64,000 nucleotides of DNA. Source: Gonocerus acuteangulatus. Taxonomy: Eukaryota > Arthropoda > Insecta > Hemiptera > Coreidae. The notes below the pieces were generated by a model, which saw only the letters and a list, made by a program, of their open reading frames with translations, ran no database searches and was not told where the DNA came from. How positions within the stretch are numbered: the stretch's first letter is position 1; each line of letters starts with the position of its first letter. Made by a program: the position numbers and the translations under genes. The stretch lies in the NCBI GenBank assembly GCA_946811695.1, contig OX328123.1, positions 14,036,162-14,100,161 of the forward strand. The letters are read 5' to 3'. Shown here piece after piece: positions 1-64,000 of this stretch.

Positions 1-39
1 TCCATCTAAAAATACTATCCCAGCGACGAAAAATAACAT

Positions 40-98
<59 letters not shown>

Positions 99-101
<3 letters not shown>

Positions 102-461
102 CCATTTTGAATAATGTCTCAAATTTATTTCTTGATGTTCCTGATAATTAGAATCTCATTGATGACTTTCATCATTATATAATCATGTAATGCAGTTTAT
201 TTCAATTTTATATCAACAGTCACTGTCTAACTAAGGCTGGCCTTTTTTGATAAGAGCTATCTACTCGCAGGCTGTGGTGCTGGCTTCTTTTGGCTGTTTA
301 AAGAATTGCTGTGGTGCTGGCCTCAGCCAGCATACTTAACACATATAAACAAACACACCGTTCGACCGATTTTGACATAACTGGGTATACAGGTAGATCT
401 TGATACGGGGAGAGTCATAGGCAGAAAGTAGGTGTAGCATGGCACACTGGGTAACAGCTAG
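99..461 (+). mobile_element. Helitron-like 3' end (family HEL3), copy 1
   Basis: The segment runs from an upstream (TA)n tract (about 44-98) to a terminus ending ACTGGGTAACAGCTAG followed by host T. A copy in opposite orientation lies at 40965-41345 and shares both the terminus and the internal sequence (TGCAGTTTATTTCAA, GTCACTGTCTAACTAAGG). A CTAG end abutting a host T is the classical Helitron 3' signature. The internal text about an accession-type motif (ACCGATTTTGACATAACTGG) is of a kind common in arthropod Helitron-like repeats. No clear 3' hairpin and no Rep/helicase coding is present, so it would be non-autonomous. Assignment to Helitrons is inference from the terminus shared by two copies. 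Confidence 0.45.
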
Positions 462-761
462 TATTAAATCACAAAGAGAAGGAAGCTTAAGGCGCCTTAA
501 CGGGCGAACGGAATATTAATGTATTAATTATTATAAACTATTTTTCATATAAAAAGAATATATGTTTTTCCTATTACATAAAACGAAAACGATGTTACTG
601 GTTTACTCGTGTGTCTAGTTGTTTCTGTTTACTTATTGGCTTATGTTTCTCTGAATTTTGTTTTACTTCCAACCTTTGTTAATAATTATACTTACTGACG
701 ACCACATTGTGTACAATGACTACTTATCTATCTTAGTGCATTTTAAAAAAAAAGAAAAGAA
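462..761. other. AT-rich spacer
   Basis: No open frame, repeat or RNA signal that I recognise. It separates the Helitron-like end from the first HLN1 copy. Confidence 0.5.
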
Positions 762-1675
762 AATCCGTCACGCAGGAGCTGCATAACTAAGCACTTTCCT
801 CAGAATTTGGGTAGTGACGACTGCTTTCCAGAACAATTTGCTTAAAATATCCTACATAAATAAAATAAAAACATGAATAGTTCTCTTTTAAATTTGTAAT
901 GAGTAACTGATAAATTATTAATTTGCTTCCAGAGTTATGTTTACACATGGTACCTATTAAACTACGTAATAAATGCAAAAAACCTCATATTATCGTATTT
1001 TGATCTAACGCAGGAACAGGATACAGTCACTCTAGTGGTAGAAAGCGCTCCTTGCGGCGGCTTTGTGAACCTACATCTGGCGGGCTTTTCTATTGAAATA
1101 TATTACAAATTAAACCCCCGCTTTCCGATTGACCGATTCAGCTCATTTTTACACTTCTTTCTCATGAGTTACCCACGACGTATACCGCGTTTCGTTACAA
1201 TACAGCAGAAATTACGACCGGTATGAGTATATTAGGAATTTGGATCCGGAGTAAACCCCCCCCCCCCTTCTAATGAACCGATTTAGTTTATTTTTACAAC
1301 ATATATTTACCTGTAGATTACCACTACGAATACCGAGTTTCGTCAAAATATACCAAAAATCACGGCTGGTAGTGGCGAATTGGTATTGTGGGTCCGGAGT
1401 AAACCCCCCCTTCTCATGATCCGATTTAGTTCATTTTTATATCTCACTTTTCTCTTTATATTACCACTACGAATACCAAGTTTCGTTGAAATATAACAAA
1501 TATTACGGCTGACATGGTCAAATTAGTGTTTTGGGTTCGGGGTAAACCCCCCCCCCCCCTTCCGGTGGACCGACTTTGATGGCTAACGAACTCGTTCAAT
1601 CGTTTGCTAATTGAATGCTATATACCCAGTTTCGTGACGAAAAAACAAAAACTCTGGCCGCTATCGTGTTAACAG

Positions 1676-1721
<46 letters not shown>

Positions 1722-1842
1722 TTTAACGGGGGTCATTTTCGCTGTCTACTAGGTAGGATCGATAAAGATTTGAAGAAATTTTTCAAAAATTCCGTCATGA
1801 GTCCAACCTCAATAGCTACTTTCCTTCGGAGGAAAGTGCTAA
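762..1842 (+). mobile_element. HLN1 non-autonomous Helentron-like element, copy 1
   Basis: Best-preserved of at least six copies. The left end is TCCGTCACGCAGGAGCTGC. A subterminal repeat AAGCACTTTCCTC at about 789-801 recurs inverted at the right end (GAGGAAAGTGCT). The right end is a perfect hairpin CTTTCCTTCGGAGGAAAG followed by GTGCTAAA. Between them lie three or four diverged repeats of about 150 bp, each with a long C run and the phrase CGAGTTTCGT, then a (TA)n tract at 1679-1718. Short subterminal inverted repeats, a hairpin at one end, an internal repeat block and a microsatellite match non-autonomous Helentrons (HINE/DINE-1 type). No coding capacity; short open frames here are meaningless. 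Confidence 0.6.
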
Positions 1843-2104
1843 AACGATTGCTTCTAAATTTATTGTCGTGATTTCTAAAAGGCTTCTTATTGTTTGATTA
1901 TTCTCACTTGTAATTATTTATATCTATTTTTAGGCGAAGAAGGCCGTCAAACAGCAGCCTAAACGTCCAATATAGATTTGTGTTTGAAGGTATGATTTTT
2001 TTTTTTTTTCACCTGGCCGAATCCCAACCATCCCTTGACTTCCTAAACAAATTTAAGTTTAGGTCCGTTAAATTCTGATATTTTAATACTAAAAAGTTAA
2101 TTAC
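1843..2104. other. Spacer
   Basis: AT-rich; holds a phrase GGCCGAATCCCAACCATCCC near 2023 that resembles the end of the foldback MITE seen at 18651-18902, but without a partner arm. Confidence 0.4.
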
Positions 2105-2429
2105 CTGACTACCGGAACTGTTTTAAATCTAAAACCAGTGGAAAATATAAGCTGCTCATTATGTCTAGTTAAAATGAAGTGGCTTGAGGATAGGATCATG
2201 GGAATGCAATAATTGTAAAATGTTCCAACTGTTTTGATATTAATAATCTGATGGATTAGCGAAATCCTTGATGGAATTACTGGTGGATATCTAATAAGCA
2301 TCGAGTAGAGTTTGAAGGACTTTGGAATGTTTGCAAGTTCCTGATTTATTGAACGGAATTCTCTATTCAAAACCGAATTAGCTTTATTAATCTTATGGGA
2401 AATTCTCATCGCCGAAGATGCGATAAATG
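2105..2429 (-). CDS. Candidate host exon, unknown protein
   Basis: On the minus strand an open frame of about 108 codons lies between a good splice acceptor (pyrimidine-rich tract ending TTCTTTATTGTAAG) and a good donor (GTCAG|GTAATT). The predicted peptide includes IPKSFKLYSMLIRYPPVIPS and INIKTVGTFYNYCIPM. It is not low-complexity, matches no repeat elsewhere in the window and has balanced codon usage. If unspliced, the frame ends at once in TAA at 2101-2103. I do not recognise the family. It could also be a fragment of an unrecognised transposon. The exon would start in phase with two leading bases, which does not join directly to the other candidate exons in this window. Confidence 0.35.
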
Positions 2430-2477
2430 CTTACAATAAAGAAATAAAACAAACTTTATCTAATGTGTTTTTGTATG

Positions 2478-2479
<2 letters not shown>

Positions 2480-2554
<75 letters not shown>

Positions 2555-2560
2555 ATTTTT
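2480..2560. repeat. (TA)n tract passing into (GT)n
   Basis: Pure TA dinucleotides ending in GTGTGTGTGT. Open frames through it give Tyr-Ile runs and are artefacts. Confidence 0.9.
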
Positions 2561-2679
2561 ATACAAGTGTTTGTATACGTGCCATGCTATGCCTTCTTTC
2601 TGCTTTTACCAGACAAAAAATCAATTAGAAACCAAATAATTTCTGTTAAAATCTAATAACTAAAATGTGTAACTGTTCG

Positions 2680-3030
2680 GATTCACAGTTTTGAACCCGT
2701 GATCCCCGAACAGTGAGTTCTAGACGGGTTTGACCTATCCTATGACACTCCCCGTATTAAGATCAACTCGTGTGGCAAGTTTAGTAAAAATCGGTCAAAC
2801 GGTGTGGATTAGTATAAGGAACAAACATACAGGCAGACAGCTCGTAAAGGATTTTGGCCTAGTCTACGACACTCCCCGTAATAAGACCTACCTGTGTGCC
2901 AAGCTTGGGCAAAATCGGTCAACCTCGATGTGGATTTGTACAAGGAACAAACACACAGACAAGCAGAGAGACAGACAAACGCCTGATTTTTTTATGTATA
3001 GATCTATCTACAGGGGACCCGTATATGCGG
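2680..3030 (+). mobile_element. Degenerate Helitron-like fragment with duplicated motif
   Basis: Two tandem versions, about 130 bp apart, of a block containing GACACTCCCCGTA, AAAATCGGTCAA and AAGGAACAAACA followed by CAGACAG-type repeats. The same block occurs at 41450-41520 next to the HEL3 copy there. No coding sequence is credible. Confidence 0.4.
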
Positions 3031-3373
3031 GCAACAATTCAAATATTTTTTAATCCGATTGAGTTCAGTAATTTCATTAATCTCATCGAGCCATTTCAGA
3101 TGCGTTATTTGGTTATCCGAAAGAATTTAGTTTTAACAATTAGATAAGCTCTCGAAATCCGGCGTTGACTGTTTAGCCCAAGATTTTTAATATATTATTA
3201 GCTAATACTAAAAAAATACAGAAACACATCAGACTTCTTTATCAATTTTGTCATTAACTGGGTTATTTTCGAGTTGAATAAATATACATATAGATTGAGT
3301 GGAGTGACTTTTTTTTTCTTTTTTTTTTTATGAAACATTATTATATATTGCAAAAACGTCCCTTTTAATAAGC

Positions 3374-3432
<59 letters not shown>

Positions 3433-3809
3433 ATACACATAAATTCTGTTAAGCTGTAAATACTGCATGTAGCGTTCCTGGAAAACCGTAAATATCGCAG
3501 CGGTTTCTGTAATGATGTTAAATAAAATGCTTACGTTTTATTACCATTTTGAATGTAAACAACTTTATTATTCAATGTGTCTTCTTTTTATTTCTTTTAG
3601 AACCAATCATACGGACCTAAATGAAACCTAATGAAACACGCATGCATAAAATACTGATTTAAATCACTGATTCCAGAGAATCATTCATGTGGAAGCCCGA
3701 CATAAAATAATTAATTAAAAGGAAGAGGCCAATTTATCAAATTGAATTAAACGGATTGGAAAATCCGAAGGCCGAGATGAAAAAAAAATAATGTAAATAT
3801 GTGCACTCT
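3031..3809. other. AT-rich spacer with (TA)n
   Basis: Contains a (TA)n tract at about 3378-3430. Nothing else recognised. Confidence 0.5.
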
Positions 3810-3912
3810 AGAATATCTCATAAGCAAATTTAATCGATTTTTTAGAATATTGCATAAGCCAATTTAATCGATTTTTTAGAATATTGCATAAGCCAATTTA
3901 ATCGATTTTTTT
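3810..3912. repeat. 34-bp tandem repeat, three copies
   Basis: Unit contains AGAATATTGCATAAGCCAAT plus TTAATCGATTTTTT; the first copy differs at several bases. It lies about 40 bp upstream of a SINE. Confidence 0.8.
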
Positions 3913-3953
3913 AGTTTTACATAAATACATTTTTAAATCAGTGTTTATTAGGC

Positions 3954-4325
3954 CGGGAGGCGAGGTTAGCTCAGTGGTAGAGCACTGGACTAATAAGCTG
4001 GAGGCCTGAGTTCAAATCCCGAGCAAGCACTAAAGATTTTTTCTTCTATTGTCTTCGTTCATGGGTTGAATTCGGCCTCCCTGACCGTCCCTAGGCCAAC
4101 CCAGCCTTTAATTAATTTATTAAAGGGTATTTTAGGTGCTAATGACTCTAGCAGTGGAAGCGGCCAAGGGGAAAATCAGGTGGCCAGAGAATAGTACTGA
4201 CCACACTATCTTCCTAGCGTGCCGTATGGTCATGAATCAAATACCTCTATAGGATCTAGCTCTCATGGCCCTCGTGGCCTGTTACGGATCATGGAAAGGA
4301 TATAAAGGATAATAATAATAAAGGA
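3954..4325 (+). mobile_element. tRNA-derived SINE (family SINE-A), full copy
   Basis: The head looks like tRNA-Ile: box A TTAGCTCAGTGGTAGAGC, an anticodon-loop-like ACTAATAAG, and box B GAGTTCAAATCCC at 4008-4020. A body of about 270 bp follows (AACCCAGCCTTTAATTAATT, ACTCTAGCAG, GTGCCGTATGGTCATGA, CGTGGCCTGTTACGG) and the copy ends in a TAA-rich tail (ATAATAATAATAAAG). Three other copies in the window share head or body (8609-8695, 42033-42250, 42304-42600). The head would supply an internal pol III promoter. It is not a functional tRNA, because the acceptor arm does not pair. Confidence 0.8.
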
Positions 4326-5300
4326 TTGTTTGTTTGTTACACTATCTAGTTTACCCAATTGGTACAGATAATACACGTCCCCACGTCAAAACACTTTTAA
4401 TTCGAGTTCATTTTAGGTGCAAACATTGAGTCATGAGCTCTCATGAGTTAAAATGAAATTTATTTATGTGACTGCTTGAAGCGTGGTACAAACTTCCAAG
4501 TATTCCTTCAACAAAACTTACCCTGAACTAATTTACTCAAAAACTTACCCAAACTAATATACTCAAAATACTTGTTGAAACTTGTTTTGATGAGTTCAAC
4601 CTATTCCGAAAATCTCAAAATTTTTTAATGCTCCCATAAGCTCTTTAATTTACTTCAATAAATATAGTTGACCTTGATGTATTTTGATGTTTTGAGTCAA
4701 ATGAGACCAGCCCCAGGTTTCTAGGTTAATTCCGTAGATATTGATTTTTTCCCCGCTTTTTATCGTTGTTGCCACAAGCGGAATTCCACTCTATAGAGAT
4801 ATCAATAAAACACGCTAAACTTTACTAACAGTTCCTAAAATGAGTCTTAGGAAAATGTAGAAGTGTCTATATTTCTTTACATAAGTAAGACTAATTGTTT
4901 TTCTGGGATTATGCCAAAGAAGTTGATATTGCTAATTTGGAACTATTCCGAAAAATAATGTTTTCCTCAAGAGATAAGTAGCAATAGTTCTTTGAAACTA
5001 ACTATTGCAAACTAAAACTTCCTTATTAAAACTACCGCTGTAAGATTCTTCATAGTCCAGAAAGGAGTCATTAGTCTAAACTTCCCTGCTTAATCTTAAA
5101 CGTTCTATTTCTTTCAAACAACAAAGAACTTTCAAGGCTAATTGCTATATTAATTTTTTGTTTTACACATTTTTAATAGATTCATATTTTTTTCTTAATT
5201 CCAACAAATTCTAGAGTTAAACATCTTCATTGATTTAGTTTGACTTTATCTAATACCACAGTTTATCGATAAATTTTCATAAACGTTTCAGCCAATTCTA
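4326..5300. other. AT-rich unique-looking stretch
   Basis: About 1 kb with no recognised gene or repeat. Several short phrases recur locally (AACTTACCC, ACTCAAAA). Confidence 0.4.
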
Positions 5301-5658
5301 TCTGGATTCCCATCTCACTTTTAGGGCTTTCGAAGAAATCTAGTAGCTATTGAGGTTATATCTGGATTCCCATCTCACTTTTAGGGCTTTCGAAGAAATC
5401 TAGTAGCTATTGAGGTTATATCTGGATTCCCATCTCACTTTTAGGGCTTTCGAAGAAATCTAGTAGCTATTGAGGTTATATCTGGATTCCCATCTCACTT
5501 TTAGGGCTTTCGAAGAAATCTAGTAGCTATTGAGGTTATATCTGGATTCCCATCTCACTTTTAGGGCTTTCGAAGAAATCTAGTAGCTATTGAGGTTATA
5601 TCTGGATTCCCATCTCACTTTTAGGGCTTTCGAAGAAATCTAGTAGCTATTGAGGTTA
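5301..5658. repeat. 60-bp tandem repeat, six identical copies
   Basis: Unit starts TCTGGATTCCCATCTCACTT and ends TAGTAGCTATTGAGGTTATA. All six copies are identical over the full period, so expansion or homogenisation is recent. The motif AGTAGCTATTGAGGTT also occurs just inside the hairpin end of HLN1 (for example 6426-6441), and the sequence right after the array resembles the HLN1 tail, so the minisatellite arose within an HLN1 relative. Confidence 0.95.
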
Positions 5659-5743
5659 CCGCCAGTTATGTAATAGCTGTTGAGGTGAGTCATGAAAGAA
5701 TTTTTTAAAAATTTTCACAAAATTTTATCGAAAATGGCTCTCG

Positions 5744-5797
<54 letters not shown>
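5659..5797 (-). mobile_element. HLN1-related tail with (TA)n
   Basis: AGCTGTTGAGGTGAGTCATGAAAG, then a T/A-rich stretch, TTTATCGAAAATGGC and (TA)n at 5749-5797. This follows the order of the HLN1 hairpin end (AGCTATTGAGGTTGGACTCA, TCTTTATCGATCC, (TA)n) with many differences. Confidence 0.45.
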
Positions 5798-5803
<6 letters not shown>

Positions 5804-6401
5804 GCATTTAGATATTGTGTAGATCCTAAGTTGAAGACTAAGATGTTGTATGCATTTGGTAACAGCTTTATTCACTCCTATTTATCTTCAAATTACATAT
5901 GGTGCGGCATGTCACACACTAAGTTATTTAAAATTTGTTATAGAAACTTTTCGGTTACACGCCATGTTCCGTCTGTATAAATGTGCATTATCTCTTATGT
6001 ATTATATCATAATCATCAGATCATGTTTTTAGACGAGACCATTTGCTTGTTTAGGTTAATGTACTTTAAGTCTGATTTAAGAGGAAATCTATTTCTTGAA
6101 TTCATAGTTAATATCATGTCTTGAGTCTGCTTCTTGGGTGGAGGACTGTTTTTACCACTATTTTACACTTATTAAAAAAGATAAACATGTAAAAAATAAT
6201 ATAGGAAAAACGTTACAGTTTAATATGTTTAACTATTTCTTAAATTAAATTTTATTTGTACAAAATAGAGCGAAAACTACCCAATTTTTAGTTTAAGGTT
6301 CGGGGCAAAATAGTGCCAAGCAAAAATGTTAACAAAACTTAAATGTAGCTGCTATATGTTGGATATTATGTGGGCAATCAGTCTATGATGCAAATACCCC
6401 A
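5798..6401. other. AT-rich spacer
   Basis: No supported gene. The stretch around 6160-6300 recurs near 8395-8545 (TTTTACACTTATTNAAAAAG, TTAAATTAAATTTTATTTG), so it is a dispersed repeat of unknown type. Confidence 0.45.
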
Positions 6402-6528
6402 TTTAGCACTTTCCTCCGAAGGAAAGTAGCTATTGAGGTTGGACTCATGACGGAATTTTTGAAAAATTTCTTCAAATCTTTATCGATCCTACCTCGTAGA
6501 CACCGAAAATGACCCCCGTTAAAATATA

Positions 6529-6607
<79 letters not shown>

Positions 6608-7425
6608 GTTAACACGATAGCGGCCAGAGTTTTTGTTCTTTCTTCACGAAACGAGGTATATAGCGTTCAATTAGCAAACGATTGAACGAGTTCGTTAACC
6701 ACCAAAATCGGTCCACCGGGAGGGGGGGGGGGGGGTTTACCCCGGACCCAAAACACTAATTTGACCATGCCAGCCGTAGTTTTTGTTATATTTCAACGAA
6801 ACTCGGTATTCATTGTGTTGATCAAAAGAGAGAAATACTTTGTAAAAATAAACTAAATCGGTTCATGAGGAGGGGAGGAGGTATACTCCGGACCCACATT
6901 ACCAATTTGCCACTACCAGCCGTAATTTTTGTTACATTTCAACGAAACTCGGTATTCGTGGTGGTAATCAACAGAGGAAAATGGGTTGGAAAAATAAACT
7001 AAATCGGGTTATTCGGAGGGGGGGGGGGGGGTTTACCCCGGACCTAAAGTACTAATATACTCATACCGGTCGCAATTTCTGCTGTATTGTAACGAAACGC
7101 GGCATACGTTGTGGGTATCTCATGGGAAAGAAGTGTTGTAAAAATGAAGTAAATCGGTCTATTGGAAAGGAGGGTTTACTTTAAACACTGTTTCATTAGC
7201 CCGCCAGACGTAGGTTCCCAAATCCGCCGCGAGGAGCGCTATCTCCCACTTGGGGGACTGTATCCTGTTCCTGCGTCAGATCAAAAGACGGAATATGAAA
7301 TTTTTGTTTATTTATTAAGGAGTACAGTATCATCTATTATTACAGCAAATTATTCAGTAATGTAGTCTACACTACAGAAATTCTGAGGAAAGTGCTTAGT
7401 TATGCAGCTCCTGCGTGACGGACTT
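6402..7425 (-). mobile_element. HLN1 Helentron-like element, copy 2
   Basis: Complete copy in reverse. It starts with TTAGCACTTTCCTCCGAAGG (hairpin end), has (TA)n at about 6526-6605, three internal repeats each carrying a G run (the complement of the C runs), and ends with CTGCGTGACGGACTT. The subterminal repeat GAGGAAAGTGCTTAG lies at about 7384-7398. Confidence 0.6.
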
Positions 7426-7542
7426 CTATATTTAATCTAGTTGCCATTTCAACTGATAGTTCCACATAATATCCAACGTACAGCAGCTAATGTTAAGTTT
7501 TCCTAATAATGTTGCTTGGCACTAACCCTTTAATTAATATAT

Positions 7543-7793
7543 CGTCGATACAAAAGCAAACTAACGAATATGAAAAAATGCATCTTTCATTGTCCATCTT
7601 TAATAATTTCTCCTGGACTTATTTACGGCAAATTCTTCAATCTGACTTAACTCTATTAAAGAGAAAGTATTTCACTATCAAAAGGTCAAATCTGCCCAAT
7701 ATTTGACCGTCCAAAAAAAAAGTTATGAATGAATACTTTTCCACTCTGAAAAGTGGTGATTTTCATATTCGTTAGTTTTCTTTTGTATCGACG
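7543..7793. mobile_element. Palindromic MITE (family PAL1), copy 1
   Basis: The ends are inverted repeats of about 34 bp beginning CGTCGATACAAAAGCAAAC and ending in its near-complement. ATAT flanks both sides (7539-7542 and 7794-7797), consistent with a 4-bp target duplication. A second copy at 44613-44862 is nearly the same length and sequence. No coding sequence. Confidence 0.75.
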
Positions 7794-7797
7794 ATAT

Positions 7798-8571
7798 GTA
7801 GCATACTCTTATAAACGATTAAACGAGTTCGTCAACTAGCAAAATCGTACCATCTCGAAGGGGTTTTACTAAGGTCAAAAATTATTAAATACTAACAAGG
7901 AAGGAATCATACGGTCGACCTTATGACGCAAACGAGAGCTCCCAATAATGTAGATAAACATTAAATCATGAGTGAGAATTTATTAATTTTGCTTATATCT
8001 ATTTAGTTATGGGCTTAATTGATTATAGGAATAAATTTATTTTAATTATGACTTGTTAAATTTGGCTGTAATTACAGATAGGAGAAGTTGAGTTGGAAAT
8101 TAGCATTCCTGAAGATCGACTAGTAATCCGAAACGTTAAATTGGAGTAATAAAGTTATATGAGAATTTAGGAGTGTTATTTCTCGTCTTGATTTTTATTA
8201 TTAGTAATACATTTCAACATCAAAATATTATAATAAAACGAAAGGTCCACGTTTCATACCACATAAGTCACAGACATATCACAATGTAAGGAACAGAATA
8301 CGAAAATTACCGTACAACCGACTACAGAAAACGAGAAAAAATCATCATACAACGTGACATGCATGAAGAATTGACAGATGATAGCCCATACATATTCACT
8401 ATTTTACACTTATTCAAAAAGATAAACGTGTACAAAATAAAATAGAAAAAAAACGTAATATTTTAATATGTTTAACTATTTCTTAAATTAAATTTTATTT
8501 GTACAAGATAGAGAGAAAAATACTGAATTTTTAGTTTATGTAAAACCAAATAAATAAAATTATACTTAATT

Positions 8572-8573
<2 letters not shown>
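7798..8573. other. AT-rich spacer
   Basis: Begins with a degraded HLN1-like phrase (AACGAGTTCGTCAACTAGCAAAATCG, 7820-7845). Includes the 8395-8545 segment repeated at 6160-6300. No gene. Confidence 0.4.
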
Positions 8574-8609
<36 letters not shown>

Positions 8610-8695
8610 AATCAGTCCCGTGACAGGCCTCGAGGGCCCTGAGGGGCAGATACTATAGAGGTATCTGATTCATGACCATACGGCACATTAGGAAG
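8574..8695 (-). mobile_element. SINE-A 3' portion in reverse, with (TA)n
   Basis: After a (TA)n tract (8574-8608) comes AATCAGTCCCGTGACAGGCC, then TACTATAGAGGTATCTGATT and CATGACCATACGGCAC. These are the complement of the 3' body of SINE-A. The tRNA-like head is missing. Confidence 0.65.
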
Positions 8696-9324
8696 CAGCC
8701 CCCCCCCAAAAATTTTGTGTTGATCGGTAAAAAACTTTTCCAATATCTAAATTGTTAGTATTCCATACATCGGAAAAGATCTCAGCCCCCCCCCCCCCCC
8801 GAAATTTTACCAGCCCCCTCCAAAATTATTTTCTATATACGCCCATGACGTGCATCCTCACTCATCCAATATAAAAGTGGCCCTAAGCTGTCTCCTAAAA
8901 GCCCGCACTCTTTATCCCTCCAGAATGCCGAGGGCTTTCTCTCCCCCAAAGCACGCAAGAGTTTATTTTATTTCTCCTACCTCTAACCTGGCCATTGTTG
9001 TCTCGGCGTTGAAATGGGTCGGGTTGGCCTACTCAGAAAAAAAAATATTATCTCACATATTTCCAGCTAAATCCTGTACAATTTTAGAATTTATAACAAA
9101 AAATCCGACAAGGAGAAACTGCGTCATTTTATGGCGTTAGAATTTAGAAACAAATATTGTTTTGTATTGATCTTTCTGGAAAAAGTTAGACAACTTTAAA
9201 AATGTAAAGTGAAATCCCAAAGAAACGCAATATTTTAGCCCCCAAAATGCACAGGAAACTAATCGTATTCTAAGCGGAAATTGTCCACTCCGCCCTTCTA
9301 AACTTTTATTCTAGGAAAGCATTA
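8696..9324. other. C-run stretch and spacer
   Basis: Two C-rich tracts near 8700 and 8788 are followed by related text (AAAATTTT). An open frame at 8850-9140 has no recognisable motif and I do not call it a gene. Confidence 0.4.
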
Positions 9325-9332
9325 TTTCAAGT

Positions 9333-10292
9333 CAGAGATGGGCAAAATGTTATTTATAAATAAAAATACGAATTTATTCATGTATTTGTGAATACGAATA
9401 TAAATAAATTCGTATTCATAAGTGTGAATACGAATTTATTTTTATTCACATATATTCAATACAAAAATACAAATAAAATTTTATTCGCAAATTTTCATGC
9501 GAATACAAATAAATTCACACAAAAAATTGTAAATAATCACAAAAAATGTGAATATTTACAAAAAATCAAGTGATTACAAAAAAAATCACATTAAAATATA
9601 CGAATACAAATTTATTCACATTATAATTTGTAAATAAAAATTTATTCACAAATAAATAATGAATTTATTCGTGTTAAGATATGATTACGAAAGTTATTGA
9701 AGGTCATTTTTTTTTTTAAGGCGTTTAACGTCTAGGTTATTAGCGCCTAGATTTTTTTTTATACCCCACCCCGAGTCCGCCGCGGAACCACCAGACATGC
9801 TGCAGTGGGCCATCAAGGGAAAAAAAATATACCTTCAATAACTTTTTTTACTTACCACTTATGAATCTAAGGCGCTAGCCACTAGACCACGGAAGACCCC
9901 CACCTTTAATTACTTTCGTAATATCTTAATGCAAATAAATTCATAATTTATTTGCGAATTTTATTGTGACTAAATTTGTATTCACATATTATAATGTGAA
10001 TAAATTTTTATTCGTATATTTTAATGTGATTTTTTTTTTTGTAATCACTTGATTTTTTGTAAATATTCACATTTTTTGTGATTATTTACAATTTTGTCTG
10101 TGAATTTATTTGTATTTGCAGGAAAATTTGCGAATAAAATTTTAATTATATTTTTATATTAAATATATGTGAATAAAAATAAATTCGAGTTCACACTTAT
10201 GATTGCGAATTTATTTATATTCGTATTTACAAATATATGAAGTACGAATAAATTCGTATTTTTATTTATAAATAAAATTATGCCCCTCTCTG
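9333..10292. mobile_element. hAT-type non-autonomous foldback, copy 1
   Basis: The ends are CAGAGATGGGCAAAAT and its complement-like TTATGCCCCTCTCTG. They are flanked by an 8-bp duplication TTTCAAGT/TTTCAGGT (9325-9332, 10293-10300) with one difference. An 8-bp duplication plus a CAG...CTG inverted repeat is typical of hAT elements. The arms are several hundred bp of TAAATA/GAATA-rich sequence that fold back on each other. The centre holds a reverse SINE-B remnant. No transposase. Confidence 0.75.
9716..9900 (-). mobile_element. SINE-B remnant inside hAT element
   Basis: Complement of the SINE-B 3' end (GTTATTAGCGCC) at the left and of its tRNA-like head (TATGAATCTAAGGCGCTAGC, CACTAGACCACGG) at the right. 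The matching hAT copy at 13306-14138 has the same remnant at the equivalent centre, so the SINE entered an ancestral hAT element before it spread. Confidence 0.6.
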
Positions 10293-10321
10293 TTTCAGGT
10301 ATCTTCTCCATCAATTTCCCC

Positions 10322-10459
10322 TTTTAGCGCGGTTCCTCTTTGCCCCATAGGGAGGAACCCCGCTTATAAGGTTGATACAATGAAACAATCCGGAAGTGCC
10401 GACAAGAAAATTTCGCGTTTCAGAACCCCTAGAGACCGAAAATAACGGTGGTTCAAATT

Positions 10460-10506
<47 letters not shown>

Positions 10507-11836
10507 CTGTTCGCTCTCTCGAACAGACAAATGGTCAGACGAATGGTTTCAGGTCGAAGACGAATGGTCCGATTTTGATGAAATTTGGTACAAAAATCAG
10601 TCGTCCAATATGAAAGGTCAAGTTCGTTAACCAGCAAAATCCGCCCACTGGAAGATGGAGTTTGGGGCGAAATTCGCGCAGAAAAAATCGTAACGCTTAC
10701 GTTTTTGAGTTCATAAGCTTGTAAGTACTCTTTTTATAGGCTTCTTGGGCTAGGAAAACGAATTAAACCATTTTCAAGGCGATAGCTTTAACCGTTTTCG
10801 AGAAAATTGGAAAAATAGTTTTTGAATACCGTTTTTGGTTTGGGTACTTAGAAGCATGGGATTCAGTTGAAACATTTTCTGCATGTTCTACTTTCATTAA
10901 AACTAATATGTTGAAATTTTGGTTACGTTTGGAGTTAAGGAAGGGTTAGAATAAAATATTTTATTAACAGACATAAAAAGTTTTGGTAACTTTGTATATT
11001 TTCCTTAATATCTCGAAAAAGGTTAAGAATTTGGTAAACGAAAGAATACCATTAGAAAGCTTACTAAATGCTCTACAAAAAAGGTTCTGATGAAAGTTTT
11101 GATTAGGCGATGTCAATCGGAGAAATAAGTGCTTAAAACATTAAAGTAATTGATTTTGCTTATTCGAACTGTTCTTTTTGTCTGTTTTTATTCCTTGTTA
11201 TTTTTTAATTGCTTATAGTTGGATAATGTATTTCACAATAAAACAGATTAGGCAAAATAAGAAAAACAATTCATTGTTAGAAATATAGCTTGCCAAGAGA
11301 AAAAGATTCGTTGACGTCTTTTGAATATTTTCAATTGCCTTTATGCTGTTGGTTTTTTTATTTTATTTTTTAATTGATTTTATCTGTAGAATTATTACTA
11401 TAGTAAAAGAACACAGGAATGTGTGAAAATATTTGACATTTTCCAATTCATTGAAACGTATGAAATGAAGTATCGGTAGAAGAGGATTCTAGGGTCTTGC
11501 GGACCTGACCCCAGGTATAGCCATAAAACCCTTTGAACAAAGGCCGAGGAAAATATTATCTGTTTCTATTCTATGCTTTTCAAATGAGAATAGGGATATG
11601 AACAGGAACCGGGGTCTCCCGTGGTCTAATGGCTAGCGCCTTGGATTCATAAGCGGGAGATGGTGGGTTCGATTCCCAACCTCCGGCAGGAATTTTATCA
11701 TCCCACGGCTCGCTGGTGAAATTCCTCGCTACACCCTGGATGTCGGCGCTAATGACCTAGATGTAGATGTGCCGTAAAAAAAAAAAAAAAAAAACTGGAA
11801 CCGCGCTAAGATGACGCAGTTCCTGCGAGTCGGACT
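10322..11836 (+). mobile_element. HLN2 Helentron-like element, copy 1
   Basis: Second Helentron-like family. The left end is TTTTAGCGCGGTTCC, whose GGTTCCT arm pairs locally with AGGAACC about 20 bp on. Then come a (TA)n tract (10461-10501) and a body with GATTTTGATGAAATTTGGTA and AAAACGAATTAAACCATTT. The right end is GGAACCGCGCTAAGATGACG, then CAGTTCCTGCGAGTCGGACTT. The last segment parallels the HLN1 end (CTGCGTGACGGACTT), so the two families share design and terminus. A SINE-B copy sits just inside the right subterminal repeat. No coding sequence is credible; Tyr-Ile frames come from the TA tract. Confidence 0.55.
11611..11796 (+). mobile_element. tRNA-derived SINE (family SINE-B), full copy
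   Basis: Head: box A TGGTCTAATGGCTAGCGC, anticodon-loop-like GATTCATAAG, box B GGTTCGATTCCCA. A short body follows (AAATTCCTCGCTACACCC, GGATGTCGGCGCTAATGACC), ending GTGCCGT plus a run of about 20 A. GGAACC flanks both sides, giving a short target duplication inside the HLN2 subterminal repeat. The loop triplet CAT suggests a Met-type tRNA ancestor, but this is weak. Confidence 0.75.
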
Positions 11837-12618
11837 TTTTATTAAAATACTTATTTTGCTGTTGAACGCAATAGAAAAAAACTACCTTTTGAAAATAACT
11901 ACCTTCCCTTTGAATTAGTTGAATGTCCTTTGATATAAAATATATCCTATTACTGTATACATTCTTTCTGCTTAAATTTCATTTGCGATAAAATATACAA
12001 TTTATTTGAGTTTTTACGAATAATCGAAACATTATTTATTTATAGGATGAACAAGCCCGCAATGAAGTTATTTGCTTACTTTATTGTTATATATTGAGTT
12101 AGGCACACTAACTTAGGCAATTCAAATTTCTAATAAACATTTTCTGATGTACAATATAATAAGAATCTGAAATATTTGTGTGTAAACGTTAACATATCTA
12201 CATTTTATAAATAGGCGCAAAATATTCTTTAAATAATGAGACATTAAACATTGATTTTGTGAATTGATAGTTTTTGGAACTAATAGTGATTCTTGATAAT
12301 GACAATGAGCTAATAGTGATTCTCTGTAATGACAATGAATATATTTATTCAATAATATTTCATTTTTATTTTTTATGATAAATATATTTTTTTTTAAATG
12401 TTAAACAATGGCCCCTATATTTGGGCTACCTTCAGTCAGTATCAATAAAAATATTAAAACCAAATAGTAAAAGACGTTTTTTTATTTGCATTTTTATACA
12501 TCAATATAAATATTTCTAAATGTTTTTATTTTGTTTATTTATTTATTATGGATTCCTCTAAACATATGAAATATGATGATTATAACTTTTGACTTGAAAT
12601 TAAATATCTCTCATAATA
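11837..12618. other. AT-rich spacer
   Basis: No supported gene. A local 28-bp duplication (TAATAGTGATTCT...AATGACAATGA) sits at about 12283-12338. Confidence 0.45.
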
Positions 12619-13297
12619 AAAAGTCCGTCACGCAGGAGCTGCATAACTATGCACTTTCCTCAGAAATTGGGTAGTGTAGACTGCATTACTAAATAATTTG
12701 CTTAAAAAGCTTTTATTTTTATTTAATTTCCTTAAATAAAATAAAAAACATGAATGGCTCTCTTTTACTTTTGTAATGAGTAACTGTTAAATTATTAATT
12801 TCGTAATTAATTTGCTTCCAGAGTTATGTTTACACATGGTACCTACTACACTACTTAATAAATAGAAAACACTTCATATTTTCGTATTTTGATCGAACGC
12901 AGGAACAGGATACAGTCAATCTAGTGGGAGATAGCGCTCCTTGCGGCAGCTTTGTGAACCTACGCCTGGCGGGCTTTGCTATTGATATATGTTACAAAGT
13001 AAACCCCCCTTTCTGATTGACCGATTCAGCTCATTTTTACAACACTTCTTTCTCATGAGTTACCCACGACCTCGTTTCGTTACAATACAGCAGGAATTAC
13101 GACCGGTATGAGTATATTAGTAATTTGGATACGGAGTAACCCCCCCCCCCACTCCAAATAAACTGATTTTGTTTATTTTTACAACACATTTTTATCTGTA
13201 CATCACCCCTACAAATACTGATTTTCGTGAAAATATACCAAAAATTACGGCTGGAAGTGGTATTGTGGGTCTGGAGTAATTTTGTAATTTTGATACA
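12619..13297 (+). mobile_element. HLN1 element, copy 3, truncated by hAT insertion
   Basis: Left end AAGTCCGTCACGCAGGAGC with subterminal GCACTTTCCTC, then internal repeats with C runs near 13140. The hairpin end is missing. The copy stops where the hAT element at 13306 begins, and no HLN1 sequence resumes after 14146. Confidence 0.6.
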
Positions 13298-13305
13298 ATA
13301 CCAAC

Positions 13306-13673
13306 TAGACATGGGAAAAATTTTATTTATAAATAAAAATACGCATTTTTCGTACTTCATGTATTTGTGAATACTAATATAAATAAATTCGTATTCATAA
13401 GCATGAATACGAATTTATTTTTATTCACGTATATTAAATATAAAAATACAAATAAAATTTTAATTTTCCTGCGAATACAAATAAATTCACAGAAAAAATT
13501 GTAAATAATTACAAAAAATGAGAATATTTACAAAAAATTAAGTGATTACAAAAAAAGCACATTAAAATATACGAATACAAATTTATTCACATTATAATTT
13601 GTGAATAAAAATTTATTCACAATAAAATTCGCAAATAAATTATGAATTTATTCGTATTAAGATGATATTACGA

Positions 13674-13711
<38 letters not shown>

Positions 13712-14138
13712 AATGGCGTCTAGGTTATTAGCGCCTACATTTTTTTTCACCCCGAGTCCGCCGCGGAACCACCAGCCATGCTGCAGTGGCCCATTAAGGA
13801 AATTTTTTTTTTTAATTAATTTTTTTTTTAATTTTTCATCTTAATACGAATAAATTCATAATTTATTTGCGAATTTTATTGTGAATAAATTTTTATTCCA
13901 AATTATAATATGAATAAATTTTTATTCGTATATTTTAATGTGATTTTTTTTGGAAATATTCACATTTTTTGTGATTATTTACAATTTTTTCTGTGAATTT
14001 ATTTGTATTCGCACGAAAATTTGTGAATAAAATTATATTCACTTATGAATACGAATTTATTTATATTCGTATTTACAAATATATGAAGTATGAATAAATT
14101 CGTATTTGTATTTATAAATAAAATTATGCCCATCTCTG
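13306..14138. mobile_element. hAT-type non-autonomous foldback, copy 2
   Basis: Left end TAGACATGGGAAAAATTTTA (mutated), right end AATTATGCCCATCTCTG. Flanked by a perfect 8-bp duplication ATACCAAC (13298-13305 and 14139-14146). Arms match copy 1. The centre holds a T-rich run and a shortened SINE-B remnant (GGCGTCTAGGTTATTAGCGC), then CGAGTCCGCCGCGGAACCAC, which is also in copy 1. Confidence 0.8.
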
Positions 14139-14228
14139 ATACCAACTAACTTAGGACTCTCATTTTAAAAATAGGAAATATTTAATGGGTAAAGTTTTAG
14201 GTCAGGCGATAAGTTCATGCACATTAAA

Positions 14229-14321
14229 AGCATGATAAACTGGTAAGTTCGGGTGGATAAACATGATAAACTGGTAAGTTCGGGTGGATAAACATGATAA
14301 ACTGGTAAGTTCGGGTGGATA
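14229..14321. repeat. 31-bp tandem repeat, three copies
   Basis: Unit contains CATGATAAACTGGTAAGTTC and GGGTGGATAA. Copies are essentially identical. Confidence 0.9.
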
Positions 14322-14751
14322 AGTTATGACTCACTACTTGACAAATAGGGTTGGAAAGGGGTTCAGAAAGTCTAATGTTAGAAAGTCGGGTATAATGAAT
14401 TCGTGTGTAGTAGAATGTTGGTTGAAAGGGTCTCCAATTTTGTGTATAGGACAGTTTTGTGTTTCCAATACGACATTTAAGACAATGTTACTGGAAAGAC
14501 AAAATTTAATTGCATAGACAAAACCACATATGGTTTTCAACATACAAAAAACCAGAATCATTCTTTAGTAAAGAAATGTAAATGCTACCTGTAGGATAAA
14601 GAACTTGTTACATTCATTAAAATGTTAAATTACGTTTTATTTACACTGCTTAAACATTTCCCAAAACTTACATAATTCATATAATTTCTTAATGTTTTCA
14701 TTTTTCAAGGACCTCTTTCATCAGCATTCTTCGCTAAACTATTAAAATCTA
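14322..14751. other. Spacer
   Basis: No recognised gene. Overlapping short open frames on both strands (14326-14561) lack any motif. Confidence 0.4.
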
Positions 14752-15859
14752 CTATATATTTGTCAAATACCACTCACTCACTCATCTATCAACGCCCAGC
14801 CCAAACCGCTCGACAGAAAATTTTGAAATTTTGCATGGACACTCCCTATATAACGTAGGCGCTCGATAAGAAAGGATTTTTTTCATTCGTATTTTTAAGC
14901 ATTTTTAGGGGGGTTTAAAGATTGAGTTGGTAAGAGAAGGCAAGCCTAGGCAGCCTGCGTTGCTAGGACGATAAAGAACAGCTGTTACCTTACATTATCT
15001 ATCTCATAGTTTTATTTCTAATTGAGGTTAAATTCAACTATGATGGCAGACCTTGAATTACTAGAAATTAACTGTCCCTCATAGAGTTTTAATTGCGTTT
15101 CTTTTCTGCCTGTCCCCGTCAGATAGGCTTGCCATATTTTTGGAGAGTTAAACCGAGACACATTAATATGGGATGGGCATACCAGGGGGGGGGGATAAAA
15201 AGAGTACAAATTATAAGCAAAATGGTTGGTGAGTTTTAAGCCTAGCAACTAACGGGAAGGGAGGATCCTAAACTGTTAGTCTACCCAAACCTTAAAAATA
15301 AGAACGGAACTTTTTTTGCTACTTGATTTTCTTAAAACAATCTCTCAGCCAAATAGTAGTGTCTGGCAGCTGGCAGGGCTGTGCAGGTAGTTCCAACGTT
15401 TTACAGTTAGATTACTTCTCATATCTTTGACACTGTGAGCAGTAGTAAAAATGTTGATTGTAGAAAAGTAACCGATTTATAAAAGATTCTTATAAACATG
15501 AATTCATTACTTTTTACATCTTACAGCCTTTTCCGGGACATTGATAAAACCGGGCGGGACACCGAAACAATTGCAAAATACCGGGACAGTCCCGGTCAAA
15601 CCGTGATGAATGGTAAGCCTATCCTTAGAGTTTTCTAGGTGAGGCAATAATATCCGGAAACCTTGCACAGCCTCCTCGCCTATAACCTTGGTAATGCTCG
15701 CAAATATAATGGGTGTTTCCAAATAACGTTTTGGAAACATAAACTTTTAAATTTTAACGCCCATTGAATAACATATAGTATGACGGGAACCGTGCTATAA
15801 TAAACTGCACAAAATTGTTTAGTATCGTAATTTTAATGTAACATTATTTAACGCAATAA
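14752..15859 (+). repeat. Dispersed repeat REP-A, copy with empty gypsy site
   Basis: Aligns by eye with 26631-26967 plus 31727-31860 and 32760-32900. Shared phrases include CACTCACTCACT, TTGAAATTTTGCATGGACAC, TCGCAAATATAATGGGTG and CGTGCTATAATAAACTGCAC. In this copy GAGGCAATAATATCC is continuous. In the other copy the same point holds the gypsy element. The repeat resumes after the non-LTR insertion at 16741. Its class is unknown. Confidence 0.65.
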
Positions 15860-16722
15860 TTGGCTATGAGGATGTCTTTTCGAGAGCAAGCTACACCTGG
15901 TTATTGCTACACAAGGAGGATATTCTGGAAAAATGGAGAAATAACCAACTGTGTAAAGATATAGGAGGGGCATGTAATTCCTCTTACAGCAGCTTCTACC
16001 GTCTGATTAGCGTTCTTGGTTATGGAGAAGAATACATCAAAACCAATATGATGATGAATAAGAAAAGGTCAACAATCCAGCTAAGACTCAGCGGGGACAA
16101 GGAAATTCGGTTTTACATAAATGGCTGCTCATACTTAATTAATACCGAAGAACAGTGTACAATCTGCAACCTTCAAGAAGCAGAAACACTAGCTCACATA
16201 TTAATCCGTTGCCCTATGTACAGCAGTCCTCGGAATCACTTTATCAAGAAATACCTTCCACCTGGGAATGATGAAGAAGCAGTACAGCAGTTCCTTACCA
16301 ACATCACAACCAACAAATGCAGCAGTGTCTTCTACTTCATCACGGAAGTAATGAGGATACGGGCTTTTATAATTAACCAATAATTATGATTATTCTGTGC
16401 TCGAGTTTGTTTATTTACTTTTTTATTTATTTATTTTATTTATTTTTATTCTTATTTTATTTTAGCACTGTAGTAAAGTTGCTCTTACACAACATGTATG
16501 TTTATAAAATAAGGATTTATTTGTTATTATTACTCGTGTTGCTATTTTTTTTTTCTTTATATGGCTAAGTTTTGATTATTTTTTATTTTTTGCTGGATGC
16601 AGACACTATTTACTTTGAATTTTATTTTATTTATCAGCATTTTGTAAATTTGTAAATAACATTCCCAGACCCCCTGTAATTGTAATATTTACTTATAAAA
16701 TACAGAAATTCATTCATTCATT
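15860..16722 (+). mobile_element. 5'-truncated non-LTR retrotransposon insertion
   Basis: Flanked by a 17-bp exact duplication ATTATTTAACGCAATAA (15843-15859 and 16724-16740). It ends in short CATT repeats. It carries only the 3' end of ORF2 and an AT-rich 3' region of about 340 bp. The insertion splits REP-A. Confidence 0.8.
15904..16383 (+). pseudogene. C-terminal fragment of non-LTR ORF2 (reverse transcriptase protein)
   Basis: An uninterrupted frame of 159 codons starting at the 5' truncation; the first Met is arbitrary. The C-terminal part has a zinc-knuckle-like C-x2-C ... H-x4-C pattern (CTICNLQEAETLAHILIRC, residues about 92-110) and RIRAFIINQ just before the stop, as in Jockey/I/R1-type ORF2 C-termini. 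No RT or endonuclease motifs remain. In the full protein this region follows RT or RNase H. The frame is intact, so the insertion is fairly young, but it cannot be autonomous. Confidence 0.65.
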
Positions 16723-16740
16723 CATTATTTAACGCAATAA

Positions 16741-17067
16741 AATAACTACTTATCTGCCGTGACGAAACACGGGTATTCAACTAATAAATAATATAAAAAT
16801 CTATTATTAAAAAGTATTATTTATTAGTACATCTAGAAGATGTTTCTAATTAATTTTTGCTTTATTAATTTAAATGTCATGAGAATTTATAATATCGAAC
16901 AAATTTCTACAGAAGATTTATTAGAATTTACTAACTATAAATATGTAAGTAATAGGAATATATGTATGTAAACTTGTCAATATAGCAAAATGAAAGAACA
17001 TTGCTTTTGACAGTAGGAGAAATAGTAATTATTTCGAAATCTATGCTCTTTGTAGTTTATTTACCTT
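16741..17067. other. Rest of REP-A and AT-rich spacer
   Basis: AATAACTACTTATCTGCCG continues REP-A (compare 32882-32899). No gene. Confidence 0.45.
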
Positions 17068-17217
17068 TTAGCACTTTCCTCCGAAGGAAAGTAGCTATTG
17101 AGGTTGGACTCATGACGGAATTTTTGAAAAATTTCTTCAAATCTTTATCGATCCTACCTAGTAGACACCGAAAATGACCCCCGTTAAAATTTATATATAT
17201 CTATATATACATATATA

Positions 17218-17280
<63 letters not shown>

Positions 17281-18046
17281 CTGTTAACACGATAGCGGCC
17301 AGAGTTTTTGTTTTTTCGTCACGAAACTTGGTATATAGCATTCAATTAGCAAACGATTGAACGAGTTCGTTAACCACCAAAGTCGGTCCACCGGAAGGGG
17401 GGGTTTACCCCGAACCCAAAACACTAATTTGACTATGTCAGCCGTAATATTTGTTATATTTCAACGAAACTCGTTATTCGTAGTGGTAATCTACAGGTAA
17501 ATATGTGTTGTAAAAATAAACTAAATCGGTTTATTAGAAGGGGGGGGGGGGTTTACTCCTGACCCAAATTCTTAATATACTCATACCGGTCGTAATTTCT
17601 GCTGTATTGTAACGAAACGGTATATACGTCGTGGGTAACTCATGAGAAAGAAGTGTAAAAATGAGCTGAATCGGTCAATCGGAAAGCGGGGGTTTAATTT
17701 GTAATATATTTCAATAGAAAAGCCCGTCAGACGTAGGTTCACAAAGCCGCCGCAAGGACCGCTTTCTACCACTAGAGTGACTGTATCCTGTTCCTGCGTT
17801 AGATCAAAATACGATAATATGAGGTTTTTTGTATTTATTACGTAGTGTAATAGGTACCATGTGTAAACATAACTCTGGAAGCAAATTATTAATTGATCGG
17901 TTACTCATTACAAATTTAAAAGAGAACTATTCATCTTTTTATTTTATTTATGTAGGATATTTTAAGCAAATTGTTCTGGAAAGCAATCTACACTACCCAA
18001 ATTCTGAGGAAACTGCTTAGTTATGCAGCTCCTGCGTGACGGACTT
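17068..18046 (-). mobile_element. HLN1 element, copy 4
   Basis: Complete reverse copy: hairpin end TTAGCACTTTCCTCCGAAGG, (TA)n at about 17190-17276, internal repeats with G runs, and end CTGCGTGACGGACTT. Confidence 0.6.
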
Positions 18047-18650
18047 TTTAAATTTTACATGGAATATCCTCAGGAAAAGTTTAGATAAATTCTCCTTCTC
18101 CGTTTTCAAAGCACAAACATCGAGTATTTCCTTAGCCGTTTTAGTTCAAAATAAACAACCCCTTATCGGAAACTTTTCATGGCTCATTTAGCAGAGTTTG
18201 AATCTCTTAGGAGAACATTCTTTGAGCTGCTTAAGCTATACTAAAGAGGGAAGAAAACTACTCGATAAGGGAAGTAGAACTATCGGTATTGGATATTGGA
18301 AGAGCAGTCATCGTTCGACAAATGGACCGAAGGTAAATCTGATTTCAAATAACATTCAGAGGCAAAAGTTACTCTCATCATCTCGTAAATGGATAATTTC
18401 TAACAAATAATAATTTCAAGTATTATAGCCTTCTGGTGTTGACCGTGTCACAAACTTCTTTGCCGACGTTTCGCTAGTCATACTGCCAGCTTCCTCAGGG
18501 CTTAGTCTGAGAATTCTCAGACTATAATACTTGTAATGACTCGGACCGTGGAAGCCTACGAGTTAAATAATAATTTCTTCTAATTTATTACTTCCAGGAG
18601 AAATCTATGTTCAATATCACAATTACCACAAAGCATTTATAATTTTCAAA
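18047..18650. other. Spacer with small inverted repeats
   Basis: Includes a perfect palindromic core AGTCTGAGAATTCTCAGACT near 18504-18523 and the phrase CCGACGTTTCGCTAGTCATA. It resembles other ACGTTTCG-type repeats at 18721 and 22203. No gene. Confidence 0.4.
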
Positions 18651-18902
18651 CGAAGATGGAATAGTTGGGATTCGGCTAAAGAAACCTCAATATGATTTTT
18701 GTAAAAAAATCTATATTCAGGACGTTTCGGCTACTCTTCCACAATGGTTACTTAAGTGTTAACTTTGGTCTTCCTCTGCTTCCCGGCACTTTCATTGCTG
18801 ACGAAGGCTACCAAAGAGTAGCCGAAATGGCCTGAATATAGATTTTTTTACAAAAATCATATTGAGGTTTCTTTAGCCGAATCCCAACTATTCCATCTTC
18901 GC
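18651..18902. mobile_element. Foldback MITE (family PAL2)
   Basis: Near-perfect palindrome of 252 bp with arms of about 100 bp. The left arm has GATGGAATAGTTGGGATTCG, ATTTTTGTAAAAAAATC and GTTTCGGCTACTCTT; the right arm has their complements. The loop contains AAGTGTTAACTTTGGTC. A related, interrupted copy lies at 49039-49351 and a fragment at about 39108-39200. Confidence 0.75.
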
Positions 18903-19087
18903 TTATTACCTCGACGACTAACTATCTATCCTTCATGATAATTTTCAAGTGTTTCCAAACTTCCATTCTTGTTTTAATTAATTAGAATTAGTACTTTCTA
19001 ATAATTTCCCTCATTACTCCATTAGACGTTGATTTTGCTCAGAGAAAAAGCATCAAAGTATTTTGAGGTTGCTGGCAGAGAAGGAAG

Positions 19088-19262
19088 ATCTTTAGGTAAA
19101 TTGAAAACCGTCCAGTTCCTTCACAAAAGTTTATTTTCCAAGCTGAGCCCTTTCGGTAGCTTCTGCTACCATCCTCAGAGCTAGAATGAGCTCAGCTTCA
19201 CTGCTGAGGGCTGACTCCGCTATAAACTTTTATGAAGTAACTGGACGTTTTTCATTTACCTA
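19088..19262. mobile_element. Short foldback element
   Basis: Arms of about 50 bp: AGGTAAATTGAAAACCGTCC at the left against ACTGGACGTTTTTCATTTAC at the right. Nested hairpins inside include GTAGCTTCTGCTAC and GAGCT-rich stems. No coding sequence. Confidence 0.6.
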
Positions 19263-20133
19263 TTGCTCAGAGAAGGTAGTATTAATATGGCTGTAACACA
19301 ACCGGAGAATTTAACTTGCAGGACAGCTGTATCGGCTGCTTGTTTGTGGATTTTGATCTCTAGGCCAATGTCTTTTGAGTCGCCTCGGTGGAGAGAGTGG
19401 GTGGGGGTGGCACTTGATAGGGAGATGGATTTTGAAAAGCGGGAAAATAGATTCACATAAAACGCGTATTCCCTTGATGAAAAATCATTTGATATGCATA
19501 ATACGCTGACTCAAACCCGCATCACCCAATAAACATTATCCTTTCCGCTTTATGATACTTTAAAAAATGAGTAACAAGACATTGGAGGACGTAAAAAATG
19601 ATTTACTAAATTAATCTCTGTATACGCCAACAAAATACTTAAAACACATAAATATTACAACACATAAAGACATAAATTGTATTAACATAATTAATAAAAT
19701 AGAAAATATTATTTCCGTATGTGATTAAGGCTCATGAACAAACTATTGATTGTATGGTTACTAAAGATTTTGTTGTATTATGTATTATGTGATAATAAAC
19801 TAACCATAGTCACGGGACTGATTGATCCAAAACTTCTGATGTACAGCTCACAGTACACCGTCGTAGCATTGTCTGTAAGCAAAAAAAATATACAATATTA
19901 ATTAATAAAATTCATTAGAACATCATTTGTATTAAATGATAAAAAAAGAGTTAGTATAAAATGAAACCAAGATGTACCATGAAAGTTTACTAACTTGACA
20001 GTAATAATATATTATAGAAGAACTGGTATTTGTGGAATGCTAGTCAATAATGGCGGAAGGTGTCTCTCAGGAATGTAGTTCTGGTTTATGAGGAGCATTG
20101 TCAGTCTCCTGCAAAACCACAAGCATTTACTTA
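19263..20133. other. Spacer
   Basis: A GC-richer patch at 19263-19460 is open on both strands, but no motif is recognised. The rest is AT-rich. Confidence 0.35.
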
Positions 20134-21259
20134 TAGTCGGAGAGCTGGTAAAACACTTTTCATAAAGTGTTTCATGCAGCTTGAAATTTTGCTATAATGT
20201 ACCTCTTGGGTAGATAAGAAGGTAAATATGTGTTGGCTGGACTCACCGTGGGACACCACGTACTGCGCATATGTGTTGGCTGGACTCACCGTGGGACACC
20301 ACGTACTGCGCATATGTGTTGGCTGGACTCACCGTGGGACACCACGTACTGCGCATATGTGTTGGCTGGACTCACCGTGGGACACCACGTACTGCGCATA
20401 TGTGTTGGCTGGACTCACCGTGGGACACCACGTTCTGCGCATATGTGTTGGCTGGACTCACCGTGGGACACCACGTACTGCGCATAAGGGAAACGTGTAA
20501 AAGAATATTTCCCAAGAATAGTGTTTTATTCAGAAGCCAACTATCATTAATGTAAAAAAAATTGCAAATTAAGGCAATTTCACAATGATTAATAAATAAA
20601 GTAGATAATTTTAAGAGGGTTAAAATGTAGTTAAAAAAACCAAAGTACCTAGTTTTAATTTTTAATATTAAATGAAGTTCTTTATTCACGCAGCGATTTA
20701 AACAGCGTCTTCAATAAACACAATTGAAAATAATTACAAAAGGGCAGACACTTTTGTGGGGTTTAATTATCAGGAAACATGAAAATAATTGTTGCCTTTG
20801 ATAGACTGCATGTAACCTCAATAAAAGTGTATAACAGGGCCGCGCAGTTGTGGTTATTCCCTGCACTCTCATTGACTCTTGCTCACATGATCTTTTACAG
20901 CTGCCCCGGTTAAAATGGCAGCGCGAATAAAACTCTCATTTAATATTAGAATAAAAACAACTTTTTTTTTCTTCTTCTTTTTTTTTTTTTGACATTTTAT
21001 CCCCCCTAAAAGAGTCTGCCTTATGTATTATTCATTGTAAAATAGTATTAATTTTACATTAAAGAGAGTTGGCTTCTGAATAAAACTCTATTCTTGGGAA
21101 ATATTTTTTTGCGCCATTCCCCTATGCGCAGTACCTGGTGTTCCACGGTAAGCCTAGCCAACACATATTTACCTACTTATTTACTCAAGAGATATATTTT
21201 AGCAAAATTTCAAGGTGCATAAAACACTTCATGAAGTGCGGTAACCGGCTCTTCGACTA
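20134..21259. mobile_element. TIR element (family TIR4) with 43-bp minisatellite
   Basis: Left end TAGTCGGAGAGCTGG; right end CCGGCTCTTCGACTA. The subterminal parts match the compact copy at 36883-37207: AAATTTTGCTATAATGTACC on the left and its complement on the right, CTAATTC-type loops, and the phrase GTTGGCTTCTGA. Inside lies a six-unit 43-bp array followed by about 550 bp of AT-rich sequence absent from the compact copy, perhaps a nested insertion. Confidence 0.6.
20228..20485. repeat. 43-bp minisatellite, six copies
   Basis: Unit contains ATGTGTTGGCTGGACTCACC and GTGGGACACCACGTACTGCG. Each unit has a stem CGTGG-GACA-CCACG. Copies differ by single bases (TACTGCG/TTCTGCG). Open frames through it are artefacts of a repeat without stops. 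Confidence 0.95.
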
Positions 21260-21317
21260 CTACCACACATTCACTACTTTCACATCTTCCTAGTAATTCC
21301 AAATGATACTTAAAGGA

Positions 21318-21368
<51 letters not shown>

Positions 21369-22243
21369 ATTATAATGAATCCCATACGACCCCTTTGTAC
21401 TTAATATTTCAAAATATACTTCGTTATTTTTTAATGTCAAACGAATTGTCCATGACTGTTTTCGAACTATACGTGTTGCATTGGACCAATGGAAACATTG
21501 CTGTGTGCCATATACTGGTGGTAAAGCAGTTGTAGTTCTTCGCATTGCAGCCAATGTGTAAACTATTTTTTCATGGAGTTCTGTATCTCATCGTTTATCG
21601 TCCTACGTAATTAAGAGTGGCAAGCACTTTTTGTTAGCGGTAATTAATTTACCAATTTATTAAAAAATCAAATGAAAAAACGAAATTTCACATATGAACG
21701 AAAACAAATTAAGCGAACTAAAGTAGACCGTGAATGCCCGGTCATGGAGAAATCAAGCAGGGAGAAGAGGATAAGTGGTCATTACTAGGATGCGAATAGG
21801 CCATTCTTCACTCGTTCCATTCCATTTAATCAGGGCTAGAGACGAACTACTAGGCAGCATTTGTAATGGTCAAATCAAACACATAGTGACGGACTGGAAA
21901 AACTGGGATTGGACATTATCGGGCACAATATTGTGTACATAATAGATGTTAATTAATAAGGGGTATTGCCGTAGGTAGCTAAACAATAAAAATATGAACC
22001 GCAAATGATATAACCACCAGAAACAACACATTTAGCGTTAAATTTAAGGTTTCCTTCCTGCTTACAGAAATTACCCGCAATGTATGCTAAACGTTGATTT
22101 ATAATTTAAAAAATATAAACAATTTATATATTTCCAATATAATTTACATTTGATCCTCACCTCAGCCATTTTTTTTTATCAGCTAATGAAATTTTATTAC
22201 ATGACGTTTCGGCCTCAGGGCCATCCTCATAAAACTATATAAA
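21260..22243. other. Spacer with (TA)n
   Basis: (TA)n at about 21320-21366. A phrase TGACGTTTCGGCCTCAGGGC near 22202 is of a type common in arthropod repeats. No gene. Confidence 0.4.
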
Positions 22244-23069
22244 AAGTCCGTCACGCAAGAGCTGCATAACTAAACACTTTCCTCAGAATTTGGGTAGTGT
22301 AGACTGGTTTCCAGAACGATTTGCTTAAAATATCCTACATAAATAAAATAAAAACATGAATAGTAATTAATTTTGTAATGAGTAACTGTTCAATTATTAA
22401 TTTGCTTCCAGAGTTATGTTTACTACACTACTTAATAAATACTAAAAACTTAATATTTTCGTCTTTTGATCTGACGCAGGAACAGGATACAGTCCCTCTA
22501 GTGAGAGATAGCGCTCCTTGCGGCGGCCTTGCGAGCCTACGTATGGCAAGCTAATTCTATTGAAATATATTAAAAAGTAAACCCCCGTTTCGTAAACCGC
22601 GTTTCGTTACAATACAGCAGAAATTACGACCGGTATGAGTATATTAGTAATTTGGGTCCGGAGTAACCCCCCCCCCCCCCTCCTAATTAACCGATTTAGT
22701 TTATTTTTACAACCTGTAGATTACCACTACAAATACCGAGTTTCGTCGAAATATAACAAAAATCACGGCTGGTAGTGGCAAATTGGTATTGTGGGTCCGA
22801 AGTAAACCCCCCTTCTAATGAACCGATTTAGTTTATTTTTACATCTCACTTTTCTCTTTAGATTACCACTACGAATACCAAGTTTCGTTGAAATATAACC
22901 AATATTACGGCTGGTATGGTCAAATTAGTGTTTTGGGTTCGGAGTAAACCCCCCGTCTGGTGGACCGATTTTGGTGGTTAACGAACTCGTTCAACCGTTT
23001 GCTAATTGAACGCTATATACTACGTTTCGTGAAGAAAAAACAAAAACTCTGGCCGCTATCGTGTTAACA

Positions 23070-23128
<59 letters not shown>
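22244..23128 (+). mobile_element. HLN1 element, copy 5, lacking hairpin end
   Basis: Starts AAGTCCGTCACGCAAGAGC and runs through internal repeats with C runs to (TA)n at 23074-23128. Then, instead of the hairpin end, a short spacer and a second (TA)n (23150-23201) lead into the Penelope-like fragment. Confidence 0.6.
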
Positions 23129-23131
<3 letters not shown>

Positions 23132-23143
23132 TTGAACTTGAAA

Positions 23144-23205
<62 letters not shown>

Positions 23206-23219
23206 TTTTAAATTGCATC

Positions 23220-24129
23220 GCTGGGTATCACATGTATGTATGGAACGGCTTCTTTCTCCAGCGGTGTCGCTCCTCTCTCCATCGCAATATTTCGTCGGGT
23301 TCATCTCCGACTTCTTTCAGGCCTCGGTGGTTATCAAGGGAATGAATTTTTCCCGGATTTTCCCTCCTTTATAGCCCTGTTTCGTAGACTATGCGGGCCA
23401 ATGGTGTAGAGGGTCCGTGGGCCAATAGGGCTCAAGGGCTGTCTTCGTCGTTCGTCCGTCGTCTGTAGTTCGTCAGTGGTCCGTGTGGGGCGCTGGTCGT
23501 CTTGAGTCCCTGTTTTCTCCTCTATCTTCTTAAGGATGGGCCGGTAGGATGAGGCCATCTTCCCTATTGAAGTTTACCGGATGCTTATGTATTTCGATGG
23601 CTTCTCTAATTAGTCTCCTTGTCAAGCTGGTTTCCTTGGCTAGTGTCTTGGCTCGGTCGAATAATACTTGCCTGGGGCACTCTTCTCCGTGTGTTGCCAC
23701 CGCAGAAGTTTTGGTGCGCCCCATCCTGTAGTCAGCAGCGTGTTGTCCGATCCGGGTGGCCACCTTCTTACCTGTTTGACCTACATACACCTTCCCACAG
23801 TCGCACGGTAGAAGGTAGACACCCTGGTCTTGCAACCGCTGCTTATCTTTACTCTTCCCGAGGCAATCCCCTATCTTGTTAAGAGGCTTGAAGGCGACAT
23901 CTATCTCCTCTTTTCTGAAGAGTCTGCCCAGCCTCTCACTGACACCGCTGACGTAAGGCAAGGAGATTCTGGTTCTTTGTTTTGTGTCTGTCCGGCTGTT
24001 TTCCTCCTTGTGTCGGCTTTCCACATCCTTGATGGTTCGCGAAATTAATTTTTGATCGTAACCATTGCTGACAAGATCCTTGGTCATCTGCTCGAATTCC
24101 ATCCTCAGGAGTGTCCGGTTACTGCACAA
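23220..24129 (-). mobile_element. Penelope-like retroelement, 3' fragment
   Basis: GC-rich relative to its surroundings. The coding part is on the minus strand (23530-24129), followed by about 300 bp of 3' region ending near the (TA)n. The reverse transcriptase is missing upstream of 24129, so the copy is 5'-truncated. Confidence 0.7.
23530..24129 (-). pseudogene. Penelope-like ORF C-terminus with GIY-YIG endonuclease
   Basis: A stop-free frame of about 199 codons that begins at the truncation point, not at a true start. After a basic, poorly conserved N-terminal half, the GIY-YIG domain starts at GVYLLPCDCGKVYVGQTG (residues about 102-119), with RIGQH about 10 residues on, SAVATHG, and HPVNFNRE near the end. 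Penelope-like elements carry RT followed by a GIY-YIG nuclease that nicks the target. The nuclease motifs look intact and the RT is absent. It is not a host or homing nuclease as far as I can tell, because the downstream FNREDG...LP pattern is typical of Penelope-like ends. Confidence 0.75.
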
Positions 24130-24430
24130 GCTACACTGAATTTTGCTGTGGCGCCCACCCGGACCCCGATAGAGGAATTAGTGTCCAGTATCGGGGCTGC
24201 TCTCACACCTATGGTTGGAGAAATGGCCGACAAGATAAGACTGGAAGCTGCCAACTGGGAAAAGACCAAGAGGACGACCTCGCATGTCATATGCTGACTA
24301 TATATCCAGACTTGGACAGGCCCGAGGAAAAACATTACCAAGCATGATGGCGCTCGCTAGGGACCGGTATGGATGGGTCCAAAGGCTAGAGGCTCGTCCA
24401 CGCTGAAAGGCACATGGAGGAACGGAAAGA
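24130..24430 (+). other. GC-rich block of uncertain origin
   Basis: Open in two plus frames and one minus frame, with stops soon after. Some residues (GCSHTYGWRNGRQDKTG) look protein-like, but I do not recognise a family. It is probably another retroelement remnant joined to the Penelope-like truncation point. Confidence 0.3.
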
Positions 24431-24469
24431 AGAAAAAGTAATTAGTTTCCTTCCACAATTTTGTGTATT

Positions 24470-25070
24470 CGTGGAACCACACTACTTAATAAATATACAA
24501 AACTTAACATATTTGTCTATTGAACTTGTTAAATAATGAAATAGTCCCCATGTAAAAAGAGAACCACTTGCAATATTAAAGCAGGAAAGAGATACAGCGC
24601 GCCTAGTGGCAGAAGTCAGAAAGAACCCCCTGCTTTACCAAACTACGTTTTGGCGGGTGAATTCTACTCAAACAAGGTACCCCTCCGCCTCTTCCGATAG
24701 ACCGATTTAGTTCATTTTAACAACACGTCTATCTCATTAGATACCCACGTCATATAACGAATTTCGTTACAATAAACCAGTAATCACGACAAATATGAGT
24801 AAATTAGTAATTTCGGTCCAGAGTAAGCCCACCCTTCTAATGAGCCGATTTAGTTTATTGTAACAACACGTTTTTCTCTCTTGATGACCACAACGAATAC
24901 CGAGTTTCGTTGAAATATGACAAAAATTACGACTGGTATTGGCAAATAACTACTTTGGCTCCGGAGTAAACCTCCCCTCCAGATGGACCGATTTTGATGG
25001 TTAACGAACTCGTTCAATCGGTTGCTAGGGGAAGACTACATACCAAGTTTCGTGACAAAAAAAAACTCTG
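24470..25070 (+). mobile_element. HLN1-related, strongly diverged copy
   Basis: Keeps the internal order ACCGATTTAGTTCATTTTAA, CGAGTTTCGTTGAAATATGA and AACGAACTCGTTCAATCG. It lacks the C runs and both termini, so it is an older copy or a sister family. It abuts HLN2 directly. Confidence 0.5.
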
Positions 25071-25088
25071 GTATCTAAGGATGATACC

Positions 25089-25869
25089 ATACGCAGGAAC
25101 TGCGTCATCATAGCGCGGTTCCGTACATCTCAAAGAAGTGGAGTAGATTAGGCATCTCAAATGACAGGAAACTCACAGTAGCCAACTTACACATAAGCGG
25201 ATAATTCTAAATCCTCATTCTTGAGGAAGGCTGAATAAGTCAATACAATTATGTACTAAAAACGTAATCACTCTACGAATACTGCTCAGCAGGCTCTATT
25301 CCAAACAAAAAATTCGTTGTCATTTTAAGTTCCTTGTTTTACTAGCAAATTCATTTCACTTTAATAATCAACTGTAAATATGTGCTTCATTCTAAGTACC
25401 CACAAAAAAATAATGACTTACAAAAACATTGATTCCACTTTTCTCAAAAACGGTTACATATATCGGTTTCATTCGTTTTCCTATGTTAAGAAACTTATAA
25501 AACAAGTACCTGCAAGCATATAAACTCAAAAACGTAAGCGTTACGATTTTTTTGCGCGAATTTCGCCCCATATACTATCTTCCCGCGGGAGAATTCTGCT
25601 GGTTAACGAACTTGACCTTTCAAATTAGAAGACAGATTTTTGTACCAAATTTCATCAAAATCGGGCCATTTTTGAGCTTGCTAGAGCGTTAACAGACAAG
25701 CATATATATAAATATATACATATATATTTACAAATTTGAGCCACCTATATTTTCGTGATCTATGGGGTCTGAAACGAGAAAGTTTCTAGTCGGCACTTCC
25801 GGATTGCGTCGTGAGGTCATCCTCATATGCGGGTTCTCCCTATGGAGGTAGGGAGTAACCGCGCTAAAA
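25089..25869 (-). mobile_element. HLN2 element, copy 2
   Basis: Reverse copy: TACGCAGGAACTGCGTCATC and AGCGCGGTTCC at the left; GGGAGTAACCGCGCTAAAAT at the right. A short (TA)-rich tract lies at 25700-25730. Confidence 0.5.
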
Positions 25870-26630
25870 TTAGCAAACAATAACATTGACCTAGTAATCT
25901 CTTCCAAACTAAAGAACTCTTATCATTCCCTGACGAAGATAATATACAGAACAATTCGTTTACTTATTTTAACCAGAATATCCTCATATACTCAAGTGCA
26001 GTCCAATAATGGAAACTTTTTCAGTTTGTGTAGAAGGGAATGGGACAGCAAAACTAAAAATGTTCTAACCTTTTGAATAATTGATGTGACGAAGTTATAG
26101 AATTTACTTCCCTAAGTTGGCCATTTTTGGGGATGTTTTTCCCAGGGGAGAAAAACACTTCTTGTTTTAAATGTTCAAGAAGGACTTTCTGAAGTGATAT
26201 GAAAGTGAGCGACTCTTGGATTTTATGACATGGTGTTTCTGTAACGGAACTTCTTTACTTTTGTATGAAATAGCGTAGCGATGGTAGTTAAAATTCCGAG
26301 GACAGCTTTATAAAACACCGGAGGGAAAACGCATTATTCCAGAAAGGAAATATAGAGTTTAATATTCAACAAGAGCCGGAATTACAATTAACAGCTCTGC
26401 AGGGAAATATCTTACAAATCTCTAGTAGGTTATTTTAATTACAATTAAAATATAATAACTTTGTATAGTAGCAAATTTTTATGGAGTGTGTAAAACCGCG
26501 CAATGAAACAATCATTAGAAGGTTTATTTTTAAAAGTGATGTGGGATTGTCAGAATACAACCTGTTCATTTAATTTGCCTGTTTAAAATATTTTATGAAT
26601 TTTTATATTTACAATCAGAAAATCAACTAT
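25870..26630. other. Spacer
   Basis: AT-rich with no recognised gene or repeat. Confidence 0.45.
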
Positions 26631-26967
26631 ATATCTGTCAAATACTACTCACTCACTCCCTGACCTATCATCGCCGAGCCCAAACCACACGACAGAAAAT
26701 ATTGAAATTTTGCATGGACACTCCCTTTAGCATGTAAACACTAGCTAAGAAAGGATTTTTTGATATTCAATTTTTTAATATTTTTAAAGGCAGTATGCGT
26801 TGCCAGGACGATAACAGGTGAGCTGTTACCGTACTGTATCTATTTCATATATTATTTTCATATGCAGTTTATTTCAACTAAGATGACCTTGAATCACTAG
26901 AAATAAACTGTGACTTTTATCCCTCGTAGAGTTTAATCTGTACCTGGTGATGGTCCATCCGAGGTAA
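26631..26967 (+). repeat. REP-A second copy, part left of gypsy
   Basis: Matches 14752-15660 with deletions (CAAATACTACTCACTCACTC, ATTTTGCATGGACACTCCCT). It stops at GAGGTAA, where the gypsy LTR begins, and continues after the 3' LTR with ATAATATCC. Confidence 0.65.
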
Positions 26968-27360
26968 TGATGTAGCACCACGAAAGTAAACTGACTGACA
27001 ACACCGTAACCTGACTGTCAACAATGGGAAGGTTACGTAGGGTTAGTCAGTGTTGCCGGTGCCACAATATTTTATGAATATTTAAATTTCTTACCGCGGC
27101 TTTGAGGTAACCCGAAAATTACCTAGCCAAATTTAAGTTTGGTGTGTATAAAAAGTGCGACAACGTGGTGCTGATTTTCTGTGTGACTTTTTTGGACTTT
27201 CTTTAAATTATCTGGCAGTGGACCGTTATTTATTATTTAATTTATTATCAGAAGTTAATTATTATTATTTTTCAATTGCCAAGTGTTTTATTTTTTTTAT
27301 TATATAGACATTTATTTTTTTAACCGGCTTATTTTATTTTTTACCTGATACTCCTCTAAA
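26968..27360 (+). repeat. 5' LTR
   Basis: Starts TGATGTAGCACCACG and ends ACTCCTCTAAA; 393 bp. A TATA box TATAAAAAG lies at about 27147. The end lacks the usual CA. Confidence 0.92.
27147..27155 (+). promoter_or_regulatory. TATA box in 5' LTR
   Basis: TATAAAAAG, conserved in the 3' LTR at the same offset, probably marks the U3/R boundary region. Confidence 0.55.
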
Positions 27361-27361
27361 G

Positions 27362-27379
27362 TGGTGACCCCGACGTGAT
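27362..27379 (+). promoter_or_regulatory. Primer binding site for tRNA-Trp
   Basis: TGGTGACCCCGACGTGAT is complementary to the 3' end of tRNA-Trp (CCA included). It begins two bases after the 5' LTR and overlaps the Gag start codon at 27378. Confidence 0.85.
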
Positions 27380-28196
27380 GAGTGAAGACGAAAAGAAAGA
27401 AGAAATGCAGACAGAGGAAACTCAGGTTAGTGCAACTGGGCCTGGGGCTAATATCAGAATTCCCCCATTCTGGAGAGCAGACCCAGAATTATGGTTTTGC
27501 CAGGCCGACGCCGTATTTGCGACCTCCAAAATTTTGAGTTCGCGAATAAAATTTCAAATGGTGGTGGCCAACTTGGAGTTCGAAGTGTTGAGACAGGTTT
27601 CGGGCTTGGTTAAAAATCCTCCCGCAGATCCTTACGAAGCACTCAAGTGTCGACTAATTTCGACGTACGCCGAGTCGGAAAACCTCCGCATAAGACGGCT
27701 TTTAGAAGATAAGCGTCTCGCAGACGGAGAGCGCCCTTCCCAGTTTTTGAACGAATTGAAAAGGCTCGCAGGAGCTTCAGTTTCCACAGAATTGCTGCGT
27801 ACCATGTGGCTTAAGGCCCTGCCAGAACGAATGCAGGCTACACTAGCGGTGACAACAGAGCAGTCCGTAGACAAGCTAGCCGAGATTGCCGACCGAATCG
27901 CCGAGATCTACGAGCCAAGTGTTAGCCAGGTGACCTCTCAGTCCACACAACCACACACACGTTCCTCTACCTCCGTTTCCCAGCTCGAGGAGAGGATGCA
28001 GAAGTTGGCCCTGTAGATCAGCGAGCTCAAAAACCAAATAGCTCGCGATCGAGGAAGCAGATCACGAGGGCGGGAGCGCAGCCGCTCGAGAAGCATAGGT
28101 AGAACTTTGTGCTACTACCACCACCGCTTCAAAGAAAACGCCCGTAAATGCCGACAACCGTGCAGCTGGAAGAGTACGTCGCAGAAGGGAAACTAA
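27378..28196 (+). pseudogene. gag: Gag polyprotein with one premature stop
   Basis: Structural protein of the particle that packages the element RNA. The start is taken at ATG 27378, two codons after the primer site core; an in-frame GTG precedes it. An acidic N-terminus is followed by a capsid-like region beginning PPFWRADPELWFCQADAVF and containing FLNELKRLAG. A TAG at 28014-28016 interrupts the frame; the reading frame continues without other stops to TAA at 28194. The part beyond the TAG has an Arg/Ser-rich stretch and a zinc-knuckle-like CYYHHRF...CRQPCSW (C-x3-H...C-x3-C), as in CsRn1-like Gag. The TAG fits a single C-to-T change of CAG. The end overlaps Pol by 49 bp. Confidence 0.85.
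28187..28193 (+). promoter_or_regulatory. Candidate -1 frameshift heptamer GGGAAAC
   Basis: In the Gag frame it reads G GGA AAC, the X XXY YYZ form, directly followed by the Gag stop TAA. Pol lies in the -1 frame and is open from here. GGGAAAC is a known slippery heptamer in retroviral gag-pro or gag-pol junctions. A downstream stem or pseudoknot was not checked. Confidence 0.5.
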
Positions 28197-31100
28197 TCGC
28201 AGCGACTGAGAAGGCGGACTCCGTCGCTGATATCAATCACCGCCGATTATTCATCACAGACAAGGATTCTGGGGAAAGATATTTGGTTGACACCGGTGCA
28301 GCCGTATCCGTCTTCCCAGCACGGCGACGAGAGCGAAACCACCCCGCCAACTTCACCCTTTTTGCAGCCAACGGCACCACAATAAAGACTTACGGGGAAG
28401 TCAAGAAGACCCTCAACGTCGGACTTCGACGCCTACTTCGTTGGTCCTTCATCTTGGCCGACGTCAGCAACCCGATCATCGGAGCGGACTTCCTCTTCCA
28501 CCATCACATCTTAGTCGACCTTAAGGGACGACGGCTAGTGGACTCGCAGACCGGTCTAACTTCCAGAGGCAGCCTCAAACATAACACCACACCTTCCGTA
28601 TTCGCAGTACCTTGCGGTGAGTGGTATTACGAGCTCTTACGGAAATACCCGTCCATCACACGCCCATCTGCTGTACCGCAGGAGCCGAAGCATCCCATCA
28701 AGCACTTCATTGAGACAAAGGGACCACCGGTAACATCGAAAGCTAGACGTCTTCCACCTGATCGTTACAACGCTGCCAGGGAAGAATTCCTGAAGATGGT
28801 CGATGAGGGTATCTGCAGACCATCCAGCAGTCCTTGGGCAAGCTCTCTCCACATCGTTTCGAAGAAAGACGGCACGTTGCGTTTCTGTGGGGACTACCGC
28901 CGACTCATTGCCCAGACTTTGCCTGACAGGTACAGTGTACCCAACATACAAGCCCTCAACACCAATCTTTTTGGGAAGACAATCTTCAGTAAGATCGACC
29001 TCAACCGTGCTTAATACCAAGTGCCGGTGGCGGAAGAAGACATCCCGAAAACTGCAGTGATCACCCCTTTCGGTCTCTTCGAATTCTTGGTGATGTGCTT
29101 CGGACTAAAAAATGCTGCGCAAACATTCCAGCGCCTAATGGACAGCATCCTCGCTCTGCCGTATGTTTTTGTCTACCTCGACGACATACTGGTAGCGTCA
29201 ACCACAGAGGAAGAGCATCGCACACATCTGGAAGAAGTTTTCAGACGGCTAAATCAGCATGGGTTTACCATCAACCCGCTCAAGTCGGAGTTTTGCAAGT
29301 CCGAAGTCGAGTTTTTAGGCTTCCTTGTAAACTCCCAAGGCATTAAACCTCTTCCGAGCAAGGCGGACCAAATCGCTGAATTCCCTCGTCCTACCACCAA
29401 GGGTCATCTCCGACGATTTTTAGGGATGGTAAACTTTTATCGAAGATGCCTCCCTAAAGCAGCAGAAGTACAGCGCATTCTTCATGCCCTAATCGGCAAC
29501 AGCAAGAAGAACGACAGCACCCCCGTCCCATGGACCCCGGAAGCAGAGGAAGCCTTCGCCCGATGCCAACGAGACATTAAGGATGCTGTAACGTTAGCAC
29601 ACCCCTCTTCAGACGCCGAATTGACCCTAGCTTGCAATGCATCTAACTCCGCGGTTGGGGCTGTCCTCCAACAGCGTGTGGGAGACCACTGGCGACCTCT
29701 TGGTTTCTTCTCGAGGGCCCTAACATCAGCACAGCAGCGATACTCTGCCTACGACCGCGAGCTCACTGCCATCTACAGCGCCGTCAAGCACTTCAGGCCA
29801 TGCATCGAAGGTCGCATGTTCAGCATACTGACGGACCACAAGCCGCTCGTGTATGCCCTATACCAGAAGCCCGAGACTGCAACACCCATGAGAATTCGCT
29901 ACACGAACTTCATTAGCCAGTTCACTAGCGACATTCGTCATGTCTCTGGGGCTGAAAACAAGGTAGCGGATACACTTTCACGGTTGGAGGCAATAGACAG
30001 TCCTGACGATATGGGGAGCATCATCCAGGCTCAGCAGGAAGACCCGTTGATTCCAGAGCTTCTTCAGAACCCGAATCTGCAGTTGAAGCTGATCGAGCTC
30101 CCGCATTTCGACAAGCCACTTTTATGTGACGTATCTACAGCTAAAGCCCGACCGTATGTACCACCAACACTCCGTCAGGAAATTTTTAAAAAGCTTCATA
30201 GCCTCAGCCACCCTGGCGTTCGTGGGACTCGCCGACTGGTGTCGCAAAGGTATTTCTGGCCAAGTATGCAAGCGGACCTTGCGATCTGGACTAGGAGCTG
30301 CATCGCCTGCCAGCGCTCAAAGATACACCGGCACACCGTAACACCTCCAGGTACCTTCGCTCCAGCCGGCAGATTCGAGCATGTCCACGTGGATATAGTC
30401 GGACCCTTGCCGCCATCGGATGGAAAGCGCTATTGCCTTACCATGGCGGATAGGTATTCACGCTGGCCCGAAGCAGAGCCCCTCGAGGACATCTCCGCAA
30501 CAACAGTTGCTTCAGCTTTCTACAGGACATGGATCTGTAGATTCGGGGTCCCTGCACGGATCACAACCGACCAAGGGCGCCAGTTTGAAAGCGAACAATT
30601 CAACAGGCTCCTAAATTTACTTGGTTCGCGTCGCTGTAGAACTACAGCATACCACCCACAGTCCAACGGAGTTGTGGAGAGATGGCACAGGACCCTGAAG
30701 ACTGCCCTCACCGCACACCTTATCGACTCAAACTCTTGGACAGAACTGCTACCCACAGTCCTCCTAGGCTTGAGAGCAGCACTAAGGGAGGACAACTCCA
30801 CAAGTGCTGCCGAGTTGACGTATGGGCAGCCCTTACGACTACCCGGAGAGCTATTAGAGTCAACCCCTCATCCCGAAGAGCCGCAGGGCTTCCTTTTCAA
30901 ACTTCGTGAGAACTTCAAGCGCCTGCAGCCCTCCCCACACAGGGCGAGTCAAGCACAAGCCTTTGTTCCCAAGGACTTAAAGACCTGCTCACATGTCTTC
31001 CTGCGGGACGACGCCATCAGGAAGCCCCTCACACCGCCATACACTGGACCGCATCCTGTTCTCCAGAGAGGAGATAAGACTTTTGTCATCGGTCTTGGCA

Positions 31101-31325
31101 CAGGGCAGAAGACTGTCACAATAGACCGACTGAAACCAGCCCACATCCTGGAAGACCTCACCAGCACTACCACCACAACACCAACCCACCCACCTATACC
31201 AACACCTCAAGCAGAACCTTGTGACAATACCACCGCCACAGAAGCTGACAAGCCTTCATCAGTGAAGATGTCACGACGTGGACGCCTCATCAGACTTCCT
31301 GTCCGCTTCAGTGACGCTGCCATTG

Positions 31326-31333
31326 GGGGGAAG
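31326..31333 (+). promoter_or_regulatory. Polypurine tract
   Basis: GGGGGAAG, preceded by further G, sits immediately upstream of the 3' LTR, as expected for plus-strand priming. Confidence 0.75.
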
Positions 31334-31726
31334 TGATGTAGCACCACGAAAGTAAACTGACTGACAACACCGTAACCTGACTGTCAACAATGGGAAGGTT
31401 ACGCGTGGTTAGTCAGTGTTGCCGGTGCCACAATAATTTATGAATATTTAAATTTCTCACCGCGGCTTTGAGGTAACCCGAAAATTACCTAGCCAAATTT
31501 AAGTTTGGTGTGTATAAAAAGTGCGACAACGTGGTGCTGATTTTCTTTGTGACTTTTTTGGACTTTCTTTAAATTATCTGGCAGTGGACCGTTATTTATT
31601 ATTTAATTTATTATCAGAAGTTAATTATTATTATTTTTCAATTGCCAAGTGTTTTATTTTTTTTATTATATAGACATTTATTTTTTTAACCGGCTTATTT
31701 TATTTTTTACCTGATACTCCTCTAAA
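31334..31726 (+). repeat. 3' LTR
   Basis: 393 bp; differs from the 5' LTR at about six positions (three clustered at GTTACGCGTGG versus GTTACGTAGGG). Confidence 0.92.
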
Positions 31727-31907
31727 ATAATATCCCGAACCCTTGTACAGCCTCCTCACCCATCAGCATCCTCAGTCAGAACACCTCTTGGTCATGCTCG
31801 CAAATATAATGGGTGGTCCCAAATGACATCTTGGAAACATACATTTTAACGTCCATTTATTATTTTAAACTCTACTGTTTAAATTCCTGTTGGTGGTAAC
31901 CTATATA
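31727..31907 (+). repeat. REP-A second copy, part right of gypsy
   Basis: ATAATATCC, ACAGCCTCCTCACCC and TCGCAAATATAATGGGTG match 15646-15715. The repeat is broken again by a foldback element and resumes at about 32775. Confidence 0.6.
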
Positions 31908-32690
31908 CAGGGTGTCCCAGCATATGTATCCACCCCCTTTTCCTCCTAGAGTTGTTGGAATTTCAAAATGAAACTTGGTAGGTCTTAGTTATGTTGCATG
32001 AGGTTTCTTTTAAAGGTTTAATTGACTTTGTAACATTCTCCAGTTTTTCTCCAGCGCATCCTAACTCTTGATTTTCTAATGACGGCAGGTATTTTTTATG
32101 ACGAATTCTGATAGAAAATTTAATTTTAAGACTAATTTATTCTGTGACATCTTTTGATCCGACGCACCATTTGCGCGTAAAACGCAAAAAACTGAAAAAT
32201 ATTTTCTGAATTGTTACTTTTTATAACTTTTAAGGTATATTTTTCATTCATAATACCCCGTTAAATATTTAATCTACAACTTTGATCTTGGTATCATTTG
32301 AAAGGAAAATTAACAGGCTACAACGTTTACATTGAGGTGTTTTTACGTACAAGGCTTGGTTTCAGTGATAAATAGGAATTTGTCTATAAAAGGGCGATAT
32401 TTTTCAGTTTTTTGCGTTTTACGCGCAAACGGTGAGTCGGATCAAAAGATGTCTCGGAATAAATTAGTCTTAAAACTAAATTTTCTATCGGAATTCGTCA
32501 TAAAAAATACCTGCCGCTATTGGAAAATCAAGAGTTAGATGCGCTGGAGAAAAACTGGAGAATGTTACAAAGTCAACTAAACCTTTAAAAGTAACCTCAT
32601 GCAACATAACTAAGACGTACCAAGTTTCATTTCGAAATTCCAACAACTCTAGGAGGAAAAGGGGGTGGACACATATACTGGGACACCCTG
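31908..32690. mobile_element. Long-TIR foldback element (mariner-like MITE?)
   Basis: Ends CAGGGTGTCCCAGCATATGT and ACATATACTGGGACACCCTG. The inverted arms are about 300 bp with a loop of about 180 bp; the arms include GTTGTTGGAATTTCAAAATG, CTCCAGTTTTTCTCCAGCGC and GCGTAAAACGCAAAAAACTG. TATA lies on both sides, consistent with TA target duplication. No transposase. A short open frame at 32332-32538 is not credible. Confidence 0.75.
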
Positions 32691-33240
32691 TATAACGGGT
32701 TATCTCTAGGTTATCTGTTTCTTGACACTGGTCAGGAGCGCCCCAGTTTCTAGAAACATTATACTTTGATTACTTATCAATTGATGAATAACATAGAGTA
32801 TGACGTGAACCGTGCTATAATAAACTGCACAAAATTATATAGTAGCGACAATTTTGATGATACATTATTTAACGGAGTAAAATAACTACTTATTTGCCGG
32901 GTACTCAGCTAGTGTTATAATACAATCAAGTAGTTTATGTGTAAATGTTAGTACATTTTCCTACCACCGTCGTTAGAAATCTTGGTAAGTGCGAGGTAAT
33001 CATTCCAATGCTACTTTAATTCACAACAAAAACGATTCTGTTACCATTTTCGATTAAGGTATCTCAAATCAGCCGGAGAAATCGATGCTGGAATCGTTCC
33101 TTCTATTTCTGTTCTCCTCAGTTTTTATGTCTCTCAGTTGTCTCTGTTGTTGTTTTTCCTTAATATCATAATTATATATATTTTATATAACATTAAAATT
33201 ATATTTCAGTAAAAAACCGTGAAATAATCATTTTTTTTTA
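32691..33240. other. End of REP-A and spacer
   Basis: ATGACGTGAACCGTGCTATA (about 32800) is REP-A sequence. The rest is AT-rich. Confidence 0.45.
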
Positions 33241-34243
33241 ATATAGTTTTTCATTAAAAAAAAAAAAAAAAAGCGTGAGTAATATCCCGTTGGGGTTGGG
33301 GACTTTCAGTTTCCTGTGTATTGAGGCGCCTAAAGTCCCACTTTTCTACAAGATTTCATTGGACGAATGTTTCATTTATTCTCACCGATCTCACTTCCAC
33401 TACAGCCAATGGTCGGAGCAGAATGGAGCTTGTGTAGGCCCCTTTCAACGTCATCTGATCGTCTTTCTGACGTTAATCGAGGATGAATTTGGGAGGCCTA
33501 GAGCACAGAACCCTCATATTGTATCATATATCACCGGATTTATTTATATGCAGACTGTAATAATCAATAAAGAAATTATTTGAAAAAAATATGCATTCAT
33601 TCCAAAAAACACCAACGATAAAAACCATATGAAAAATCGCTAAAGTGATTCGCAGTTCCTGTGAGCCGGACGTATCTCCGAAGAGAATAAATATAAAGAT
33701 CCAGTAATAATTTAAATTCCATAATCATATGATGTAATATTTGACTATAGCCATTATTTTTACCACATTTTCGCATAATTAAATTCAAAAGTGTACTTTT
33801 GAGCGCGTGGACCTTACTAGCACATATTTGAGGGTAAATACTTCCGCCCTTTTTATGCTAATATGATTATTTTTTTTTTAATCTAATGAAAGTTACTTTA
33901 ACAAGGTCTTTGTTTATTTTTCCTTTAAAAAATATATGAATTTAACGATTCTATTTTAAGTTTTTTCATACGTTATGAGAATGCTTAAGTAAATATGCTT
34001 TTCCCTTTTCTTTAATGTATTAGTTCTCAACAAAGAAAATATTGATACAACATGGTATGGCAATTTGGCAGAAGGAAAGGAGTTTTAAATATTTATAATC
34101 CACATTTAATACAATTTTAAATCGGTTGGATACTGGTTTTTGGCTGACGAAATGGAAATGGAAAATAGTCATTCTGAGTCTATGTCAATGCGCATAACCA
34201 AATCAAGTCAACATTTGTCGCATTACGTGTCTTCAGTACAAAG
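33241..34243. other. Spacer with a moderately GC-rich patch
   Basis: The patch at 33290-33520 is open on the plus strand for about 100 codons but shows no motif, and starts right after an A run at about 33256-33272. It could be a retroposed sequence or an unrecognised repeat. GCAGTTCCTGTGAGCCGGAC near 33652 is a degenerate HLN2 end. Confidence 0.35.
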
Positions 34244-35308
34244 AAGTCCGTCACGCAGGAGCTGCATAACTAAGCACTTTCCTCAGAATTTGGGTTGTGT
34301 AGACTGATTTCCAGAACAATTTGCTGAAAATATCCTACATAAATAAAATAAAAACATGAATAGTTCTCTTTTAATTTTGTAATGAGTAACTGTTCAATTA
34401 TTAATTTGCTTCCAGAGTTATGTTTACACATGGTACCTAATACACTACTTAATAAATACTAAAAACTTCATATTTTCGTCTTTTGATCTGACGCAGGAAC
34501 AGGATACAGTCCCTCTAGTGGGAAATAGCGCTCCTTGCGGCGGCCTTTGTGAACCTACGTCCTTTGGGCTATTCTATTGAAATATATTACAAAGTAAACC
34601 CCCCTTTCCGATTGACCGATTTAGCTCATTTTTACAACACTTCTTTCCCATGAGTTACCCACGACGTATACTGGGTTTCGTTAAAATACAGCAGAAATTA
34701 CGACCGGTATGAGTATATTAGTAATTTGGGTCCGGAGTAAACCCCCCCCCCCCTCCTAATGAACCGATTTAGTTTATTTTTACAACACATTTGTACCTGT
34801 AGATAACCACTACAAATACCGAGCTTTGTCGAAATATAACAAAAATCACGGTTAGTAGTGGCGAATTGGTATTGTGTGTCCGAAGTAAACCCCCCCCCCC
34901 CTCTAATGAACCGATTTAGTTTATTTTTACATCTCACTTTTCTCTCCAGATCACCACTAAGAATACCAAGTTTCGTCGAAATATAAGAAAAATCACGGCT
35001 GGTAGTGGCAAATTGGTATTGTGGGTCCGAAGTAAACCCCCCCTTCTAATGAACCGATTTAGTTTATTTTTACATCTCACTTTTATCTCTAGATCTCCAC
35101 TAAAAGTACCAAGTTTCGTTGAAATATAACCAATATTACGGCTGGCATGGTCAAATTAGTGTTTTGGGTTCGGGGTAAACCCCCCCCCCCCCCCTTCCGG
35201 TGGACCGATTTTGTTGGTTAACGAACTCGTTCAATCGTTTGCTAATTGAACTTTATATACCACGTTTCGTGAAGAAAAAACAAAAACTCTGGCCGCTATT
35301 GTGTTAAC

Positions 35309-35404
<96 letters not shown>

Positions 35405-35525
35405 TTTAACGGAGGTCATTTTCGGTGTCTACTAGGTAGGATCGATAAAGATTTGAAGAAATTTTTCAAAAATTCCGTCATGAGTGCAGCCTCACTAGCT
35501 ACTTTCCTTCGGAGGAAAGTGCTAA
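34244..35525 (+). mobile_element. HLN1 element, copy 6 (longest)
   Basis: Complete: left end GAAGTCCGTCACGCAGGAGC, one more internal repeat than copy 1 (C runs near 34741, 34890, 35036 and 35180), (TA)n of about 90 bp at 35312-35401, hairpin CTTTCCTTCGGAGGAAAG and GTGCTAAA at the end. Confidence 0.65.
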
Positions 35526-35535
35526 AAAAAACCAA

Positions 35536-36110
35536 TAACGAATTAAAACGTTAGGTAAACCGTGACAAAACCCCGTTGAAAAGAACAAAACTAACAATTT
35601 TGAAGTTTTAAGCACTTATTTCTCGGATTGACATTGCCCATCGAAAATTACGTCTATACATTTTTTGGGAGTCTCCCGTGGTCTAGTGGCTAGCGCGCTG
35701 GATTCATAAGCGGGAGATGGTGGGTCCGATCCCCACCGGCGCCAGAAATTTTCTCATCTCAAGGCTCGCTGAGAAAATTCCTGGTTGCACCCTGGATGTC
35801 GGCGCTAATAGCCACGATTTGTTGATGCGCCGTAAACATTTTTATAGGGAATTTAGTAAGCTTTTGAATGGTCATCCTTCCACTTATCCCGATTTCCCAA
35901 CCGTTTTCGAGATATTTTACAAAATAAACGAAAATCCCAAAACTTTTCTTGCCTGTGAATGAAATATTTTATTTCTAGTACTTCCTTAACTCCAAACGGA
36001 ACCAAATTTTACATATTATAGATTAGATGAATATCAAACGTCTGGAACAAGTTTCAACTTAGTTAACCTTTTCTGAAAAACGCAATCTTTCAGAATCAAA
36101 TGTGTAAATA
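35536..36110 (-). mobile_element. HLN2 fragment, diverged, split by SINE-B
   Basis: Complement of HLN2 body phrases: TTAAGCACTTATTTCTC, ATTGACATTGCCC and CCGTTTTCGAGATATT (compare 47639-47785). Neither terminus is seen. Confidence 0.5.
35668..35840 (+). mobile_element. SINE-B, second copy
   Basis: GTCTCCCGTGGTCTAGTGGC, GATTCATAAG, GGTGGGTCCGATCCCCA, then GGATGTCGGCGCTAATAGCC and GCGCCGTAAA. ACATTTTT lies on both sides as a probable target duplication. It has no long A tail. Confidence 0.75.
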
Positions 36111-36119
36111 TAGGCAGAG

Positions 36120-36860
36120 TTTAAATGTAGCAAAAATGCAAGCAGAACCCCACCAAGCAAAAGCCATAACCTGCTGCATGATGTAAATAATAATGAAATC
36201 GTTAATATCATACAACAAATGGATAACAAGAAAGCACCTGGTTTTGATCATATAAATGGAAAAATCTTACATGAAACCTTTGCCGTTATACCAATTATTC
36301 AAACAAACATCTTCAAAGTGCTATTCTCAAGGCAGGAAATACCCCAAACTTGGAAGACAGGTCTGCTAGTAATGATCCCTAAACAAAACTCTGAAGCATA
36401 TCGGCCGCTTAGTATGCTACCTATGTTAGGGAAGGTAATGGATAAGCTTGTAAAAGATCGATTAACTCATTTCTTAATGAAATAATTAATAGCAATCAGT
36501 TTGCATTTAAACCCCAATCAGGCACAATTAAAGCTCTGCAGTTTTTAAAGAACGAGATCCAGGAAACATTTATTTCAAGATCAAATCTAGCTGTTATTAG
36601 CTTAGACATCAAAGGGGCCTTTGACAATGCTTGGATACCAGCTATTCTCTATAATCTCAAAAAATATAACTGCCCAAAAAACCTATACTTATTAGTTCAT
36701 AACTATTTCTAAAACAGACGTTTGACAACAAGAACTAATAATTGTGAAGCGAAGAGACTTCTAAGCAGAGGTACCCCTCAAGGCTCAAGTCTATCCCCAA
36801 TGCTATGGAACATCCCAATCAACACGATTTTTGATATTAACTTAGGCCTATCTATATAGT
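36120..36860 (+). pseudogene. Non-LTR reverse transcriptase fragment
   Basis: Central part of a non-LTR RT, interrupted by stops. NKKAPGFDHINGKIL and TWKTGLLVMIPK are the finger motifs; YRPLSMLPMLGKVMDKLV follows. After a stop at 36482 the same protein continues with NQFAFKPQSGT, SLDIKGAFDNAW (first catalytic Asp), a TAA at about 36712, and RGTPQGSSLSPMLWNI. The YADD box and everything downstream are missing. It looks like an R1/I/Jockey-type element. It might be the upstream part of the family seen at 15860-16722, but they do not overlap, so this cannot be tested here. Confidence 0.8.
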
Positions 36861-36882
36861 AATCCTACATAAGCATTACTGT

Positions 36883-37207
36883 TAGACCGAGAGCTGGCAA
36901 CGCACTTTTCATGATGCACCCTGAAATTTTGCTATAATGTACCTCTTAGGTAGATAAGAAGGTAAACATGTGTTTCCTGGACATACCTTGGAACACCAGG
37001 CATTGGTAAAGATAGTTGGCTTCTGATTAAAACTCTATTTTTCGGAAATATTTTTTTGCACCTTTCCCCTATACGCAGTACCTGGTGTTCCAAGGTATGT
37101 CCCGGAAACACATACACACCTTCTTATCTACCTAAGAGTTATATTATAGCAAAATTTCAAGGTGCATAAAACACTTCACTAAAAGTGCGTTGCCAGCTCT
37201 CGGACTA
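36883..37207. mobile_element. TIR4 element, compact copy
   Basis: Ends TAGACCGAGAGCTGGCAACG and CGTTGCCAGCTCTCGGACTA; arms of about 130 bp including TTTTGCTATAATGTACCTCT and GAACACCAGG. Whole copy 325 bp. Confidence 0.75.
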
Positions 37208-38839
37208 TGTATACATGGCCTATCTTCTCTAGCTCACAATATCCATAACACTTTGATGGTGGGATTTGATATTCGGTAGAAGCTGATATTCTGAGTAGAC
37301 CAGCAGGCAAAGCAGAGAGCATAGCAACGATGCAAACTCAGTAGCCATAGCAAAGTTTTTAGTAATACTCTTTGTCTATCTACGCTTCACTCTATAATTA
37401 GCCTTAGATAGAAGCGGTGTAAACTGATAAAATATAAAATAATTAAACAAAATGGTATGTTTTACAAATTATGTTACTTAACGCCCACTAAGACCAATAT
37501 ACTTTTGGAAGTTTTAATGAAATTGTGTTTCTGTCATACAAATCATCTCTCTATGCGATATTATGTGTATTTCTTCTTTTACGGCTCCCGACATGTCTAA
37601 TTAAGATTTATTTTTCTACGCGCAAAAACTACAGGGGGCCGACTTATAAAAATATTTTTAGGGATTCAAAGTAAAAAATAGTGAGTTTTAAAAGTTGTTT
37701 ACGCTTTTTAGAATCTCGATAACTCAATACTCTGGGAAACTCGACAAGTCTGTCATATTGTTTGGCTTCGAAAAAAGAAACAAAACATAAACACGCACGA
37801 TATTTTCATAAAAAGCTTGTGTAATTTACATTAATAATTTTGCTTATAGACTATTTCAGAGTAGTCTGTTTGTTTACATGTGCTTAAGGGCAAAAAACTG
37901 CGAGGTCATCATTACCTCAATTTCAGAGAAGTGAGTATATAGCTATTTATATTTTAAAAAAAACTAATAATTTTCTTAAATTATTGTGAGGAGGGGGGGG
38001 GGCTCCGCCCCACAAACTAATTTTTGAGGGGCTCGGGCCTACGGAGTCGACACCTATTAATGACAATATGACGACCCAGCTAAACAAAAAAAGGTACGCT
38101 GCCTAATATTCAACAATTCTTAACACTTCTTCGTCTAAAAGAGCAGTGTACTGAATCGTAAGCCGCAGAGAACTAAGTTCGGTTGGCAGGAGCTACTAAA
38201 CTTTAGCGTGTTTTCTGGTTTCACTTGAAAAGTTTGGAACGGAATCTCATAAAATTTCTCCTTCAATGAAACGGAACCAACACTTCAAGTATCCATTCGA
38301 TTGAGCGTATTACAGGAGCATTATTAGGCTCCCTATTGAAACGACTTCAGAATCTTTTTAGAAATATTTAACAATTTATTGGAAAAATTAAAACATTCCT
38401 ATGCAATACTTTTTGTTAACCTCCTCTACTCCAAACATAATAAACATTTATATATCTCAAATTACATAAACAGGGAATTTTTATTTTTTACTTATTTGAT
38501 GTATTCCGCTTCATTGGCAATCAACACAAAGAACAGCATCCTCTGAACCATTCATTCTAGGAAATCAGCATAGATAATGTAATTGTATAACATTTTAACT
38601 GTATAATACTTTGTGTTCTCCGTTAAATTGTACCTAGATCTCTTGAAGTTTAATGTTATTTTTAAGTCAACATTGCTTATTGCCATAAAATAAGATTATA
38701 AAGTCCAGTATTCTTGAGGTAGGTCAGTAAAGTGTTGATGTACTGCAGCTTTGCGTACTCTGTGACTAGGTTTACCATTGGCGAAACATATGTTTACACT
38801 AAGTCAGAGATGATTTTCCGCGCCTTTAATTTTACGTAC
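37208..38839. other. AT-rich stretch, no gene seen
   Basis: A G run and CTCCGCCCC-type phrase near 37988-38010 resembles a transposon end, but I find no partner. Otherwise unremarkable. Confidence 0.4.
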
Positions 38840-39041
38840 CTGTGAGGTCTAAGATAAGGTTTATCTATGTACATATTATTGTCAGGTTCATACATAACCG
38901 TATTGTTTGACAGATTTATTCTCCTGCTAGAGTTACTTTGATTCTCCACTAGTTCAAAACTATATTTTCCCCAGGGAACTTCTTCATGTAGAATGGAATA
39001 CTGATTTGTTCTATTTCTCACACTTTCTATACCAGGAAAGT
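38840..39041 (-). CDS. Candidate host exon, unknown protein
   Basis: On the minus strand an open frame of about 67 codons lies between an acceptor (ATTCTCTGAGCAG) and a strong donor (CACAG|GTACGTA). The peptide is hydrophilic and Asn/Tyr-rich, for example HEEVPWGKYSFELVENQSN and MYEPDNNMYIDKPYLRPH. It is not repetitive and occurs nowhere else in the window. I do not recognise a family; several Tyr in acidic surroundings could suit a cytoplasmic tail, but that is speculation. Length 202 bp. It could be a chance frame, since 67 codons is short. Confidence 0.4.
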
Positions 39042-39519
39042 CTGCTCAGAGAATACGATCCGACGACTATTCATATATTATTATGATAATAATAGTCATC
39101 CATTGAGGTAATTAGAAGTCCAGGAATTCGGCTTAGAGAAAACATCAGATTTTTAGAAAATCTATTTTTTGAACGTTTATGCTCTTTGGCAGCCTTCTTC
39201 GGCTAAAAAATAAATATACACAGAAGAGAACAATCAAAACAGTAAACAAAATTTAAAGTGAGTGTTAAGGCGTGAGCACTTAATACTCCGTGTGGAAAAA
39301 AGAAAAGGCATCAGCCCTATCCTGGCTAGAAAAGGGGTAGTAACCTTTAGATAACCCGTCCTAAAAATCTTAGTTAATTATAATGGGCGTTAAAATTATA
39401 TTATATCATATAGGTAACATTTTTTTATGGGCATATTAAGTAACAAAGGTTTTTTGAACAATTAAACAGTAGTCACTGTAGTACAGCGTGGTGAATTTGG
39501 GACAAACCTATTCTACATA
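39042..39519. other. Spacer with PAL2 fragment
   Basis: 39108-39200 has GGAATTCGGCTTAGAGAAAAC, AGATTTTTAGAAAATCT and GGCAGCCTTCTTCGGC, a one-armed relative of PAL2. Confidence 0.45.
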
Positions 39520-40140
39520 TAGATTTAGATTTTAGAGACAAGGTGCCCGGCTGACCGGGGAACCGCACCGAGGCCTATAAGACCTATTGTGCCACCTGAC
39601 GTGTCGTTCTGTTACAATGTTCAGCTCCGGTATCCTCCTTGGATCATCAATTATCGCCGTCCCAAAGTGCAAATACCTCTTGGCTGCCAGCGTCGTGCAT
39701 CTGCATACAATGTGGTATGGGGTCTCGTCGTCCTCAGAGCACAATCTGCACCATGTTGTATTAGAGAGTCCCATGGAGTAGAGGTGTCTCCGTAGTTTGC
39801 AGTGCCCTGTAATTAGGGCTGTCAGTAGTTTCACCTTGCTTCTACATAGCTTAAGCAGTGAATCCGTTCTTTTCTTATCCGCAAAGACCATAAATTGCTT
39901 CGCCTGTCTCTGGGTAGCACTTCTGCTCCATTTCCTCTTGTGTTCAGCTTCAGCCCACCTACGGATGCTCAATCTGGCAACAGCCGGTGCAATTCCACAT
40001 ATTGGTTCTGGTGAAAAAGGTGTCATGGATGCTCCTATATTAGCCAATTCATCAGCCTTCTCATTCCCAGGTATGCCAGAGTGCCCTGGTACCCACTCTA
40101 GTTTGACCCCGTTTTTCCTGCCTAGATATTCTACATATAT
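39520..40140 (-). pseudogene. R1/I-like non-LTR ORF2 fragment (RNase H end and C-terminus)
   Basis: Minus-strand frame open from the truncation near 40140 to the stop at about 39532. The first residues are the last motif of RNase H: WVPGHSGIPGNEKADELA, encoded at about 40050-40100. Next come LLTALITGHCKLRRHL and a zinc-knuckle-like CRLCSEDDETPYHIVCRC, the arrangement seen in insect R1/I-type ORF2 C-termini. The upstream RT and endonuclease are missing through 5' truncation. About 90 bp of GC-rich C-terminal tail leads to an AATCTAAATCTA-type 3' end. Confidence 0.8.
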
Positions 40141-40964
40141 ATGCTTATATATTTGTCTGAGAACTAACAGACATCTATATAGGTATGTATTTGTCTCCTC
40201 GCACGTTTTGGGCTAAGTTCGACCCTTTGCTATCAGTTAAATGAAAATATCTTAGCTTTTTAGGTTTCTACCAATTTCACCTTACTGTACTAATGGGACC
40301 CTATTTTACGATAAGTAAAAAAAATTAAAAGAGAACACCCACGTAGTAGGTAAAATCGAGGAAGATGTGAAGACATTTTTCAAAACTTCTTTCAAGAGTA
40401 AAACCTCAATAGCTACATTCCTACTATGTAAGTTAAGGACCGTGGGTGAAAAAAAGGTAGAAAAACTGCACTTTATATTTTGCCGGAGCACATTTGCCTA
40501 GGAGTTCCTGCATATCATTCGGGATGTCTTTGGCAGTCTGTCAGTATGTGTTTAATCGTAAGAAATTAGGGAATATATTTATATAGAAATCACCTTTAAA
40601 ATGGTTTAATCGTTTTAAAAATACTGGATCGAAATAAGTTGAACTAAAGAATTCACAATAATGGTTATAGTGAAATAAGTCATAAGAAGAACCTAAACGG
40701 GTAGTTATAAAAGTAATTATGCGGTGCTAATAGTGCCACGGGTGGAGTGCATTAAATGCAGTTTATAGCATGCAGATTTACGATAATGACTTGGCAACCA
40801 AACCATTTCCACACCATTTAGCTATAGAGATGAAAACCTCCTGTCAACGGCATATAAACTGGTAATTATATCGCATTTATAAATGACAATTTATTTATAA
40901 TTCGTATTTAAACAATTATCTATTCAGGAATAATATTGAAGATAAGGGAATACTTTATTCTTAA
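40141..40964. other. Spacer with HLN1-like tail fragment
   Basis: 40355-40435 (TCGAGGAAGATGTGAAGACA, AACCTCAATAGCTACATTCC) is a diverged piece of the HLN1 hairpin side. Rest AT-rich. Confidence 0.4.
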
Positions 40965-41345
40965 CTAGCTGTTACCCAGTGTGCCATGCTACACCTACTT
41001 TCTGCCTATGACTCTCCCTGAATCAAGATCTACTTGATGCCAAGTTGTCTATACCCAGTTACGAAAATCGGTCAAACGATGTTAATTTGTTTTAGTTCAT
41101 AATGATACCGGCAGAGGCCAGCACAACAGCACTTCATCTAACAGCCGACAGAGGCCAGTAGAAGAGCCTGCGAGTAGATCATTTCAAAGGAATAGCAAGC
41201 GCTCCTTAGTTAGACAGTGACTGTTGAAATAAACTGCATTATATGATTTTATAATGATGTAAAGTCATCAATGAGTTCGAGTTATTCTAATTATCAGAAA
41301 CATCAACAAATAAATTTGAGACATTATTCAAAATGGCTGTCGATT
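40965..41345 (-). mobile_element. Helitron-like (HEL3), copy 2
   Basis: Reverse copy beginning CTAGCTGTTACCCAGTGTGC. The interior matches copy 1 (GACAGTGACTGTTGAAATAA, ACATTATTCAAAATGGC). The host base next to the CTAG end is again T on the element strand. Confidence 0.45.
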
Positions 41346-41640
<295 letters not shown>

Positions 41641-42032
41641 ATTTATGTATATAGAAAACACCTTTATAATGTTCTAATCGTTTTAAAAGTACTTGTTCAA
41701 AATAACCTTAAATAAAGAATCACAATAATGGTTATAGTGAAATAAGTCATAAGAATTTTATAGTGAAATAAGTCATAAGAATTTCATTTCATAATATTCT
41801 AATACATTATATGATAGTCGAGTGTCCCAAGTAAATTTGTTTTACGCGGATATATATTTTAACAGGATAAATTAAATGAGTAAGATAGTTGCTTTAAGAG
41901 AAAGAGTTATGAAAATAGAGAAGAGGGTAAATTGAGCCAAAAAAGTTTATTTTTTTTTAGTTGAAATAAAACAAAATAATATTTTTTTCTTTTATCAAAA
42001 CGAATAATTTATTTTTAGGTCCAAGTTTACGG
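41641..42032. other. AT-rich spacer
   Basis: A 25-bp local duplication (AATTTTATAGTGAAATAAGT type) at about 41735-41783. No gene. Confidence 0.45.
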
Positions 42033-42250
42033 GATGAGGTTAGCTCATTGGTAGATCACGAGACTAATCAACTGGAGGACCTGAGTTTTAAACCCGGGCG
42101 AGCACTAAATATTTTTATCGCCTCTTGAGGGTGGGACTCAGGGTTCCAAACCGTCCCTAGGCTCATTCAGCCTTTAATTAATCTATAAACGGGTACAAAG
42201 GGAATTCCCTGCACAGGGAAAAATCAGGCTGCCGGAGCATAGTTCTGACT
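42033..42250 (+). mobile_element. SINE-A, diverged copy
   Basis: ATGAGGTTAGCTCATTGGTA, GACTAATCAACTGGAGGACC, then TTCAGCCTTTAATTAATCTA and GCCGGAGCATAGTTCTGACT; more diverged than the copy right after it. Confidence 0.7.
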
Positions 42251-42303
42251 TTTTTTTTTTTTTATTATCAATAGCATTAAAGAAACATATATAGACAAAT
42301 ATG

Positions 42304-42600
42304 GGGGCGAGGTTAGCTCAGTGGTACTGGACTCATATGCTGGAGGACCTGAGTTCAAATCCCGAGCAAGCACTAAAGAGTTTTTTTTTCTTGTGTCTTC
42401 ACCAACCCAGCCTTTAATTAATTTAATAATGGGTACCTTGGTGCTAATTACTCTAGCATTCGAAGCACCAAGGGGAAAATCAGGCGGCCGGAGCATAGTA
42501 CTGACCACACTATCTCCCTAGTGTGCCGTATGGTCATGAGTCAGATACCTCTATAGTATCTGCCCCTCAGGACGCACGTGGCCTGTTACGGGACTGATTT
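42304..42600 (+). mobile_element. SINE-A, full copy
   Basis: GCGAGGTTAGCTCAGTGGTA (box A), GAGTTCAAATCCCGAGCAAG (box B), body as in the 3954 copy, and end GGCCTGTTACGGGACTGATT. Five bases are missing in the D-arm region relative to the 3954 copy (AGAGC). Confidence 0.8.
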
Positions 42601-42751
42601 TTTCTTTTTTTTTTTTTTCTATATAGACAAAAAGACAATTTTTTCCCCCGAAATGATGGAATCAGGTTATAAGAAATTTAGATGTACGAAACATGTAAAT
42701 TTAATGCAGTTCCTAGTAGGAGTGTTTGCTTTTCACATATGAATAGTTGTA

Positions 42752-42915
42752 AAATCCAGCTCACTCTCTAAGGCTTTACTCGCTCCAGCTTGGAATAAAC
42801 TCCTAACGTTCCAGATTCCTATTCGCAGATTATTGCTTGGGTCCTTCCTTAGTCTTCGTCTATTTCTACTTTTGGAAGTGCTTATTCTGCTCTTATTCTT
42901 TTCCACTAGTGGCAT
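42752..42915 (-). pseudogene. RTE-like ORF, N-terminal endonuclease fragment
   Basis: The minus strand encodes a basic leader and LRIGIWNVRSLFQAGASKAL, the first motif of an APE-type endonuclease (the Asn of WNVRSL is a catalytic residue). It ends at the target duplication. Upstream on this strand, to about 43105, is G-rich 5' leader sequence. Confidence 0.7.
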
Positions 42916-43105
42916 TGGCTGGGCCCCCCCCCCCCCCCAGATGCGAATGGGCCCCTATGGGGACTTTTTTTAAAGAAACCTCTGCCATTTTATGGAGTTT
43001 GGTTGAAACTGCTATCTCGTTTCCTGGCTGTTTTTGACAGCTGGTACGCCACCCCCTTGCTAACCCTCCTCCTTTTTCAAACGGGCTTGGGACCGTCTTT
43101 GGCTG

Positions 43106-43854
43106 TCGCCGGGGCTCTGGAAGAATTCCTGCGTGCTGCAAGAGAACTTGGACTGGATGTAAATGTGGAGAAGACGGTCTATATGAAGTCAGCAACGTCA
43201 GAAGAAGCCCACGAAGAAGTTGTCGTCTTTGGAGAGTACTCTTTTGCAAGATCCAAAGAATTCAAATATCTAGGCAGCAAGCTGACAGAAAATAATGAAA
43301 TACCAGCTGATATAAAGGCGAGAATTGCTGCTGGAAACAGATATTTCTTTGGACTGCAGAGAGTACTCAAGTATAAAAGGTTGTCCAGAAATGCAAAGGC
43401 CCTTGTATATAGAAGTATCCTGAGGCCAACAGTCACCTATGGCAGTGAGGCATGGACCCTAACATCAGAGTCAATGCGTGTGCCGAGAGTGTGGGAGCTA
43501 AAGGTTCTGCGGCGGATTTATGGGCCTGTGAAGATCGGTGAGCAGTGGAGGATTAGGAGCAACCAAGAGCTGCGGGATCTTTATGCAGACCCGGACATAG
43601 TGGCAAACATTAAGACTGGGCGGCTGCGATGGCTTGGCCATGTTGAAAGGATGGGACCTACACGACTCCCCCGGAAACTCCTGTACGGCAAGCCTGGAGG
43701 AGGACGGAGGCGAGGGAAGCCCCGTCTTCGCTGGCTGGACGACGTCGAAAAAGACCTGACGGCTCTGGGGATCAGCCGTTGGAGGAGATTCGCTGCCGAC
43801 TGGGGAGAATGGAAGAAGCTGCTAGCAGAGGCCATGGTCCTTCATGGACTTTAG
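43106..43854 (+). pseudogene. RTE-like ORF, C-terminal part of reverse transcriptase
   Basis: Open frame from the inversion junction to TAG 43852. It starts just after where the YADD box would be: LRAARELGLDVNVEKTVYM. It then has FKYLGSKLTE, LVYRSILRPTVTYGSEAWTL, ELKVLRRIYGPVK, RLRWLGHVERM and LRWLDDVEKDL, the conserved order of RTE-clade C-termini. Codons upstream of 43106 in the same frame come from the inverted 5' leader and are not native. No internal stops; GC content well above the flanks. Confidence 0.85.
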
Positions 43855-43916
43855 CGCCCACCAGTAAGTAAGTAAGTATGAATAGTTGTAGAAATTCAAA
43901 TAAATAAAATTCATTG

Positions 43917-44203
43917 CCGTTTTATTTGCTTGCTGAAATATTTGCTAATGCCAGAGCGTTTTATTTGCTTGCTGAAATATTTGCTAATGCCAGAGCGTTT
44001 TATTTGCTTGCTGAAATATTTGCTAATGCCAGAGCGTTTTATTTGCTTGCTGAAATATTTGCTAATGCCAGAGCGTTTTATTTGCTTGCTGAAATATTTG
44101 CTAATCCCAGATCGTTTTATTTGCTTGCTGAAATATTTGCTGATGCCAGAGCGTTTTATTTGCTTGCTGAAATATTTGCTAATGCCACAGCGTTTTATTT
44201 GTT
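43917..44203. repeat. 39-bp tandem repeat, about seven copies
   Basis: Unit contains GCGTTTTATTTGCTTGCTGA and AATATTTGCTAATGCCAGA. Period divisible by three, so all frames without stops stay open; these frames are artefacts. Confidence 0.95.
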
Positions 44204-44608
44204 TCACGTTCTCAAATAATTGTGAATGATTGAGTTCAATACCAGGTGCTGATTAAATTTGATCTACTATCCAGTGATATTGCAGAACCTGGATGATATT
44301 TGATGTTCAGGAAAAGGTGAGGGGATGAAATGGAAGTGCCCAAACAGCCCGATGAGTTCCGACAGAAGCCGATATCGCTGACCGGTCAGACCCCTCAGGG
44401 ATATAGCCCTATCAGTGAATAATGACCCAGAAATACCCCGAGCTTGGTCTCCCCGCTGGGAAATATGGCGGTCTGTGTTATTGACTATTTACTTCCATGA
44501 ATTCTACACCCCGGAAGCACCTGGGATATTAGAATTTCAAACAAACTAATATACATTCACTTGTTACTTTGAGCAGCTTGTTGACCAACTGTCAAAAGGA
44601 AGCAGAAC
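44204..44608. other. Spacer
   Basis: Slightly GC-richer than average, no recognised gene. Confidence 0.4.
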
Positions 44609-44612
44609 ATGT

Positions 44613-44862
44613 CGTCGATACAAAAGCAAACTAACGAATATGAAAAAATGCATCTTTCATTGTCCATCTTTAATAATTTCTGCTGGACTTATTTACGGCA
44701 AATTCTTCAATCTGACTTCACTCTATTAAAGGGAAAGTATTCCACTATCAAAAGGTCAAATCTGCCGAATATTTGACTGTCCAAAAAAAAGTTATGAATA
44801 AATACTTTTCCACTCTGAAAAGTGTTGATTTTCATATTCGTTAGTTTGCTTTTGTGTCGACG
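44613..44862. mobile_element. Palindromic MITE PAL1, copy 2
   Basis: Same ends and interior as the copy at 7543-7793. ATGT on both sides (44609-44612, 44863-44866) supports a 4-bp target duplication. Confidence 0.8.
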
Positions 44863-45162
44863 ATGTATATGTATGACCCAATTATATTTGTGTGTAAAAC
44901 GAGGAGTAACCTTTTGCCATTCCGAAAGCTAACATGGACATGACCACTACTACTCTAAACGGCAAAAAGGAAAATAAAAATTGAGAAACATATGACAACG
45001 TTTTATAGGAAAGGAGTGGAGTTTTGTGGAGGAGCTTTGTTCAATTGCCTGCCTCAGGAATGAAGAAACATCCAGCCGACCAAAAGACTTATCCTGAAAC
45101 TGAAAAGAATACTCCGACAAAGAACGTGTTACACAACTGAAGAACTTTTTGAAATAGATTTG

Positions 45163-45650
45163 GCATCCAGACTGGCATCCTGACTGGCATCCAGACTGGC
45201 ATCCAGACTGGCATCCTGACTGGCATCCAGACTGGCATCCAGACTGACATCCTGACTGGCATCCAGACTGGCATCCAGACTGGCATCCTGACTGGCATCC
45301 AGACTGGCATCCTGACTGGCATCCAGACTGGCATCCTGACTGGCATCCTGACTGGCATCCTGACTGGCATCCTGACTGGCATCCAGACTGGCATCCAGAC
45401 TGGCATCCTGACTGGCATCCAGACTGGCATCCTGACTGGCATCCTGACTGGCATCCAGACTGGCATCCAGACTGGCATCCTGACTGGCATCCAGACTGGC
45501 ATCTAGACTTCATCCTGACTGGCATCCAGACTGGCATCCTGACTGGCGTCCTGACTGGCATCCTGACTGGCATCCTGACTGGCATCCAGACTGGCATCCA
45601 GACTGGCATCCTGACTGGCATCCAGACTGGCATCCAGACTGGCATCCTGA
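45163..45650. repeat. 12-bp minisatellite, about 40 units
   Basis: Unit CTGGCATCC(A/T)GA. The A and T versions alternate irregularly. A few units carry other changes (GACATCC, GGCGTCC, and a unit with CTTCATCC). Long stop-free frames through it are artefacts of the 12-bp period. Confidence 0.97.
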
Positions 45651-46910
45651 CTAAAATCTGCATATATAGTATTATTTATTTATTTATTTATTCATTATGA
45701 GCTAAGCAACTTTAGCGATAAGCTCATGATCTGAAAAATCTCTGTCTAGTCAAGAAAAAAAGAGAAAAAAAAATAAAAACAAAAAATAAAACGAAGACAA
45801 GAACAATTTGATAATAATTTGAGTGACTTTTCACTGATGTGGGCAAATATTCGCGCATACATATGGGTTATAATGTATGCCTATATATCATATCCATACA
45901 ATACTCATACATAATTTTTAATATGTTCATACATCAAAAATGAAATCAAGTGAAAAAAAAAGTAAAATATAAAACTAAGTGGTCACATTAAAAGATAAGA
46001 ACATGGCTAATATATAAACAAGTAATAAAAATGATTCTGTTGTCTCTGATTAAATTTAAAAAAAATAATAATACAAAAAAAAAAAAAAAAGAGAGAGAAA
46101 GGAGGAAATCAAAAAGAAGAAAAAATATTATATATAGCTACATCGAAGAAAAGTAAATGTAGTATTAAATGTATTATAATATTATTATATGTCGTGTCCA
46201 TATCTCGAAAACGAGTTTTTGGAAATAAAAATTATTCTATTCTAACAACCTCGTCCTGGGATTGTGCGTGACCTTCTTTCAGTAAACAAGGTTTTACTCA
46301 CGTTTCAATTAGCAAATCAAAATGACCAGTAAATGACTTACAATATTACACAAAATTCCTATTTATTTATTTATACATTAGTGAGACCTCGACAAGGGCA
46401 ATTCATCACTTAAAACACAATCCATATTAAATTGAATGGAATGTGGAATTGTTCACGAAATATCATATAAGTGATATAAAAAACAATATATTTGTTCTGT
46501 AAAATAACTACTAGAAAGCCCTGATATGTATAACTATACTAGGTAGGTATATAAAAACATAGAATTAATTATTTTTTTTGAAAATCTATAATAAGGGCTT
46601 TTGTCCTTGAAAAGTTTATAACGTAGGTAATTAAAAGAAACAGTGTGCTCCCTAATTTGAAAATAAATTACAACGTCATTTTCAGAGGGATACAGATCCA
46701 TACTACAGATCACGAAATGAAGGAAAATTAAAAATCACGGATAATGGGAAGAAAAACTAATTGCTCACGAATTGATTAAAAGCCGGTATCCAATAAAGCT
46801 TTCGTTTTCTGTGAAAAAAAGGCAATATTTAAGGGAGAGGAAATTTAAACAGACAGGTGAAACAAGGGCTGTCATTGACGGGGGAATATCCTGGAAATAT
46901 GACCACGAAC
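45651..46910. other. AT-rich stretch
   Basis: (ATTT)n at about 45669-45692 and an A run near 46073-46090. No gene recognised up to the candidate exon. Confidence 0.45.
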
Positions 46911-46990
46911 CTGCTCATCTGGATGATATGATTGCCTTTCTGCGGGTCATATCCACTTTCATCATCCAAAGAATTATAATTTATGAAAGT
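46911..46990 (-). CDS. Candidate small host exon, unknown protein
   Basis: Minus-strand 80-bp segment between an acceptor (TTTTTGTAAAATTTTCAG) and a possible donor (GAGCAG|GTTCGT). It encodes NYNSLDDESGYDPQKGNH-type residues. The frame stays open 50 codons past the donor. Weak on its own; reported because splice sites and composition agree. Confidence 0.25.
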
Positions 46991-47108
46991 CTGAAATTTT
47001 ACAAAAATTTCCTCGGAGAGCAAACTTGATAAATACATCTGAATAAGCAACCAGTTTTCTTTAGCAACCATTGTAGGCCAAGTTATATTTTTATGTCTTA
47101 TTATTAAT

Positions 47109-48131
47109 TTTTAGCGCGGTTCCTCCCTCCCCCATAGGGTACGGTGGTTCTGTATAATAACGGTAAATATTTGTATATATATATTTGTCTGTTCGCGGTC
47201 CTGACAGCTCAAAAATGCTCCGATTTTGATGAAATTTCGTAAAAAAATCTTTCGTTTAATTTGAAAGGTCAAGTTCATTAACCAGCAGAATCCGCCCACT
47301 GGAACATGGTTTTTGGAGCGATTGTCGAGCGAAAAAATCGTTCCGCTTACTTCATATGCTTGCAAGTGCTCGTTTTATAGCCTTCTTGGCCTAGGAAAAC
47401 GAATGAAACCATTTCCAAGGAATTAGCTTTAACCGTTTTCGAGAAAATTGGAAAAATAGTTGTTGAATACCGTTTGGTTTGGGTACTTAGAATCATGGGA
47501 TTCAGTTGAAACATTTTCTGCATGTTATACTTTCATCAAAATTAATATGTTGAAATTTTGGTTACATTTGGAGTTAAGGAAGGGTTAGAATAAAATATTT
47601 TATTAACAGACAAAAAGTTTTGGTAACTTTGTATACTTTCCTTAATATCTCGAAAACGGTTGAGAATCTTAGACGGAAAAAACGGAAGATGACCATTAGA
47701 AAGCTTACTAAATGCTCTACAAAAACGTTTCTGAAGAAAGTTTTGATTAGGCGATGTCAATCGGAGAAATAAGTGCTTAAAACTTTCAAGTAATTGATTT
47801 TGCTTATTCGAATTGTTCTTTTTGTCTGTTTTTATTCCTTGTTATTTTTTAATTGCTTATAATTGGATAATGTATTTGAAAATAAAACAGGTTAAGTAAA
47901 ATAAGAAAAACAATTTAATGTTAGAGTTATGGATTTCAAGATATAGCTTTTCAACTGCCTAGCGGGGGCCTTCCTAGGGTTGGCCGACTCATCCAGGTAA
48001 GATCATAAATCAAGACCTTTCCAGAAATGTGGACCCAAAATAATAACTGCTTCTATTTTAATCATTCCAAATGAGTCTAGGGATTAGAACGGAACCGCGC
48101 TAATATGATGCAGTTCCTGCGAGTCGGACTT
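47109..48131 (+). mobile_element. HLN2 element, copy 3 (complete)
   Basis: TTTTAGCGCGGTTCCTCCCT at the left, a short TA tract at 47177, body as in copy 1, and GGAACCGCGCTAATATGATG then CAGTTCCTGCGAGTCGGACT at the right. Lacks the SINE-B of copy 1 and so serves as its empty site. Confidence 0.6.
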
Positions 48132-48772
48132 TTTTATTTCAAAATTGTCCAAACAAGACTAACACACTAAAATCTCATGACCGGACTTAACACTTTCGCA
48201 GCTGTAAAAGTGAATCCCCTCCATTTACAAGCATTTTGAATAAAGGTAAAAGTAATGGAGGAGCGTCCTTCCGAAGATACACTAGTAAGCGGGTAGGATC
48301 GCTAGTCTCCTTCCGTAATCACACCCGCAGTGAAAGTGTTAAAGTGTACTACCTTGCATGATTAGAATCAAAATCTATTTCTCCAATTTATGAACAAAAA
48401 ATAAATTAATGTTTTTCGATGCTTTCTGCCATAATTCTGTCGAACGGGAACTCTTTTTAACTATCAGATTTATCAGATAAATTTCTCTTTAGTATTGGCT
48501 AATACATTCTTCCGCTCAAGTATTCAGGAAGGAAAGCATTCTACATATCTTGGAAGGTCAATACAATCAGGTAGAGCAATATAAAAATACAATAACCACT
48601 GGAATTTTTCTAATAATATTTTTTTAGAAACTATCCCCTTGGATGTCATCCATCGCAAAGCTGCTCTGATATAAATTCTTCTCGTCCTTTCTTACCATGG
48701 AATATAATATTAAAATATTTTTCTAAAAATATAACAAAGTAAGAGCTATATTTAAAAAGATATTCCTCTCCT

Positions 48773-48837
<65 letters not shown>

Positions 48838-48946
48838 GCGAATACTCAAAAATTGTTGTAGGAAAACAATGATAAATAGAATAAAATTTAAAATAATTTG
48901 TTGATTTATTGGATGGAGGGGGTTTGACCAGGCACGGGCATATATA

Positions 48947-49009
<63 letters not shown>

Positions 49010-49038
49010 GTTATAACCTTAGTTCGAGGTGATAAAAA
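48132..49038. other. AT-rich spacer with two (TA)n tracts
   Basis: (TA)n at about 48778-48834 and 48942-49003. No gene. Confidence 0.5.
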
Positions 49039-49351
49039 GTCAGAGAATAGCTGGGATTCGGCTAGGAAAACATCAATACGATTTTTGTAAAAATCTGTAT
49101 TAAGGAAGTTTTGGCGACTCTATGGTGGCCTTTTTCAGCAAAGAGTGCCGGGGGGGGGTAGAGAAAAACCTAAGTTAAGTGACCATGGTGAAAAGTTAAG
49201 CAGTTAAGTGACCATGGTGAAAAGTTAAGCAGTTAAGTGACCATGGTGAAAAGTTGAGTGACCATGGTTACTATATTTTCACCAAGGTCACTTAACTGCT
49301 AACTTTGGTATTTCTCTACCCCCTTGAATTTATACTGACGAAGGCTACCAA
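49039..49351 (+). mobile_element. PAL2-type foldback, interrupted on its right side
   Basis: Left arm GCTGGGATTCGGCTAGGAAA and TTTTGTAAAAATCTGTATTA; the other arm begins TGACGAAGGCTACCA and is cut by the poly(A) end of the next retrotransposon. A 29-bp triplication (TTAAGTGACCATGGTGAAAA, 49172-49260) sits in the loop. The rest of the arm is not found after 62 kb. Confidence 0.6.
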
Positions 49352-49469
49352 TTTTTTTTTTTTTTTTTTTTTTCATTTCTATTTAAATTTTTGATTTTAA
49401 TTATTTTATTCTAAATTTTACTTATTCATTTATTTTTCCATTACATACGCATCTTCCATTATTATATAT

Positions 49470-49675
49470 TTTGGTATGAACCAGAATCTAGAAATTCTAG
49501 TATTTAATGTATTATTTTATTTTCGTAACCCAATGCAATGCTGATATTTGCAGGGATTTTCATTTTTTCTAATTCTTTCCAGTTTGTGAGGTGTCATCAC
49601 AACTTGGATATTTTTGTGGGTCTTCTTTCGACAAGAGGAATCCATTTGACAATTGTGTGTGTCCTATTCTCATTC
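49470..49675 (-). pseudogene. Non-LTR ORF2 C-terminal fragment beyond the satellite
   Basis: Element-sense residues ARMRIGHTQLSNGFLLSKED continue in frame from the last satellite unit. A cysteine pair PSCDD follows, then one frameshift, then WKELEKMKIPANISIAL and GYENKIIH with a stop before ILEFLDSG. RIGHT-(R/Q)L-...-(Y/F)LL is a hallmark of the segment after RNase H in many insect non-LTR elements. Not functional. Confidence 0.75.
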
Positions 49676-52600
49676 GAGCTACGACTACCTCCTCTATTCT
49701 GCTAGCTCTCGATGAAGAGCCCTAGTATTGTATTGAGGGTTTTATCTCCCTTAATTTATTGTCCATAACTTCCTGCCACATTCTAGCTACGACTACCTCC
49801 TCTATCCTGCTAGCTCTCGATGAAGAACCCTAGTATTGTATTGACTACCTCCTCTATCCTGCTAGCTCTCGATGAAGAGCCCTAGTATTGTATTGACTAC
49901 CTCCTCTATCCTGCTAGCTCTCGATGAAGAGCCCTAGTATTGTATTGACTACCTCCTCTATCCTGCTAGCTCTCGATGAGGAACCCTAGCATTGTATTGA
50001 CTACCTCCTCTATCCTGCTAGCTCTCGATGAAGAGCCCTAGTATTGTATTGAGGGTTTTATCTCCCTTAATTTATTCTCCATAACTTCCTGCCACATTCG
50101 AGCTACGACTACCTCCTCTATCCTGCTAGCTCTCGATGAAGAACCCTAGCATTGTATTGACTACCTCCTCTATCCTGCTAGCTCTCGATGAAGAGCCCTA
50201 GTATTGTATTGAGGGTTTTATCTCCCTTAATTTATTGTCTATAACTTCCTGCCACATTCGAGCTACGACTACCTCCTCTATCCTGCTAGCTCTCGATGAA
50301 GAACCCTAGCATTGTATTGAGGGTTTTATCTCCCTTAATTTATTGTCCATAACTTCCTGCCACATTCGAGCTACGACTACCTCCTCTATCCTGCTAGCTC
50401 TCGATGAAGAACCCTAGCATTGTATTGACTACCTCCTCTATCCTGCTAGCTCTCGATGAAGAACCCTAGCATTGTATTGACTACCTCCTCTATCCTGCTA
50501 GCTCTCGATGAAGAACCCTAGCATTGTATTGACTACCTCCTCTATCCTGCTAGCTCTCGATGAAGAACCCTAGCATTGTATTGAGGGTTTTATCTCCCTT
50601 AATTTATTGTCCATAACTTCCTGCCACATTCGAGCTACGACTACCTCCTCTATCCTGCTAGCTCTCGATGAAGAACCCTAGCATTGTATTGACTACATCC
50701 TCTATCCTGCTAGCTCTCGATGAAAAACCCGAGCATTGTATTGAGGGTTTTATCTCCCTTAATTTATTGTCCATAACTTCCTGCCACATTCGAGCTACGA
50801 CTACCTCCTCTATCCTGCTAGCTCTCGATGAAGAACCCTAGCATTGTATTGAGGGTTTTATCTCCCTTAATTTATTGTCCATAACTTCCTGCCACATTCG
50901 AGCTACGACTACCTCCTCTATCCTGCTAGCTCTCGATGAAGAACCCTAGCATTGTATTGACTACCTCCTCTATCCTGCTAGCTCTCGATGAAGAGCCCTA
51001 GTATTGTATTGAGGGTTTTATCTCCCTTAATTTATTCTCCATAATTTCCTGCCACATTCGAGCTACGACTACCTCCTCTATCCTGCTAGCTCTCGATGAA
51101 GAACCCTAGCATTGTATTGACTACCTCCTCTATCCTGCTAGCTCTCGATGAAGAGCCCTAGTATTGTATTGAGGGTTTTATCTCCCTTAATTTATTGTCT
51201 ATAACTTCCTGCCACATTCGAGCTACGACTACCTCCTCTATCCTGCTAGCTCTCGATGAAGAACCCTAGCATTGTATTGAGGGTTTTATCTCCCTTAATT
51301 TATTCTCCATAACTTCCTGCCACATTCGAGCTACGACTACCTCCTCTATCCTGCTAGCTCTCGATGAAGAACCCTAGCATTGTATTGACTACCTCCTCTA
51401 TCCTGCTAGCTCTCGATGAAGAACCCTAGCATTGTATTGACTACCTCCTCTATCCTGCTAGCTCTCGATGAAGAACCCTAGCATTGTATTGACTACCTCC
51501 TCTATCCTGCTAGCTCTCGATGAAGAACCCTAGCATTGTATTGACTACCTCCTCTATCCTGCTAGCTCTCGATGAAGAACCCTAGCATTGTATTGACTAC
51601 CTCCTCTATCCTGCTAGCTCTCGATGAAGAACCCTAGCATTGTATTGAGGGTTTTATCTCCCTTAATTTATTGTCCATAACTTCCTGCCACATTCGAGCT
51701 ACGACTACCTCCTCTATCCTGCTAGCTCTCGATGAAGAACCCTAGCATTGTATTGACTACATCCTCTATCCTGCTAGCTCTCGATGAAGAACCCGAGCAT
51801 TGTATTGAGGGTTTTATCTCCCATAATTTATTGTCCATAACTTCCTGCCACATTCGAGCTACGACTACCTCCTCTATCCTCCTAGCTCTCGATGAAGAAC
51901 CCTAGCATTGTATTGAGGGTTTTATCTCCCTTAATTTATTGTCCATAACTTCCTGCCACATTCGAGCTACGACTACCTCCTCTATCCTGCTAGCTCTCGA
52001 TGAAGAACCCGAGCATTGTATTGAGGGTTTTATCTCCCTTAATTTATTGTCCATAACTTCCTGCCACATTCGAGCTACGACTACCTCCTCTATCCTGCTA
52101 GCTCTCGATGAAGAACCCTAGCATTGTATTGAGGGTTTTATCTCCCTTAATTTATTGTCCATAACTTCCTGCTACATTCGAGCTACGACTACCTCCTCTA
52201 TCCTGCTAGCTCTCGATGAAGAACCCTAGCATTGTATTGAGGGTTTTATCTCCCTTAATTTATTGTCCATAACTTCCTGCCACATTCGAGCTACGACTAC
52301 CTCCTCTATCCTGCTAGCTCTCGATGAAGAACCCTAGCATTGTATTGACTACCTCCTCTATCCTGCTAGCTCTCGATGAAGAACCCTAGCATTGTATTGA
52401 CTACCTCCTCTATCCTGCTAGCTCTCGATGAAGAACCCTAGCATTGTATTGACTACCTCCTCTATCCTGCTAGCTCTCGATGAAGAACCCTAGCATTGTA
52501 TTGAGGGTTTTATCTCCCTTAATTTATTGTCCATAACTTCCTGCCACATTCGAGCTACGACTACCTCCTCTATCCTGCTAGCTCTCGATGAAGAACCCTA

Positions 52601-55600
52601 GCATTGTATTGACTACCTCCTCTATCCTGCTAGCTCTCGATGAAGAACCCTAGCATTGTATTGAGGGTTTTATCTCCCTTAATTTATTGTCCATAACTTC
52701 CTGCCACATTCGAGCTACGACTACCTCCTCTATCCTGCTAGCTCTCGATGAAGAACCCTAGCATTGTATTGACTACCTCCTCTATCCTGCTAGCTCTCGA
52801 TGAAGAACCCTAGCATTCTATTGACTACCTCCTCTATCCTGCTAGCTCTCGATGAAGAACCCTAGCATTGTATTGAGGGTTTTATCTCCCTTAATTTATT
52901 GTCCATAACTTCCTGCCACATTCGAGCTACGACTACCTCCTCTATCCTGCTAGCTCTCGATGAAGCACCCTAGCATTGTATTGACTACCTCCTCTATCCT
53001 ACTAGCTCTCGATGAAGAACCCTAGCATTGTATTGACTACTTCATCTATCCTGCTAGCTCTCGATGAAGAACCCTAGCATTGTATTGACTACCTCCTCTA
53101 TCCTGCTAGCTCTCGATGAAGAACCCTAGCATTGTATTGAGGGTTTTATCTCCCTTAATTTATTGTCCATAACTTCCTGCCACATTCGAGCTACGACTAC
53201 CTCCTCTATCCTGCTAGCTCTCGATGAAGCACCCTAGCATTGTATTGACTACCTCCTCTATCCTGCTAGCTCTCGATGAAGAACCCTAGCATTGTATTGA
53301 GGGTTTTATCTCCCTTAATTTATTGTCCATAACTTCCTGCCACATTCGAGCTACGACTACCTCCTGTATCCTGCTAGCTCTCGATGAAGAACCCTAGCAT
53401 TGTATTGAGGGTTTTATCTCCCTTAATTTATTGTCCATAACTTCCTGCCACATTCGAGCTACGACTACCTCCTCTATCCTGCTAGCTCTCGATGAAGAAC
53501 CCCAGCATTGTATTGAGGGTTTTATCTCCCTTAATTTATTGTCCATAACTTCCTGCCACATTCGAGCTACGACTACCTCCTTTATCCTGGTAGCTCTCGA
53601 TGAAGAACCCTAGCATTGTATTGAGGGTTTTATCTCCCTTAATTTATTGTCCATAACGTCCTGCCACATTCGAGCTACGACTACCTCCTCTATCCTGCTA
53701 GCTCTCGATGAAGAACCCTAGCATTGTATTGAGGGTTTTATCTCCCTTAATTTATTGTCCATAACTTCCTGCCACATTCGAGCTACGACTACCTCCTCTA
53801 TCCTGCTAGCTCTCGATGAAGAACCCGAGCATTGTATTGAGGGTTTTATCTCCCTTAATTTATTGTCCATAACTTCCTGCCACATTCGAGCTACGACTAC
53901 CTCCTCTATCCTGCTAGCTCTCGATGAAGAACCCTACTATTGTATTGAGGGTTTTATCTCCCTTAATTTATTGTCCATAACTTCCTGCCACATTCGAGCT
54001 ACGACTACCTCCTCTATCCTGCTAGCTCTCGATGAAGAACCCTAGCATTGTATTGAGGGTTTTATCTCCCTTAATTTATTGTCCATAACTTCCTGCCACA
54101 TTCGAGCTACGACTACCTCCTCTATCCTGTTAGCTCTCGATGAAGAACCCTAGCATTGTATTGACTACCTCCTCTATCCTGCTAGCTCTCGATGAAGAAC
54201 CCTAGCATTGTATTGACTACCTCCTCTATCCTGCTAGCTCTCGATGAAGAACCCTAGCATTGTATTGAGGGTTTTATCTCCCTTAATTTATTGTCCATAA
54301 CTTCCTGCCACATTCGAGCTACGACTACCTCCTCTATCCTGCTAGCTCTCGATGAAGAACCCTAGCATTGTATTGACTACCTCCTCTATCCTGCTAGCTC
54401 TCGATGAAGAACCCTAGCATTGTATTGAGGGTTTTATCTCCCTTAATTTATTGTCCATAACTTCCTGCCACATTCGAGCTACGACTACCTCCTCTATCCT
54501 GCTAGCTCTCGATGAAGCACCCTAGCATTGTATTGACTACCTCCTCTATCCTACTAGCTCTCGATGAAGAACCCTAGCAGTGTATTGACTACCTCCTCTA
54601 TCCTGCTAGCTCTCGATGAAGAACCCTAGCATTTTATTGACTACCTCCTCTATCCTGCTAGCTCTCGATGAAGAACCCTAGCATTGTATTGAGGGTTTTA
54701 TCTCCCTTAATTTATTGTCCATAACTTCCTGCCACATTCGAGCTACGACTACCTCCTCTATCCTGCTAGCTCTCGATGAAGCACCCTAGCATTGTATTGA
54801 CTACCTCCTCTATCCTGCTAGCTCTCGATGAAGAACCCTAGCATTGTATTGAGGGTTTTATCTCCCTTAATTTATTCTCCATAACTTCCTGCCACATTCG
54901 AGCTACGACTACCTCCTGTATCCTGCTAGCTCTCGATGAAGAACCCTAGCATTGTATTGAGGGTTTTATCTCCCTTAATTTATTGTCCATAACTTCCTGC
55001 CACATTCGAGCTACGACTACCTCCTCTATCCTGCTAGCTCTCGATTTAGAACCCCAGCATTGTATTGAGGGTTTTATCTCCCTTAATTTATTGTCCATAA
55101 CTTCCTGCCACATTCGAGCTACGACTACCTCCTTTATCCTGCTAGCTCTCGATGAAGAACCCTAGCATTGTATTGAGGGTTTTATCTCCCTTAATTTATT
55201 GTCCATAACTTCCTGCCACATTCGAGCTACGACTACCTCCTATATCCTGCTAGCTCTCGATGAAGAACCCTAGCATTGTATTGAGGGTTTTATCTCCCTT
55301 AATTTATTGTCCATAACTTCCTGCCACATTCGAGCTACGACTACCTCCTCTATCCTGCTAGCTCTCGATGAAGAACCCCAGCATTGTATTGAGGGTTTTA
55401 TCTCCCTTAATTTATTGTCCATAACTTCCTGCCACATTCGAGCTACGACTACCTCCTCTATCCTGCTAGCTCTCGATGAAGAACCCTAGCATTGTATTGA
55501 CTACCTCCTCTATCCTGCTAGCTCTCGATGAAGAACCCTAGCATTGTATTGAGGGTTTTATCTCCCTTAATTTATTGTCCATAACTTCCTGCCACATTCG

Positions 55601-58600
55601 AGCTACGACTACCTCCTCTATCCTGCTAGCTCTCGATGAAGATCCCTAGCATTGTATTGAGGGTTTTATCTCCCTTAATTTATTGTCCATAACTTCCTGC
55701 CACATTTGAGCTACGACTACCTCCTCTATCCTGCTAGCTCTCGATGAAGAACCCCAGCATTGTATTGAGGGTTTTATCTCCCTTAGTTTATTGTCCATAA
55801 CTTCCTGCCACATTCGAGCTACGACTACCTCCTCTATCCTGCTAGCTCTCGATGAAGAACCCTAGCATTGTATTGACTACCTCCTCTATCCTGCTAGCTC
55901 TCGATGAAGAACCCTAGCATTGTATTGAGGGTTTTATCTCCCTTAATTTATTGTCCATAACTTCTTGCCACATTCTAGCTACGACTACCTCCTCTATCCT
56001 GCTAGCTCTCGATGAAGTACCCTAGCATTGTATTGAGGGTTTTATCTCCCTTAATTTATTGTCCATAACTTCTTGCCACATTCTAGCTACGACTACCTCC
56101 TCTATCCTGCTAGCTCTCGATGAAGCACCCTAGCATTGTATTGACTACCTCCTCTATCCTGCTAGCTCTCGATGAAGAACCCTAGCATTGTATTGAGGGT
56201 TTTATCTCCCTTAATTTATTGTCCATAACTTCCTGCCACATTCGAGCTACGACTACCTCCTCTATCCTGCTAGCTCTCGATGAAGAACCCTAGCATTGTA
56301 TTGAGGGTTTTATCTCCCTTAATTTATTGTCCATAACTTCCTGCCACATTCGAGCTACGACTACCTCCTCTATCCTGCTAGCTCTCGATGAAGAACCCCA
56401 GCATTGTATTGAGGGTTTTATCTCCCTTAATTTATTGTCCATAACTTCCTGCCACATTCGAGCTACGACTACCTCCTTTATCCTGCTAGCTCTCGATGAA
56501 GAACCCTAGCATTGTATTGACTACCTCCTCTATCCTGCTAGCTCTCGATGAAGAACCCTAGCATTGTATTGACTACCTCCTCTATCCTGCTAGCTCTCGA
56601 TGAAGAACCCTAGCATTGTATTGACTACCTCCTCTATCCTGCTAGCTCTCGATGAAGAACCCTAGCATTGTATTGAGGGTTTTATCTCCCTTAATTTATT
56701 GTCCATAACTTCCTGCCACATTCGAGCTACGACTACCTCCTCTATCCTGCTAGCTCTCGATGAAGAACCCTAGCATTGTATTGACTACCTCCTCTATCCT
56801 GCTAGCTCTCGATGAAGAACCCTAGCATTCTATTGACTACCTCCTCTATCCTGCTAGCTCTCGATGAAGAACCCTAGCATTGTATTGAGGGTTTTATCTC
56901 CCTTAATTTATTGTCCATAACTTCCTGCCACATTCGAGCTACGACTACCTCCTCTATCCTGCTAGCTCTCGATGAAGCACCCTAGCATTGTATTGACTAC
57001 CTCCTCTATCCTACTAGCTCTCGATGAAGAACCCTAGCATTGTATTGACTACCTCATCTATCCTGCTAGCTCTCGATGAAGAACCCTAGCATTGTATTGA
57101 CTACCTCCTCTATCCTGCTAGCTCTCGATGAAGAACCCTAGCATTGTATTGAGGGTTTTATCTCCCTTAATTTATTGTCCATAACTTCCTGCCACATTCG
57201 AGCTACGACTACCTCCTCTATCCTGCTAGCTCTCGATGAAGCACCCTAGCATTGTATTGACTACCTCCTCTATCCTGCTAGCTCTCGATGAAGAACCCTA
57301 GCATTGTATTGAGGGTTTTATCTCCCTTAATTTATTGTCCATAACTTCCTGCCACATTCGAGCTACGACTACCTCCTGTATCCTGCTAGCTCTCGATGAA
57401 GAACCCTAGCATTGTATTGAGGGTTTTATCTCCCTTAATTTATTGTCCATAACTTCCTGCCACATTCGAGCTACGACTACCTCCTCTATCCTGCTAGCTC
57501 TCGATGAAGAACCCCAGCATTGTATTGAGGGTTTTATCTCCCTTAATTTATTGTCCATAACTTCCTGCCACATTCGAGCTACGACTACCTCCTCTATCCT
57601 GTTAGCTCTCGATGAAGAACCCTAGCATTGTATTGACTACCTCCTCTATCCTGCTAGCTCTCGATGAAGAACCCTAGCATTGTATTGACTACCTCCTCTA
57701 TCCTGCTAGCTCTCGATGAAGAACCCTAGCATTGTATTGAGGGTTTTATCTCCCTTAATTTATTGTCCATAAGTTCCTGCCACATTCGAGCTACGACTAC
57801 CTCCTCTATCCTGCTAGCTCTCGATGAAGAACCCTAGCATTGTATTGACTACCTCCTCTATCCTGCTAGCTCTCGATGAAGAATCCTAGCATTGTATTGA
57901 GGGTTTTATCTCCCTTAATTTATTGTCCATAACTTCCTGCCACATTCGAGCTACGACTACCTCCTCTATCCTGCTAGCTCTCGATGAAGCACCCTAGCAT
58001 TGTATTGACTACCTCCTCTATCCTACTAGCTCTCGATGAAGAACCCTAGCATTGTATTGACTACCTCCTCTATCCTGCTAGCTCTCGATGAAGAACCCTA
58101 GCATTTTATTGACTACCTCCTCTATCCTGCTAGCTCTCGATGAAGAACCCTAGCATTGTATTGAGGGTTTTATCTCCCTTAATTTATTGTCCATAACTTC
58201 CTGCCACATTCGAGCTACGACTACCTCCTCTATCCTGCTAGCTCTCGATGAAGCACCCTAGCATTGTATTGACTACCTCCTCTATCCTGCTAGCTCTCGA
58301 TGAAGAACCCTAGCATTGTATTGAGGGTTTTATCTCCCTTAATTTATTCTCCATAACTTCCTGCCACATTCGAGCTACGACTACCTCCTGTATCCTGCTA
58401 GCTCTCGATGAAGAACCCTAGCATTGTATTGAGGGTTTTATCTCCCTTAATTTATTGTCCATAACTTCCTGCCACATTCGAGCTACGACTACCTCCTCTA
58501 TCCTGCTAGCTCTCGATGAAGAACCCTAGCATTGTATTGACTACCTCCTCTATCCTGCTAGCTCTCGATTTAGAACCCCAGCATTGTATTGAGGGTTTTA

Positions 58601-61600
58601 TCTCCCTTAATTTATTGTCCATAACTTCCTGCCACATTCGAGCTACGACTACCTCCTTTATCCTGCTAGCTCTCGATGAAGAACCCTAGCATTGTATTGA
58701 GGGTTTTATCTCCCTTAATTTATTGTCCATAACTTCCTGCCACATTCGAGCTACGACTACCTCCTATATCCTGCTAGCTCTCGATGAAGAACCCTAGCAT
58801 TGTATTGAGGGTTTTATCTCCCTTAATTTATTGTCCATAACTTCCTGCCACATTCGAGCTACGACTACCTCCTCTATCCTGCTAGCTCTCGATGAAGAAC
58901 CCCAGCATTGTATTGAGGGTTTTATCTCCCTTAATTTATTGTCCATAACTTCCTGCCACATTCGAGCTACGACTACCTCCTCTATCCTGCTAGCTCTCGA
59001 TGAAGAACCCTAGCATTGTATTGACTACCTCCTCTATCCTGCTAGCTCTCGATGAAGAACCCTAGCATTGTATTGAGGGTTTTATCTCCCTTAATTTATT
59101 GTCCATAACTTCCTGCCACATTCGAGCTACGACTACCTCCTCTATCCTGCTAGCTCTCGATGAAGATCCCTAGCATTGTATTGAGGGTTTTATCTCCCTT
59201 AATTTATTGTCCATAACTTCCTGCCACATTTGAGCTACGACTACCTCCTCTATCCTGCTAGCTCTCGATGAAGAACCCCAGCATTGTATTGAGGGTTTTA
59301 TCTCCCTTAGTTTATTGTCCATAACTTCCTGCCACATTCGAGCTACGACTACCTCCTCTATCCTGCTAGCTCTCGATGAAGAACCCTAGCATTGTATTGA
59401 CTACCTCCTCTATCCTGCTAGCTCTCGATGAAGAACCCTAGCATTGTATTGAGGGTTTTATCTCCCTTAATTTATTGTCCATAACTTCTTGCCACATTCT
59501 AGCTACGACTACCTCCTCTATCCTGCTAGCTCTCGATGAAGTACCCTAGCATTGTATTGAGGGTTTTATCTCCCTTAATTTATTGTCCATAACTTCTTGC
59601 CACATTCTAGCTACGACTACCTCCTCTATCCTGCTAGCTCTCGATGAAGCACCCTAGCATTGTATTGACTACCTCCTCTATCCTGCTAGCTCTCGATGAA
59701 GAACCCTAGCATTGTATTGAGGGTTTTATCTCCCTTAATTTATTGTCCATAACTTCCTGCCACATTCGAGCTACGACTACCTCCTCTATCCTGCTAGCTC
59801 TCGATGAAGAACCCTAGCATTGTATTGAGGGTTTTATCTCCCTTAATTTATTGTCCATAACTTCCTGCCACATTCGAGCTACGACTACCTCCTCTATCCT
59901 GCTAGCTCTCGATGAAGAACCCCAGCATTGTATTGAGGGTTTTATCTCCCTTAATTTATTGTCCATAACTTCCTGCCACATTCGAGCTACGACTACCTCC
60001 TTTATCCTGCTAGCTCTCGATGAAGAACCCTAGCATTGTATTGACTACCTCCTCTATCCTGCTAGCTCTCGATGAAGAACCCTAGCATTGTATTGAGGGT
60101 TTTATCTCCCTTAATTTATTGTCCATAACTTCCTGCCACATTCGAGCTACGACTACCTCCTCTATCCTGCTAGCTCTCGATGAAGATCCCTAGCATTGTA
60201 TTGAGGGTTTTATCTCCCTTAATTTATTGTCCATAACTTCCTGCCACATTTGAGCTACGACTACCTCCTCTATCCTGCTAGCTCTCGATGAAGAACCCCA
60301 GCATTGTATTGAGGGTTTTATCTCCCTTAGTTTATTGTCCATAACTTCCTGCCACATTCGAGCTACGACTACCTCCTCTATCCTGCTAGCTCTCGATGAA
60401 GAACCCTAGCATTGTATTGACTACCTCCTCTATCCTGCTAGCTCTCGATGAAGAACCCTAGCATTGTATTGAGGGTTTTATCTCCCTTAATTTATTGTCC
60501 ATAACTTCTTGCCACATTCTAGCTACGACTACCTCCTCTATCCTGCTAGCTCTCGATGAAGTACCCTAGCATTGTATTGAGGGTTTTATCTCCCTTAATT
60601 TATTGTCCATAACTTCTTGCCACATTCTAGCTACGACTACCTCCTCTATCCTGCTAGCTCTCGATGAAGCACCCTAGCATTGTATTGACTACCTCCTCTA
60701 TCCTGCTAGCTCTCGATGAAGAACCCTAGCATTGTATTGAGGGTTTTATCTCCCTTAATTTATTGTCCATAACTTCCTGCCACATTCGAGCTACGACTAC
60801 CTCCTCTATCCTGCTAGCTCTCGATGAAGAACCCTAGCATTGTATTGAGGGTTTTATCTCCCTTAATTTATTGTCCATAACTTCCTGCCACATTCGAGCT
60901 ACGACTACCTCCTCTATCCTGCTAGCTCTCGATGAAGAACCCCAGCATTGTATTGAGGGTTTTATCTCCCTTAATTTATTGTCCATAACTTCCTGCCACA
61001 TTCGAGCTACGACTACCTCCTTTATCCTGCTAGCTCTCGATGAAGAACCCTAGCATTGTATTGAGGGTTTTATCTCCCTTAATTTATTGTCCATAACTTC
61101 CTGCCACATTCGAGCTACGACTACCTCCTCTATCCTGCTAGCTCTCGATGAAGAACCCTAGCATTGTATTGAGGGTTTTATCTCCCTTAATTTATTGTCC
61201 ATAACTTCCTGCCACATTCGAGCTACGACTACCTCCTCTATCCTGCTAGCTCTCGATGAAGAACCCCAGCATTGTATTGAGGGTTTTATCTCCCTTAATT
61301 TATTGTCCATAACTTCCTGCCACATTCGAGCTACGACTACCTCCTCTATCCTGCTAGCTCTCGATGAAGAACCCTAGCATTGTATTGACTACCTCCTCTA
61401 TCCTGCTAGCTCTCGATGAAGAACCCTAGCATTGTATTGAGGGTTTTATCTCCCTTAATTTATTGTCCATAACTTCCTGCCACATTCGAGCTACGACTAC
61501 CTCCTCTATCCTGCTAGCTCTCGATGAAGAACCCTAGCATTGTATTGACTACCTCCTCTATCCTGCTAGCTCTCGATGAAGAACCCTAGCATTGTATTGA

Positions 61601-61862
61601 GGGTTTTATCTCCCTTAATTTATTGTCCATAACTTCCTGCCACATTCGAGCTACGACTACCTCCTCTATCCTGCTAGCTCTCGATGAAGAGCCCTAGCAT
61701 TGTATTGAGGGTTTTATCTCCCTTAATTTATTGTCCATAACTTCCTGCCACATTCGAGCTACGACTGCCTCCTCTATCCTGCTAGCTCTCGATGAAGAAC
61801 CCTAGCATTGTATCGAGGGTTTTATCTCCCTTAATTTATTCTCCATAACTTCCTGCCACATT
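49671..61862 (-). repeat. 12.2-kb satellite made from a non-LTR ORF2 segment
   Basis: Two unit types share a 52-bp core (from GACTACCTCCTCTATCCTGC to CCCTAGCATTGTATT). The long unit is 108 bp and adds a 56-bp block (starting GAGGGTTTTATCTCCCTTAA); the short unit is the core alone. On the minus strand the long unit is 36 codons: MWQEVMDNKLREIKPSIQ at the start and SSSRASRIEEVVVAR at the end. Most units have a TAG between them; some have TGG (Trp). Similarity among units is very high. Higher-order periods of about 960, 1020 and 3524 bp are visible. Plus-strand open frames of 60-96 codons occur only where adjacent units lack the stop and are not genes. Confidence 0.97.
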
Positions 61863-61950
61863 TCTGACCAATTTTATCTTATTTCGTTTTTTATCGGGTT
61901 GAAGACTTCGTTTGCATTTTATGGTGTGGGCGTGATTTCGGTTAGCGTAA

Positions 61951-62655
61951 TATGGCGTAATTTCGGTTAGGGTGTAATTCCATGGTATGTTGGAGGTAAC
62001 TATTCGAAAGCTTACTAAATCTCATATAGAAATGGTTCTCAACTCATTTTTCATCGAACAATCAAAGAGGAACCTTAAAACTATGAAATTATTTGTTTCG
62101 TTCATTCCAACGGTTGTTTTTGTCTGTTCTCCTCATTTTGTTATTGCTTCTTCATTGTTTCAAATTACTATTAGCTGTACAAAGAATTTCTCAGTAAAAA
62201 AAAATTTTTTAAAATGACATAAGAACAGAAGCGTTATGAGCCTCCTCATAAAGGAGGAGGCTCCTTTTCATTTCGAAATCCCTAAACCACCGCAGGTATA
62301 AGAAAATGTTTCATAAGCTCTTCCTATAATCTTTCCAAAAACTTCTTACAAAGTTTCTAAATCCTTCTTAATATTTAATCTTTCTTTATTAATATTTAAG
62401 AATTAATGTTTGAATCCTAAAATTTATATTTTAATCCATCTGAGAACTTTTAAGAAAGTAAAGCTGTAAGATCATTGTAACAATCAACAAAAAAAAATCA
62501 ACTTCCAGAATATTGGTTTCTAAGGCGTAAGGTTTTCTGGGACAACGCACAATTATTGACCATACAATAACTTATGAAAGCAATGGTGACAGGCTGTCTG
62601 CGAGAAATATCCCAGCCTCTTTCGGGGGATGGGTTGCGAAGGCCGGGTGCTGGAA
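61951..62655. other. AT-rich spacer with a perfect hairpin
   Basis: A tandem phrase (GTAATTTCGGTTAG-like) near 61935-61975 adjoins the retrotransposon remnant. A 10-bp perfect stem GAGCCTCCTC / GAGGAGGCTC with a 6-base loop lies at 62238-62263, followed by CTTTTC. No gene supported; the 76-codon frame at 61987 has no motif. Confidence 0.45.
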
Positions 62656-63250
62656 TTTTATCTTCGACAATTTATATTCTGGTAATTGTTATCTTCGCTT
62701 TGAATTTATATTCTGGATATTGTTATCTTCGCTTTGAATTTATATTCTGGATATTGTTATCTTCGCTTTGAATTTATATTCTGGATATTGTTATCTTCGC
62801 TTTGAATTTATATTCTGGATATTGTTATCTTCGCTTTGAATTTATATTCTGGAAATTGTTATCTTCGCTTTGAATTTATATTCTGGATATTGTTATCTTC
62901 GCTTTGAATTTATATTCTGGTAATTGTTATCTTCGCTTTGAATTTATATTCTGGATATTGTTATCTTCGCTTTGAATTTATATTCTGGATATTGTTATCT
63001 TCGCTTTGAATTTATATTCTGGTAATTGTTATCTTCGCTTTTAATTTATATTCTGGTAATTGTTATCTTCGCTTTGAATTTATATTCTGGATATTGTTAT
63101 CTTCGCTTTGAATTTATATTCTGGATATTGTTATCTTCGCTTTGAATTTATATTCTGGATATTGTTATCTTCGCTTTGAATTTATATTCTGGATATTGTT
63201 ATCTTCGCTTTGAATTTATATTCTGGATATTGTTATCTTCGCTTTGAATC
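62656..63250. repeat. 34-bp minisatellite, about 17 copies
   Basis: Unit contains GAATTTATATTCTGGATATT and GTTATCTTCGCTTT. Variants at one site: GGATATT, GGTAATT, GGAAATT. Confidence 0.95.
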
Positions 63251-64000
63251 TGTGAATGACAACGGTTCCTACCGAGGCGTAGAATTATTTTCTCACCATC
63301 TCATATTTGTTTTCGCTACGTAACACAGTCACTCAAAAAAGAAAAGTGGTATTTTCCAAAGTCACCGTACATATATTCTTATGAATTTCGACTAGCTGAA
63401 TCAGAATCCGCAGCTCTTTTCATTCCAGAACGTCACCTTTAAGGGCATTTGAACGTCAAATTTCGTATGAAGTTGTTAAAGAAGAAATAACTAGAGTTTC
63501 CATGGTTTCGAGGGTAGCTGAATTCGAATCAGAGGTCTGTTTCAGCATATCGTCGCAAAATCAAGGCCATTTCAGGAAAGATATGTCTTTTTGCAAAAAT
63601 GAATTTGCAGTCAAAAATTCATTTTTGTTGTTTTGTGTATCACTGTTATTACTAACAAGTTAAGTTAATATCAAGTTAATGATTGTAATTAATCATAAAT
63701 CTAGGCCTAATTACGTACATTCTCTAGTCATTAGTCAAACTCTGTATTTTTAATCATTAATTATTAATCGTATGCAAGATTAGTTAGTCGTTAGTCATTA
63801 ATCATGGAGAATAAGGATTAATCAATCATGAATTGTTAGTGACATTCCGAATACTTATTTAATTATTAGTCATTAGAAGGGAACAGATATTATTTTATTT
63901 ACATATTTTTTTTCTTATTCTTAAATTGTAACTGTTGTTGCAGTTCTGAACGTTTTAAGTGATTTTAAAGCATTTAAACAGTTTTTTTTTTTTTTTTCAC
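63251..64000. other. Spacer
   Basis: From about 63640 a diffuse TTAGTCATTAATCAT-type low-order repetition; before that, text with AGCTGAATTCGAATCAGA of a kind common in insect repeats. No gene. Confidence 0.4.

What the first reader, a model, noticed from the sequence alone, without database searches (positions are those of the whole stretch)
49671..61862. A 12-kb satellite born inside the coding region of a non-LTR retrotransposon
Read on the minus strand, the 108-bp unit is exactly 36 codons of the ORF2 segment between RNase H and the RIGHT...LL block (MWQEVMDNKLREIKPSI ... SSSRASRIEEVVVAR). The sequence on each side of the array continues the same protein: NEVFNPIKNEIR*NWSE before it and RIGHTQLSNGFLL after it, in the same frame as the unit. 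The array is therefore not an independent satellite that was invaded. It grew within one integrated element copy. Satellites from LTRs, SINEs and TE internal repeats are known; an array from an ORF2 coding segment, with the parent copy still flanking it, captures the origin directly.
Basis: partly seen in the sequence, partly recalled or inferred. Interest (0 to 1): 0.9.

Follow-up and report, generated by a model that had tools for sequence, protein, structure and literature searches.

The report
Satellite array inside dead retrotransposon copy
A 12-kb block of tandem repeats in what is probably an arthropod genome grew out of a 108-base piece of a dead jumping gene's protein-coding region, a clear and well-preserved case of an already known way in which satellite DNA is born.

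Summary
The array (49671-61862) is built of 145 A modules (52 bp) and 83 B modules (56 bp); AB = 108 bp = 36 codons of a non-LTR ORF2. Corrections: 128 of 145 A modules carry an in-frame TAG; 62 A-A junctions break the frame; the 3' flank is strong, but the 5' flank is about 20 weakly supported codons (anchored P 0.008-0.02; 0 hits alone). The copy ends in poly(A) and is a 3'-terminal fragment. The unit is bounded by a 4-bp CATT repeat, and exact 1.0-1.6 kb blocks show recent exchange. A second array here (43 bp x 6) also grew inside a dispersed repeat with single-copy paralogs. LINE ORF2-related satellites and single-locus TE-born arrays are in print. New member of a known kind; no genome-wide test was possible.

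The parts
49019..49351 (.). Foldback-type dispersed repeat into which, or next to which, the LINE copy was inserted; its homology to a paralog at 18659-18921 stops where the poly(T) begins
   Evidence: blastn inside the window; the paralog continues with AGAGTAGCC..., and no such match to the right flank was found
49352..49373 (-). 22-nt poly(A) (poly(T) on +): 3' end of the LINE copy
   Evidence: sequence; boundary supported by the end of foldback homology at 49351
49465..49536 (-). Possible frame-shifted C-terminus of ORF2 (ALGYENKIIH*ILEFLDSGSYQNI), followed by AATAAA motifs (49434, 49410) and the poly(A)
   Evidence: 21 relatives align at E<=10, best E=0.21; 25 of 200 shuffles score as high, so it is not significant on its own
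49575..49673 (-). 3' (C-terminal) flank of the array: MRIGHTQLSNGFLLSKEDPQKYPSCDDTSQTGK
   Evidence: 114 of 120 relatives hit with this piece alone at E<=10, best E=2.4e-10 (P0112); coordinates
49671..49674 (.). CATT, left copy of the 4-bp direct repeat bounding the 108-bp unit
49683..61862 (-). Tandem array, 145 A (52 bp) + 83 B (56 bp, the last cut short); AB = 36 ORF2 codons MWQEVMDNKLREIKPSIQC*GSSSRASRIEEVVVAR
   Evidence: unit alone hits 106 of 120 relatives at E<=10, best E=3.5e-9
55015..56572 (.). 1,558-bp block inside the array, 100% identical to 58539-60096 (recent large-block exchange); a 1,062-bp block likewise occurs at 55459, 58983 and 60003
61859..61862 (.). CATT, right copy of the bounding direct repeat
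61862..61927 (-). 5' (N-terminal) flank: TP*NANEVFNPIKNEIR*NWSE, probable ORF2 linker upstream of the unit
   Evidence: tblastn matches of 25 of 120 relatives cross the edge, 16 of them to 61891 or beyond, the farthest to 61966; none lies wholly right of 61862 and the flank alone gives 0 matches at E<=0.1; anchored score beats 99.2% of 102,080 null positions ungapped and 98% of 17,010 with one gap, but lies far below genuine relatives
61999..62199 (+). Unrelated dispersed repeat right of the LINE remnant (matches near 11048, 47692 and 35872)
20226..20486 (+). Comparator: 43-bp x 6 array inside another dispersed repeat; related places in the same window hold the unit once (20909-21259) or once in each of two inverted arms (36868-37208)

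Best explanation
A non-LTR retrotransposon with an RNase H-type ORF2 (jockey/X-element-like by the names of some relatives) left a short 3'-terminal copy here, read on the minus strand and ending in poly(A). Inside this copy, 108 bp lying between two CATT (AATG on -) sites were duplicated in tandem, most likely by replication slippage or microhomology-mediated repair. In the young array one 56-bp B half was lost (or one A half was duplicated) between two GA dinucleotides, giving a lone 52-bp A module. Unequal exchange and larger block duplications then spread AB and A into 12.2 kb. Shown: homology of unit and 3' flank, two-module structure, bounding microhomologies, exact kilobase blocks, more diverged left-edge units, lack of coding capacity. 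Inferred: order of events, the repair process, birth at this very locus, the 5' flank. It most likely has no function as a protein; it is a young minisatellite/proto-satellite.
For: Continuous 73-residue ungapped alignment of flank-unit-flank to P0121 (48% identity, E=1.3e-12 against 5.77 billion sequences, PF00075 RNase H) and to P0058 (45%). Unit alone: 106 of 120 relatives; 3' flank alone: 114 of 120 (both E<=10). The unit aligns with P0058 residues 112-147, downstream of its RNase H-type motif. Poly(A) at 49352-49373, where the homology of the paralogous target repeat breaks off. 4-bp CATT shared at the unit's two outer breakpoints, 2-bp GA at the A/B breakpoints. The 62 A-A junctions share one breakpoint, point changes aside. 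Exact 1,558-bp and 1,062-bp repeats in the array. Edge tiles more diverged than inner ones (permutation P 0.011-0.019, carried mainly by the left edge). No copy of the unit elsewhere in the window at E<=0.01. Same mode at the 43-mer: 3-bp microhomology, single-copy paralogs.
Against: The 5' flank scores far below real relatives (-9 bits against 18 or more in the 47 profile sequences), carries stops and gives no match alone at E<=0.1; no RNase H sequence follows. The C-terminal piece beyond the frameshift is not significant alone (25 of 200 shuffles as good). No clear target-site duplication. The expected other half of the foldback target is not found right of the array. Whether the same satellite lies elsewhere in the genome is untested (genome search not answered in 11 calls). 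A 4-bp microhomology may be chance, and PMC3389668 says that the postulated initiation mechanisms explain only 6% of its TE-derived repeats.
Confidence: 0.87

Rival explanations
1. The satellite was born in another copy of this LINE family (or is a genome-wide family) and reached this locus by retrotransposition of an array-bearing element, by eccDNA reinsertion or by segmental duplication. The ORF2 origin stands, but this copy is not the parent.
For: TE-carried arrays are known (reviews PMC6947457, section 9; PMC12628747, passages); the genome was not searchable here.
Against: The array continues in frame into collinear ORF2 sequence on the 3' side and probably on the 5' side; no unit elsewhere in the 64 kb; the left-edge units are the most diverged, as expected at a birthplace. 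None of this excludes it.
Confidence: 0.2
2. The LINE copy is 5'-truncated at the array's right edge: the sequence from about 61866 on is target DNA (direct repeat ACCAA next to the poly(T) and at 61867), so the array abuts target DNA on that side.
For: ACCAA lies directly left of the poly(T) and again at 61867; the right flank alone has no ORF2 match at E<=0.1.
Against: A random 5-mer recurs in that stretch 14% of the time; the flank has W and I/K at conserved ORF2 positions (anchored P 0.008-0.02), and 25 of 120 relatives have matches crossing the edge; the sequence following the target site in the foldback paralog is not found there.
Confidence: 0.2
3. An independent satellite into which a LINE inserted, or an array caught between two LINE insertions.
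For: None found beyond the mixing of repeats at the locus.
Against: The unit itself is ORF2 sequence, collinear and in frame with the 3' flank.
Confidence: 0.02
4. The array length or block structure is an assembly artefact (false expansion).
For: Exact repeats of 1.0-1.6 kb in the array are hard to assemble.
Against: 29 A and 13 B variants in the array; the modules and edges would stand even if the length is wrong.
Confidence: 0.06
5. The repeat is selected as a coding repeat (36-residue protein repeat).
For: 108 bp is a multiple of 3; 17 of 75 phased AB units are open.
Against: TAG in 128 of 145 A modules, 62 frame-breaking A-A junctions, longest minus-strand open run 71 aa.
Confidence: 0.01

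Closest known systems
LINE ORF2-related satellites: PROsat (Phodopus roborovskii, L1 ORF2), Pvc 20 (Phoca vitulina concolor, L1 ORF2), chicken HinfI/SCR1 (CR1 3' UTR + part of ORF2), as tabulated in PMC9659126 (passages)
   Same: Tandem satellite with a coding segment of non-LTR ORF2 in its unit
   Different: For PROsat the review says that only a small region is L1 ORF2-like; here the whole 108-bp unit is ORF2, from a jockey-like segment between RNase H and the RIGHT motif, with the element's 3' flank and poly(A) still attached. The passages seen do not say whether those families keep a flanking parent copy
Single-locus TE-derived tandem repeats of the human genome (Ahmed & Liang 2012, PMC3389668; passages)
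   Same: Arrays initiated and expanded in TE copies at one locus; at least 7,276 (23%) of human mini-/satellites are TE-derived, 5,747 clusters single-locus
   Different: Here 12 kb and 228 modules with a two-module block structure, another host and another LINE clade; array lengths in that paper were not compared
Minisatellites born from dispersed repeats (Alu, B1, MaLR Ms6-hm), with the Haber & Louis flanking-direct-repeat model, as reviewed in PMC6947457 (section 9; table passage)
   Same: Unit bounded by a short direct repeat in the parent, then amplified by slippage or unequal exchange
   Different: 4-bp (CATT) instead of the 5-10 bp of the model; LINE coding segment instead of SINE/LTR
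SINE-derived satellites of squamate reptiles (PMC10702118; passages)
   Same: Tandem duplications within a retroposon grew into satellite-like arrays
   Different: SINE, many loci in some genomes; here LINE ORF2, one locus seen

Membership tests
TE-derived (LINE ORF2) satellite/minisatellite | Tandem head-to-tail array of a homogeneous unit | tested here: met
   228 modules, 1.3% mean divergence
TE-derived (LINE ORF2) satellite/minisatellite | Unit homologous to a TE coding segment | tested here: met
   106 of 120 relatives for the unit at E<=10; P0121 E=1.3e-12 for flank-unit-flank
TE-derived (LINE ORF2) satellite/minisatellite | Unit present once in the parent element family | tested here: inconclusive
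   of 121 relatives 107 hold the RIGHT motif once, 2 twice (P0001, P0002), 12 do not match the pattern; these are distant relatives, the host's own family was not seen
TE-derived (LINE ORF2) satellite/minisatellite | Parent element flanks on both sides of the array | tested here: inconclusive
   3' flank met; 5' flank weak
Minisatellite born at flanking short direct repeats (Haber & Louis model, via PMC6947457) | 5-10 bp direct repeat flanking the unit in the parent | tested here: not met
   only 4 bp (CATT); works like the model, below its stated length
RNase H-bearing non-LTR retrotransposon (jockey/X-element-like) | ORF2 with RT and RNase H in this copy | tested here: not met
   no match of 120 relatives lies wholly right of the array (E<=1e-3 on the window, E<=0.1 on 61863-64000); RNase H present only in relatives. 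The copy is a 3'-terminal fragment
RNase H-bearing non-LTR retrotransposon (jockey/X-element-like) | Poly(A) or A-rich 3' end | tested here: met
   22 A on the minus strand at 49352-49373
RNase H-bearing non-LTR retrotransposon (jockey/X-element-like) | Target-site duplication | tested here: inconclusive
   only ACCAA at 61867, 14% by chance
RNase H-bearing non-LTR retrotransposon (jockey/X-element-like) | Place in the jockey/X-element clade on a tree | not tested
   Only names given by sources
Genome-wide satellite family | Arrays at many loci | not testable with these tools
   The genome search did not complete in 11 calls; none elsewhere in the window

The most novel reading that the evidence does not exclude
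The linker between RNase H and the RIGHT motif of jockey-like ORF2 is a recurrent hot spot of tandem duplication: this array and the near-identical internal duplication in relative P0001 would be two stages (2 copies; more than 200 modules) of one recurring route from coding LINE sequence to satellite, here caught at its birthplace with the order of events still readable.
Probability: 0.1. Interest if true: 0.55.

Novelty: new member of a known kind. Interest (0 to 1): 0.33.

Why it matters
How the first duplication of a satellite arises is hard to see because the parent sequence is usually lost. Here one parent flank (firmly) and perhaps both remain, the unit's outer breakpoints can be read to the base (4-bp microhomology), a second breakpoint (2 bp) explains the lone A module, and exact kilobase blocks show later growth. 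That makes the locus a good test case for slippage or microhomology repair against unequal exchange, and the 43-bp array nearby is a second case with single-copy paralogs in the same 64 kb. It does not change the known picture: TE copies often seed tandem repeats.

Tried and rejected
Independent satellite invaded by a LINE: rejected, because the unit itself is ORF2. Coding repeat: rejected. Long target-site duplication: none found; one search looked only from 61872 rightwards, at 61863-61999. Empty-site test from the foldback paralog: its continuation after the insertion point was not found right of the array, so no empty site could be shown. Copies of the unit in viral contigs (one 33-mer) and prokaryotic genome contigs (one 36-mer): 0 matches, not informative for a eukaryote. 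Pfam on the joined 88-aa piece: 0 families. First protein search with the 88-aa piece: no candidate. First tile parse timed out. One search counted one spurious B tile at the left edge, dropped; one search also dropped the last, cut B tile. In one search, 87 of 120 relatives fitted the anchor pattern and 47 remained after removal of near-identical ones; the profile used 104 of 120. In one search, of 83 A-B pairs one of 110 bp and 7 without the phase anchor were left out (75 counted). Literature: ten searches; no title about a jockey-clade ORF2 array was seen among the rows listed, which is not proof of absence.

Full report
WHAT IS THERE. The array runs from 49671 to 61862. A parse by dynamic programming covers it with two modules, A (52 bp) and B (56 bp), with no unassigned base between 49683 and the right edge. 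There are 145 A and 83 B modules (the 84th B is a spurious fit in the left flank). Grouped up to each B, the 83 tiles are AB x46, AAB x24, AAAAB x7, AAAB x4, AAAAAB x1 and AAAAAAB x1. B never follows B, and there are 62 A-A junctions, all 62 with the same breakpoint apart from point changes. 73 of 145 A and 58 of 83 B are identical to the commonest form. Exact blocks of 1,558 bp (55015 and 58539) and 1,062 bp (55459, 58983, 60003) recur. The outermost modules differ more from consensus than the inner ones (permutation P 0.011 to 0.019), mostly at the left edge. No unit lies elsewhere in the window at E<=0.01.

IS IT ORF2? On the minus strand AB reads MWQEVMDNKLREIKPSIQC*GSSSRASRIEEVVVAR. The 88-residue flank-unit-flank translation, stops as X, found no candidate as a bare piece. 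With an X-padded query that let longer proteins in, it found one protein with E<=0.01 among 25 candidates: P0121, 312 aa, E=1.3e-12, 48% identity over 73 residues without a gap, carrying a precomputed RNase H domain. All 120 listed hit the joined piece at E<=1, best P0058 with 45% over 73 residues. Piece by piece, at E<=10: unit alone 106 of 120, 3' flank alone 114 of 120, 5' flank alone 5 or 7 weak hits (best E 0.45 and 0.24), C-terminal piece 21 weak hits. The E-values are for a preselected set of 120.

THE FLANKS. 3' side: MRIGHTQLSNGFLLSKEDPQKYPSCDDTSQTGK (49673 down to 49575) is firm. Then the frame is lost; a stretch in another frame (49536-49465) resembles the ORF2 C-terminus but is not significant alone (25 of 200 shuffles as good). 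AATAAA motifs (49434, 49410) and a 22-nt poly(A) (49373-49352) follow. Directly beyond lies a foldback-type repeat whose paralog at 18659-18921 runs on past this point, so 49351/49352 looks like an insertion boundary. 5' side: the 22 residues next to the unit (61862-61927) score better than 99.2% of 102,080 other six-frame positions, or 98% of 17,010 with one gap allowed, but far below any of the 47 profile sequences. tblastn matches of 25 of 120 relatives cross this edge, 16 of them to 61891 or beyond, the farthest to 61966; none lies wholly to the right, and the right flank on its own gives 0 matches at E<=0.1. From about 61999 another dispersed repeat begins. No RNase H or RT match adjoins. 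A possible short target-site duplication (ACCAA at 61867) would put the element's end at the array edge; a random 5-mer recurs there 14% of the time. The copy is thus a short 3'-terminal LINE fragment, not a full parent.

HOW IT AROSE. The two outer edges share CATT (49671-49674, 61859-61862), and the starts of A and B share GA. The simplest course is a 108-bp duplication at CATT, loss of one B (or gain of one A) at GA, then spread by unequal exchange in units of AB and A and in kilobase blocks. The order and the enzymes are inference. 128 of 145 A modules carry TAG at the codon that is W in relatives such as P0121 and P0058; 13 have TGG and 4 TCG. With the 62 frame breaks, the array is no protein repeat.

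A SECOND CASE IN THE WINDOW. The 43-bp x 6 array at 20226-20486 lies inside a dispersed repeat. A related place at 20909-21259 carries the unit once (88% identity), and one at 36868-37208 carries it once in each of two inverted arms (80%, and a partial 81% match of 31 bp); the array's edges share 3 bp. Growth of arrays inside single repeat copies is therefore not unique to the finding even here.

WHAT IS KNOWN. The review PMC9659126 (passages) tabulates satellites related to L1 ORF2 (PROsat, of which a small region is ORF2-like; Pvc 20) and CR1 ORF2 (chicken HinfI). PMC3389668 (passages with the abstract) counts at least 7,276 TE-derived human tandem repeats, 23% of mini-/satellites, with 5,747 clusters at a single locus, and says that postulated initiation mechanisms explain only 6% of them. 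PMC6947457 (section 9; passages) describes the Haber & Louis model of short flanking direct repeats. PMC12628747 (passages) names untranslated regions of LINEs, not coding ones, as satellite sources, and mentions microhomology-initiated end joining. PMC10702118 (passages) describes SINE-born satellites. The finding is therefore a new, well-preserved member of a known kind.

LIMITS. The host is unknown; 'arthropod' is a guess from the named relatives. The clade name jockey/X-element rests on names given by sources, not on a tree.

Noticed in passing
window 20226-20486: 43-bp x 6 array (99%) inside a dispersed repeat; related places hold the unit once (20909-21259) or once in each of two inverted arms (36868-37208): a second array born inside a repeat copy, with 3-bp microhomology at its edges.
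   Followed up: yes
window 43918-44201: 39-bp x 7 array starting about 60 bp after the stop of an open frame (42910-43854) with a weak RT match (RVT_1, below cut-off), perhaps in the 3' UTR of another LINE-like element.
   Followed up: no
window 49019-49351 and 18659-18921: Foldback-type repeat; the copy next to the LINE also carries a 29-bp x 3 array at 49173-49255.
   Followed up: partly
window 27360-31336: Open frames of an LTR-type retroelement: 29015-31336 has RT, RNase H and integrase domains, 28148-29014 a protease match below cut-off; 27360-28016 was not tested. 'Ty3-like' would be recalled, not tested.
   Followed up: no
window 23530-24177, minus strand: ORF with a GIY-YIG domain just above cut-off, perhaps a Penelope-like element (recalled association).
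   Followed up: no
window 39532-40212, minus; 21703-21894, plus: Two further ORF2-like fragments: RNase H plus a zf-RVT match below cut-off, and a stretch matching the RIGHT-motif region of relative P0092.
   Followed up: no
relative P0001, residues 28 and 165: A relative's protein with the RIGHT region twice in near-identical copies, about 137 residues apart: an early tandem duplication of the same ORF2 part. P0002 also has two, but they are diverged and may be a fused gene model.
   Followed up: partly
window 62669-63249, 5299-5658, 45161-45652: Further young tandem arrays (34 bp x 17, 60 bp x 6 at 100%, 12 bp x 41): the region is rich in recent tandem growth.
   Followed up: no
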